Assembly: GCA_902802825.1 (NCBI GenBank)
Contig: CADCNV010000004.1
Location: 1-47,482 of the forward strand
Direction: 5' to 3'
Source: an uncultured bacterium
GTDB lineage: Bacteria; Cyanobacteriota; Vampirovibrionia; Gastranaerophilales; Gastranaerophilaceae
DNA: 47,482 nucleotides
The first letter of the stretch is position 1; every line of letters begins with the position of its first letter. The position numbers and the translations under genes are program-made. Below the pieces are notes generated by a model, which saw only the letters and a list, made by a program, of their open reading frames with translations, ran no database searches and was not told the DNA's origin. Positions 1 to 47,482 of the stretch are shown one piece after another.

Positions 1-6
1 CTCCGA

Positions 7-351
7 TTAAAACATTGAACCGTTCCAACCCCATAAATCAACAGGGTGATAAGTTACATATACATTTGAACCGTCTATACCATAATCAACTGATAAAATA
101 CTGCAAATACTTTGAGTTAATGTTTGGCAAGCAGATTTACTTGCAGAACCAAGCATTTTTATTGATATATATGCACCTTTGTCTAACTTATTTTCTGCCA
201 TATATAATGATTTTCCGTCTTCAATTTCAGTCATTATGTAGGCTTTTGGTTTTGATAGAGCAGATGAAGTTGCATCTGTCAGCTTCTTCTGTAAATTATC
301 TTTTTGTGTTTCATCTAATTTGATAGTTAATCTTGCTTGAATATATGGCAT
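7..351 (-). CDS. MIF-like tautomerase family protein
   Basis: A complete 114-residue protein of the macrophage migration inhibitory factor/tautomerase superfamily. The family hallmark is the catalytic proline directly after the initiator Met (MPYIQ), which acts as a general base once Met is removed. The C-terminus (VYVTYHPVDLWGWNGSMF) matches the conserved end of MIF, where the Trp/Asn-containing strand completes the trimer interface. Length agrees with MIF (about 115 residues), and longer than the ~60-residue 4-oxalocrotonate tautomerases. No signal peptide is seen. An AAGGAG ribosome-binding site lies 8-9 nt before the ATG, supporting the start. MIF homologues occur in some cyanobacteria and gut bacteria; the physiological substrate is usually unknown. 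It stands alone on its strand, with a repeat-rich gap upstream. Confidence 0.85.
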   Translation of the reverse strand: MPYIQARLTIKLDETQKDNLQKKLTDATSSALSKPKAYIMTEIEDGKSLYMAENKLDKGAYISIKMLGSASKSACQTLTQSICSILSVDYGIDGSNVYVTYHPVDLWGWNGSMF

Positions 352-419
352 AATTTTCTCTCCTTATTTTACATCTGTATTTTAACATAAAATATTTGTC
401 CCGACCCACGCGAGGGACA

Positions 420-554
420 GCGGATTTTGGCAAGGCTGAAACGAGCGTAAGCGAGTGAAACGTCGTCCCTGTGAAATCGTTGTAATGAGCAACTATTTTG
501 TGCTAGCAAAATATATCGAATGTAAACGATTGAACTGCCAATAATCCAAGACAG
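420..554 (+). repeat. Dispersed repeat A, copy 1
   Basis: About 135 bp that recurs in direct orientation at 2888-3024, from GCGGATTTTGGCAAGGCTGA to CCAATAATCCAAGACAG. Both copies keep a hairpin in the middle: here ATTTTG/CAAAAT, in copy 2 ATTTTGC/GCAAAAT. This copy is bracketed by a 9-bp direct repeat GACAGCGGA at 416-424 and 550-558, which could be a target-site duplication or a trace of an earlier tandem array. The origin is unknown. Confidence 0.8.
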
Positions 555-696
555 CGGACGAAAATGTTTCCCGACATAATTCAATACTTCAACCACCTTA
601 AACTCTCCTTGAAATTCGCGTGAGCGGGGACAGGTTGAATGTTTGTTTCACTGATAAATATAACAAATTTGTTCTAAATGCGTAGATACTTGTTAA

Positions 697-721
697 AATC
701 TACGTATAATTTACGTAGATT
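697..721. promoter_or_regulatory. Perfect 10-bp palindrome, likely operator of fic
   Basis: AATCTACGTA, 5-nt centre TAATT, then TACGTAGATT: a perfect inverted repeat. A further half-site CGTAGAT lies at 681-687. The palindrome ends 4 bp before the -35 box of the Fic promoter, a usual place for a regulator. The regulator is not evident from the window; the C-terminal winged helix of the Fic protein itself is one candidate. Confidence 0.6.
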
Positions 722-725
722 CCAC

Positions 726-754
726 TTGATTTTGCGAAGATAATGCTGTATAAT
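726..754 (+). promoter_or_regulatory. Sigma-70-type promoter of the fic gene
   Basis: -35 TTGATT (726-731), 17-bp spacer, consensus -10 TATAAT (749-754). The expected start of transcription is about 761, leaving a leader under 20 nt that holds the AAAAGG ribosome-binding site before the ATG at 778. Confidence 0.65.
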
Positions 755-777
755 GTACGCAAAAGGTGCGTTAATTT

Positions 778-1875
778 ATGAATAGATACATTTGGCAAAA
801 CTCTGAATTTCCTAATTTTACTTACGATAAAGATATTATTATGCCGTTATTATCCTCTGTAAGATTAAAACAGGGAATATTGTTAGGTAAAATGCAGTCT
901 ATTGGTTTTGAGAACAGTCAAAAAGCAAAACTAAATATTTTAACAGAAGATGTTATAAAATCGAGTGAAATAGAAGGATTAAAGTTAAATGTAGAGCAAG
1001 TTCGTTCATCTATTGCTAAAAGATTAGGATTAGATATCGGCGGAGATATTTATATTGAACGTGATGTTCAGGGTGTTGTTGATATGATGTTAGATGCAAC
1101 AATTAACTATGATAAACCCATAAGTGAAGATAGATTATTTGGTTGGCAATCTGCAATGTTTCCAAGTGGCAGGAGTGGTTTATACAGAATTAAAGTCGGG
1201 GAATACAGAGATGATGCAAATGGGAAAATGCAGGTTGTTTCAGGGGCATTAGGACATGAAAAAGTACATTACGAAGCTCCGAATGCTGATATTGTGCCAC
1301 AAGAAATGAATAAATTAATAGATTACATAAATAATGACACAGGTACAGATTTAGTAATAAAAGCAGGGGTTGTTCATTTATGGTTTGTTATAATACACCC
1401 GTTTGAGGACGGAAACGGAAGAATTGCAAGAGCTTTAACTGATATGTTACTTGCAAGGAGTGAAAAAACATCTGATAGGTTTTATTCAATGTCATCTCAA
1501 ATTAAAAAAGTAAGAAAATCCTATTATGACATTTTACAGATTACACAAACTGATTCTGTTGATATAACTCTATGGTTAAAATGGTTTTTGGAAAATTTGA
1601 TTATTGCTATTGATAATTCGGATGAACTATTGAATGATGTTTTGAAACGAGCTGAATTTTGGGAAAAGAACAAAACACAAACATTTAACGAAAGGCAAAT
1701 TAAAGTTTTAACAAAACTATTGGATAACTTTGAAGGAAATTTAACTGCTAAAAAATGGGCAAAAATTTGTAATTGTTCACACGATACTGCAAACAGAGAT
1801 TTAACTGATTTGGTAAATAAAAATATTTTACACAAGCAAGGTGAAGCAAGAGCAACACACTATATTTTACAATGA
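778..1875 (+). CDS. Fic family protein, class II (N-terminal inhibitory helix), with C-terminal winged helix
   Basis: 365 residues. The Fic core motif HPFEDGNGR (207-215, followed by IAR) is intact, with catalytic His207, anion-hole residues and the acidic Mg-binding Asp, so it should transfer AMP (or another nucleotide group) to a protein hydroxyl. An inhibitory motif of the S/TxxxE(G/N) type, SSEIEG (62-67), lies N-terminal to the core, which marks class II enzymes held off by the inhibitory Glu66. The first ~80 residues resemble the DUF4172-type N-terminus of such proteins. The last ~50 residues (TAKKWAKICNCSHDTANRD) look like a winged-helix DNA-binding domain, so autoregulation is possible. 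No separate antitoxin gene adjoins it, as expected for an internally inhibited Fic. It sits in a repeat- and relic-rich patch, consistent with acquisition. Confidence 0.92.
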   Translation: MNRYIWQNSEFPNFTYDKDIIMPLLSSVRLKQGILLGKMQSIGFENSQKAKLNILTEDVIKSSEIEGLKLNVEQVRSSIAKRLGLDIGGDIYIERDVQGVVDMMLDATINYDKPISEDRLFGWQSAMFPSGRSGLYRIKVGEYRDDANGKMQVVSGALGHEKVHYEAPNADIVPQEMNKLIDYINNDTGTDLVIKAGVVHLWFVIIHPFEDGNGRIARALTDMLLARSEKTSDRFYSMSSQIKKVRKSYYDILQITQTDSVDITLWLKWFLENLIIAIDNSDELLNDVLKRAEFWEKNKTQTFNERQIKVLTKLLDNFEGNLTAKKWAKICNCSHDTANRDLTDLVNKNILHKQGEARATHYILQ

Positions 1876-1898
1876 AGTAAATTGATAATTAATTAAGT

Positions 1899-1931
1899 AA
1901 AAATTTTTACCTGTTTTTGTATAAAAATTTT
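1899..1931 (+). terminator. Weak A/U-rich hairpin after fic
   Basis: AAAATTTTTAC pairs with GTATAAAAATTTT, allowing a 2-nt bulge, 24 bp after the fic stop codon. Nearly all pairs are A-T and the U-tract is part of the arm, so it may not be an efficient terminator. Confidence 0.3.
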
Positions 1932-2131
1932 ATTGCTCATATTGTTATGTGGGTCTGTATTACTTATGTATGTTCATATATCGGTAGTAATATTAGGGTT
2001 ATCTATCTATATATTTTTACCAATAGATATTAAGAGGGGAGGAAGTTCTGCATTGATAAAGCCAATTATATTATAGTACCTATACTGAATCTTTATGTGA
2101 AATATATAGTCAAAATTCGGATGTTCAATAA

Positions 2132-2245
2132 ATGTTCAAACATATATCTAATTTTCTGCAAAATATCGAAAAAATACAAAGAATAGTAGAAAAATACAAA
2201 AAATATATCGTGTTATATCTGGATAATACACCGCAACAAAAATAA
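2132..2245 (+). CDS. Possible 37-residue small protein, or remnant
   Basis: Open frame starting MFKHISNFLQ and ending TPQQK, with an amphipathic, Lys/Ile-rich middle. I do not recognise it and see no ribosome-binding site before the ATG. It lies just upstream of the tRNA-Ser relic, so it could be the tail of a degraded element gene. In such AT-rich DNA a chance frame of this length is also likely. Confidence 0.2.
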   Translation: MFKHISNFLQNIEKIQRIVEKYKKYIVLYLDNTPQQK

Positions 2246-2267
2246 AAAGAACAAAAATAAGTATATG

Positions 2268-2329
2268 AGACCCTGCTAAGGTGTTGTGTGGGGTTACCTG
2301 CGCCGTGGGTTCAAATCCCACCTTTTCCG
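2268..2329 (+). pseudogene. 3' half of a tRNA-Ser(GCU), truncated relic
   Basis: Read on the plus strand: anticodon loop CTGCTAA (2273-2279, anticodon GCT at 2275-2277), 3' anticodon strand GGTGT (2280-2284), a long class-II variable arm, a perfect T arm GTGGG-TTCAAAT-CCCAC (2305-2321), acceptor strand CTTTTCC (2322-2328) and discriminator G (2329), as in bacterial tRNA-Ser. The D arm and 5' acceptor strand (expected GGAAAAG) are absent upstream; only 4 of 5 anticodon-stem pairs can form. This is what remains when an element integrates into a tRNA gene 3' end, or when its att site is left behind. Confidence 0.75.
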
Positions 2330-2333
2330 AATT

Positions 2334-2365
2334 AAAACGAGAATGACTTTTGTTATTCTCGTTTT
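2334..2365 (+). terminator. Intrinsic terminator of the tRNA-Ser relic
   Basis: AAAACGAGAAT (2334-2344) pairs with ATTCTCGTTTT (2355-2365): 11 bp with a 10-nt loop, the 3' arm ending in a short T run. It starts 5 nt after the tRNA relic, so it was probably copied together with the tRNA 3' end. Confidence 0.7.
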
Positions 2366-2594
2366 AATGTTTATAGGTATAACCTTTCAGGACAGTTGTG
2401 ATGCGTTTTCGTTGGCTATGATGCCGAGTTGTTGGGAGTTTAAGGCGAATTTATAGTGTAGAGATTTGCCGGACTATTCTTGCACTTTTGTCCCAAATTT
2501 TGCACTCTGCTTGTTTGCCGGCATTAAACGGGCACGCGGCGACAAAGTCGCCGGCTTCAGCCCTCTGCCGGCAAGCCGCTTTTGCACCAAAAAC

Positions 2595-2622
2595 TTGTCA
2601 CCCTGAACTGGTTTCAGGGTCT
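2595..2622. repeat. Short dispersed palindrome, copy 1
   Basis: TTGTCACCCTGAACTGGTTTC followed by AGGGTCT, with stem ACCCTGAA (2600-2607) and TTCAGGGT (2613-2620). A second copy at 31204-31230 has ATTCTGAA/TTCAGAAT, so the differences are paired substitutions that keep the stem. Similar 'CTGAAC(T)TGTTTCAG' palindromes are scattered in many bacterial genomes. Confidence 0.65.
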
Positions 2623-2887
2623 ATTTAGCATGGCGTTTGACTATTAGCGAGTGCAGAATAGTGCAACATAGTGCAAAAATAATTTATCTTACATTTTGAT
2701 ATGTATCAAAATATCTCTGAGATTAAGATGCGTGAGCCGGTGTGAAGTGCCGGTGTCGGCTTACCGCAGGGCAAGACGAGCAGGGCACGAAACACTACGA
2801 TGCCGCCGTTTCAAATCTGTGATTTGACAGGCGGAAAAGAGATTTAGGACTTGATGTTTCTGCGAACAAGAGCGATTAATGTGTGTG

Positions 2888-3024
2888 GCGGATTTTGGCA
2901 AGGCTGAAGTGAAGCGCAAGCGAAACGGAACGCCGTCCCTGTGAAACCGTTGTAATGAGCAACTATTTTGCGACAGCAAAATATAGCGAATGTAAACGGG
3001 TGAACTGCCAATAATCCAAGACAG
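2888..3024 (+). repeat. Dispersed repeat A, copy 2
   Basis: A 137-bp copy of the repeat at 420-554, same orientation. It ends 10 bp before the ATG of the truncated transposase, so the repeat might be the terminal region of the element that carried that gene. The central hairpin ATTTTGC-GACA-GCAAAAT is longer than in copy 1. Confidence 0.8.
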
Positions 3025-3034
3025 GTAATTTATT

Positions 3035-3367
3035 ATGACAAACTTCACACCCGAAAAATGTAAACAAATAGCGCTCGCAAGATTAGATATCGTCCATAAA
3101 TGGCTAGAATTCAGGAAACAATCCCAAAATAAACTTCAAGCAGATTATGATTTTGTAAAATTACACAATACTTCAATTTCTCATTTATTTGAGATTTTAG
3201 GCGAAATCCCACGTGGCAGTTTGCACCGTTGGTATGGGATGCTAAACGAGACAGAAGATTACACAAAACTTTTACCTCAGTATAAATACAGTAATGTCAA
3301 TGATTATAGTAGTAAATTATTAATAAATTTATTATCCACTTGGATAATAGTCTTTTGGGTGATATAA
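3035..3367 (+). pseudogene. N-terminal stump of a Mu-type transposase/integrase
   Basis: The first ~88 residues (MTNFTPEKCK through KLLPQYKYSN) resemble the N-terminal DNA-binding region of Mu-like DDE transposases: the run 'ALARLDIVHKWLEFRK', a spacer, then 'HLFEILGEIPRGSLHRWYG', a helix-turn-helix pattern typical of the group. After that the frame continues into unrelated sequence and stops at 110 residues, while the full enzymes exceed 600 residues, so the catalytic DDE core is missing. It abuts repeat A upstream and runs into the leader of the response regulator downstream. Family assignment is by pattern and only moderately sure; that it is truncated follows from the length. Confidence 0.5.
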
Positions 3368-3396
3368 ATATGATAATTATAAAAAAGGAGAAAGAA

Positions 3397-4041
3397 ATGA
3401 AAAGCAACAACGAAATATCTATATATATAGTCGAAGACTATTTACTAACAAGAATTACATATAAAAAAGCTCTTCTGGATTATCAAGATATAAACATAAA
3501 AGGTGATTTTGATACTGCCGAGGCTTGTATTGAAGCTTTGGAAACAGACATAGTTGATGTTATACTTATGGACTTGGGTTTGCCATACATGACCGGAATA
3601 GAGGCAACCAAAATCATTCACAGAAAGTATCCAAATACAAAAATTATCATTTTAACATCTCACGAAAATGATGATGAGGTCTTATCAAGTCTGGCTTCCG
3701 GTGCTAATGCGTACGCACTGAAAGATATAGAAACAAGAAAATTATATAATTTAATTCGTACGGTAAAAGAAGGTTCTATATGGATTGATCCAAGAATTAC
3801 AAAGGTCGTTCAAAAAACTTTCTATAAGGCCGAACCAAAAGAAAAAGAAAATTTTAATCTGACTCAGAGGGAAAAAGAAGTTTTAGACTTATTGGTTCAA
3901 GGTTTTTCAAATACAGAAATTGCCAATAGACTTATTGTTAGTCCAAATACGGCAAAAGCACATGTGTGCAATATTTTAGAGAAACTTTCCGTAACAGATA
4001 GAGTACAGGCAGCAGTAAAGGCAACTAAATATGATTTATAA
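3397..4041 (+). CDS. NarL/FixJ-type response regulator
   Basis: 214 residues from the ATG at 3397, chosen because AAAAGGAG lies 7 nt before it; an upstream in-frame ATG at 3340 lies inside the transposase relic and lacks such a site. Receiver domain (about 1-125): acidic pair in YIVEDY, phosphoacceptor Asp59 in ILMDLGLP, Thr in ILTSHE, Lys in YALKDIE. C-terminal LuxR-type HTH (about 150-214): LTQREKEVLDLLVQGFSNTE, then IANRL and NTAKAHV. It should bind DNA when phosphorylated by the histidine kinase that overlaps its 3' end by 11 bp. Target genes are not evident from the window. Confidence 0.93.
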   Translation: MKSNNEISIYIVEDYLLTRITYKKALLDYQDINIKGDFDTAEACIEALETDIVDVILMDLGLPYMTGIEATKIIHRKYPNTKIIILTSHENDDEVLSSLASGANAYALKDIETRKLYNLIRTVKEGSIWIDPRITKVVQKTFYKAEPKEKENFNLTQREKEVLDLLVQGFSNTEIANRLIVSPNTAKAHVCNILEKLSVTDRVQAAVKATKYDL

Positions 4042-5641
4042 AAATTTATTCAAAAATACCGAAAATTTATTAATTATTTTTAAATGGGCTTTACAAATTG
4101 CAATAGCTATTTTTATAATTTGGGTGTTTCTTAATCCGCAAACCAGATTACATTCTATTATCACAATAAGTTTAATGCTTATTTTTTATGTATTACAAAG
4201 TTATCTTGAAAACAAGGCATTATTTCATAAAGAATTAATAAGTGCTATATGTAATTCCTCTCAAGATTTAATTGTGTATAAGGACTACAAAGGCAGGTAT
4301 TTGTACAGTAATCAGATTTTTTTGGATACTGTAAATAAAACTCTTGATGAAATAAAAGGCAAAACAGAATTCAATATACTTACTCCAAAAGATGCCGCAA
4401 AAATTAATAAAATAACTAGGAGAACCTTAAAAGGAAAAGTAATAAGAAAAAAAATACAAATAGAAAACAGTAATAAAATTTATGACATAACAGCAACACC
4501 GTTAGTTTTAATAAAAGGTGTTTTCGGAGCGTTAATAATAGCAAAAGATATTACACAAGAAGAAAAATTAAAAAGTGAGCTTGAAGATCAGGAACAAATG
4601 TTTCGTTCTGTACTTTTGGGAATGCCTATTGCTACTTATTTAAAGGATTTAAATGGTAATGTAACATATGAAAATAAAATGGCAATGGATTTTCTCGGAT
4701 TATCTGATTTAGATAATGCTAATAAATGGCATTACAAAGAAAAAAGAGCAGATGAAATCTCAAAAGAAGATAGTGAAATTATTACAAACTGCAAATGTAT
4801 AACCAGAGAAAAGCAGATTACATTAAAAAATGATGATAAACGTTGGTTCGAAGTAACAAAATGCCCTATTATTAATCACGAGAAAAAAGTTATCGGTATA
4901 TGCAGTGTTGCAAGAGATATTGATGCGGAAAAAACAGCATTAGAACAAAGAGAAACTTATGTAGCGACTTTAACTCACGACCTAAAAACTCCGACAATTG
5001 CACAAATAAAAGCTCTTGATTTATTGCTAAACGAGCATATAGGGCCACTGAATAACGAGCAAAAAGAATTGCTTACCCTAACAAAAGATTCCTGTAATTT
5101 TATGTATGAAATGCTTTCTACACTATTAAGCACATACAAATACGAAAATGGTGATTATTCGTTAAATTATGAAAAGTGTAATATAATTTCTCTTGTTGAA
5201 GAATCCATAAATGAATTAGATGCAATGCTAAAAGAAAAAAATGTAACAGTTCATGTACATACTGAAGGCAGTAATTTTGATACCGATATTGACAGAATGC
5301 AAATAAAGAGAGTTCTTACAAATATCTTAGGAAATTCTATTTCTTACGCATACGATGATACCCAAATTATTGTTACAATAAAACAAAATGAAAATGGTAT
5401 AGCATTTGAGGCAAAAAATAAAAGTGCATATATAAATCCTGAAACAATGGATAACTTGTTTAAAAAATATGTTTCACATGCCGCAAAATTCAATAAAGTT
5501 GGAGTTGGACTAGGTTTATATCTATCAAAACAAATAATAGATGCTCATAACGGCAATATATATGCAAAAAGTTTTGAAGATAACAGTAATGTTTTTGGTT
5601 TTACTTTACCGATTGTAAATGAAGCAGCAAATGTATCTTAA
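4031..5641 (+). CDS. Membrane-bound PAS-domain sensor histidine kinase
   Basis: 536 residues. Two close hydrophobic helices near residues 13-35 and 42-58 anchor it with almost no periplasmic loop, so it probably senses an internal or membrane signal. Two PAS domains follow (about 70-180 and 185-300; the second has YLKDLNGNVTYEN). HisKA carries His316 in TLTHDLKTP. The ATPase domain shows an N-box (NILGNSISYA) and a G2 box (VGVGLGLYL); the G1 Asp-x-Gly is replaced by a KNKSAYIN stretch, a common variation. The start overlaps the response regulator end by 11 bp, so translation is coupled and the two form a cognate pair. Confidence 0.92.
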   Translation: MIYKNLFKNTENLLIIFKWALQIAIAIFIIWVFLNPQTRLHSIITISLMLIFYVLQSYLENKALFHKELISAICNSSQDLIVYKDYKGRYLYSNQIFLDTVNKTLDEIKGKTEFNILTPKDAAKINKITRRTLKGKVIRKKIQIENSNKIYDITATPLVLIKGVFGALIIAKDITQEEKLKSELEDQEQMFRSVLLGMPIATYLKDLNGNVTYENKMAMDFLGLSDLDNANKWHYKEKRADEISKEDSEIITNCKCITREKQITLKNDDKRWFEVTKCPIINHEKKVIGICSVARDIDAEKTALEQRETYVATLTHDLKTPTIAQIKALDLLLNEHIGPLNNEQKELLTLTKDSCNFMYEMLSTLLSTYKYENGDYSLNYEKCNIISLVEESINELDAMLKEKNVTVHVHTEGSNFDTDIDRMQIKRVLTNILGNSISYAYDDTQIIVTIKQNENGIAFEAKNKSAYINPETMDNLFKKYVSHAAKFNKVGVGLGLYLSKQIIDAHNGNIYAKSFEDNSNVFGFTLPIVNEAANVS

Positions 5642-5682
5642 TCTCATAGTTAATTTAACCTTGTTCCAAGTGTATAATTACA
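5641..5682 (-). repeat. Repeat C, copy 1
   Basis: Read on the minus strand: TGTAATTATACACTTGGAAC, then AAGGTTAAATTAACTATGAGAT. Related copies occur on the plus strand at 10134-10175 and 29705-29746, with a shortened one near 29973-29995. All lie just after the 3' end of a gene. Here it forms the last codons of the small frame at 5650-5781. Confidence 0.6.
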
Positions 5683-5781
5683 TGAGGTTTCTAACCCAAC
5701 TACATAAGTCTCAAAATACCTGTTCTTTCTTCTCAAACCGGCTGTAGTAAGACGAGTAATTTGTTTTGTTAGTTTGAACAT
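5650..5781 (-). CDS. Possible 43-residue small protein
   Basis: Minus-strand frame starting MFKLTKQITRLTTAGLRRKN and ending TLGTRLN; basic, without a signal peptide. Its last dozen codons recur elsewhere in the window as repeat C (giving CNLTYRTRLN-stop at 29705), so either a short conserved coding tail has been copied, or this is a non-coding repeat that happens to be open. No ribosome-binding site is visible, and I do not recognise the protein. Confidence 0.25.
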   Translation of the reverse strand: MFKLTKQITRLTTAGLRRKNRYFETYVVGLETSCNYTLGTRLN

Positions 5782-6017
5782 TTTATTTCTTAAAACTCGC
5801 TTGTTATAGTGGTTTTGCTGGTCGGAAGTACAACTTTACCCCAAAAACCGATTTACTCATATTTACTCATCATTTACCCACAACGTAAATCTATTTACTC
5901 ACTATTTTAAGTGTTTTGGGATAGTGTGCTATTGTCAAAATATGTCCGGTATTAATTATTTGTTGGGTTGTACCCAACCTACTCTCTGCATAATTTGTGA
6001 TAAAATTTCACTGTCGC

Positions 6018-6079
6018 AGGATTCTAAAATAGTCCCCCGTCGACATTGTAATAATGTTGGGCAGATATGCCCAACCTAC
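6018..6079 (-). repeat. Repeat B, copy 1 (carries tRNA-Leu-like 3' end)
   Basis: About 62 bp matching 29819-29880 in inverted orientation with few differences. Both copies share the core CATTATTACAATGTCGACGG. The CCCCGTCGACA part equals the 3' acceptor strand and discriminator of the tRNA-Leu at 30934-31014, followed by GTTGGGCAG-type motifs. Confidence 0.7.
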
Positions 6080-6100
6080 AGATTTTATAGCACTAAATAA

Positions 6101-9100
6101 TTACACTATTTCATTATCACAAAAAGATTTATATTGACAGTATTGGCAAGCAGGATTTTTTTTGCGGTCTTTTTGCTCTATCGGTTCAAATTTATAACTT
6201 CTTATATTTTTAATTGCATTTCTGAATTTTTCCAATACCGCAATACATTCTTCATCAGTAAAATGAATATCCAAATTTTTGTCACATTCATCAGGGAAAA
6301 TAAAACCTGTGTTTTTGACTTTGCAATTTGATTCTTTTTCAAAGAAATATTTATATAAAGCAATTTGGTTATAATAATCTTCGTGTTCGCCGCCAATGCA
6401 GATTATTCCCAAATCTTTGGCTTTTCCGGTTTTATAATCATAAATAGAATACGTTCCGTCAGAATTTTTATCGATTCTGTCGATTATTCCACAGAATTTG
6501 ACATCATCAAGCGGAAATTCAATACGTTTTTCTGATGCATGCAATTCATTTACCGGAGTGTTACATAATTGAACATAATATGTATTAAGAGCATTTTCGC
6601 CTCTTTCTGATAAAATTTTGCGCATTTCAGGTGTCGAAATTGGCAAATTATTTAATTTGTCATAAAAATATTTTATGAATTCGGATTTTTGCGGATAGCA
6701 TCCGTTTTTTATTGCAAATTTAACTGCCTTTTCACATGCTTCGTGAACCGCAGAACCATAATGCATATTATCGGCATTACCATCTTTTGCAGGAAAGTCT
6801 AAAATATATTCATAAAAATACTGTCTTGGGCATTTCAGGTAAGTATTTACGGATGTAGGAGAATATTTCTGCTGTGCAAGTTTTGCATCAACAATTGAAT
6901 GAAATTCTTTTGTATAGTCATAATCACGCTTGATAAATGTTTTTGTTATTTGGGCCCAATATTTATCTTCATCAAGTTTTTCCGGTTTGACTTCTGATGT
7001 TTTATCCTGATGCGAAGATATTAATTTTGTTAATTTTTGGGTTTTACTATCGGTCATATCAGGATATGACAGATAAAGAGAGTGTCTTGCTCTTGTCATA
7101 CCTACATACATAAGTTTAACATTGTCTGCCCATTTGATTTGGGCAAGTTCTTCCTTATTTTTATATTCGCTTTGAGCCAGCGGAATTATTGCTTTATAAG
7201 ATTTGTTAGAAGATTCCCATTTTTTATTTTCTAAAGTCGGCATAAATACATAAGAAAATTCTCTCCCTTTAGAAGAATGATATGTTGACAATTGAACCGC
7301 ATTTAGTGTTACAGGTGCTTTGTCAGTTTTTATAACGGTTTCACCATTATATGCTATTTTTAGATACTCTACAAAATCATCAAGTATGATTGATTCATTT
7401 GTATCGGAATAATTTTTGGCTTCGTCAATAATTTTTGCAATACCTGCAATATTTTCATTTTTATTTATTTCTGAATTGATGAAATAATCAACAATGCCTG
7501 TTTTTGCACCTATTTCCAGTACAACATTTTTTAAAGTTTCATTTGTTCTGTAACACTGCAAATAATCATAGGTTAAAACAAAATCAACAATTTTTTCCGG
7601 CTCTTTAAATTTTGATTTATCAATAGCCCTCATTGCATCAATAAATGTAGCATATTTTGTTTTTTCGATAAATAACGTTTCATAATCTTTTGAATTTATT
7701 CTAAATGGCGGAAGTAACAATAATTTGAAGATTTTATCAGAGTGTAGCTCAGGTGAAATCAGCATTTGCATATAGTAAAACAATACAAGTGACGATTTGA
7801 TGAGAAAAATATTTTTGCCGTCTTTAAGTTCGTAAGGAATATTTCTGTCCTTTAGCATTTCGGCAAATGATTCAAGTTCCCCGTTCGATGTTGTAAGAAT
7901 TGCGATTTCTGATAAATCTTTTTCTCCGTCATCGTTTTTGGGACATTTATCAGAATTTATAATTTCTTCTATTTTATCAACAATTCTGACATATTCTTCC
8001 AATTTATTATTGTATTTGCACAATTCTACGGGTTTATCAAATTTTATAACTTTTTCATTTTTTGCAATTAATTTTTCATTCATTCCTAATTGCGATTTCA
8101 ATCTATTTGGATCTTCGTTTGCAACAAGTTCTGCAAAATCAAGTATAGATTGGGTTGACCGCATATTTTCGTTTAGAAAAATCTTTTCTGTTTCAGGAAA
8201 ACGCTCCAAAAATTTCTGCATAGTATCAAGTTTTGCTCCCTGGAATGTAAATATAATCTGGTCATCATCACCGACTACAAATACATTGCGCGCATTCATA
8301 TTTTCTGTAATTTTTATAATAATATCATTTTGGTGTTTATTGGTATCCTGATATTCATCAACAAATAAATAATCATACTGATTTGCAATTTCTTTCAAAA
8401 ATGACGGATCATCGTCAAATTTTTCAAGTACCAGATTTATCATGTCATCAAAATCAATATAATGTCCTGATTCCATTTTAGATTGATACAATTCGTATAA
8501 TTGCCATAGCTCATTTGCTTTATCAATTCTTTTTTGTGCGTTTTCCACATTTTTTATTGCCTGATCAGTTATTTTTTTACCTGAATCCTGCAATTCTTTG
8601 AGCTTATTTTCAGCTCTTTTGAGCTCCGGTTCCCAATCCTGATTCTCTTTTAAATTTTTGAAATATTGTTCTTTTGTTAATCTGTATGATTTAATTTCTT
8701 CAATTTGATCCTGAATTTCTTTCATTGCGCGATAAGGATCATTCATTTTTGTGCGGTAAGATTTTGGCTCAAGTTTATCAATACACTCTTTTATGAATTT
8801 TTTTATTACGGTATCAGTCATGATTTTGTAATTATCAGGAAGATCAAAATCCTGAGGATGATTTTTAATTACATCAAGACAAAAACTGTGATAAGTGGAA
8901 ACATATACTCCGGAATCCAATATATTAAGCTCTTTATCAAGACGATTTTTCATTTCGTTTGCTGCGGGCTGAGAAAATGTCAGGGCAAGAATTCTCTCCG
9001 GCTCCACCCCTTTAGATAAAAGGTTTTTAATACGTTCTATAATCGTATAAGTTTTACCTGTCCCGGGACCTGCTAATAGCATCACAGGGCCATCAATATG

Positions 9101-9142
9101 ATTTATTGCTTTTTGCTGTTGTTCATTTGGTTTAATTTCCAT
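6101..9142 (-). CDS. UvrD/PcrA-like superfamily 1 helicase fused to a RecB-type Fe-S nuclease
   Basis: 1013 residues. The ATG at 9142 is preferred because GGAG lies 8 nt upstream; the in-frame TTG at 9148 is too close to it. Helicase motifs: Walker A GPGTGKT (25-31), DEYQD (motif II), GDDDQIIF (motif III), STYHSSKGREF (motif V), MYVGMTRAR (motif VI). The C-terminal ~250 residues form a PD-(D/E)xK nuclease: CPRQYFYEY, GSAVHEACE, then GIIDRID and YDYKTGKAKD with the catalytic Asp and Lys. One Cys in CPRQY plus CQYCQYKSFC at the very end make the four-Cys Fe-S staple of AddB/Cas4-type nucleases. It probably unwinds and trims DNA ends in repair, alone rather than as an AddAB pair, since no partner gene is near. 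An anti-mobile-element role is also possible. Confidence 0.92.
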   Translation of the reverse strand: MEIKPNEQQQKAINHIDGPVMLLAGPGTGKTYTIIERIKNLLSKGVEPERILALTFSQPAANEMKNRLDKELNILDSGVYVSTYHSFCLDVIKNHPQDFDLPDNYKIMTDTVIKKFIKECIDKLEPKSYRTKMNDPYRAMKEIQDQIEEIKSYRLTKEQYFKNLKENQDWEPELKRAENKLKELQDSGKKITDQAIKNVENAQKRIDKANELWQLYELYQSKMESGHYIDFDDMINLVLEKFDDDPSFLKEIANQYDYLFVDEYQDTNKHQNDIIIKITENMNARNVFVVGDDDQIIFTFQGAKLDTMQKFLERFPETEKIFLNENMRSTQSILDFAELVANEDPNRLKSQLGMNEKLIAKNEKVIKFDKPVELCKYNNKLEEYVRIVDKIEEIINSDKCPKNDDGEKDLSEIAILTTSNGELESFAEMLKDRNIPYELKDGKNIFLIKSSLVLFYYMQMLISPELHSDKIFKLLLLPPFRINSKDYETLFIEKTKYATFIDAMRAIDKSKFKEPEKIVDFVLTYDYLQCYRTNETLKNVVLEIGAKTGIVDYFINSEINKNENIAGIAKIIDEAKNYSDTNESIILDDFVEYLKIAYNGETVIKTDKAPVTLNAVQLSTYHSSKGREFSYVFMPTLENKKWESSNKSYKAIIPLAQSEYKNKEELAQIKWADNVKLMYVGMTRARHSLYLSYPDMTDSKTQKLTKLISSHQDKTSEVKPEKLDEDKYWAQITKTFIKRDYDYTKEFHSIVDAKLAQQKYSPTSVNTYLKCPRQYFYEYILDFPAKDGNADNMHYGSAVHEACEKAVKFAIKNGCYPQKSEFIKYFYDKLNNLPISTPEMRKILSERGENALNTYYVQLCNTPVNELHASEKRIEFPLDDVKFCGIIDRIDKNSDGTYSIYDYKTGKAKDLGIICIGGEHEDYYNQIALYKYFFEKESNCKVKNTGFIFPDECDKNLDIHFTDEECIAVLEKFRNAIKNIRSYKFEPIEQKDRKKNPACQYCQYKSFCDNEIV

Positions 9143-9256
9143 TTTCAAAACTCCTTAAAATTATTTTACCATAATTTTTAATACAAGATAATTTTATAAT
9201 GTATGTATGCCAAAAACGGACACAAATAATAATATCTATTTTTTATATATAAAAAC

Positions 9257-9284
9257 TTTACTTTTCCGGTTTTTATACTATACT
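9257..9284 (+). promoter_or_regulatory. Promoter of the 9317 gene, with overlapping mini-frame
   Basis: -35-like TTTACT (9257-9262), 16-bp spacer, -10 TATACT (9279-9284; a second TATACT overlaps at 9274). Downstream, GGAG is placed 4 nt before an ATG at 9303 that encodes only Met-Lys-Thr-Lys-Lys, and its TGA overlaps the ATG of the next gene. Confidence 0.4.
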
Positions 9285-9316
9285 GAAACAAATCGGAGTT
9301 AAATGAAGACGAAAAA

Positions 9317-10003
9317 ATGAAAAAATTTATATCATTAATACTAATTTTATTAATAAATTTCCTTGTAGTATCACCTGTATTGGCAGATGAAAACGAATAC
9401 ACAGAACAGGATACGCCTGTTTTTACAACAGAAATTGAAGAAGAAACAGTTTTTTTGAATCCGAATACCCAATATGTACTTGAGTTAGAATCTGATTTAG
9501 ATATAAATGAAACAAATACTAATGATGAAATATATTTCAGATTAATTTCAAAAGTTCAGGCATCAAACGGTATGTATTTACCTGAACATACAAGATTTGC
9601 CGGAAAATTTAAAAAAATTAAGAAGAGTCAGCCATTATTTAAAAGAGCAAGGGCTTACATTATAATTGACAAATTAATATTCCCAAATGAAAAGATTTAT
9701 ACTGTGAGAATGGAACCTAAAAACGGAAGTGATTTGAAATCTTCTCAATTTTTGAACATATTGAGAGCAATTCCTGCAGGTATAGGAACAGTTACGTTTT
9801 CTGTTATAAGTGTTGCTGTTGTTGCAATAGAATCCGTGAGTGTTGTTGGTTTGGTTGTAGTTCCAAGAACATGCAGAGGTTTTGGGCTTTTAATCAGTTC
9901 AATGGCAAAAGGGTTGAATTATAAATTAAAAGCAGGAAATAAAATTATATTTAAGTTGGATACCCCGGCATATATTCACGTAAGTGATATACAATCAAAA
10001 TAA
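9317..10003 (+). CDS. Secreted protein of unknown function
   Basis: 228 residues. Residues 1-23 (MKKFISLILILLINFLVVSP then VLA) are a clear Sec signal peptide with a VLA cleavage site. The mature part starts acidic (ENEYTEQD) and continues with a strand-rich region including NDEIYFRLISKV and a 'GMYLPEHTRFAGKF' turn; this 'polar strand, Gly-rich, G-K' pattern resembles small beta-sandwich secreted proteins, but I do not recognise the family. A hydrophobic stretch at about 150-180 (TVTFSVISVAVVAIESVSVV) could be a membrane-associating hairpin. The gene faces the giant exoprotein gene tail to tail, 246 bp apart. The ATG overlaps the stop of a five-codon mini-frame. Confidence 0.7.
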   Translation: MKKFISLILILLINFLVVSPVLADENEYTEQDTPVFTTEIEEETVFLNPNTQYVLELESDLDINETNTNDEIYFRLISKVQASNGMYLPEHTRFAGKFKKIKKSQPLFKRARAYIIIDKLIFPNEKIYTVRMEPKNGSDLKSSQFLNILRAIPAGIGTVTFSVISVAVVAIESVSVVGLVVVPRTCRGFGLLISSMAKGLNYKLKAGNKIIFKLDTPAYIHVSDIQSK

Positions 10004-10091
10004 TTCTTTTATTTCTTATAACTCAATTTGTATTTTGTTCAGGAGTTAATGATTCAAGAACTGTATGTTTTGTAATAATGGCAAGTGCGTT

Positions 10092-10120
10092 GCGAGCAAA
10101 ACCGTTCCGGCTTTGCTCGC
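10092..10120. terminator. Strong hairpin between convergent genes
   Basis: GCGAGCAAA (10092-10100) pairs perfectly with TTTGCTCGC (10112-10120) around an 11-nt loop. It lies between the ends of the 9317 gene and the giant exoprotein gene, so it may block read-through from both sides. There is no long U-tract, so factor-dependent termination or a palindromic repeat are alternatives. Confidence 0.4.
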
Positions 10121-10133
10121 TTGTTCAACCCAC

Positions 10134-10175
10134 TGTAATTTAACACTCAAAACAAGATCAAATTATCTGTTAGAT
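10134..10175 (+). repeat. Repeat C, copy 2
   Basis: TGTAATTTAACACTCAAAAC continuing AAGATCAAATTATCTGTTAG. It is related to 29705-29746 (same strand) and 5641-5682 (opposite strand), and is the most diverged of the three main copies. Confidence 0.5.
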
Positions 10176-10249
10176 TAAGATTTAAAAGCAATTACATTTG
10201 CTATAAAACAAATTAAAACCAAAATTGTTAATAAAAATTTATCTCAAAA

Positions 10250-10558
10250 TTAGTATGACAAACTTGTCAAATTTGATTTCATTGCATCTGCCCTTTGCAT
10301 ATATCTGTAAAGTATCTTGTTTGCTACATCTTGAGGCATATCTATAAATTCTAAACCTGCTTTATCACCTTCAATTTTTACAACTTTTGCATTCAATGTG
10401 ATATCAACGTCATCAAATTTAATTGTTATTTTTGTTGTTTTACCGCGTTTTAATTTTTTGTCGTTTTTAACGGATACACCTGTTGTCGAAATATCTATAA
10501 TATCATAATTTGAACTCAAGTCGGTATCTGTCGTTGTATCAAATCTTTCGGATATACG
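10250..10558 (-). other. PilZ (c-di-GMP-binding) domain at the C-terminus of the giant exoprotein
   Basis: Encodes residues ~5684-5785 of the 10250-27607 protein. It has the two defining signature motifs in order and at normal spacing: RxxxR (RISER) and, 17 residues later, D/NxSxxG (DISTTG), followed by basic strand LKRGKTTKITIKF and the typical closing AGLEFIDM strand. PilZ domains bind cyclic di-GMP through exactly these residues. An internal ATG (10603, residue 5669) precedes it, but has no well-placed ribosome-binding site, so separate translation looks unlikely. Confidence 0.85.
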
Positions 10559-13500
10559 TTTTTGTGGTTCATTATAATTATTTTTATCAATATCATTAGT
10601 CATTTTTATATTTTCTATTAAATCTTTATTTTCCTTAAAGCCGCGATTTACAAAGTTCCATGCACTATGATATCCGTTTACAAGCATTGTCGGATTATTA
10701 TAAACTGTCGGTGCACTTGTGTGCATGTTTATCGTGTCATTAAGTCCAAGATTAAATGAACCTGTTTTCTTTGTATATAACTGAATATCAGCAGCCGGCA
10801 GTAAACCGATTCTTTCATTATCTACAACTGCTGCTTTATTACTGTTTCTGATTTCTGCAAAGTTATTTACATAAGCATTATCAAAGTGTAAATTATCTTT
10901 ATTTGTGCTTATATATGCGTTATCCGTATATAATGTATCGAAGTTTACATCTCTGTTTGAATAATCATTAACGGATAATACTACGTTTTGAGCACTGTAA
11001 TCACTACCGTAGAACGGAATTTCATCAGCATTATTTTGGAATTTTGAAGGTACATTTTGAACTGACACTTGTGAATTATATGAATTTCTGTTTGCTGATA
11101 TTCCTGAATTATCCACTATATCTTTATCAACGCCTAAAATATCAAGTGTCAACGTAGAGCCCTCGCCATAAGCATTTAAACCTTTTGCTGTTCTTGTTTC
11201 ACCATCTATAACATACGTAAGATTTGTATTTCCTAAATCTACTCTGTCTGAATAAGTTGGAGTTTGCATTATATCTGACATTGCGTATATGTTATCTGCC
11301 ATTAAAGTAATATCGGCAAGTCTTGCACCATTCGGATAATAATTAGCATTATCACCGTTGTTACCTTTTACATAACCGGTATATATTTTGAGTGTTGAGT
11401 TTCCTCTGTTAGGATTATCCATTGAATCCAACACTTTTATATCAACATATTTAGGAATTGTGGATTCTGTTGAAGAACCGTCAAATGTTATATCATCATG
11501 AGGATATAACATATCATTAAAGTTTAGTGCAGATGAACTTCCTGAAGTACCGAATTCTTTGATTGTTAAATTCTGAGCTTTTTGTGTTATTAAAAGTCCT
11601 TCATCAGCTGTAATGTGTTCAATTTCAGCATTGCTTTCAAAATCAATATCTACACTGCCGTGTTTTGATATAATACTACTTACTTTTACATCAGCATCAG
11701 AATTTGATCTGCCTGTTAAATGTAAGCCGTTTTCGGCTTCTGCACTCAATGAAACATTACTTCCGCCATTAAGTGTATCCTCTTCATAAATAAGTTTTTT
11801 ATCTGTAGTGCCGAAGCTGCCGCTTGTAATAAGTGAAATGTTTTTACCTATAATATTTGAATTATTGTCATTTCTGCCGTTTAGCATACTGTAACCGCTA
11901 AAGTATTCTGTATCAGATTTATCAACAGGACGAATATCCGCCTGTTTCCAATCTGCTGCCGTTAAGATAACATTTCCGTCGGTTTCAATTGTTCCGATTT
12001 TCAGATCGGATTCTTTTGCTCTGAGATTTATGAGTCTGTCATCCGTATTTGTATTATTTACAACTTTTGCATTGACAAGTCCGTTTGCCTGAACATTAAT
12101 TGATTCTGTATAATCCCTTGTTGAAGCATCAAAACTTGTACCTGCAACAATTTCCGTATTTGAATAACTTCCTATATCACCGTCTGTTACATTAAATGTA
12201 ATATCACCATTGGCTGATATTAGTGTTTTATATGCAGGATTGGCATTTGCAAGGTCATGGTGTTGATGAGTTACTCCATCTTCGGCAACCCCATTTAAAA
12301 TACTTCCGCCTGTCTGGCTGATAATAACATTATTTGTAACCGCTGTAATATAACTGTCATTAGAATCAGCATAACCACCTATTCTTAAATCTCCATTGGA
12401 ATTTGTTATTTCAACATTTTGTTTATCAGCTTTGACAGAACCAATTAAGTCAATTCCAGCAGTTGAACTGTTTACAATTTCAATATTGCCATCCGTTGAG
12501 TGCAATATACCGGTTTCATTGATTGCAAGAGCATCTGTTCCTGTATTATTTACATTTATTTCGCCTGTACCCTGATTTTCAATCAAACCATCGATTGCTA
12601 AACCGACACCTGAATTTGAAACAGATATATCACCGCCTTGGGTATTAGTTATTTTTGCACCATATTCGATAATTGCACTGCCTTGAGTATTATTTATAAC
12701 AGTATTTGTCTGACCTTTATTTTGAATATTGGCTGTAGAACCAATAACCATACCGTCAGATGAATTATTAGTAACTGTAATTTTACCATTATCATCTGTA
12801 ATAGCTCCATCAATAGTTAATGCACCGTAGTTTGAATTTGAAATTCCAATATCGCCATCTGCTGTCTTTAATGAGCTTGTTTCAGCGATTGCCAAAGCAC
12901 CTGTGCCTGTATTATTTACATTTATTTCGCCTGTACCCTGATTTTCAATCAAACCGTCGATTGCTAAACCGACACCTGAATTTGAAACAGATATATTTCC
13001 GCCCTGTGCGTTAACTATTTTTGCTCCGTTTTCAATAATTGCACTGCCACCTGTGTTTGTTATTTCAGTGTTTGTTGTGTCATTATTTTGAATATTAGCA
13101 AGATAGTCAATAACCATACCATCAGATGAGTTATTAGTAATTGTAATTTTACCGGTTTCATTTGATATGTTACCGGAAACATTTAATGCTCCGTCATTTG
13201 AATTTGAAATTAAAATATCACCGTTACCTGTTTCTATAGTACCTGCTATATTTGCTGTTGCAGTACCGGTATTTGTTACTTTAATATCGCCGTTTAAATT
13301 ACCAATTGTACCATTCAAATCAAAACCTGTGCCTGAACTTGTAATATTGAAATCGTGCTTAGTTTCATCAGTTGCAACATTTAAAATAACAGCATTTTCA
13401 TCTATATTTAATGCACCTTGATTACTTGAAATGTTGATATCGCCATCCAAATTAATAACACTGCCGGATATATCAACACCATCAACAATGGCTAATTCTG

Positions 13501-16500
13501 TTGCTGTATTACTTATTGTAATATCGCCACCTGCATTTAATATATTTGCATTAAAATCTATATAACCAAAACTGCTGTTAACGGTAGTATCTCCACCATA
13601 GTTTTCAATGTCTGCATTTAATAAGATTGCACTGCCACTGTTTGTTATGTTTATATTAGATGTTTTATCATCCATATTTGTTGTGTTTTGAATTACCCCT
13701 TCTAATGATAACAGACCGTCAAATTCGCTTCCGCCAATATTAGAAATATTAATATCACCATTTTTATTTATAATATTTGATTTTTCATCAGCATGTAAAA
13801 TACCCTGTGAATTTGTAATAGTAATACTTCCTTGTTCTGTGTTTTCAATAGTACTATTTTCAAAAGCAAAACCGCTGAGACTATTATCTATTGAAACTTT
13901 GCCGTTTAGTGCTGTTATAGAAGTATCTTTTATGTATAATCCGAAATTATCAGGATCATTATCATTATATGTTGATTTATTATCAATTTTAATGTCGGAT
14001 TCACCACTCTGAGATTCTATTTCAGAACCTACTATACTAAGTGTACCTGCATTTTCACCGTTTGTAATATAAACGCCGGTTCCAATATAATTACTATTAC
14101 CGAAATTATGGTAAATATCGGCGGTAATTTTCATATTAGCAGTGTTTGTTTCGGAACGTTCAGCATTGTTTTCAATATATATGGAACCGGCGTCAATACC
14201 TACAACTCCCCGGGCAGAAATTATACCGCCTACTTCCATGTTATTACCGCTGTTAAGGATTTTAACATAGCCATTATCCGTATCAATAGTACCTGTGATA
14301 ATTAAATCTTTCTTCTTATTATCAACAGTAATGTTACCTTTTTCGTTATACAGATAACCCGAAATTTTGGCATTACCTGCACCTTCATTTGTAACATTGA
14401 TGTTACCACCCGAATAGTTTTCAACTGCCCCTGCAATTGTAAGTTCATTACCGTTTGCCGTATTTAAAATGTTAATATCATGAGGCATTTCACTTAAATT
14501 TATAAGACTTCCGTCTTCGGTAATTTCTAAATTGCCGTTTTCATTTTCAACAGTAATATCACCATTTGTCGCAATCATTACACCATTTACCGTAATTGGA
14601 GCAGAACCGTCATTATCCAGTGTTATACTGTCAGCGATTGATGTTGCATTATAAGCGACCTGACCTCCGTTACTATATATGTATATATTTCCGCCATTAG
14701 GTGCATATAGTACACCATCAGCATTAACTTGTGAATTAGACATATTTGCTACTATGATATCGCCATATTCATTGTGAAGAAAAGTATCCTTACCTACATT
14801 CAAATTACCTGCATTATTATTGTTGTTTGCTATTGCGATAATGCCTTTTTCGTTATCTGTATGTTTAATTTGATGCACTGTTGCATTTACATCAAGTTTT
14901 CCTTTTGTATCCTGGAATATAAGTACATTTCCCTGCGTTTCAATATCACCTGATATTTTCATATCAGAATTTGCTTCATCAGTACTCGGTTTGGCTTCAT
15001 CATCATTATATAAAGCAACAAGACCTGCTGCGTATATTGCATTTTTAGAAGTGTTTCCATTTCCATCAATATATGATTTTTGTTCATTTACTTCAAGACC
15101 TGAACCGTTTGAACGAAGAAGTAAAATTGAATCATCTAATGATGAAACAAGTGAAACATTACCTTGATTGTCATGACTTATGATTGAAGCATTTGGTGAC
15201 GGATCAAACAACATTTTACCGTTTTCGTATTTAATCGCATTTCTTATGACACCATCTAATACAAGTTTCCCTGTTGAAGTAACACTTGTATCTGCCTTTG
15301 AATATCCCTGCGCATCTTTTACTTTATTGCCGTTTAAGTAATATCCACCATTACTTGTTGAATTTGTAACATTATAAACATTTAACTGCTTATCTGTTTG
15401 GTTATTAACAGTAATTTTTTGATATTTGTCATATGCTGTAATTTTATCGCTATTTATTGTATTTGAACCGGCAGCAGTAATATTTACTTTACCTCTTTGA
15501 CTTCTGTCAACACCTTTTACATCATTATTGATGTTATATAAATGTATTTGTCCGACCTTATAAACTGCTTTTACATTATTTGACGCATTTGCATAAGGAG
15601 TATTTCCAAGATTTATAAGGATATTTTCACCTGTTACAGGATCATAAGCAAGATTATTCAACATTTCATTCGTTATTGTTAGAGTCAAATCTTTATTATA
15701 ACCTGCCTTGATATTTGCAGATGAATTTACAGAGCCGGCTTTAATATTGACTGCATTCCCTGCAAAAATATTGTTTCCGTCATTTAATTTAACCAATCCT
15801 TTAGAATTGATATCAATATTTCCTTTTGTAGATATTAAATTTACTGCTCCTTTAACATTATCAGCGTTGAAACCGCTTAAAGAAATAGAACCGGAATCAT
15901 TAAATATTTTGAAAACATCATTTGAAACTATACTACCGTTAAATTTAATATCAGATGCCAAAGTTGAATTTGTTATATTTTGACTTGCTGCAAACGGATT
16001 AGCAATATCATAGTAATTGTTAATTACTATACCCTTACCTATACCTGATGTCGCTAATTTATAATGAACACCCGATGTTCCAACCTGAGAGAAAGAAATT
16101 GGAGTAAACACAAAATTCATTTCCGGATACTTATATTCATAAGCATTAGAACCATTTACGGCCTGATTTGTACCATCACCGAAAAATTCAGAATAACCTT
16201 TTCTGTAAATAACTAAGCCGGCATTTGATGCATTCCCTAAATCAACATCATTAAATATTAAAGAGCGTGTTGAATAGTTATCAACTTGCAATCCGCCTTC
16301 TGATACAACGAAATCGCCGCTGCCTTTAATGTATTTATTTGTCATACCATCAATTCTAATAGTAGAATCCTGTGAACTAATATCATTAAATACTATTGAA
16401 TAGGATGTATCTTTCGTTCTTGCAAATTCAGATTCAGATTTATTTGTAATATCAATTTTTTCAGCTTCTAAAGTAGCGATATGTGTATTATAATAAGATT

Positions 16501-19500
16501 TAGCAGTATTATAAAGAGAGATCATTTCTGTCATCTCTTTAATATCACTATTCAATGTATTAATCTTATCATCAAGACCTTTTACTTCATCACATGTTTT
16601 TACATTGTTTACTTCTGTCGGATTTAAAACGCCCGCATATTTAACACCGTCAAAAGAAGTGTAAGTCAGGAAATCACCATTTGGAGTCAGCATATTTTGG
16701 TTATTATTTCCCAAAGTACTATATGTCGTTATTACGGTATTTTTTTGCGCTCCGGACAAACCTAAACTTGTATTCCCTGATAAGAAATTACTTATAGAAG
16801 TATATTCTTTTGGAGTCTCAGGATGTGCCTGATTATATTCGTATATCGAATCAATTTCTTTTCCATATGCATTAACAAATGCACTATACTGTGTTTCAGT
16901 TAATTTGTCACCACCTGATCCTATAATTTTAGATTTAATGTCATTTATAATAAGGTTAGCAAATTCGCTTGTTTCTTGACCTTCAGGAACATTTGTATTT
17001 TTAAGAATATAACCGCCATCAATTAAAACATTAAAATCATCTACTATATTTTGCGCATTTGTTCTTTCTTGTTCTTCGCTTAATTTTGAACTTTCTAAAT
17101 TTGATAACTCATTATTAATCTCTTCCAGATCTGATTTTGCCTTATTTAATTTTGAATTTATCTCATTAAGTTTTTGGTCTTTTATTGTTTTACCATCAAC
17201 AATTTCTCCGCCTGTAAGGCTATAATCATCAGGATTAAGACCTATTGATTGTTCTTCATTAATGGTTCCGTCTTTATTTATTGTAATTTTTTTGCTACTG
17301 CCTGCTCCTGCTTGCATAATGCCATCAAGCACTAATTCATCATTTTCAATGTTACTTATTGGGTTTGTTGTTTTTTTATTTTCAATAGGAATCCCAAATA
17401 CTGCATAAGATATGGTTTTCCAATGCTTTCTGGAATCCAAATTATGTCTGCCGTTTGAATAAGTAACTTCAATATCCTTATCTGAAATAATTTTAGCCCC
17501 ACTTGGCACCAGCAGTTTGTTCGTTACTCTTTTTGTTAAATTGCCATCTTCCCAAGTTTTTGCAACAGCTGCACGGTTTTCTATATCAATATGGTTTGCC
17601 AAATCACTATAAGATTTGGTCATAAAATTAATATCGGCAAGATTGCCTGCTTTAATTGTACCTTTATTATCTAATGTATTATTTATATTTAAAGTTAACC
17701 ATGAATATGCCGATGGCGGTCCTGCAAAATTCGCAGCATAAGCAGAAACTTTGCTTGATAAAGTATTATTGGAATTGAAATTAAATACAGCATCATTTGC
17801 CGCATTAATAATTGAACTGCTATCTAATGTAATTTTATGCGTATAAGTAGGATCAAGATATGACCATACCTTTGGTACAGATACAAACCCTCTGCCGTCA
17901 GTGTTCGATTTTACCTTAAACCATGAGGATGTATCAGCAGATAATACCGCATTATTTTTTGCGTACAGTTTTGTATTGTTTAAATTAATTTCGCTTGTCT
18001 GATTGAGGTAATTATGAAGTGTAAGTTTCGGCACTGCAACAAATCCGCCGCCACCTGCTTTAAAATCAAATTCATTTCTTCTTTTTGCACTGATATCAGA
18101 ATGAGCATTTAATTTTATATCATTTGCATGGATTTCACTATTTGTTAAATTCAAATATGCGCCTGATGTATAAGTTCTTGTATAGGTATCATTAAGAACA
18201 GCAATAAAGCCACCGCCTGAAGCCGTACCGGTATCATCAACCAACGTATTATTTGAAACTTCAAAAGATACGTTATCTTTTGCTTTGATATTTGCATTAG
18301 ATATATTGGTTGTAGTCTTTGTATTTAATGTTGTATGATCGTTTATAACGCTTACATTTATTACACCGCCGGATGTATCTCTTGATTTTATATCAAATGT
18401 ATTTGTTGATGTGTTTTTAACGGTCATTTTGTTATTTAAATCGTTTGAAGCATTTGAAATATTAATATTCAGCGTTGAATCACCGTTAAGAGTATTATTA
18501 GACTGTGCATCATTAACACTTATAGCTCCGCCTGATCTTGTTGTTTTACTTATATAAGAATTTCTGTTTGTATTGAAATTGATATCTGAACTGTTAGCAC
18601 TATAATCCCCTGAAATATTACCAATTGTATTTGATGTCTGCGTTGCGCTGACTCTTGCACGCTGCCCCTGAACACCAACACCGACATTAAGAGCTTCTAA
18701 GTCAGAACTTGCCGTTGCATTATGAACAGCATTAATTGAGGCACCACCAATAATTTTATTCGTACCATTAATAGTTAAATTCAAGGTGCTTAAATCCGTA
18801 GATTCGGCATAAGCAGAATTTACACTAATAGCACCGCCTTTTCTTGTCCCTGTAGTCGTTTTAGCCAGAGAATCCAAATATGAATTAATTGTTAGTGTCC
18901 CAGTCTGATTATTCCCTGCGACCAAATATGTATTTGATTTTGCGGTATTATTTGTTTCACCAAAAGTTCCGGAGAAAAAGTTTGCAATAGTTGCTACAAC
19001 CTCATCAAGCGTATTTGTTGCGGTTATACCTTCACTGCCTGACTTTTTAGCTGTTTCAATTTTTAAATTCGCGCTATTATTAATTGTAGCACTTCCTGCA
19101 TTAATACCTGACTCAAAGGTTGAATTCATTTTTACAATTGCTTTATCGTGCCCAACAACATTTACGCCCTTAACTTGTGTAGAATCTACCGTATTTGCAA
19201 CCTTCATTACTCCGTAATCAGATACAAGATTTATGTTCTTTGAATTGATAGTCCCATTTACCGCTTCAATTAGTGATTTAGATATAGTTGATGCATTTGT
19301 TTCATTCCTGAATACTGCAGCAATATCAGCTCCGCTAACTTCTACGGTATTTTGTCTTGATTTTAAATCGGTGTTGATTGTTGAATGAGTTGATAAAGTG
19401 CCGTTTGCAGTAATATTGGTGTTACCCGTAATTTTTGCAAGACTGCTGTTATTATCAATATTTTCAAGAATATTAACACCTGCAATACCCGCTACTCTTA

Positions 19501-22500
19501 CACCAACAGCACGTGTTACAAGATCTGATTTACTTGTTGATTTTGTATTAACACTGACATTATTAGCATTAATTGTTGTATTGTTGCCGGTTGATCCTAT
19601 TTGTGCCAACGTATTTGAATTGTTTTTGTATATTGAACTGCCACCAGATAGTGCCACAGCAGAAACAGTTACACCCGTACTTGAAATTTCAACATTAGAA
19701 TTAGATTCTGCATTTATGCTGATATCTCCGCTTGTTATGTTTCCTCCGGATATAGTTGCATTTGTATCACTTGCAACTTTAAGATTTTTAACCGCAGCAT
19801 TAGGTGTAGTACCGCCAACCGTTACATCAACATTCTTAAGATATAAAGTATCCGTTAAATTACCGTTCTTATCAACACCTTTTATATTGCTTTTAGCATT
19901 CATTTCTAAAGCACCGGAGTTTTCCATATTTGCATTTATATTTGCAATAACACCGGTCTTGGCTTGCGTTGTATCGGCTTCAGGATTATAACGTGCTTTT
20001 TCTTCCTCAGTTGCTATTTTATCATAACCTTTTTTAGTTTCTTGAATAGCATTATTTATATGGCTTTCTTGTTCAGTTTCAGTATAACTTGAACCAAATT
20101 TACCGATTTTAACAAGTTGAACATCAGCAGCAATTGCAGCTAAACCTACTGCAGCACCTACTGCAAGATTTCTTATTGCATTTGTTGATTCTGAATTTAT
20201 ATAAGCTGAACCTGATTTTATCGCACTTGTACCTGATTGCGATAAAATTTCTGATTTTACAAGACTGTTAGCGGTATATAAATTAACACACGCAATTCCC
20301 GCTCCGGCTCCTCCGGCACCAACACCCAGCGTGTTATCTGCAATGGTAGTATCTTGTGCATTAAGATATAATTGACCTGCTATATTTATATCATTTCCGT
20401 TTTTTGCATCTATATAAGATAATGTTTTTGAGTCATTTTTAGTTACAAGAGCAGAAGCTGCCCCTCCAAAACCGACAATACCTGCAGATCCGCTAATATC
20501 ATAATTTTTCATTGTTCTTTTGGAATTTGCATCTAATTTAAGTCCGCCGTTATCAGTTGTTACACTTGAATTTGCAACTTTAGAAATTGATTCATTATTA
20601 AATACATCATATATAGTTGTTACAACAGCAGATACACCCTTTGCTGCAAAACCGCCTGCAATACCATAATTAACCAAATTATCTTTTTTGTCTTTATTTG
20701 TATTTAATTCTATTGATTTTGCAGTTACCGTTGAGTCAGTAATACTTGCTTCCGTTTTGGATATAAAATCATTTAAGATTACATTCGCAATAAGATTGGC
20801 ACCTACACCAACGCCTGAAGCACCTATTGCATAGTTTCTTGAATCAAACACAGAATTTGCATTCATTTTAATATCTTGAGCATTATTTATCGTAGAATTT
20901 GAATCAATAACTGCTTTTGTAATTGTATTATATGTATTTTTAATTGCCGTACCTGACCCTGCAAAACCTGTAGCAGCACCACCTGCATCTACTACTATAT
21001 CCTGAGTTCGGATGTTGGTATTGGCATTCATATTTATAGCAGCATTATTTACTGTTGAATTTGAAATCTCAGATACTATTTTTCCTTTTCTGTCTGCCGC
21101 ATTTGAATCATCACCATAATAGTTAATTAACGGACTTACATCTATTGTTACATTAACAGAACCTGCCGCCGCAACTACTACTCTTGAAGCATTGACATCT
21201 TCTTCCGTATTAATATTTAACGTACCTGCCGTTACTTTTGAACCTGTATCTACTTTAGCTACAGTATCATCTTTTATTGTATTTTTAAGAACATTTGTTT
21301 CTATCGAAGCTTTACCTGCACCACCTGCAGCCGCAAAGACCAATTTATTATCTTTTCTGTTCCAAGATGTAATATTTAAAGTATGTGCTACTGTTATATC
21401 GGAATTATTGCCAATAAGTCCTAACGTATTACTGTTATCTTTTGTAATATAAACTTGAGTGCCTAACGCAACAAATTTTGAACCGCTTATCTCTCCTGCT
21501 ACAATATTTTTAACTGAATAATCCGTAGCGGTAATATTCATATTATCTGAAGTAAGTTTAGTATTTAAAATTTTCGCATTTACGTTATTTTGAATATTTT
21601 TTATAATAACCGAACCGGGAACTGTAGCCGCAGAACCGGCAGCAAGATTATAAAACATATTCCAATTACCAAAACCGCTTGTATAATTTATTCCGTTAAA
21701 ATTACCTTCCGAATCTTTTGTTAATAATTTGTTTTGGTATGCTTCGGATGTTATGTCATCTCTATCGTATAACCCTTGAGCATTTTTAGTTCCGCCTAAT
21801 GAGTTTGTCGAAACAGCACTGACTGAAACTGTTCCGTTTTCCGCCTTTACAACACTTTGATTTGCTCCCTGAGCATCTGTTCCTATTTGTGCGTTAACGG
21901 TTTTTGCTATTTTATCAACATTTACGACTCCTGATACATCAACTGCTGTTTTAGGGCTTGAAGCCGCAAGAGTTCCGCCTCTGTTAAATAATGTTGTTTC
22001 ATCATCTGCGACAACCGTTATATTCTCGCTTGTTGCAGTAATTTCTTTTGCCTCAGCAAGAGCATTAGTTTTATTTTTTATAATGTTTACCGAAACATCT
22101 GCCGCAACTGCAGCTATACCCGTTCCTGCAACTGCAACTGCCGCCGGTATTAAATTGAGAGAAGATGCTGTTCTTGCACCAATTCCAACATTTGTACCCG
22201 CAGTTAAAATTGAATCATTTGAAACTTGTGACAAAACATCATTTTCAAAATGATTTACAAGAACGTTAGCTCCTATTGCACCGCCCTTTTGAACAGCATC
22301 ACCAAGGGCTGTTATTCCCTTAAAGTTAGTTGTATAACTTGAATTTATACTGATAGTTTCATTTGAATTTAAGTTTGAACCGTTTAAAACCTGAGCATGA
22401 ATTTGTGATTTTAAAACACTTACAATGCCATTTGCCGAAATACCGAAACTGCCCTTTTCGCTAAGGGCTCCGCCTAAATTTGCGGCAACAAAATCTCTTT

Positions 22501-25500
22501 TATCGTTTGAATTTGCTGTTACTTCAATTGATTTAGAATTTAATATTTTTGCATTGTTTACTTCGGCTTTTATTTCACTGTTGTCTATATCTACAATAGC
22601 ACCTATACCTGCACCGAATGAAAAACTTGTTGTCGTTGCATTAAGAGCACCGGTTGCAGTAAATCCGTCTATAATTGAATCAGCTTTTACTCTGACATCA
22701 CCCGTTGAATTTATTGTTGGTATATTGTTACTGTCCCCACCTAAAATAGCAGATACTCTGTTTTTTATAAGTTCAAGCCCTAAAGCACCGCCTATATTAA
22801 ATCCAAAACTTCCCTCGGTAACAACTTCGCCGGCAACTGATGTAGAATGGATATGTTGTTTTAATTCAGAATCAATATATGCATCTTTTACATTGTTTAA
22901 AACAGAATTACCGGTAATTTGAGCAAGAACAGTTTGTTCTAAAACATCCATATTTCCTGCAACACCTGCACCTATTGCAACCTTGTCTGAACGAGAATAA
23001 CCGACTTCACCTGCTACATTATAAATTTTGCTTTCTGTACTTGATGCAACATTAACATCAATGTCATTAGCAACATTTTCCTTTTTAGAAATTGTTGCAC
23101 CTGTTATTTTAGCACTTGTAGTATCTTTTAAAGTATTGGTATTAAATGAACCGCCTAAAGCAGCACCAAAACTTGAACTTACGCCTGATGCAATACCGAC
23201 ACCCATTGCAACATCTGTTACAAAATGATTGCTTGTTGCTGTTACATTCAATTTCTTGGCATTTTGGGAATTAAATGTAATCGTTCCACCTGTTATATCA
23301 GAGCTTACAATTCCTTTATTTGCATATATATTAACCCCGGCACCACCACCGATATTATCACCTTTTGCTACACCTCCCGATACATTTACCAGGAAGTTAT
23401 CTTTTGTTGATGTCGCATTTAATTCGTTACCAACATTCAATATGGCGTTATTTATGGCAGTTTTGACTTCTGACTTATCATTGAAAACTTCAACTGTTGC
23501 CGCTAAAGATGCCGAAAAATTACGTGAAGAACTTGTATTATCACCTGTTAATACATTAGCAACACCATTTGCCAATTGTGTAACATTCCCTGTTGTTCCT
23601 TCAGAATTAGCTGCACCTTCTGCGTTTGGATTATTATTGTTTAATAAATTCTGATTATTAGTTAATGACTGAGAATTATTATTGGCATCATTTGTTATTT
23701 CTTGAGAATTTCCGACATTAGGCAGATTTGATGTCTGTATACCTGATGTAAACGCACCGGCTGTAAGTACATTTATCTTTTTATTGAATGAATTTGACGT
23801 TACATTTATATTTTCTGCCGCAGTTATTTTTGCATTATCAACAAGTGCATTAATTTGTTTTGAATTTTTAGATACATCTACAGATCCGCCAACAGATACT
23901 CCTGTACCTGAATTCATCGCATTTGTACCGAATATTGTAATATTTAATACACCATCTTTTGAATCTCTTGCCGCATTTCTTACAAGTTCATGTGTAACAG
24001 GATCCTGAACAATGGATTCTCCCGAAACACCCAACAGTGCAGAACCTTTTCCTTTTGCTTTTGTTCTTGCTTTTGCTTTACCTGCTGATACATTAACATT
24101 TTGAGCATTAATAAGATTTGTATTATCTGCTAAATCCTCAATTGATGCCTTAGTTGTACCACCGATATTTTGTACGCTTACACTGCCTTCAATAGCAACA
24201 TTATTGGCTTTAGCCCCAGTTACGGCAATATTAATATAACCTTCTTCCGATGCTGATGAAACGTCTACATTGCCATTTTCTGCTGTTACTTTTGATTTAT
24301 TTATGGTTGCAGTCGCATTGTTAGTGAAGTTTTGAACAAGCACACTTCCACCCATACCAAATTTAGAAGCTTCAGCTTTTTGTTCCGGAGTACCGCCTTT
24401 AAGTGAGTTCAGAAAATCATTTATTTCCGTAATTAAAAAATCGACTTTCCCAGCACCGTCATAATTGACAACAGAATTAACGGAATTTACAAAAACATTT
24501 CCGTTTTCTGCCGTAACATTAGAACTGTCAATTTTCGCAGTAGTATTATTTGTAATTGAATTTGCAATGACTGAACCTGCTATTCCGGAATATTTTCCAC
24601 CCGTTTGAGCTTTTGCATAGTTATTTAGCAAACCGTCCATAGCTAAATCAAGACTTCCAATGGTTTGTTTAGGAGATTTAACGGCTTTTAAGAATTTTTG
24701 GAAACCTTCTTTATTTGCATTTTTGCCAATTACACCAAGCAATTCCATAAGATCTGAATGTATAAATTCAGTATCCCATTTGTCTATGTTATCTTCCTGA
24801 TCAAATGCAACACCGATATAATAATCTTTATCACCTGATTTTGTACCAACTTTTAGTTTAAATGGATTCATAGGAAGTTGGGTTTGAGCATCTACATTTA
24901 AAGTGGTTGCAGTCTGTATTGTTGAATTATTGATAATTTCTGCAATATTAGTGTTATTTTTATTATTAACTATAATAGCAGCCCCACCTCCAAGATTGGA
25001 GTTTGCAGCCGCATCAGCAATTGATTGGTTTGCCGTAAAATCAAGAATATTGGAATTAACATCAACAATATCTGCATTTACTATTGCACCACTTAATATT
25101 GATGATGCTTCGTTTATTTCATCATTCCATATAGCGGAACCCGAAAATTCAAGATGTGCTTTGTCAATTACAGAACCGACTTTATCGGTTGCTTTGTTTA
25201 AAAACTTTTTATTAAGCCAATCATAAACTTTTATTGTATATGACGGATCAAAATTATTCATTTCTTTGGTATTTATTGAATATTCCTGTTTTTTTGCCTG
25301 AACTTTTGTTTCGACTTTATTTTGAATACTTTCAATATTTTCAGCTATAAAGCGGGCTTGACCATAATCATAGGTTACATCCGTCATTACCGGATTATTT
25401 TCATCCGTTGTATTTGCTAAATCTACTTCTTGTTTTGTAACCGATGGTCTGTAATTTGCTTTTACGGTTGAACCGTTAACTGCTACATCCGCTTTTGTAT

Positions 25501-27607
25501 CCGTATGATTTATCAGCATACTTGCAGATATACCCGAACGTTCAGCGTTTTCACCGACATTTGAGACATTTTTAATTTTTATATCGCTTTGATTAAAACC
25601 GATTGCCTTAACATTAACATTTCCTGCCTCAATATTTGAACCTTCGCTAATTGTTACATTATTTTCAGAAGAAACAGAATTATTTAACAATGAGAAATTA
25701 TATCCGGAATATTTTCCTGTGGCACTGCCTGTAGTACTTCCGGCATTATCTATTATTGTTCTGAATTTGGAACTGTCGTAATCAATTGAATTATCAATTG
25801 ATGAAAAGGCATTAATATTTACACTGCCTGTTCCGACACCATCTCCGTTATTTGTTTGCGCATCATATACTCCATTTAAAGCAGATATTGTAGAAGCTGA
25901 TACATTAACTTTTGACTGCGTGCCTGAACCTAAGCCATACATCAATAATGCGTGAGAATCTAAATTACCGGTTGTAAGTTTTAATTTTGCATCAGCATTT
26001 GATGTTATATCAACAGAAGTTGCCCCTTTTATTTCGGAACCCAATGATATATCTATGTTCGCATTTGCCCTTGCACCGTCAAAGTTTTTATACATTTTAT
26101 CGCTGAAATAGCTAAAAAGTGCTTCTTTTGAACTCCACGGCAACTGATCAATAGCATCGCCTATAGCCGTATATTGATCGGCATCTTCACCATTTGACAA
26201 TTTTGCCAGTAGTTTTGGCATAATCCGCATTAATGCATCTGCGCCAAATAACTCAATCCATTTTTCCCAAAGAGGCGTAGTTAGCTGTATGTATGTTTCC
26301 GTACTGCTTTGAGCATTTGCCTTAACAGAAATGGTATCGGCTTTAATTTTTGTATTGCTGATTGAAACAGATGCTTTTGCTTCATCTGCCATGCCCATAG
26401 AACTTTTATGGATTTTATAACCTGATGTAGAATCTTGTGTATTTTCATTATTGTTATTATTGTTGCTTGCAGCTTTTTTTGCAGCTTCGCCGTACTCTTT
26501 TATGCTGTCTTCTGTTACTTCTTTTGCTAATTTTGCATTTGCCTCTATCTCAATATCATTTGATGCGATAAAAGAATCACTTATTGAAATTGCTGAATCA
26601 TTTGATGAAAGTGTAGAGTTTTCATATGTATTATCAATAGTATTTTCGGTTGTACTTTGGCCTTTACCGTCCTGGGTAACTTCTTTCTTTTCAACTGTCT
26701 TTAGACCGTTTGCTACATTGATTGTAGTAGTTGTTTGATATTTTTTCTTTTCAGCATTGTTATTATTTACGGCTTCTTCAGATGTATATACGGTTGTAAT
26801 AATTTCATCCTGCGCTCTGTTTGTAACAAGTTTAATTTTACCATTTTCAAGATTGAAACCTGAAGCACTTGTTATATTGTTTGAAACAAGGTCATTAAAC
26901 AAAGCCTCAGCAGCAGCATTTGAAGTTAATGTATTGTTATTATTTTGAATCCCTGCAAAAATACCCGGATTAACAGCACCTTCAACCTGATTACCATTTT
27001 CATCAGTTTCTTTTGAGATATTAATCGATCTTGCATACGCTTCAACATTATTACGTGCAAAAATTCTGCCATGGATATCAATAGTCCCTGATGAATTTGT
27101 AATTAAGCTCTTATAATTACCATTTGCCAAATCAAATTTATAATCGGCCATATTTTTATAATCGTTGGCCATCAACCCGTTTTTAAATGCATTGTAGGCA
27201 TTAGTTGAAGGTGCCATCATTGTTAATGAGCCAACATTCAATACCCCTGATGCACCGATTACCATACCGCCGGGGGAAACAAAAATTGCGTGACCGTTAT
27301 AAAAAGCATTGTCTTTCATTGTATTGACAATACCATTGATATTAATTTGGCTATCAACTAAATTTACAAATTTTGAATAATCTTTGTAAATCAGATTTGC
27401 TATATCATTTTTTGAAAGGTCAAAATTCGCATATTGCCTGAAACCTGTATCGCCGGAAACTTTTGCCGCCTCAATATTGTACGTATTTCCATTAGGTGTA
27501 ATGCCTGTAATATTAGAAGCCAAAACACTCGCAGGCAAATTCATCAAAAACATGTTTGCACTTAAAAATGCAGCAATTAATTTGCGTATATTTTTTGTTA
27601 CAGCCAT
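10250..27607 (-). CDS. Giant two-partner-secretion exoprotein (LktA/filamentous-haemagglutinin type) with a C-terminal PilZ domain
   Basis: About 5785 residues from the ATG at 27607; an in-frame TTG at 27619 is less likely. Residues 1-31 (MAVTKNIRKLIAAFLSANMF to VLA) are a signal peptide. A TPS domain follows (about 32-200): it includes NITGITPNGNTYNIEAAKVS and HAIFVSPGGMVIGASG, the form used by leukotoxin-LktA-like adhesins. Most of the rest is Asn/Ser/Thr/Gly-rich beta-helix repeats ('GNVNVSA'-like coils), interrupted at about 3470-3720 by a helical, coiled-coil-like segment (LNKAKSDLEEINNELSNLES). Two nearly identical 122-residue blocks lie near 4830-5070. Residues ~5683-5785 are a PilZ domain: RISER (R5684, R5688), DISTTG (D5705, S5707, G5710), then AGLEFIDMP. 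It should be exported by the divergent TpsB and act as a surface adhesin. The PilZ end is not expected on a secreted protein. No frameshift separates it. Confidence 0.93.
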   Translation of the reverse strand: MAVTKNIRKLIAAFLSANMFLMNLPASVLASNITGITPNGNTYNIEAAKVSGDTGFRQYANFDLSKNDIANLIYKDYSKFVNLVDSQININGIVNTMKDNAFYNGHAIFVSPGGMVIGASGVLNVGSLTMMAPSTNAYNAFKNGLMANDYKNMADYKFDLANGNYKSLITNSSGTIDIHGRIFARNNVEAYARSINISKETDENGNQVEGAVNPGIFAGIQNNNNTLTSNAAAEALFNDLVSNNITSASGFNLENGKIKLVTNRAQDEIITTVYTSEEAVNNNNAEKKKYQTTTTINVANGLKTVEKKEVTQDGKGQSTTENTIDNTYENSTLSSNDSAISISDSFIASNDIEIEANAKLAKEVTEDSIKEYGEAAKKAASNNNNNNENTQDSTSGYKIHKSSMGMADEAKASVSISNTKIKADTISVKANAQSSTETYIQLTTPLWEKWIELFGADALMRIMPKLLAKLSNGEDADQYTAIGDAIDQLPWSSKEALFSYFSDKMYKNFDGARANANIDISLGSEIKGATSVDITSNADAKLKLTTGNLDSHALLMYGLGSGTQSKVNVSASTISALNGVYDAQTNNGDGVGTGSVNINAFSSIDNSIDYDSSKFRTIIDNAGSTTGSATGKYSGYNFSLLNNSVSSENNVTISEGSNIEAGNVNVKAIGFNQSDIKIKNVSNVGENAERSGISASMLINHTDTKADVAVNGSTVKANYRPSVTKQEVDLANTTDENNPVMTDVTYDYGQARFIAENIESIQNKVETKVQAKKQEYSINTKEMNNFDPSYTIKVYDWLNKKFLNKATDKVGSVIDKAHLEFSGSAIWNDEINEASSILSGAIVNADIVDVNSNILDFTANQSIADAAANSNLGGGAAIIVNNKNNTNIAEIINNSTIQTATTLNVDAQTQLPMNPFKLKVGTKSGDKDYYIGVAFDQEDNIDKWDTEFIHSDLMELLGVIGKNANKEGFQKFLKAVKSPKQTIGSLDLAMDGLLNNYAKAQTGGKYSGIAGSVIANSITNNTTAKIDSSNVTAENGNVFVNSVNSVVNYDGAGKVDFLITEINDFLNSLKGGTPEQKAEASKFGMGGSVLVQNFTNNATATINKSKVTAENGNVDVSSASEEGYINIAVTGAKANNVAIEGSVSVQNIGGTTKASIEDLADNTNLINAQNVNVSAGKAKARTKAKGKGSALLGVSGESIVQDPVTHELVRNAARDSKDGVLNITIFGTNAMNSGTGVSVGGSVDVSKNSKQINALVDNAKITAAENINVTSNSFNKKINVLTAGAFTSGIQTSNLPNVGNSQEITNDANNNSQSLTNNQNLLNNNNPNAEGAANSEGTTGNVTQLANGVANVLTGDNTSSSRNFSASLAATVEVFNDKSEVKTAINNAILNVGNELNATSTKDNFLVNVSGGVAKGDNIGGGAGVNIYANKGIVSSDITGGTITFNSQNAKKLNVTATSNHFVTDVAMGVGIASGVSSSFGAALGGSFNTNTLKDTTSAKITGATISKKENVANDIDVNVASSTESKIYNVAGEVGYSRSDKVAIGAGVAGNMDVLEQTVLAQITGNSVLNNVKDAYIDSELKQHIHSTSVAGEVVTEGSFGFNIGGALGLELIKNRVSAILGGDSNNIPTINSTGDVRVKADSIIDGFTATGALNATTTSFSFGAGIGAIVDIDNSEIKAEVNNAKILNSKSIEVTANSNDKRDFVAANLGGALSEKGSFGISANGIVSVLKSQIHAQVLNGSNLNSNETISINSSYTTNFKGITALGDAVQKGGAIGANVLVNHFENDVLSQVSNDSILTAGTNVGIGARTASSLNLIPAAVAVAGTGIAAVAADVSVNIIKNKTNALAEAKEITATSENITVVADDETTLFNRGGTLAASSPKTAVDVSGVVNVDKIAKTVNAQIGTDAQGANQSVVKAENGTVSVSAVSTNSLGGTKNAQGLYDRDDITSEAYQNKLLTKDSEGNFNGINYTSGFGNWNMFYNLAAGSAATVPGSVIIKNIQNNVNAKILNTKLTSDNMNITATDYSVKNIVAGEISGSKFVALGTQVYITKDNSNTLGLIGNNSDITVAHTLNITSWNRKDNKLVFAAAGGAGKASIETNVLKNTIKDDTVAKVDTGSKVTAGTLNINTEEDVNASRVVVAAAGSVNVTIDVSPLINYYGDDSNAADRKGKIVSEISNSTVNNAAINMNANTNIRTQDIVVDAGGAATGFAGSGTAIKNTYNTITKAVIDSNSTINNAQDIKMNANSVFDSRNYAIGASGVGVGANLIANVILNDFISKTEASITDSTVTAKSIELNTNKDKKDNLVNYGIAGGFAAKGVSAVVTTIYDVFNNESISKVANSSVTTDNGGLKLDANSKRTMKNYDISGSAGIVGFGGAASALVTKNDSKTLSYIDAKNGNDINIAGQLYLNAQDTTIADNTLGVGAGGAGAGIACVNLYTANSLVKSEILSQSGTSAIKSGSAYINSESTNAIRNLAVGAAVGLAAIAADVQLVKIGKFGSSYTETEQESHINNAIQETKKGYDKIATEEEKARYNPEADTTQAKTGVIANINANMENSGALEMNAKSNIKGVDKNGNLTDTLYLKNVDVTVGGTTPNAAVKNLKVASDTNATISGGNITSGDISINAESNSNVEISSTGVTVSAVALSGGSSIYKNNSNTLAQIGSTGNNTTINANNVSVNTKSTSKSDLVTRAVGVRVAGIAGVNILENIDNNSSLAKITGNTNITANGTLSTHSTINTDLKSRQNTVEVSGADIAAVFRNETNASTISKSLIEAVNGTINSKNINLVSDYGVMKVANTVDSTQVKGVNVVGHDKAIVKMNSTFESGINAGSATINNSANLKIETAKKSGSEGITATNTLDEVVATIANFFSGTFGETNNTAKSNTYLVAGNNQTGTLTINSYLDSLAKTTTGTRKGGAISVNSAYAESTDLSTLNLTINGTNKIIGGASINAVHNATASSDLEALNVGVGVQGQRARVSATQTSNTIGNISGDYSANSSDINFNTNRNSYISKTTRSGGAISVNDAQSNNTLNGDSTLNINISNASNDLNNKMTVKNTSTNTFDIKSRDTSGGVINVSVINDHTTLNTKTTTNISNANIKAKDNVSFEVSNNTLVDDTGTASGGGFIAVLNDTYTRTYTSGAYLNLTNSEIHANDIKLNAHSDISAKRRNEFDFKAGGGGFVAVPKLTLHNYLNQTSEINLNNTKLYAKNNAVLSADTSSWFKVKSNTDGRGFVSVPKVWSYLDPTYTHKITLDSSSIINAANDAVFNFNSNNTLSSKVSAYAANFAGPPSAYSWLTLNINNTLDNKGTIKAGNLADINFMTKSYSDLANHIDIENRAAVAKTWEDGNLTKRVTNKLLVPSGAKIISDKDIEVTYSNGRHNLDSRKHWKTISYAVFGIPIENKKTTNPISNIENDELVLDGIMQAGAGSSKKITINKDGTINEEQSIGLNPDDYSLTGGEIVDGKTIKDQKLNEINSKLNKAKSDLEEINNELSNLESSKLSEEQERTNAQNIVDDFNVLIDGGYILKNTNVPEGQETSEFANLIINDIKSKIIGSGGDKLTETQYSAFVNAYGKEIDSIYEYNQAHPETPKEYTSISNFLSGNTSLGLSGAQKNTVITTYSTLGNNNQNMLTPNGDFLTYTSFDGVKYAGVLNPTEVNNVKTCDEVKGLDDKINTLNSDIKEMTEMISLYNTAKSYYNTHIATLEAEKIDITNKSESEFARTKDTSYSIVFNDISSQDSTIRIDGMTNKYIKGSGDFVVSEGGLQVDNYSTRSLIFNDVDLGNASNAGLVIYRKGYSEFFGDGTNQAVNGSNAYEYKYPEMNFVFTPISFSQVGTSGVHYKLATSGIGKGIVINNYYDIANPFAASQNITNSTLASDIKFNGSIVSNDVFKIFNDSGSISLSGFNADNVKGAVNLISTKGNIDINSKGLVKLNDGNNIFAGNAVNIKAGSVNSSANIKAGYNKDLTLTITNEMLNNLAYDPVTGENILINLGNTPYANASNNVKAVYKVGQIHLYNINNDVKGVDRSQRGKVNITAAGSNTINSDKITAYDKYQKITVNNQTDKQLNVYNVTNSTSNGGYYLNGNKVKDAQGYSKADTSVTSTGKLVLDGVIRNAIKYENGKMLFDPSPNASIISHDNQGNVSLVSSLDDSILLLRSNGSGLEVNEQKSYIDGNGNTSKNAIYAAGLVALYNDDEAKPSTDEANSDMKISGDIETQGNVLIFQDTKGKLDVNATVHQIKHTDNEKGIIAIANNNNNAGNLNVGKDTFLHNEYGDIIVANMSNSQVNADGVLYAPNGGNIYIYSNGGQVAYNATSIADSITLDNDGSAPITVNGVMIATNGDITVENENGNLEITEDGSLINLSEMPHDINILNTANGNELTIAGAVENYSGGNINVTNEGAGNAKISGYLYNEKGNITVDNKKKDLIITGTIDTDNGYVKILNSGNNMEVGGIISARGVVGIDAGSIYIENNAERSETNTANMKITADIYHNFGNSNYIGTGVYITNGENAGTLSIVGSEIESQSGESDIKIDNKSTYNDNDPDNFGLYIKDTSITALNGKVSIDNSLSGFAFENSTIENTEQGSITITNSQGILHADEKSNIINKNGDINISNIGGSEFDGLLSLEGVIQNTTNMDDKTSNINITNSGSAILLNADIENYGGDTTVNSSFGYIDFNANILNAGGDITISNTATELAIVDGVDISGSVINLDGDINISSNQGALNIDENAVILNVATDETKHDFNITSSGTGFDLNGTIGNLNGDIKVTNTGTATANIAGTIETGNGDILISNSNDGALNVSGNISNETGKITITNNSSDGMVIDYLANIQNNDTTNTEITNTGGSAIIENGAKIVNAQGGNISVSNSGVGLAIDGLIENQGTGEINVNNTGTGALAIAETSSLKTADGDIGISNSNYGALTIDGAITDDNGKITVTNNSSDGMVIGSTANIQNKGQTNTVINNTQGSAIIEYGAKITNTQGGDISVSNSGVGLAIDGLIENQGTGEINVNNTGTDALAINETGILHSTDGNIEIVNSSTAGIDLIGSVKADKQNVEITNSNGDLRIGGYADSNDSYITAVTNNVIISQTGGSILNGVAEDGVTHQHHDLANANPAYKTLISANGDITFNVTDGDIGSYSNTEIVAGTSFDASTRDYTESINVQANGLVNAKVVNNTNTDDRLINLRAKESDLKIGTIETDGNVILTAADWKQADIRPVDKSDTEYFSGYSMLNGRNDNNSNIIGKNISLITSGSFGTTDKKLIYEEDTLNGGSNVSLSAEAENGLHLTGRSNSDADVKVSSIISKHGSVDIDFESNAEIEHITADEGLLITQKAQNLTIKEFGTSGSSSALNFNDMLYPHDDITFDGSSTESTIPKYVDIKVLDSMDNPNRGNSTLKIYTGYVKGNNGDNANYYPNGARLADITLMADNIYAMSDIMQTPTYSDRVDLGNTNLTYVIDGETRTAKGLNAYGEGSTLTLDILGVDKDIVDNSGISANRNSYNSQVSVQNVPSKFQNNADEIPFYGSDYSAQNVVLSVNDYSNRDVNFDTLYTDNAYISTNKDNLHFDNAYVNNFAEIRNSNKAAVVDNERIGLLPAADIQLYTKKTGSFNLGLNDTINMHTSAPTVYNNPTMLVNGYHSAWNFVNRGFKENKDLIENIKMTNDIDKNNYNEPQKRISERFDTTTDTDLSSNYDIIDISTTGVSVKNDKKLKRGKTTKITIKFDDVDITLNAKVVKIEGDKAGLEFIDMPQDVANKILYRYMQRADAMKSNLTSLSY
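12542..13290 (-). repeat. Tandem internal repeat of the exoprotein (period 366 bp)
   Basis: The ~100 bp at 12542-12640 reappear almost unchanged at 12908-13006, an offset of 366 bp or 122 codons. The protein blocks share GVGLAIDGLIENQGTGEINV and the more diverged TNNSSDGMVI...GSAII units. The high DNA identity against diverged flanks points to recent duplication or gene conversion inside the beta-helix. Confidence 0.8.
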
Positions 27608-27732
27608 TATTATTCCCAAACGTTAATATATGTATAATTTTAACTCAAAACACAATATTTTTTGATATTTTAAGCTCAATTTATTTAAAAATTTTACACA
27701 ATGTAATAATCAACAAAATTTAACGATTTTTA

Positions 27733-27741
27733 TGCTAATAT
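27733..27741 (+). promoter_or_regulatory. Extended -10 of the tpsB gene
   Basis: TGC-TAATAT, preceded by TTTTTA. The same TTTTATGCTAATAT string stands before ftsY. Transcription should begin near 27748, about 10 nt before the ATG. The 150-bp divergent interval to the giant gene would hold both promoters; I could not assign the minus-strand one. Confidence 0.5.
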
Positions 27742-27757
27742 TTTGTCAGCAGGGATT

Positions 27758-29692
27758 ATGAAAAAGGGAATTTTATTAAGTTTAGTATTTTGTGTTGCAT
27801 TGCAAATACCAACATTTGCAGCAGATGTTTTTCCGAGTATAATTCCGGAAACCGGAACTATCAACACACATGATTTGGAAACTCTTAAACAACAACAAAT
27901 AGAACAACAGGTTCAGGAAGATTTTAAAAATTACGAAAAACGTAAAAAAGAAGGAAAAATCAAACCTGAAAAACAAAAAAAAATTAAAGCAAAAGTTGAA
28001 AGAGCAAAAATTGAAGAATATGCAACAAAAGGCGTTTATGTAGAAAATATTGAAGTATCTCCATCACAGATTTTGACCAAAGAAGAAATAAAAGATATTC
28101 TTGAAGATTATACCAAAACAAATATTACATTTGAACAATTAAAAGAAATTGTAGACAGAATTAACAAACTTTATCTTGAAAAAGGTTATGTAACAGCCAG
28201 AGCATTTCTGCCTGAACAAACAGTTGAAAATGAAACAATAAAAATTGAACTTCTGGAAGGTAAAGTCGGAGATATTTCAATTGAAGGAAACAAATGGACA
28301 CGAACTTCATATATTCGCAAAAGATTAAATTTTAGAAAAGGCGAATTGTTTAATCTTCAAACACTGGAAGAAAATTTAATGATATTCAACCGATATAATG
28401 ATGGGGTTGAATTAAACGGAACATTAGCACCCGGTCAAAGTCAGCTCGGAACAACGGATGTAAATGTAAAAGTAAAAGAACGTTTACCCTTTCGTGTAAC
28501 TGCTTTAATGGATAATGCCGGCAGATCAACTATTGGACGAGTTCGTGGCGGCTTGATGCTTCAAGATGAAAGCCTGTTTGGATTCAGAGATAAATTAACA
28601 ATCGGGGCTTACGCAAGCAGATATTCCGTAACACCTTTTGCGGATTACAGTATTCCGGTAAACAAAAAAGACGGAAGAATAGGGTTTAGTTTTTCTTCGA
28701 GCAATTCGAAAGTCGGCTATGGTCCTTATAACATGTTTAACATAAAGAGCCGTTCGCAAAATTATTCTCTTTATTATATGCAGCCTTTATACCGAAGACC
28801 TTGGACTGAGTTGTCCAGTTATACATCTGTTTCATACAAAAGGGCGACAACAAGTTTTGACGGAATTGATTTATATACCGATCAGGTTACATCTGCTCAG
28901 ACAGGATTAAGCTTCAGATATGATACAAAAAGAGGTATTTGGTATATAAATCAGAATGTAAGTTACGCATTTCCAATTTTTGACAGCAAATCAAATTATC
29001 TAAAACTTGATGGCGGCATTTTAAGATTACACGATTTTGGACATGGTTTTGTAGGAACATTGAGAGGTAATTATCAGGTTGTACCTACAAGAGAAATTAT
29101 TCCATATTTGGATCAGTTTGTAGCAGGAGGTACCGCAACAGTAAGAGGTTATTCTGAAGGTTTGTTAATCGGTAGACACGGCTATGTGATAAGTGCAGAA
29201 ATAATGTTTCCGTTTGGTCCAAGAGCCATAAAAAGCAAAAAAGACAAAGAAAAATATATTCCATTTATCGGTAACTACTTAAAGGGTTTTGTATTTGCAG
29301 ATCACGCAGGTGTTTTTCCATACAAAGGAACCGGTCCGGGATCCGAAGGTTATGATTCTAATGACTTTTTAGCCAGCATTGGTTTGGGGTTAAAAGTTAC
29401 TTTACCGGGGAATATAACTGCAAAACTTGCATGGGGTTTTCCTCTTATGAGAAACAGCCACGAAGCAGATTATCATCAGGGCAGATTCCATTTTGAATTA
29501 AGTCTGCAACCTGACTTTGATACACTTGTAAAATTGAGAAAACCGAAAAATGTTGAAAAAGTTAAAATTGATGATGAAATAAAATTTGTAAAAAATGATA
29601 AAAAAGAGAATATTTCTACATTACCCCCAAAACACACAGTTATTAAATCTTTAAGTAATGAGCGCAGGTATAATTTGAGTTATAAAAAGTAA
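27758..29692 (+). CDS. TpsB/ShlB-FhaC-family outer-membrane transporter
   Basis: 644 residues from the ATG at 27758 (AGGG 5-7 nt upstream; an in-frame TTG at 27743 lacks one). Signal peptide 1-22 ending TFAA. A charged linker rich in Lys/Glu (50-90) takes the place of the plug-helix region. A POTRA domain follows at about 93-170 (YVENIEVSPSQI to IKIELLEGKVGDI). The C-terminal part is a 16-strand barrel with the conserved TATVRGY loop-6 motif (about 458-464) and FVFADHAG (about 511), both diagnostic for two-partner secretion and Omp85 proteins. It should recognise the TPS domain of the giant exoprotein in the periplasm and thread it outward. The two genes are divergent and 150 bp apart, a typical cognate arrangement. 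Confidence 0.94.
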   Translation: MKKGILLSLVFCVALQIPTFAADVFPSIIPETGTINTHDLETLKQQQIEQQVQEDFKNYEKRKKEGKIKPEKQKKIKAKVERAKIEEYATKGVYVENIEVSPSQILTKEEIKDILEDYTKTNITFEQLKEIVDRINKLYLEKGYVTARAFLPEQTVENETIKIELLEGKVGDISIEGNKWTRTSYIRKRLNFRKGELFNLQTLEENLMIFNRYNDGVELNGTLAPGQSQLGTTDVNVKVKERLPFRVTALMDNAGRSTIGRVRGGLMLQDESLFGFRDKLTIGAYASRYSVTPFADYSIPVNKKDGRIGFSFSSSNSKVGYGPYNMFNIKSRSQNYSLYYMQPLYRRPWTELSSYTSVSYKRATTSFDGIDLYTDQVTSAQTGLSFRYDTKRGIWYINQNVSYAFPIFDSKSNYLKLDGGILRLHDFGHGFVGTLRGNYQVVPTREIIPYLDQFVAGGTATVRGYSEGLLIGRHGYVISAEIMFPFGPRAIKSKKDKEKYIPFIGNYLKGFVFADHAGVFPYKGTGPGSEGYDSNDFLASIGLGLKVTLPGNITAKLAWGFPLMRNSHEADYHQGRFHFELSLQPDFDTLVKLRKPKNVEKVKIDDEIKFVKNDKKENISTLPPKHTVIKSLSNERRYNLSYKK

Positions 29693-29704
29693 AGTAAAAT
29701 TTCT

Positions 29705-29746
29705 TGTAATTTAACATACAGAACAAGATTAAATTAACTATGAGAT
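29705..29746 (+). repeat. Repeat C, copy 3
   Basis: TGTAATTTAACATACAGAAC continuing AAGATTAAATTAACTATGAGAT, 12 bp after the tpsB stop. In inverted orientation it matches copy 1 at 5641-5682. Confidence 0.6.
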
Positions 29747-29818
29747 GGAGATTAAAAATATAAAGCCATGTTGGTTGGGTAAAACCCAACAAAAATCTCT
29801 GTGAGATTGAGCCATGTA

Positions 29819-29880
29819 GTAGGTTTAGCATACCTGCCCAACATTATTACAATGTCGACGGGGTTACTATTTTGGAACCC
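29819..29880 (+). repeat. Repeat B, copy 2
   Basis: Inverted relative to 6018-6079. On the minus strand it reads GGGTT-ccaaaatagt-AACCC then CGTCGACA, that is, a distorted T arm followed by the acceptor end of tRNA-Leu. The two copies bracket the helicase and secretion locus. Confidence 0.7.
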
Positions 29881-30071
29881 AACGACAAGAGAATTTTAGC
29901 AAAATTGAGGAATAAATTCAATATCTATCACAAGCTTGTTTTAACTATGAAACAAGCGACACAAACGTACTGTAATATAAGGTTAATTATGAGGAAACCA
30001 ATAAATTAGAGAAGTATCTGAAATCCGAAAGTATTCATGTTATAGCGTATAATAGAGACCAGTCAGAAAAA

Positions 30072-30632
30072 TTAATCCATATACATATTGAGTCTTTGCT
30101 GTTTTAACAATTGCAACTTTTCAGATAATATAGTATCCGCTTCTTCATCAAATAATTGACAGTATTGTTTTTTTGATATTCCGTATTGAGAATGTATATT
30201 GTTAAAGTCGTTGTCTAATGTGTCTATACTTGGTTGATAGACTTTGTCAACTATTTCTTTTTTTATTTGTTCTGTTGTTCCATATTTTTCTAATATATTG
30301 TTTGCATTTAATATGGTTTTACTGTATTGTCTTCTAAATTTATCAATATAATTATGTGGAACATAACCAGAATCAGAACAATAATCTTCCAATGCTAATG
30401 TGTTAACAACTTCAAAACCTTTAACAAATCCAGCATCTTTAGCCATTTGATAATCTTCCTGTGAATATTTATGTGGTTTTAAGTTGGAAACAACAGCATG
30501 AGTACAGCCCTTTACAAACACAAACGCAATTATAAAGCATACGATAAATACACCTTTTAATAGTATTTTAGTCACAATACTATCTTCTTTGTGTTCATTT
30601 TCAAGTTTATCATTATTTTCGCCTTGTTCCAT
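30072..30632 (-). CDS. Single-pass membrane protein of unknown function
   Basis: 186 residues with a highly charged cytoplasmic N-terminus (MEQGENNDKLENEHKEDS), one transmembrane helix at about 24-42 (LLKGVFIVCFIIAFVFV) followed by KGC, and a helical, polar remainder with KYSQEDYQMAKDAGFVKGF and three further Cys residues. The topology suggests an N-in protein with a periplasmic domain. AGGTGA 6-9 nt before the ATG supports the start. I do not recognise the family. It sits between repeat B and the tRNA-Leu debris, so it may be accessory cargo, though its composition is like its neighbours. Confidence 0.65.
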   Translation of the reverse strand: MEQGENNDKLENEHKEDSIVTKILLKGVFIVCFIIAFVFVKGCTHAVVSNLKPHKYSQEDYQMAKDAGFVKGFEVVNTLALEDYCSDSGYVPHNYIDKFRRQYSKTILNANNILEKYGTTEQIKKEIVDKVYQPSIDTLDNDFNNIHSQYGISKKQYCQLFDEEADTILSEKLQLLKQQRLNMYMD

Positions 30633-30715
30633 ATTTCACCTATGAGATTTTCAATCTAATCATTACATAATACAAGCACATTAGTCATTCATCACATGAT
30701 AAATTCTTAAAATGG

Positions 30716-30889
30716 TGTCGACGGGGGGACTTGTCTTGAATTTTACTGTTTCTCGGACAAGTGATTTGCTTCACTTCGTTGTCGCAAATCTTTGTCCTCA
30801 CATACTCGAGTTCGCTCGCTATCGCTCGACTTAACTCTTACGTAAAATTCGCTGAACCCCCAAAACTGGGCTTCCAGCCCGACCCAACT
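30716..30889 (-). pseudogene. tRNA-Leu-like relic, T loop split by an insertion
   Basis: The 18 bp TGTCGACGGGGGGACTTG (30716-30733) are identical to the 3' part of the intact tRNA-Leu (30934-30951). In the intact gene they continue directly into AACCCCC; here AACCCCC appears only at 30855-30861, after ~121 bp of other sequence. A small hairpin GGGC-ttcca-GCCC (30868-30880) lies where the anticodon or variable arm would be. Deleting the insertion restores the T arm GGGGG-TTCAAGT-CCCCC and the acceptor strand, but the rest of the cloverleaf is lost. Confidence 0.6.
30734..30854. mobile_element. ~121-bp insertion with 9-bp terminal inverted repeats
   Basis: GAATTTTAC (30738-30746) and GTAAAATTC (30842-30850) form perfect near-terminal inverted repeats. 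Inside, GGACAA/TTGTCC (30755-30760, 30792-30797) and GATTTGC/GCAAATC (30763-30769, 30784-30790) build a long hairpin, followed by GAG/CTC-rich arms around 30805-30836. No coding capacity. It could be a miniature element or a mobile structured RNA. No second copy was noticed in this window. Confidence 0.4.
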
Positions 30890-30896
30890 ACATAAT

Positions 30897-30930
30897 AAAA
30901 AAGATACTGACATTAGTCAATATCTTTTTT
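30897..30930 (-). terminator. Intrinsic terminator of tRNA-Leu
   Basis: On the minus strand AAAAAAGATA-TTGAC and GTCAGTATCTTTTTT pair (plus-strand arms 30897-30911 and 30916-30930) with one mismatch and a 4-nt loop, ending in T6. It begins 3 nt after the tRNA 3' end. The symmetric A/T flanks make it potentially bidirectional. Confidence 0.8.
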
Positions 30931-30933
30931 ATT

Positions 30934-31014
30934 TGTCGACGGGGGGACTTGAACCCCCACAGCTCTCGCCACATGCACCTCAAGCATGCGTGTCTACCAT
31001 TCCACCACATCGAC
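30934..31014 (-). tRNA. tRNA-Leu (anticodon GAG)
   Basis: An 81-nt cloverleaf. Acceptor GTCGATG pairs with CGTCGAC (one G-T pair), discriminator A, CCA not encoded. D arm with TGGAATGGTAGACACG; anticodon arm CATGC-TTGAGGT-GCATG with GAG at positions 34-36; long class-II variable arm TGGCGAGAGCTGTG; T arm GGGGG-TTCAAGT-CCCCC. It reads CUC/CUU Leu codons. A -10 TATAAT at 31030-31035 (minus strand) lies 15 nt before the 5' end, and a terminator follows directly. Confidence 0.96.
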
Positions 31015-31058
31015 ATGGTATCTGATTACATTATAATCCTACTATGAAATTATCACTT
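31004..31058 (-). repeat. tRNA-Leu 5' end plus promoter, duplication unit 1
   Basis: These 55 bp cover the first 11 nt of tRNA-Leu and its promoter, and recur at 31140-31194, 136 bp away, with only three differences. The -10 TATAAT and its distance to the RNA 5' end are kept in both copies. Confidence 0.85.
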
Positions 31059-31068
31059 GTCCAATACC

Positions 31069-31150
31069 GTCGATGTGCCGGATGTTGTCTGAGACAACCC
31101 TCTCCTCGGACGATACTTAATCGTCCTCGTCGGCAGAGTACCACATCGAC
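31069..31150 (-). ncRNA. Candidate ~82-nt structured RNA behind a copied tRNA promoter
   Basis: On the minus strand the sequence starts like tRNA-Leu (GTCGATGTGGTA) but then differs completely. A 9-bp closing stem GTCGATGTG/CACATCGAC joins 31142-31150 to 31069-31077, extended by an inner CCG/CGG match (31078-31080 with 31131-31133). It encloses two perfect hairpins: GGACGAT-n5-ATCGTCC (31108-31126) and GTTGTC-n3-GACAAC (31084-31098). The upstream copied -10 TATAAT (31166-31171) is spaced as in the tRNA gene. It is not a recognisable tRNA: no T arm and no anticodon arm of 5+7. I know no RNA family that fits. Confidence 0.4.
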
Positions 31151-31194
31151 ATGGTATTTGATTATTTTATAATCCTACTATGAAATTATCACTT
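31140..31194 (-). promoter_or_regulatory. Duplicated tRNA-Leu promoter, unit 2
   Basis: A copy of 31004-31058 upstream of the structured RNA candidate: -10 TATAAT at 31166-31171 (minus strand), same 15-nt gap to the RNA 5' end, same upstream AAGTGATAATTTCATAGTAGG. It would start transcription toward the candidate RNA and then the tRNA. Confidence 0.6.
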
Positions 31195-31203
31195 TACAAT
31201 TAT

Positions 31204-31230
31204 TGTCATTCTGAACTTGTTTCAGAATCT
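31204..31230. repeat. Short dispersed palindrome, copy 2
   Basis: TTGTCATTCTGAACTTGTTT then CAGAATCT; stem ATTCTGAA (31208-31215) and TTCAGAAT (31221-31228). Compared with copy 1 at 2595-2622 the CC/GG pairs became TT/AA, keeping the stem intact. Confidence 0.65.
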
Positions 31231-31277
31231 TTTCAAGCTCATCATACCACAAAAATTATTCTCATACAAAAAGATTA

Positions 31278-31305
31278 TTGAAGTTCTTGTATTCTATTGT
31301 AAAAT
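31278..31305 (+). promoter_or_regulatory. Promoter giving a probably leaderless mRNA for the 31312 gene
   Basis: -35 TTGAAG (31278-31283), 16-bp spacer, -10 TAAAAT (31300-31305). The ATG starts only 6 nt after the -10, so transcription should begin at or next to the start codon. No ribosome-binding site is present. Confidence 0.5.
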
Positions 31306-31311
31306 ATCGGT

Positions 31312-32211
31312 ATGAAACGGATAGTTTTAGGTTTGGTTCTGTTTTGTTTTACATTTATGCCCACATATTCACAAAATTTGGACATAAATTCACTCTTTGT
31401 TGCCCAAAATGGAGTCTTTACATACCACATACCGGATGATGATGAACAGGAACAATCCGATAAAAATTCTGAAAACGAAATTCCCGCCTCAAAAGATATA
31501 GTAAGTGATGATATAACTGCAGATACTTCAGGCATCCCAAAATATGACCCCGATAATAACGAAAATTACGATATCGATGATATGTACACTTATGTCCTTA
31601 AAGGTTATGCCGAATATTTTGATGATGAAGGTAATTCAGTGATTCTTGATTTACCTGATAATAAATTACTTGCGTTGAGAATAAAAAATCCATCTGCTAT
31701 TGAAGGAAAATATTTTGGCTATTTGCAGGAATCACCGTCATTATTTGATTATAATTATTCAAAATATACCGGTTCTGAATACAGTATTGCACCTGTTTCA
31801 GGTAAAAGTTCCAGAAAAATCGGCAATTTCAGCGCAGGCACAACCTATTCACAGGGAATAGATTACGGCGAACTTGAACAATCCTCAGGAGTATTTACAA
31901 AATATCAATACAAAAAGTTTGCACTCAGTACATCATACGCAAAAACAGTAAATACAACCAATAATAACTATAACGATAATTTCTATATAATTCCGGAACT
32001 TCAGCTGAATCAATATCTGGCTATTAAAAATGTATTATCTGCCGACACTACAAAAAAACGAAAAAAAGCAGAAGTTGTTTTATCAGTAAATCCTTTTGGG
32101 AAAAGAGATTTTGACAGATTGAGATTTGAATTTGGCGCAAGCGAAACCTATGATGAAGTTAGCGATTCGTTCAAAAAACAATTTAAATTTATGACAAATT
32201 ATAAATTTTAA
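31312..32211 (+). CDS. Predicted outer-membrane or secreted beta-rich protein, unknown function
   Basis: 299 residues. Signal peptide 1-20 (MKRIVLGLVLFCFTFMPTYS). A very acidic, probably disordered stretch follows (about 40-85, DDDEQEQSDKNSENE). The C-terminal half shows alternating strands with aromatic girdle residues (FSAGTTYSQGIDYG, KYQYKKFALSTSYAK) and ends in ...KFMTNYKF; a terminal Phe is the usual recognition signal for the BAM barrel-assembly machinery. It could be an 8-10-strand barrel. I do not recognise the family. The -10 lies 6 nt before the ATG, pointing to a leaderless transcript. Confidence 0.75.
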   Translation: MKRIVLGLVLFCFTFMPTYSQNLDINSLFVAQNGVFTYHIPDDDEQEQSDKNSENEIPASKDIVSDDITADTSGIPKYDPDNNENYDIDDMYTYVLKGYAEYFDDEGNSVILDLPDNKLLALRIKNPSAIEGKYFGYLQESPSLFDYNYSKYTGSEYSIAPVSGKSSRKIGNFSAGTTYSQGIDYGELEQSSGVFTKYQYKKFALSTSYAKTVNTTNNNYNDNFYIIPELQLNQYLAIKNVLSADTTKKRKKAEVVLSVNPFGKRDFDRLRFEFGASETYDEVSDSFKKQFKFMTNYKF

Positions 32212-32316
32212 GTTTAATGTTAATAATTGTAACAAACATTCCCGATTTCTTAAAGATTTGTTCCAAATACTCCGATTAAAGATATGTAAGTTTAATACAT
32301 ATTAAGGAGTGTAGAA

Positions 32317-32526
32317 ATGTCTGAAAAAAGAATTATGGATGTAGAAGATTTGATGATTGATTACGCTGAAATGACAAGTTTTGATTTTGGCACTTTATCA
32401 AATGAAGAAATGGAAACATTGAACAGAATTACTGATAAAGAGTATATGAAAAAGCCGCATCCGTTTAAATATGGCAACTTCAAAATGGAAGATTTCTTCC
32501 GTGAATTGATGTCAAAAGAAGGTTAA
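32317..32526 (+). CDS. Small acidic protein of unknown function
   Basis: 69 residues, starting MSEKRIMDVEDLMIDYAEMT, no signal peptide or membrane segment, helical and acidic. A strong AAGGAG lies 7-8 nt before the ATG. It is followed 26 bp later by another small gene in the same direction and then by a terminator, so the two form a small operon. Not recognised. Confidence 0.7.
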   Translation: MSEKRIMDVEDLMIDYAEMTSFDFGTLSNEEMETLNRITDKEYMKKPHPFKYGNFKMEDFFRELMSKEG

Positions 32527-32552
32527 TAGCTGAGATTTTGGAGATATGTGAA

Positions 32553-32792
32553 ATGGACAACGAAAGATGGTTATTTGAAAAAGGATGTTTCTTAGGATGC
32601 TGGAACGATGATATTGTTCCGCAAAAAAAAGAAACTCCGGTTGAATCAATCTCAAAATTGCAGGATAAAGATTTGAATACCCTGCTCTCAGAGCTTGAGG
32701 ATATCAAACAACACATCAAAGATGTAAAAGAAAGACAGTGGCATTTGGCAAAACTGATTGAATACCATAATCACGGTTTTGCACAAAGTTAA
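32553..32792 (+). CDS. Small coiled-coil protein of unknown function
   Basis: 79 residues from the ATG at 32553 (GGAG 9 nt upstream; an in-frame TTG at 32538 overlaps that site). N-terminus MDNERWLFEKGCFLGCWNDD with two Cys; residues ~35-70 form a heptad-like helix (LQDKDLNTLLSELEDIKQHI) suggesting oligomerisation. Second gene of the pair with 32317-32526. Not recognised. Confidence 0.65.
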   Translation: MDNERWLFEKGCFLGCWNDDIVPQKKETPVESISKLQDKDLNTLLSELEDIKQHIKDVKERQWHLAKLIEYHNHGFAQS

Positions 32793-32821
32793 CGGCTACC
32801 GGACTGATTTACAAATTTATA

Positions 32822-32850
32822 GGGCATAAACAAGATGTTTATGCCCTTTT
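32822..32850 (+). terminator. Intrinsic terminator of the two-gene operon
   Basis: GGGCATAAACA (32822-32832) and TGTTTATGCCC (32836-32846), an 11-bp perfect stem with a 3-nt loop and a TTTTGTTTT tail. Confidence 0.9.
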
Positions 32851-32868
32851 GTTTTATTCTTTTAATTA

Positions 32869-33255
32869 TTAGTTAAAGTAAGATTTGAATCCTCTGCCGC
32901 CGGTATTCCAATAAAGATTACCCTGACTTTTTTGTTTTGTTCTGATTCTTACTCTCGGATTAGTTTGTACCGGTACAGGTTCACCCTTTGCTGCTGCATT
33001 TTGAGGAACCATATTTGGATCTGTATTTACCGCATTTGCCGGAATAAATGTTGCTTCATAAGTTCCGTCATTGTTAGTTGCGGCATTTGCTCCATCTGAA
33101 GATATGTATTGATTTGCTTCATTCGCAATTGGTGAATTCGCAACCGGTTCAGGACCAACCGACAATACAGTATCTAAAGGTAAAAGTTTTTCTGCACAAG
33201 CAAATGAAGGAACTAATATCATCACTGCTAATGCTAATAATGCTGTCTTTTTCAT
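32869..33255 (-). CDS. Small secreted protein of unknown function
   Basis: 128 residues. Signal peptide 1-21 (MKKTALLALAVMILVPSFAC then A); the Cys is not in a proper lipobox, so it is probably cleaved after ACA rather than lipidated. The mature chain is Ala/Asn/Pro-rich and likely disordered (ANEANQYISSDGANAATNND), ending in a basic segment PRVRIRTKQKSQ and GGRGFKSYFN. AGGAGT 6-10 nt before the ATG supports the start. Not recognised; a cell-envelope or surface role is inferred only from the signal peptide. Confidence 0.7.
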   Translation of the reverse strand: MKKTALLALAVMILVPSFACAEKLLPLDTVLSVGPEPVANSPIANEANQYISSDGANAATNNDGTYEATFIPANAVNTDPNMVPQNAAAKGEPVPVQTNPRVRIRTKQKSQGNLYWNTGGRGFKSYFN

Positions 33256-33335
33256 GTTTGACTCCTGTTATTCATTTTATATTACATTTTATATTATAAT
33301 TGTATTATAACATAAATCCAAACAAAAATAAATTT

Positions 33336-33343
33336 GCTATTAT
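33336..33343 (+). promoter_or_regulatory. Extended -10 of lipA
   Basis: TGC-TATTAT about 28 nt before the lipA start; the same TGCTAnnAT form appears before sigA, tpsB, ftsY and the aldolase gene. Confidence 0.4.
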
Positions 33344-33370
33344 ATATATAAAGTAAATGGAAGGAAAAAA

Positions 33371-34216
33371 TTGCGCGAAAGATTACCCGAATATTTAAAA
33401 AGACCAATCATAGATACTGAAAAAACAAGAGAAGTAAGGAAAATCTTAAAAGTAAATTGTCTTAACACAGTTTGCGAAAATGCACGATGCCCAAATAAAA
33501 ATGAGTGTTACACAAAACATACGGCAACATTTTTGATAATGGGAAATAATTGCACACGCAATTGCAGGTATTGCAACATTACCTGTGCTAAACCTGAACC
33601 TTTAGACAACAATGAGCCAAAACATGTAGCACAGGCAGTCAAGGCATTGGGACTTAAATATGCCGTAATAACCTCCGTTACAAGAGATGACATACCTGAT
33701 GGCGGAGCACAGCATTTTGCAAACTGCATTAATGAAATACGCAAACTTTGCCCTGAAACAAAAATCGAAATTCTGACTCCGGACTTTAAAAATAATAAAA
33801 ATGCACTTGATTTGATAATCAAGGCACACCCGGATGTTTTTAATCACAACATAGAAACTGTCAAAGAAGTTTTCAAAACAGCACGACCTCAGGGTAATTA
33901 TGAAAATTCTCTTGATGTTTTGAAATACATAAAAGATAACAGCGATATCAAAACAAAATCAGGTCTTATGATTGGTTTGGGTGAAACATTTGAACAAATT
34001 GAAAGTACTATGAAAGACCTGAAAAATGTCGGATGTGATATTTTGACAATAGGACAATATATTCAACCCTCAAAAGAACATTTGGAAGTGTCAAAATATT
34101 ATACTCTTAATGAATATGAAATATTAAAGCAAATGGCAAAAAATGTCGGATTTAAAAACTTTCAAATCGGACCACTTGTACGCAGTTCGTACAATGCGGC
34201 AGGATTAATTAAATAA
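33371..34216 (+). CDS. lipA: Lipoyl synthase
   Basis: 281 residues, initiating at TTG with GGAAGGA 6-9 nt upstream; no ATG is available in frame near that position. A radical SAM enzyme inserting two sulfurs into octanoyl groups on lipoyl-dependent proteins. Auxiliary cluster Cys motif CENARCPNKNEC (C-x4-C-x5-C), radical SAM motif CTRNCRYC (C-x3-C-x2-C), GGAQHF, and the C-terminal VRSSYNAAGL, whose Arg-Ser-Ser loop supplies a cluster ligand. Length is usual for the family. A lipoyl ligase or octanoyltransferase is not in the window. It converges with the cysS operon and overlaps the small gene there by 8 bp. Confidence 0.96.
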   Translation: MRERLPEYLKRPIIDTEKTREVRKILKVNCLNTVCENARCPNKNECYTKHTATFLIMGNNCTRNCRYCNITCAKPEPLDNNEPKHVAQAVKALGLKYAVITSVTRDDIPDGGAQHFANCINEIRKLCPETKIEILTPDFKNNKNALDLIIKAHPDVFNHNIETVKEVFKTARPQGNYENSLDVLKYIKDNSDIKTKSGLMIGLGETFEQIESTMKDLKNVGCDILTIGQYIQPSKEHLEVSKYYTLNEYEILKQMAKNVGFKNFQIGPLVRSSYNAAGLIK

Positions 34217-34520
34217 CGACATCAATTTCTTGACCAAGCTCTTTGGTCAGTTCTGCAACCCTGCCCAGCTTGGATTTTCTGTCCATATAATGCCCTATAT
34301 CCAAAAATATTTGGTGAAAATTGGTATTTTTCTTTTCAATGTTTGCAACATGCTTCAATGCTTTCTGATAATATCCGACATGCCCCGGAAATTTTATATC
34401 AAAAGCCATACATAAATTCTTTGCATCATTGTAATCAAATATACCTGAACCCATTTTTAAAAATGATGCTGTCGGAATCTTATGTCCAAAACTTATATTA
34501 TTGCCAAAATCAACTTTCAT
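34209..34520 (-). CDS. Small protein with N-terminal FG motif, unknown function
   Basis: 103 residues, MKVDFGNNISFGHKIPTASF at the start. An N-terminal 'xxFG.K' segment is, from memory, frequent in small proteins of gut Melainabacteria; that memory should be checked. The rest is helical (AKNLCMAFDIKFPGHVGYYQ; KLGRVAELTKELGQEI). It starts 32 bp after cysS on the same strand and ends overlapping lipA by 8 bp, consistent with an operon with cysS. GGAG lies 13 nt before the ATG, rather distant. Confidence 0.6.
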   Translation of the reverse strand: MKVDFGNNISFGHKIPTASFLKMGSGIFDYNDAKNLCMAFDIKFPGHVGYYQKALKHVANIEKKNTNFHQIFLDIGHYMDRKSKLGRVAELTKELGQEIDVVI

Positions 34521-34552
34521 ATTCTTTATAAAACTCCAAAAAATACTTTTTG

Positions 34553-35926
34553 TTATTTTAATTCAACTTTTGTTCCGTCAGGAGTATCTTTCAGTACAAT
34601 TCCGACTTCGTCAAGCGAAATTCTGATTTTATCTGCAATATCCCAATTCTTCTCTGCTCTTGCTTTTTTGCGAAGCTCAAGTATGTCATCCATCGAATTA
34701 AAATTTTGCCCTAAAGCCGCAGAAACAACAGAGATGGCTTTAGATAAATCATCTTCACTCAAGCCGGCTTTTTCAAAAGTAAAACCAAGAACAGTGCCCA
34801 GCTTATAAAGAATTGTATAAGCGTCTTTTTCGTCTTTATTTGCACGAGTCGTTAGATCAAACAAAACTGCAAGTGCTTTTGAAGTGTTCAAATCTTCATC
34901 CATTGCTTCACAAAATGCTTTATATTCGTCTGTTTTGGTAATATCCAAATCTTCATTAATCTGAGTTTGTTTTGCATTTGTAAGGCGCTTTGCTCCTGCC
35001 TGAGCCGAAGATAGTGCTTCATCTGAAAATTCGACAGGCATACGGTAATGATTTGTCAAAATGAACAATCTCAAAGTATTTGCATCATAATTTTTGAGCA
35101 TATCATCAATTGTTAAAAAATTACCTAAAGATTTTGACATTTTTTCTTTATTAATAGTTACAAATCCGTTGTGAAGCCAATAATTTACAAATCTGCAATC
35201 ATTTGCACATTCACTTTGTGCAATTTCGTTCTCGTGATGAGGGAAAATCAAATCAGCACCGCCTGCGTGAATATCGATTGTTTTTCCCAAATATTTTCTG
35301 TTCATAGCAGAACATTCAATGTGCCAACCCGGACGACCAACTCCCCATGGAGAATTATAACCGAATTTTTCGTCTTTTTTCCATAGAGCAAAATCAAGCG
35401 GATCTTCTTTTTGTTCCCCGACAGCAATTCTTGCACCGCTTTCTAATTGATCAATCGGCTGACCGGAAAGGGAACCGTATCTGCCAAATTTTTTAACCCG
35501 AAAATACACATCCCCGTTTGATTCATAGGCATAACCCTTTTCGATTAAATCCTTAATCATTTTAATCATTTCACCTAATGTTTTTGTTGCAAACGGCTCA
35601 ATATCCGGTTTTAAATTATTTAATTTTTCCATAGAAGCCGTAAACTGTTTATACCAATATTGAGAAACTTCTTCCGGAGTTTTGTTTTCTTTTTCGGCTT
35701 TTTTAAGAATTTTGTCGTCAACATCCGTAACATTTCTGCAATATGTAACATCATACCCTTTAAACTTTAAATAGCGGTATAAGACATCCCAGGTAATGTA
35801 GCATCTTGCGTGCCCTAAGTGCGCATAATCATAAACTGTCGGACCGCAGACATACATTTTGACCTTATTATCTTCAATCGGCTTAAATTCTTCTAATTTC
35901 CCTGAATATGTGTTAAATAATTGCAT
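34553..35926 (-). CDS. cysS: Cysteinyl-tRNA synthetase
   Basis: 457 residues, full length. It charges tRNA-Cys. Class I signatures: the HIGH-type motif YDYAHLGHAR after the zinc-binding CGPTVYD segment, HAGGADLIFPHHENE (zinc ligand His/Glu region), and KMSKSLGNF. The ribosome-binding site GAGGG lies in the 3' arm of a long hairpin (see 35927-35974), so expression may depend on read-through or on opening of that stem. Confidence 0.97.
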   Translation of the reverse strand: MQLFNTYSGKLEEFKPIEDNKVKMYVCGPTVYDYAHLGHARCYITWDVLYRYLKFKGYDVTYCRNVTDVDDKILKKAEKENKTPEEVSQYWYKQFTASMEKLNNLKPDIEPFATKTLGEMIKMIKDLIEKGYAYESNGDVYFRVKKFGRYGSLSGQPIDQLESGARIAVGEQKEDPLDFALWKKDEKFGYNSPWGVGRPGWHIECSAMNRKYLGKTIDIHAGGADLIFPHHENEIAQSECANDCRFVNYWLHNGFVTINKEKMSKSLGNFLTIDDMLKNYDANTLRLFILTNHYRMPVEFSDEALSSAQAGAKRLTNAKQTQINEDLDITKTDEYKAFCEAMDEDLNTSKALAVLFDLTTRANKDEKDAYTILYKLGTVLGFTFEKAGLSEDDLSKAISVVSAALGQNFNSMDDILELRKKARAEKNWDIADKIRISLDEVGIVLKDTPDGTKVELK

Positions 35927-35974
35927 AAAAAATCCCTCTTTTTGATAATCATACTACAAAAAGAGAGATTTTTT
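35927..35974 (-). terminator. Terminator-like hairpin that hides the cysS ribosome-binding site
   Basis: Arms 35957-35974 and 35927-35944: on the minus strand AAAAAATCTCTCTTTTTG pairs with CAAAAAGAGGGATTTTTT over 18 positions (one G-U) with a 12-nt loop. The T6 end directly precedes the cysS ATG, and the GAGGG ribosome-binding site is inside the 3' arm. It would end transcription from the 36486 gene and, if transcribed, block cysS translation. Confidence 0.75.
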
Positions 35975-35988
35975 ATGGTATATCAGAA

Positions 35989-36486
35989 TTATTTTTCGCC
36001 GCAAAGTTTTTTAATATCTTGTTTCGATAAACCTGTTGCTTCAGTTAAATCATCAATGAAAATATCAAGATAATATTGTCCGCCATACTTTGGAACATCG
36101 TATTTGTCAAAATTACCGCCACCTCTTTCAGTTTTGTTATTTTTTAAACTTCCGGGAGGTAAATTAAGTTTTAATATGAATTTTGCTTCGCCAAAAGTTA
36201 ATGGTTTTTTAGGATCCGCAAAATTTGAAATTCTTATAAAGTCGCCTGACTTATCATCAATAACGTAATTTAAGATATCTTCCAAAAAGTTAGTATCAAT
36301 GTATTCTACATTGCCTGCTGCAATTTGTTTTTTCAAATTTTCTACGGCTTCTTTTTGCTTAGGGGTTAAATTCCCGGTATCAACCATTCGAATGTTTTTA
36401 TTGGGTTGATTTTTTGAAGTACGTTCCGTTTTTGCCGCAGGGGCAACATAATTAGCAGCCGATACTTTGTTTACACTTTCTACCAT
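35989..36486 (-). CDS. Uncharacterised soluble protein
   Basis: 165 residues from the ATG at 36486 (AAGGAG 6-7 nt upstream); an earlier in-frame ATG at 36519 has no such site. N-terminus MVESVNKVSAANYVAPAAKT is Ala/Lys-rich and disordered, then NLTPKQKEAVENLKKQIAAG and a compact region NYVIDDKSGDFIRISNF, PKKPLTFGEAKF. No signal peptide or membrane helix. The gene lies between the M14 peptidase and cysS and is terminated by the 35927-35974 hairpin. Not recognised. Confidence 0.65.
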   Translation of the reverse strand: MVESVNKVSAANYVAPAAKTERTSKNQPNKNIRMVDTGNLTPKQKEAVENLKKQIAAGNVEYIDTNFLEDILNYVIDDKSGDFIRISNFADPKKPLTFGEAKFILKLNLPPGSLKNNKTERGGGNFDKYDVPKYGGQYYLDIFIDDLTEATGLSKQDIKKLCGEK

Positions 36487-36565
36487 TTGTTTCTCCTTAT
36501 AAAGTATTACATGCTTCATTACGGCATACTTTATAAAAAACTTTAATTATATTAAGAAAAATTAA

Positions 36566-37195
36566 CTATAATGTATCAAAAATTTCAAATACCGGTTGTT
36601 CAAGTTGGGCTACCGGTATTTTTTCGTCTAATTCCAAAGTAATTGTCGGAATATTTCTTTCTACCCCGCAATAAGTACCAAAACTCCCGGGAGTCGGGTA
36701 GCCGATACTCGGTTCAACAGGATATCCGATTATATCTGAAATTTTTTGAGCAATATTCTGTGCAGGCCCGTCATAGTTGACAATTTTATATGGAGCATGA
36801 AGTGTCAAAATTAATTTCGGTTGATATTTATCGATTATATCAATTACAAATTTCGTTTCAATTTCGCTTCCTGCAGATTTGCCCCCATAATAATCCTTAG
36901 GGTTGTCGCCCGCTGCACTTGTGTCTTCCCCCCAATTTTTAGTCGGGAAATTTCTGTTTAAATCAACTCCATTTGCGTTTGTTCTTGTGCTGCTTTGCAG
37001 TCCGTCAGGATTTAGACACGGGATAAATAATAAACCTTCATGATATTTTGCAGATATATATTTTTCAATTAAATACTTTCCCTGCGGCTCATCGCCATGA
37101 AAAACGCCGATAATCAGAACATTATTCTCTGATGATGTTCCGATAAGTTCTATTTTATTCTCGAGCTTTGTGATTGCAGATTGTAAGATATTCAT
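36566..37195 (-). CDS. M14-family zinc carboxypeptidase (murein-peptide amidase-like)
   Basis: 209 residues. Zinc ligands in HGDEPQG (HxxE) and LTLHAP (second His), substrate-binding NPDG and NRNFP, and the catalytic Glu in TITLELDE. This compact layout matches MpaA-type gamma-D-glutamyl-diaminopimelate amidases or other small cytoplasmic M14 peptidases; no signal peptide is present, so cell-wall peptide recycling in the cytoplasm is the likely role. GAGGGG lies about 8 nt before the ATG. It follows ftsY by 49 bp on the same strand. Confidence 0.85.
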   Translation of the reverse strand: MNILQSAITKLENKIELIGTSSENNVLIIGVFHGDEPQGKYLIEKYISAKYHEGLLFIPCLNPDGLQSSTRTNANGVDLNRNFPTKNWGEDTSAAGDNPKDYYGGKSAGSEIETKFVIDIIDKYQPKLILTLHAPYKIVNYDGPAQNIAQKISDIIGYPVEPSIGYPTPGSFGTYCGVERNIPTITLELDEKIPVAQLEQPVFEIFDTL

Positions 37196-37244
37196 TTAAT
37201 AACCCCTCTCCCACGCCCTCTTCCCAAAGAGACGAGGAAAAAAT

Positions 37245-38162
37245 TTATTCAAACAATGCTTCAATAAAATCGTCAGCATTAAATGGTTTTACATCTTCCA
37301 TTTTTTCACCGACACCAACAAGTTTTACAGGAAGTTTCATCTCTTTTGCTATTGCAAGGATAATTGCACCTTTTGCACTTCCGTCAAGTTTAGTCAAAGC
37401 AGCACAAGTCAGATTTACACATTCCCCAAATACTTTTGCCTGTTGTAATCCGTTTTGTCCCGTATTTGCATCAAGAACCAATATACTTTCCCTGAGTGAC
37501 TCAGGTGCCTGTTTATCTATAACAGTTTTAATTTTTTTTAATTCTTCCATTAAGTTGAATTTATTTTGCAAACGTCCCGCAGTATCGACTAAAATAACAT
37601 CATAGTGCTCATTTCTTGCTTTTTGTATTGCCTCATAAACAACAGATGCCGGATCTGCTTTATCACGTCTTACAATATCTGCTCCTGCTCTGACGGACCA
37701 AATGTTTAACTGTTCTTCCGCTGCCGCTCTAAACGTATCTCCGGCAGCAACAAGAACTTTCTTCCCTTCCTGTTTAAATTTATACGCAAGTTTTGCAATT
37801 AATGTTGTTTTGCCGGCTCCGTTTACACCTGTGATAAAATAAATATTTAATTCGCCGTCTTTAAAATTTAACTCGATTGAACCCGCTTCATTCAAAGTTT
37901 TTTTAAATTCTTCTTTCAGATAATTTTTAAGCTCTGACGGTTTTGTACCTTTTTTGAAACGTAAATTATCCACAAGCTCTGCTGCGTAACTTACACCTAA
38001 ATCAGCACTTATCAAAGTATCTTCAATATCATCAAGTACAAAATCCGAGTATTCTTCCTCTCCTGAATCAACATTCGCAAGCACATTTCCTACAAGCGAT
38101 TTTGCGGTATTTGAAACCGTTTGCTTAAAATCTTCTATTTTTTCTTTAAAAAATCCAAACAT
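37245..38162 (-). CDS. ftsY: Signal recognition particle receptor FtsY
   Basis: 305 residues. NG domain complete: GVNGAGKTTL (G1), DTFRAAAEEQL (G2), DTAGRL (G3), TKLDGSAKG (G4), and closing GVGEKMEDVKPFNADDFIEALF. The acidic A domain is nearly absent, giving the short FtsY form seen in many bacteria. It docks the SRP-ribosome complex at the membrane; the many signal-peptide proteins here depend on it. No ribosome-binding site is seen: a TGCTAATAT extended -10 lies 6 nt before the ATG, so the mRNA is likely leaderless. Confidence 0.97.
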   Translation of the reverse strand: MFGFFKEKIEDFKQTVSNTAKSLVGNVLANVDSGEEEYSDFVLDDIEDTLISADLGVSYAAELVDNLRFKKGTKPSELKNYLKEEFKKTLNEAGSIELNFKDGELNIYFITGVNGAGKTTLIAKLAYKFKQEGKKVLVAAGDTFRAAAEEQLNIWSVRAGADIVRRDKADPASVVYEAIQKARNEHYDVILVDTAGRLQNKFNLMEELKKIKTVIDKQAPESLRESILVLDANTGQNGLQQAKVFGECVNLTCAALTKLDGSAKGAIILAIAKEMKLPVKLVGVGEKMEDVKPFNADDFIEALFE

Positions 38163-38168
38163 AAGTCT

Positions 38169-38177
38169 ATATTAGCA
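38169..38177 (-). promoter_or_regulatory. Extended -10 of ftsY, leaderless arrangement
   Basis: TGC-TAATAT on the minus strand, ending 6 nt before the ATG at 38162. Identical in TTTTATGCTAATAT to the tpsB promoter. Confidence 0.5.
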
Positions 38178-38253
38178 TAAAATTTTTATTAAACAGTATT
38201 GCATTTTTATTTTTAAATTCTATTATATGTTTATATTGAAGAAGGAGTTAATT

Positions 38254-38979
38254 ATGTTAGAAAAAATTGAAAAGTTCCAATTATTACTATTAGCAGTAAT
38301 TTTAGGCATCTCAGGTGTTATTGCAACCATAATTTTTACAAATTCCATGTCAAAAGACGTGATTACCGTAACAGGTTCATATTCACAAACAGTTACATCT
38401 GACAAGGGCTCTTACGATTTTGATGTAATTGCAAGGGATAAATCAAGAGCTGCAGCTTATGCAACTTTGAGGAAACAAAAACCGATAATCATAAAATATT
38501 TAAAAGATAAGGGCTTTAAAGACAGTCAAATTGAAGAAAAATATGTAAACGGATACAATTTGTATAAAACAAATTATAACGGTAATTCAACTGAAGAAAT
38601 CATAGGTTTTAATGCAAACCAAAAATATACGGTAAAATCTGATGATGTTGAAAAAATTAAAAAGCTTTCAACGGATATAAATAATTTAACCGAACAAGGC
38701 ATAGAAATCAGCGGTTATGAACCGTCATATTTCTATTCAAAACTTTCCGATTTAAAAATAGAAATGCTTGAAAAGGCCTCTCAAGATGCCAAAAATCGTG
38801 CAAAAGCAATGCTGAAAGCAACACACAATAACGTAGGTAAAATTCAGTCACTTCAGATGGGTGTATTCCAAATTACCCCTGAAGATTCAAATGATGTTTC
38901 CGATATGGGTATAAGTGACTCTTCATCCATCAAGAAGAAAGTTACTTCTGTTGCAAACGTTACATTCAGAATTAAATAA
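38254..38979 (+). CDS. SIMPL-domain (DUF541) protein with N-terminal membrane anchor
   Basis: 241 residues from the ATG at 38254 (AAGGAG 6-7 nt upstream; the in-frame ATG at 38227 lacks one). One transmembrane helix at about 9-30 (LLLLAVILGISGVIATIIF), then the periplasmic SIMPL domain: ITVTGSYSQTVTSDKG at the start, RAAAYATLRKQ, and the long helix KASQDAKNRAKAMLKAT, ending VTSVANVTFRIK. SIMPL proteins form oligomers in the periplasm or on the envelope; biochemical function is poorly defined. The stop is 3 nt from the following receiver gene, so the two are co-transcribed and coupled. Confidence 0.88.
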   Translation: MLEKIEKFQLLLLAVILGISGVIATIIFTNSMSKDVITVTGSYSQTVTSDKGSYDFDVIARDKSRAAAYATLRKQKPIIIKYLKDKGFKDSQIEEKYVNGYNLYKTNYNGNSTEEIIGFNANQKYTVKSDDVEKIKKLSTDINNLTEQGIEISGYEPSYFYSKLSDLKIEMLEKASQDAKNRAKAMLKATHNNVGKIQSLQMGVFQITPEDSNDVSDMGISDSSSIKKKVTSVANVTFRIK

Positions 38980-38982
38980 AAT

Positions 38983-39363
38983 ATGAAAATTTTAATTGTA
39001 GATGACGTCCCGGGATGGGTCAGATTTCATCAGAACAATCTTGAATATTTAAATATAGAAAATTTGGAAATAGAAACTGCATGCAGCGCCAATGAAGCAC
39101 TGGCTAAACTTGAAGTATCCGTTGATGCTCCATATGATGTAATTTTTACGGATATGCAGATGGAGAGTAATTATCTGCCAAAACTTGCAGGGCAATGGCT
39201 TATTGAACAAATTCAAATGTTTAAAGAATATAATAATACAAAAATTGTTATTATATCCGCATCTCCAAATATAGAGTTAATCGCGAAAAAATATGGTGTT
39301 AGTTATTTATCCAAATTCAAAGCACGAAATTCAGATGCTGAAGTTTACAGAGAATTTTTGTAA
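38983..39363 (+). CDS. Stand-alone receiver domain
   Basis: 126 residues, receiver only. Acidic pair Asp7/Asp8 in ILIVDDVPGW, phosphoacceptor Asp in IFTDMQME, Ser in IISAS, Lys in LSKFKA. No output domain, so it works by protein contact, as CheY/Spo0F types do. It starts 3 nt after the SIMPL gene, and no ribosome-binding site is seen, suggesting translational coupling. Partner kinase unknown; the kinase at 4031 already has its own regulator. Its end overlaps the convergent aldolase gene by 19 bp. Confidence 0.88.
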   Translation: MKILIVDDVPGWVRFHQNNLEYLNIENLEIETACSANEALAKLEVSVDAPYDVIFTDMQMESNYLPKLAGQWLIEQIQMFKEYNNTKIVIISASPNIELIAKKYGVSYLSKFKARNSDAEVYREFL

Positions 39364-40043
39364 TCTTCAAAATTCAGATTACCTCCCAGCCCGTTTTGAC
39401 TGACATCTATACTGTATGCTCCGCATTCAACTGCTTTGAGCGTATTTTTTAATGCAAGCCCCTTATTGTTATGAGCATGAAAACTTATTTTTGAATAACC
39501 TGCATTTTTTAATTTAGAAAAGTACAGAGGAATATCATTTGGTTCGGCAATACTGTAACTGTCAGCAATATAAAGCCCCTCCAAAATATCTTTGTTCTTC
39601 CATTTTTCCAATATATTATAATGTTCGCCTGCCAGAGCAGTTATTTCCATAAGTTGCAAAAATACATTGTAACCACGTTTTTTAAGAGTTTCGCACAATT
39701 TAAGACTTGGTAAAATTTTGTCAGGATGGCATGCAATACGCACAAAATCAACCAAATCACTTTCAGCAGAAATAAAATCATTTGTATCAATTCTTTTATA
39801 ATCCGCCATAATCCCTATTTTTAAATTACCTTTGTTTTTTACAAATTTTTCAAGCAATAACTTATCACAGAAGAAAAATCTGCCTTTATCGGCTTTGTCT
39901 TTTTTGTTTCTGTAACCTATCTCACAATAATCAATTTTTTCATTTTTAAGTTTATTTATGAGATTACAGACAAATTCATCATCAAAATTCCAATTATTTT
40001 GATGCCCGCCATCTCTTAATGTACAGTCTAAAATCATTGTCAT
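39345..40043 (-). CDS. HMGL-like (DmpG/LeuA-type) aldolase-family protein
   Basis: 232 residues. N-terminal DCTLRDGGHQNNW is the metal-binding, TIM-barrel start of the HMG-CoA lyase-like family; FHAHNNKGLAL gives the two His metal ligands; the end SQNGLGGNLNFEDY corresponds to the 'GxGxxxGN' loop. It is shorter than 4-hydroxy-2-oxovalerate aldolases (about 340) and lacks their C-terminal lid, but resembles compact homologues next to sugar or nucleotide-sugar genes. Substrate unknown; a pyruvate-type aldol or acyl transfer is likely. An extended -10 sits 6 nt before the ATG. Divergent from a radical SAM gene 88 bp away. Confidence 0.8.
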   Translation of the reverse strand: MTMILDCTLRDGGHQNNWNFDDEFVCNLINKLKNEKIDYCEIGYRNKKDKADKGRFFFCDKLLLEKFVKNKGNLKIGIMADYKRIDTNDFISAESDLVDFVRIACHPDKILPSLKLCETLKKRGYNVFLQLMEITALAGEHYNILEKWKNKDILEGLYIADSYSIAEPNDIPLYFSKLKNAGYSKISFHAHNNKGLALKNTLKAVECGAYSIDVSQNGLGGNLNFEDYKNSL

Positions 40044-40049
40044 AGACGT

Positions 40050-40058
40050 ATTGTAGCA
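40050..40058 (-). promoter_or_regulatory. Extended -10 of the aldolase gene, leaderless arrangement
   Basis: TGC-TACAAT on the minus strand, 6 nt before the ATG at 40043; no ribosome-binding site between them. Same spacing as for ftsY. Confidence 0.45.
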
Positions 40059-40131
40059 TAAAGTACTCTCATGGGTAATTTATTTTTAAATTCACAGGTT
40101 TAATATAAATTTGAAATAAAGGAGTTTAAAA

Positions 40132-40980
40132 ATGAACGCAATTATCCGAAAGTCTCAAAAAGCAATTATGAAAAGTTTTGACAATTTATTTATAGAAATG
40201 AGCGCAAAATACTGTAATCAAAAATGCAAACATTGTTATATAGATTTTCCGCAATTTAAAAAAATTGAAGATTTTATAAGTATCGAAATTATCGAAAAGG
40301 CATTGAATGATTTACGCAGTACAGATTTAAAATGTATTTATTTATCGGGAGCAGAACCAATGACTCATCCTGATTTTAACGCAATTTTGAGATTATGCTT
40401 AAAAAAAACTAATGTATGTATATGTACAAACGGTTCATTTATAAATGAAAAAAAAGCAAGATTTTTGAAAAAAGTCGAAGATGAATCTGATAATGAAATC
40501 ATTTTTCAGATAAGTATTGATCATTATGATGAAATAAAGAATGATGATATCAGATACCGTGGGGCTTACAGACAAGCAGTTTTTGCAATAAAACATCTGC
40601 TGAAATATAATTTTAGACCAGTCATTACAGTTACAAATTATTATCAGGAAAACGAAAAAAATCTTATAAATGGTATTTTTGAAATATTTTCTGATTATGA
40701 CATCAATGAACCATGCATATATATTAGACCATGGTATGACAAAAACAATAAAACAGATGAAATAACAGACCAATGGTCTGCATTAGATTGTGAATTCGGG
40801 AGAGTACTAACATCAAAAGGGGTCTATACATGCTCATTTTTAGCAAATGATTACAGAGGCAGAGCAGGTTCTACATTTGAAGATTATTCAAAAACAGTTC
40901 CCCTGGAAACAAATTTTTGTACCACATGTACAAGATGTTCACATCAAATGTTTGGCTTAAATTTTGATATTTTAGAATAA
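40132..40980 (+). CDS. Radical SAM protein with SPASM-like C-terminal cysteines
   Basis: 282 residues, with GGAG 8 nt before the ATG. Radical SAM motif CNQKCKHC (C-x3-C-x2-C) after FIEMSAKY, GAEPMTHPDF ('GGEP' variant) and TNGSFINEKK. The C-terminal part has Cys in VYTCSFLAND and CTTCTRC, a pattern for a second Fe-S cluster as in SPASM/twitch proteins. Such enzymes modify peptides or small molecules; no precursor-peptide gene was found next to it. It is divergent from the aldolase-like gene and ends 0 bp from the convergent pilO-like gene. Function not assigned. Confidence 0.85.
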   Translation: MNAIIRKSQKAIMKSFDNLFIEMSAKYCNQKCKHCYIDFPQFKKIEDFISIEIIEKALNDLRSTDLKCIYLSGAEPMTHPDFNAILRLCLKKTNVCICTNGSFINEKKARFLKKVEDESDNEIIFQISIDHYDEIKNDDIRYRGAYRQAVFAIKHLLKYNFRPVITVTNYYQENEKNLINGIFEIFSDYDINEPCIYIRPWYDKNNKTDEITDQWSALDCEFGRVLTSKGVYTCSFLANDYRGRAGSTFEDYSKTVPLETNFCTTCTRCSHQMFGLNFDILE

Positions 40981-41571
40981 TTACTGCATTTGAGAATATA
41001 ATTTCAATTTGAAATTAATCAATAAAATCTGTTTATTCTTTTTATACGGAACAATTTCTACCGATTGAATATCAAGAAAATGTTCATGCTTATACAATTC
41101 TTTTAAGAAATTATTATAATTAGTGTAATTAGCAATCATTTCCATATTCAGACGAGCTGCTTTATATTTCCCGCCGGCACCTTTTACAAATGCATCATCC
41201 TGAGGATCATATTCATATTTAATCGTTCTGACTTTAATTTGATTTGCTCTTATCAGCTCCAGGATTTCCGTAAATTCTCCGGCAATAACAGCTTCAGTAT
41301 TCATACCGGTTGCAGCCGGCTTATGGAAAGGTTTACTCTTGGCCGCACTTTCAGCCATTTTTCTGGCTTCTTGTTTTTCTTCCTCTTGGAATTTTTTCAA
41401 TTTGGCATTTAATTCTTTTAATTCCTGTTCTTTTGTGGCAATTGTATTTTTGTACTGCATTATTTGTTCGATATTTGTCGCAAGCTGCATACCAAGCCAG
41501 ACAGATAAAAGAATTGCACCTGCGGCAATTGCTATTGGAGTTAAAAATTGTTTTAATTTTTCATTATTCAT
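40981..41571 (-). CDS. PilO-like type IV pilus inner-membrane assembly protein
   Basis: 196 residues: a single N-terminal membrane helix (about 10-30, LTPIAIAAGAILLSVWLGMQ), a coiled coil (NTIATKEQELKELNAKLKKF), and a C-terminal ferredoxin-like domain (EFTEILELIRANQIKVRTI, then NYTNYNNFLKELYKHEHFLD) as in PilO/GspM. It starts 39 bp after the PilM-PilN fusion and has AAGGAT 9 nt before the ATG. Together these build the PilMNO platform joining cytoplasmic pilus motors to the outer-membrane secretin. No PilP, PilQ or PilB is in the window. Confidence 0.82.
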   Translation of the reverse strand: MNNEKLKQFLTPIAIAAGAILLSVWLGMQLATNIEQIMQYKNTIATKEQELKELNAKLKKFQEEEKQEARKMAESAAKSKPFHKPAATGMNTEAVIAGEFTEILELIRANQIKVRTIKYEYDPQDDAFVKGAGGKYKAARLNMEMIANYTNYNNFLKELYKHEHFLDIQSVEIVPYKKNKQILLINFKLKLYSQMQ

Positions 41572-41610
41572 AAGTTATTAATCCTTCAGATTATATTCAT
41601 ATAACATAAT

Positions 41611-43314
41611 TTAACGGTTATTATTTGGTCTGTTATTCCCATTATTCTTGTTATCCCCGCCATTCTGGTCATTTTGGTTATCCTGATTAGCGGAATCATT
41701 ATTTTGCCCGGCACTTCGGAGCGCATTCATAAATGATGATAACTGACCTTCATCCATATTTGTAATTTCGAAAACATACGGAGAATTATAAGCATTAGGA
41801 CTGTTTTCTATAACATCTTCCAGTGAAGAAGTTTTTAAATCAAGTTTACTCAACCTCAATTTTGAATCTATCAGAGAGTCCTTCATATTTTGGAAGAATA
41901 CATACACATCTTCTACCGTATTTGCGTATCCCTGAATATCGACATAAGAATCATCGCCCGTCATAAAATAACTTAAATAAAGATTTTTCGGAACGGAATC
42001 ACCTAATGCTGAATATGCCATTACTTTTGTTCTGTTTCTTTTTAAAACATTCTCTATTTCCCTATAAGGATCAAATTCAGGACCGTTTTTACTATTATAA
42101 TTTTTTAATTGAGTGGACGTGCTCAAAATTTCGCTGTCAAGTTCTTCTATACTGCTGACATATTTGTTCATATTCATAGAAGTAATACCCCATCCCAGAC
42201 CTATTGGTATCACCAAAGCAATAAACAAAATTATACTGTACAACATTGCTTTAGGACGGGTTAAAATGATAGTTTTATTCGCACTTATAGGAATTTCTAT
42301 AATATCGTTTCTGGCATATCCTTCCAAACACTGAAGAAAATTTATACTCAACGGGAATACTGAAGGATCAGGAAACATACCCGAAAGATGTAATGATACT
42401 TCAGACTGTAATTCCGGAATTAATGCTCTTGTAATATCAGACAAAGGTTTTTTACGATATTTGTTATCTTCAATGACAATAACTTTGCTCGTCGATTGTA
42501 ATCTTTTGGCTAATTCTTTTGCAGAAACCAAATCAGTTTCCGATATAATAACCAGCGAATCAGACGTAGAACTCATTAAGGCAATTTGAGCGGCATTATC
42601 AATTGCGGAATATATTTCATTATCTTCAAATGATTTAATCGGCAAAGGTTCTTCATAAAAATCAGAAAGCTGTTTCCCCTGAAAACCAAAAAGCTGGAAA
42701 CCACTGTTATTAACAATCATCAGACTCCAGTTTGATGTATCTGAATTCATTTCAGCTTCTGCATAACCACAGCTTATTAATCCTTTTAAATCCGAAACCA
42801 GAGAACATGTTATTTCAATGAGATTTGCTCCCATTTCTTTAAACATATTTCTGATTGTATCCATAACTTCAGATTGTATTGCAGTATAGAAAACACTTTT
42901 GGTATCTGAATTCAAAGATATAGGAGTATCAAACCAGTACGGAACAGGATCTGTTCTTTTAAATATGTATGTTTGGTCCAATTCATTAAATACAATGTTT
43001 TTGATATTTTCATCATCACTTGTAAGCGGAATATTATCTTTATATCCAAACCAAATTGTAGGCAAACTTAAATGAACATTGCATTTGGAAGGAGTAAGAT
43101 TACATTCTTCAAACAATTTTTCCAATTTTGCACTAAACATATCATAGTCAGAGATTTCTCTGGTTGCTTCGTTATATTCTATTGAAGCATAAGCATAAGA
43201 TTTCAAAAGATTAGTATGAGAATCCAAAACTCCCATTTCTATACGATTTGTCGGAGAAACGGCAATATATACTTCTGTTGCTCCCCCCAAAATATTATCT
43301 AAAAAATTTGCCAT
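41611..43314 (-). CDS. PilM-PilN fusion of the type IV pilus platform
   Basis: 567 residues. The N-terminal ~340 resemble the actin-like ATPase PilM (TEVYIAVSPTNRIEMGVL, NVHLSLPTIWFGY, WSLMIVNNSGFQLFGFQGKQ). A membrane helix follows at about 355-377 (AMLYSIILFIALVIPIGLGW), then a coiled coil and a PilN-like domain (LYLSYFMTGDDSYVDIQGYA, EDVYVFFQNMKDS). It ends in a Asn/Gln/Asp-rich tail (NQNDQNGGDNKNNGNNRPNN). PilM and PilN are normally separate proteins that bind each other through the PilN N-terminus, so the fusion ties them permanently. PilM nucleotide-binding residues look weakly conserved. Confidence 0.78.
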   Translation of the reverse strand: MANFLDNILGGATEVYIAVSPTNRIEMGVLDSHTNLLKSYAYASIEYNEATREISDYDMFSAKLEKLFEECNLTPSKCNVHLSLPTIWFGYKDNIPLTSDDENIKNIVFNELDQTYIFKRTDPVPYWFDTPISLNSDTKSVFYTAIQSEVMDTIRNMFKEMGANLIEITCSLVSDLKGLISCGYAEAEMNSDTSNWSLMIVNNSGFQLFGFQGKQLSDFYEEPLPIKSFEDNEIYSAIDNAAQIALMSSTSDSLVIISETDLVSAKELAKRLQSTSKVIVIEDNKYRKKPLSDITRALIPELQSEVSLHLSGMFPDPSVFPLSINFLQCLEGYARNDIIEIPISANKTIILTRPKAMLYSIILFIALVIPIGLGWGITSMNMNKYVSSIEELDSEILSTSTQLKNYNSKNGPEFDPYREIENVLKRNRTKVMAYSALGDSVPKNLYLSYFMTGDDSYVDIQGYANTVEDVYVFFQNMKDSLIDSKLRLSKLDLKTSSLEDVIENSPNAYNSPYVFEITNMDEGQLSSFMNALRSAGQNNDSANQDNQNDQNGGDNKNNGNNRPNNNR

Positions 43315-43427
43315 ATATAACCTATATTTTTCTTTACTATAATCCTATTTTTATTATACAATATATTTTATAAATAAAAAAATCTTAACATAAATTTACA
43401 CCCTTGAAAGGATATTATTTAAAGCAG

Positions 43428-44336
43428 ATGGTAAACATCACGGATAAAATAAAAAACTTAAAGAAAGAAAAAAACGCAATTGTTTTAGCGCATTGTTACC
43501 AACCGGTTGAAATAGATCAGGTAGCAGATTACGTTGGAGATTCACTGTATCTTAGTCAGGTGGCTTCAAGAACTGATGCCGATATTATTGTATTTGCCGG
43601 AGTATATTTTATGGCACAAACGGCGAAATTGCTTTCTCCCGGGAAAAAAGTTCTACTCCCGCAAATTGAAGCAGGATGCAGAATGGCTGATATGCTGAGT
43701 CACAAACAATTAAAAGACTTTTTGGCAAAACATCCGTCTTTACCGACAGTTTGTTACGTAAATTCAACAGCAGAAGTTAAAGCCGAATGTGATATTTGTT
43801 GTACAAGCTCAAACGCTGAAAAAATCGTAAAATCTCTCGGGAAAAGCAAAGTGTTGTTTGTTCCTGATACATATTTGGGCAAATGGGTAGAAAAACAATT
43901 GGGAAATGTTGAAGTTATTACTTACCCGGGTTTTTGCCCTACACACTTGCAGATTAGACCGCAAGATATCGAAAATGCACGGAACAAATATCCGGATGCA
44001 CTTGTTCTTGCGCATCCGGAATGTCATATGTCAGTATCTTCAATCGCTGATTATGTAGGTTCCACTTCAGGAATAATGAACTTTGTTGCCAAAAGTAAAA
44101 ATAAAGAATTTATTATTGCAACAGAACAAGGCGTAACAGACAGACTTACAAGAGATTATCCGAATAAAAAAATAATTCCGATAAAAAACAATTTAATTTG
44201 CCCGAATATGAAAATGACATCATTAGAAGATGTTTTGTATGTTCTGGAAACTGAAGAAAACGAGATAATCGTTGAAGAAGATATTGCAAAACGGGCAGTA
44301 AATTGTCTTAACAGGATGTTAGAGGTTTCAAAATAA
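43428..44336 (+). CDS. nadA: Quinolinate synthase
   Basis: 302 residues from the ATG at 43428; an in-frame TTG at 43404 has no ribosome-binding site upstream, whereas AAAGGAT lies about 13-19 nt before the ATG, so the choice is fair but not certain. It condenses iminoaspartate with dihydroxyacetone phosphate in NAD synthesis. Fe-S ligands in IEAGCRMADM, DICCTSSNAEK and HPECHMS; AHCYQPVEIDQVADYVGDS and TEQGVTDRL are family signatures. nadB and nadC are not nearby. Its TAA overlaps the rlmB ATG by one base (TAATG), so translation is coupled. Confidence 0.96.
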   Translation: MVNITDKIKNLKKEKNAIVLAHCYQPVEIDQVADYVGDSLYLSQVASRTDADIIVFAGVYFMAQTAKLLSPGKKVLLPQIEAGCRMADMLSHKQLKDFLAKHPSLPTVCYVNSTAEVKAECDICCTSSNAEKIVKSLGKSKVLFVPDTYLGKWVEKQLGNVEVITYPGFCPTHLQIRPQDIENARNKYPDALVLAHPECHMSVSSIADYVGSTSGIMNFVAKSKNKEFIIATEQGVTDRLTRDYPNKKIIPIKNNLICPNMKMTSLEDVLYVLETEENEIIVEEDIAKRAVNCLNRMLEVSK

Positions 44337-45088
44337 TGGATAAAAATTTTGATATAATTTACGGCAAAAATTCTGTTATGGAAGCACTTAATGCCGGAAA
44401 TCGTGAAATCAACAAGATTCTTATTTCGAAAAATATTCATACCGATGTAAAAATTGCAAAGATTAAAGAACTTGCCCAAAGCAGGGGTATAATTTTTCAG
44501 TTTGTCGGGAAGGAAAAATTTCAGCCGTATGATGAATTTAATCATCAGGGTATTATTGCCCAAATTTCTCCGATTAAGTATATGGAATTAGAAGAATTTA
44601 TTGAACAGAGTAAAAATAAAAATAAATTTTCATCACTTGTAATTTTAGACGGAGTTGAAGATTCTCACAATCTTGGAGCAATCATCAGAACCTGTGTTTG
44701 TGCAGGAGTTGACGGAATTATAATTCCTTCCCGCAGAAATGTTCTGGTTAATTCAACAGTTGAAAAAATCAGTGCGGGAGCAATCAATTTTATTCCTATT
44801 ATAAAAGTAAATAGCATGATTAACGCAGTACAAAAGCTAAAAGAAAACGACTGGTGGGTAATTGCAACTGATGCATCAGCAAAAGATAATTATTATGATG
44901 TTAAATATAACGATATGAATTTTGCGATAATAATGGGGGCAGAGCACGCAGGAGTGTCAAAATCATTATTAAAAGCATCAGATTTTACGGTAAAAATTCC
45001 GATGCAAAATAACTTCAATTCTCTTAATGTGTCGAATGCCCTGAGTGCAGTGATTTTTGAAACTTTAAGACAAAAACTCAAGAAATAA
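44336..45088 (+). CDS. rlmB: SpoU/TrmH-family 23S rRNA (guanosine-2'-O)-methyltransferase
   Basis: 250 residues. N-terminal substrate-binding domain (IIYGKNSVMEALNAGNREIN) and a knotted SPOUT domain with LDGVEDSHNLGAIIRTC, KISAGAINFIPI, IIMGAEHAGVSKSLL and NNFNSLNVSNALSAVIFE, the three family motifs. It methylates G2251 in 23S rRNA in the best-studied case; other TrmH paralogues act on tRNA, so the site is not certain. It begins within the nadA stop codon. Confidence 0.92.
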   Translation: MDKNFDIIYGKNSVMEALNAGNREINKILISKNIHTDVKIAKIKELAQSRGIIFQFVGKEKFQPYDEFNHQGIIAQISPIKYMELEEFIEQSKNKNKFSSLVILDGVEDSHNLGAIIRTCVCAGVDGIIIPSRRNVLVNSTVEKISAGAINFIPIIKVNSMINAVQKLKENDWWVIATDASAKDNYYDVKYNDMNFAIIMGAEHAGVSKSLLKASDFTVKIPMQNNFNSLNVSNALSAVIFETLRQKLKK

Positions 45089-45123
45089 TGAATGTTTAAC
45101 AATTAGCCCCGCAATTCATTTCG

Positions 45124-45132
45124 TGCTATTAT
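45124..45132 (+). promoter_or_regulatory. Extended -10 upstream of sigA
   Basis: TGC-TATTAT, 18 nt before the sigA ATG, leaving a short leader with AGAGGA. It would let sigA be transcribed apart from nadA-rlmB. Confidence 0.45.
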
Positions 45133-45150
45133 ATGTGATAAGAGGATAAA

Positions 45151-46167
45151 ATGAGCAAAGAATTTGATAGTTTTGGTATAATTTCCGATGAAATTTCTGA
45201 TGAGAGCGTAGATTTTCACAAACTTCAGCTTGAGAATGAAGACGAAGAACAAGACGGAGAAGATGTATTAAAATCTGTTGAAGCACCAAAAATTCAGGAA
45301 AGTTTAGGGTCAGTTAATGCTGATGACAGTGTAAAAATTTATCTAAGACAAATCGGAAAAATTCCGCTTTTATCAACAGAAGAAGAGCTGGAACTTGCGA
45401 AGAAAATCCAGGAAAGCAATGATCGTTTTGCAAAAGACTTGCTTGTTAACGCAAATTTGCGGCTCGTTGTAAGTATTGCAAAAAAATATATTGGCAGAGG
45501 GCTGTCTTTTCTTGATTTGATACAGGAAGGAAATGTCGGTTTAATTAAAGCTGCAGGACGTTTTGATTATCGTAAAGGATATAAATTTTCAACTTATGCA
45601 ACCTGGTGGATTCAGCAGTCAATTACAAGGGCAATCGCTGATAAAGCAAGAATTATCAGACTACCTATTCATATGATTGATTCCATAAGTAAAATCCGCA
45701 AAGCAACTCTTGATTTGACATCTGAGCTTGGCAGAACACCAACAAAACAGGAAATTGCGTACAGAATGGGATTATCTGTTCAAAAATTAACCTCAATTAT
45801 AAAATCGGCTCAATCTACAATAAGTATGGATACACCTGCAACAGGAGATGAAGAATCTTCAAAAATTGCGGATTTTATAGTCGACAATTCAACAATTACT
45901 CCTGACAGTAAAGTTTCTCAGGACAATTTATTAGAAGATATCAGAACAATTTTGAACCAATTAAGCCAAAAAGAAAGAGATGTTTTGATTTTGCGATACG
46001 GACTTGATAATGACGGAACAAAAAAGACGCTTGATGAAATCGGGACTCAGTATAATGTATCGAGAGAACGTATTCGACAGATTGAAACAAGAGCAATTTC
46101 AAAACTTAAAAAACTTTGTAAAAACGAAAAACTTCGTGACGGTTTAGTAAATTATTTTGCGACATAA
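45151..46167 (+). CDS. sigA: Primary sigma factor (RpoD/SigA type)
   Basis: 338 residues, with AGAGGA 6-9 nt before the ATG. Region 1.2 [18 protein letters not shown]; region 2 [52 protein letters not shown]; region 3 [10 protein letters not shown]; region 4 [19 protein letters not shown]. All core- and -10/-35-contacting parts are conserved. It lacks the long region 1.1 and non-conserved insert of proteobacterial RpoD, as in cyanobacterial and Gram-positive SigA. The common extended -10 (TGCTAnnAT) of this window should be read by it. Third gene of a nadA-rlmB-sigA run, 62 bp after rlmB. Confidence 0.95.
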
Positions 46168-46199
46168 ATTAATTATATATTGAACTGAAAAACAAATAC

Positions 46200-46412
46200 T
46201 CAAGAATTTTTATCTTTTAATACTAGCTCCATATCTAAAGCTTCTGCAATTATTTTCATTTCAGAATACCTGATTGAATCTGATTTTAATTTTTTTGATA
46301 ATAAATCTAGTGAATATTTTTTGTCAGAATGTTCAGAAAGGTAATTTGAAAGATAAGTTAATGTTACCCCTTTTTTTGCTGCTAACATTTTAATTTCATT
46401 TCTTGTGTTCAT
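46200..46412 (-). CDS. Small helix-turn-helix regulator
   Basis: 70 residues from the ATG at 46412. Helix pattern NEIKMLAAKKGVTLTYLSNY, YSLDLLSKKLKSDSIRYSEM, KIIAEALDMELVLK: a compact lambda-repressor-type (XRE) fold with a long loop, as in small regulators that pair with accessory genes. TATAAT stands 8 nt before the ATG with no ribosome-binding site, suggesting a leaderless transcript; an in-frame TTG at 46418 would overlap that region. It is divergent from the 46523 gene across a 110-bp interval carrying TAGAAT-type inverted repeats, its likely operator. Confidence 0.75.
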   Translation of the reverse strand: MNTRNEIKMLAAKKGVTLTYLSNYLSEHSDKKYSLDLLSKKLKSDSIRYSEMKIIAEALDMELVLKDKNS

Positions 46413-46464
46413 AGGCAATTATTATAGTATATTTTCTACAAATAGAATTATTTTTCTAATTTTC

Positions 46465-46494
46465 TTGACAAATATAGAATATATTATATATAAT
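46465..46494 (+). promoter_or_regulatory. Consensus promoter of the 46523 gene
   Basis: -35 TTGACA (46465-46470), 18-bp spacer, -10 TATAAT (46489-46494): the strongest consensus promoter seen in the window. Its -10 lies inside the inverted repeat 46473-46511. Confidence 0.75.
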
Positions 46495-46511
46495 TAGAAA
46501 TATATTCTATA
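46473..46511. promoter_or_regulatory. 13-bp inverted repeat over the -10 box, likely operator
   Basis: TATAGAATATATT (46473-46485), 13-nt centre, AATATATTCTATA (46499-46511), a perfect match. Further partial sites (ATAGAATTATTTTTCTA) lie at 46442-46458. Its place over the spacer, -10 and start site suits repression by the divergent HTH protein. Confidence 0.65.
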
Positions 46512-46522
46512 AAGGTAAATAG

Positions 46523-46753
46523 ATGAAGGAATTGAATAATAAACAAAAAATAATTGTAAAAAATATAAGTTCAATATTAGAGTTTTTAAATGAAGAACAA
46601 GATTGGCTAAGTATTGCTTATGAATGCAGTTTGAGTGATATGGATGATGTAGCAGGAAAACTTGAAAGAATATTATACGTGTTACTTGAAAAAAAACAAA
46701 AAATATATAATTTTACAGATAAATTTTGGAACGATTTGTACGAATTATTATAA
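46523..46753 (+). CDS. Small acidic protein of unknown function
   Basis: 76 residues, MKELNNKQKIIVKNISSILE at the start, all-helical in appearance, with LERILYVLLEKKQKIYNFTD towards the end. AAAGG stands 8 nt before the ATG. It has its own near-consensus promoter, an operator palindrome and a hairpin at its end, so it is an independent unit controlled with the divergent HTH gene; toxin-antitoxin, phage-related or stress pairs show this layout, but I do not recognise the family. Confidence 0.65.
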   Translation: MKELNNKQKIIVKNISSILEFLNEEQDWLSIAYECSLSDMDDVAGKLERILYVLLEKKQKIYNFTDKFWNDLYELL

Positions 46754-46783
46754 AGAGTACAAAATAAATATTTTGTACTCTTT
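46752..46783. terminator. Hairpin between the 46523 gene and groEL
   Basis: AAAGAGTACAAAAT (46752-46765) and ATTTTGTACTCTTT (46770-46783): 14-bp perfect stem, 4-nt loop, overlapping the stop codon of the 46523 gene. AT-rich flanks on both sides suit bidirectional termination of this gene and of groEL. Confidence 0.75.
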
Positions 46784-46828
46784 ATATAATAATAAATTTC
46801 ATAATTACTATAACTTGAATTTATTACG

Positions 46829-47482
46829 TTACATCATGCCCGGCATACCGCCCATTCCTGCGGGCATTGCAGGAGCAGCAGATTTTTCTTCCGGCAATTC
46901 AACAACTGCAGCTTCGGTAGTCAATAACATAGAAGCAACTGATGCTGCGTTAGTTAATGCTGAACGTGTAACCTTTGCAGGGTCAACAATACCTGCCTGG
47001 AACATATCAACATATTTGCTGTTTAATGCATCATAGCCGTAGGCGCCTTCTTTTTCAAGAACACAATCTACAACAACATCTGCCTTAGCACCGGCATTGC
47101 GCGCAATTGCTCTTAGCGGTACATCAAGGGCTGCAGTCAAAATCTTGTAACCGACTTTTTCATCATCTGATTCAAACTCAATGGATTCAAGATTTTTAGC
47201 AAGTTCTTGCTGAATTCTCAACAATGCAACTCCACCACCCGGAACAATACCTTCTTCGTTAGCAGCTCTTGTTGCGTTCAGAGCATCTTCGATTCTCAGT
47301 TTTCTTTCTTTAAGCTCAACTTCACTTGCTGCTCCAACTTCTATCAATGCAACACCGCCTGACAATTTGGCTGCACGTTCTTGTAATTTTTCTTTATCGT
47401 ATTCTGAATCTGAGCTTTCAATTTGTTTTTTGATAATTCTGATTCTGTCAGCAACAGCTTCTTTTGTTTCTTCACCTACAAC
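46829..47482 (-). CDS. groL: Chaperonin GroEL, C-terminal 217 residues (5' end outside the window)
   Basis: The frame is open to the window edge ([20 protein letters not shown] ... [10 protein letters not shown]), so the gene continues to the right. Conserved parts: [71 protein letters not shown], and the flexible [12 protein letters not shown] tail that lines the folding chamber. This covers the end of the apical, the intermediate and the second equatorial part of the ~540-residue subunit. groES is not seen; the strand places it beyond the right edge if it is in the same operon. Confidence 0.97.

Follow-up and report, generated by a model that had tools for sequence, protein, structure and literature searches.

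The tRNA-Leu(gag) locus and its upstream repeat

The locus described here lies in a 47,482-nt stretch of DNA (the window) on contig C4 of genome G000, an assembly of 1.62 Mb in 84 contigs. The window holds a single tRNA gene, encoding tRNA-Leu(gag), on which ARAGORN and Rfam agree, and upstream of it, on the same minus strand, lies an 82-nt structured element. Elsewhere in the window, a very large ORF of 5789 aa (10250-27619), with filamentous-haemagglutinin-like repeats and a PilZ-like stretch at its end, faces a 649-aa ORF (27743-29692) that resembles an outer-membrane secretion partner, both as judged by eye. The features of the locus are given below, where R1 is a covariance model built from 17 Leu-type copies of the element and R2 a core-only covariance model.

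30933-31015, minus strand: intact tRNA-Leu(gag) (ARAGORN; Rfam RF00005, 55.3 bits)
31004-31058, minus strand: tRNA-proximal copy of a 55-bp direct repeat (gap-free alignment)
31043-31056, minus strand, with an upstream copy at 31192-31179: spacer box GTGATAATTTCATA, probably a weak form of the recurrent TTGACAATTAAATA (box enriched at tRNAs with the element)
31069-31150, minus strand: 82-nt element, consisting of a tRNA 5' piece, conserved core, second hairpin and closing strand (R1 covariance match, 1.5e-26; MFE z = -3.1)
31069-31077, minus strand: 3' strand of the outer stem (P1'), a new sequence that complements the 5' end of the tRNA (fold; P1 pairing permutation test)
31080-31100, minus strand: second hairpin (P3), GG-GTTGTC/GACAAC-AT-CC (fold and covariation in a 17-sequence alignment)
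31099-31139, minus strand: conserved core ACTCTGCCG-hairpin-AGAGG (P2), a CTCT/AGAG helix and hairpin with loop TAAGT (R2 match at 31144-31098, 69.1 bits, E 1.7e-15; covariation)
31142-31150, minus strand: 5' strand of the outer stem (P1), the first 9 nt of the tRNA-Leu copy (sequence; fold)
31140-31194, minus strand: upstream copy of the 55-bp direct repeat, comprising the spacer box and the first 11 nt of the tRNA (gap-free alignment, three differences)
31274-31303, minus strand: possible native promoter, TTTACA-18-AATAAT, ahead of the entire unit (best minus-strand consensus match in the region, tied)

The 55-bp stretches at 31194-31140 and 31058-31004 align without gaps and with exactly three mismatched positions, their starts lie 136 bp apart, and both terminate in nt 1-11 of the tRNA (GTCGATGTGGT), which bears out the preliminary description of this repeat. 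After the shared GTCGATGTGGT the upstream copy continues into ACTCTGCCG... and the proximal copy into GGAATGG..., the sequence beyond the upstream copy being ACTCTGCCGACGAGGACGATTAAGTATCGTCCGAGGAGAGGGTTGTCTCAGACAACATCCGGCACATCGAC. This continuation is indeed not tRNA-Leu, as had been proposed: neither a cloverleaf (ARAGORN) nor a match to RF00005 was found in the 82-nt element, the tRNA match being confined to 31015-30933.

At the other end of tRNA-Leu, its 3' end, lies a second, different palindromic insertion (30716-30932), in which part of the tRNA 3' end is copied in antisense (GTCGACGGGGGGACTTG) and followed by about 195 bp of palindromic sequence and then by the intact gene. A counterpart with 95% identity is found in genome G021, and the insertion is partly present elsewhere in its own genome.

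Structure of the element and its conserved core

The element is closed by a 9-bp outer stem (GTCGATGTG/CACATCGAC, 31150-31142 with 31077-31069), in which the tRNA 5' end is reused and paired with a matching new 3' strand, and which encloses two inner hairpins; this architecture, put forward in the preliminary description, is evident both in the sequence and in the predicted fold. Its minimum free energy of -38.3 kcal/mol compares with -27.95 +/- 3.34 for dinucleotide shuffles (z = -3.1), and 0 of 200 shuffles equalled it. A search of the window with Rfam 15 matched the tRNA alone and returned no family for the element, while a sensitive Rfam search of 31030-31220 gave one chance match, to sR34 (11.7 bits, gathering score 40). 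Known RNA families and ribozymes were accordingly rejected as the identity of the element.

What defines the family to which this element belongs is a core of about 41-50 nt, ACTCTGCCG-hairpin-GAGAGG, the P2 pattern of which can be written as A-CUCU-GCCG(A)-hairpin with a URARU-type loop, followed by AGAG-GG. Across 24 core sequences, both partners vary in eight of the ten P2 pairs, 95.8% of cells are paired, and double changes are seen in 54 cells against 12.3 in shuffled alignments (0/500). G-U pairs account for just 14 of 1178 P2 pairs (1.2%, 124 unique cores), unusually low for an RNA, which hints at pairing at the DNA level or at correction by template switching. A kink-turn reading of CUCU-GCCGA/GAGAG was rejected when reasoned through by hand, since not every variant has a geometry that fits it.

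Distribution across the Gastranaerophilales

In a DNA search across 46 genomes of the genus, a stretch of about 47 nt of the element recurred at several sites per genome, often in tandem at spacings of about 100-130 bp. R1 matched 44 of these 46 genomes and, more broadly, 250 of 286 sampled genomes of the order Gastranaerophilales, in 35 of 50 genera. In a phylum-wide sample of 386 genomes the 168 positives all belonged to this order, and the element was not found in the other orders sampled. Copy number by R2 ranges from 0 to 49 per genome, with 7 copies in the genome of the window, 21 in G024, 32 each in G105, G116 and G191, 49 in G095 and none in G169, and the relatives G178 and G180 are likewise free of copies; the genomic copies listed score about 45-76 bits. 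Named sequence records with an exact pattern are mostly Gastranaerophilales or Melainabacteria metagenome-assembled genomes, the rest being uncultured or apparently mislabelled. Carriage by phages was considered and rejected, the 42 pattern matches in viral contigs reaching only 15-23 bits with R2 and being judged chance or coding matches.

The covariance search in relatives thus recovered homologues with covarying stems, in the inner hairpin as given above and in the outer stem as described below, to a degree beyond chance, and the preliminary description withstands this comparison because the structure covaries across many genomes. The element is a member of a large, order-wide family and not one altered tRNA, and the family is apparently undescribed, since none was found in Rfam or literature searches.

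Arrangement at tRNA genes

The core occurs at Leu, Met, Pro, Val, Ile, Lys, Phe, Arg and Glu tRNA genes, in sense or antisense orientation, as well as in palindromic repeats that are not tRNAs. A tRNA lies within 900 bp downstream, in the orientation of the core, in 165 of 209 distinct copies (146 sense, 19 antisense), a sample biased towards Leu as its loci were fetched mainly with R1; antisense copies occur at Phe, Met, Leu-caa, Arg and Glu tRNAs. The idea that the core is confined to tRNAs whose anticodon has A at position 35 was considered and is contradicted by Pro, Lys, Arg and Glu.

The typical layout at a tRNA locus comprises a flank with tRNA nt 1 to about 11, the core, a second copy of the flank, and then the intact tRNA. 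Within the partial tRNA copy, which is the 5' part of the gene or, for antisense elements, its 3' part, the core takes the place of 3-7 nt, usually after nt ~11 in the D arm and sometimes in the anticodon arm, in the T arm or on the antisense strand. The gap between element and tRNA is only about 18 nt at two loci (L028 and L033), decayed copies are seen at L008 and L235, and one Leu-gag locus (L020) has no element. At two antisense tRNA-Leu(caa) loci (L004 and L201) the target resumes past the core and is followed by an inverted copy of it, GAACCGGAGGTTCGACTCC, a signature expected from template switching. For one complex copy (L202) a group II intron was considered and found no support in Rfam or in nearby ORFs. 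A sister hairpin element, which starts with AAGGACTCC and has a like loop (TTGAGTAT) and similar insertion sites, is present at three further loci (L221, L227 and L247).

Two classes of loci can be told apart, class A comprising copies at Leu-gag, Leu-cag and antisense Phe, and class B those at Leu-taa, Leu-tag, Pro, Val, Lys and Ile. Class A copies also carry the second hairpin, GG-...-(A/C/T)T-CC, and their closing strand pairs with the 5' flank of the host in 262 of 290 cells against 228 +/- 4 when permuted (0/2000, 58 copies), through pairings that include GTGGC/GCCAC, GTGAC/GTCAC and AACTC/GAGT. At class B loci the tRNA sequence picks up again after the core for about 10 nt (for example GGTAGCGCA), and by the same kind of permutation test the closing strands are no better complementary to their own hosts than to others. 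An outer stem universal to the family, which had seemed general by eye, was given up, the permutation test backing it mainly at Leu-gag/cag, Met and Phe loci; as the complementarity is restricted in this way, the outer stem of the window element is typical of one class and not of the family.

Probable Leu-gag orthologues, the spacer box and the possible promoter

Eleven probably orthologous Leu-gag loci, with the downstream spacer in common, were compared. Pairwise difference is 51% in the upstream flank and 16% in the spacer, with 92% and 44% variable columns, respectively, whereas ACTCTGCCG and AGAGGG have zero variable columns. The invariance of these end motifs may reflect selective retention, although conversion between loci could also cause it.

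For most of the 11 loci, what precedes the element copy bears no relation to the spacer ahead of the tRNA; that spacer is present before the element only in the window, L008 and L009 and partly in L017. L009 consists of two full units, and L008 of one full unit and an upstream unit interrupted by other sequence; the 55-bp repeat of the window is probably a remnant of the tandem unit, or spacer, of a former array. The proposal that a tRNA promoter had been duplicated thus holds as far as the repeat itself is concerned, but its promoter content is doubtful given the unrelated upstream sequence of most orthologues. Between the presumed native promoter and the element, at about 31204-31230, lies a dispersed repeat, GTCATTCTGAACTTGTTTCAGAATC, that is like a repeat in L024.

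The spacer box, TTGA(C/A/T)AA(T/C)T(A/G/T)AATA, is mostly located 0-28 nt before element-bearing tRNAs and is rare in shuffles. A box near TTGACAATTAAATA at or above the set score is present in 57% of element-bearing spacers, a figure that overstates the enrichment because the profile was built from instances in the same spacers, as compared with 0.3% of shuffles and 28% of tRNAs in which no core was recognised, a group that includes several with degenerate elements. The box is possibly part of a promoter or a processing site.

Copies outside tRNA genes and the question of movement

Near-identical copies of the element are found within GTCATCCTGAGC...CTCAGAATGAC palindromes in G152 and G095, and other host repeats that are not tRNAs are GTCATTGCGAGCGA... 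in G024 and GCGGATTT[AG]C... in G105. At L192 an empty version of a repeat, GAGC-AAA-GCGAAGG, lies near a filled one, the pair not being the same site in near-identical strains. Within a genome, cores from different targets show greater similarity than expected (0.812 against 0.775; 0/1000 permutations of genome labels), and identical cores are found at tRNA-Ile and tRNA-Pro in G191 and in several different repeats in G105. Identical cores at unrelated sites of one genome, together with the dispersed repeats, point to a mobile or converting palindromic element.

Two kinds of enzyme were considered as movers and dropped, since neither correlates with copy number. The Y1 transposase (PF01797), cognate partner of REP/RAYT systems, was found in 4 of 15 genomes and in none of the carriers G095, G152 and G116. 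Reverse transcriptase (PF00078), as a retron or RT-linked RNA would have in its carrier genomes, was absent from G000, G024, G152 and G105 and present in G169, which has no copies.

Origin and possible roles of the element

In our judgement the window element is probably one instance of a palindromic (hairpin) element specific to the order Gastranaerophilales, for which spread by insertion or non-allelic conversion is the likeliest route, in a family that is most likely kept in part by selection. The core would spread between sites by insertion, non-allelic conversion or template switching, the latter two of which would also account for the inverted target pieces in some copies, and its targets, tRNA genes and dispersed palindromic repeats, are sequences able to form hairpins themselves. 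Where the target is a tRNA gene, only events that spare an intact tRNA would survive, which would explain why all tRNA copies seen sit in a partial duplication; the repeated units may then grow and shrink in number as tandem arrays, with the 55-bp repeat in the window as a probable leftover. Sense copies are probably co-transcribed with the tRNA and predicted to form a three-way-junction RNA, and some may be retained for a putative role in the processing or control of tRNA precursors. Orientation, with 146 sense and 19 antisense copies, tracks the target and not transcription, as would suit mobility. Against insertion stand the end motifs, invariant amid diverged flanks where dead insertions would be expected to decay, and the spacer box before element-bearing tRNAs, which a simple hairpin insertion leaves unexplained; nor does any mobilising enzyme, Y1 or reverse transcriptase, track copy number.

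These same end motifs, conserved at orthologous loci, could instead belong to a functional small RNA, a P1-P2-P3 three-way junction made from the tRNA unit, with P2 bound by a putative protein, that would act in trans or on tRNA processing and be under selection at tRNA loci, other copies being offshoots. The conserved covarying structure expected of such an RNA is found in P2, in P3 and, with the host tRNA 5' end, in class A P1, and the window fold beats its shuffles. We nevertheless hold this to be possible but rather doubtful: the antisense copies at Phe, Met, Leu-caa, Arg and Glu are out of reach of the tRNA promoter, copy number is low or zero in many relatives and as high as 49 in others, P1 complementarity is lacking at Leu-taa, Leu-tag, Pro, Val, Lys and Ile, and the rarity of G-U pairs in P2 also fits selection on a DNA hairpin or template-switch correction. 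A wider formulation, which we offer tentatively, is a new, order-wide class of structured RNA, parasite or partner of tRNA transcription units, in which a P2 core with a putative recognition factor has been grafted onto tRNA 5' ends, the outer stem often being re-made to match the host, such that the tRNA-matched RNAs would act on tRNA processing or spread via tRNA genes. Were element and tRNA one transcript, as the short gaps at L028 and L033 make likely, P1' would have two possible partners, its own 5' strand and the identical 5' end of the tRNA, and the element might thereby switch tRNA maturation; this cis-acting leader is improbable, as P1' is not complementary to the tRNA at class B loci, antisense and non-tRNA copies do not fit, and some tRNAs of the same kind (L020) have no element. 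The origin proposed in the preliminary description, in which the promoter and 5' end of the tRNA were duplicated locally in tandem and the tRNA copy then decayed to become a new RNA, has in its favour that the local repeat and the reused tRNA 5' end are real, but it is very improbable: the same core is present at unrelated tRNAs and at non-tRNA repeats, and a core found outside tRNA-Leu genes cannot derive from tRNA-Leu sequence. Of the two possibilities raised there, a functional small RNA is compatible with the covarying structure and invariant core ends, while an altered tRNA is not supported, the core being found at nine kinds of tRNA and in repeats. The occurrence of the core at many kinds of tRNA, in both orientations and in non-tRNA repeats, instead marks it as an inserted or exchanged element.

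Relation to known elements

The elements described here form a widespread hairpin family in a major gut lineage, one not found in Rfam or literature searches, and illustrate how essential tRNA genes can be occupied by an element and yet stay intact. They could reveal a mechanism of mobility or a tRNA-linked RNA function, with hundreds of natural copies on which to test either.

REP/BIME sequences are dispersed hairpins with conserved foot motifs, partly in tandem, that are moved by RAYT (Y1) transposases. The present elements share with them the dispersed hairpins, the conserved motifs at the foot and the partly tandem arrangement; unlike REP/RAYT systems, no Y1 genes were found in G095 or G116, with 49 and 32 copies. 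In the rtT repeats of the E. coli tyrT operon, tandem units beside a tRNA gene include a portion of the tRNA and give rise to an RNA. In adjoining a tRNA gene as tandem units with part of the tRNA they are similar, but they lie downstream and hold the tRNA 3' end, and they are not known to have a conserved core common to other tRNAs. Fungal mitochondria carry double hairpin elements, small hairpins in repeated copies that have been regarded as invaders of genomes. Repetitive hairpin-forming elements of sponge mitochondria are likewise described as thought to invade genomes (PMC2800124). Compared by description, both are small repeated hairpins as here, but mitochondrial.

Rickettsia palindromic elements (RPEs) insert in frame within protein genes and are longer. 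Unlike these, the core here spans about 41-50 nt and sits mostly at tRNA genes, beside an intact tRNA copy. RPEs have been described as selfish elements that are palindromic and transposable (PMC6649704, citing Ogata et al. 2000, 2002). On that description the likeness is of short palindromic mobile elements, present in many copies within one group and inserted inside genes, and the many dispersed short palindromic copies of an insertion element of the RPE kind are found here, at 0-49 per genome.
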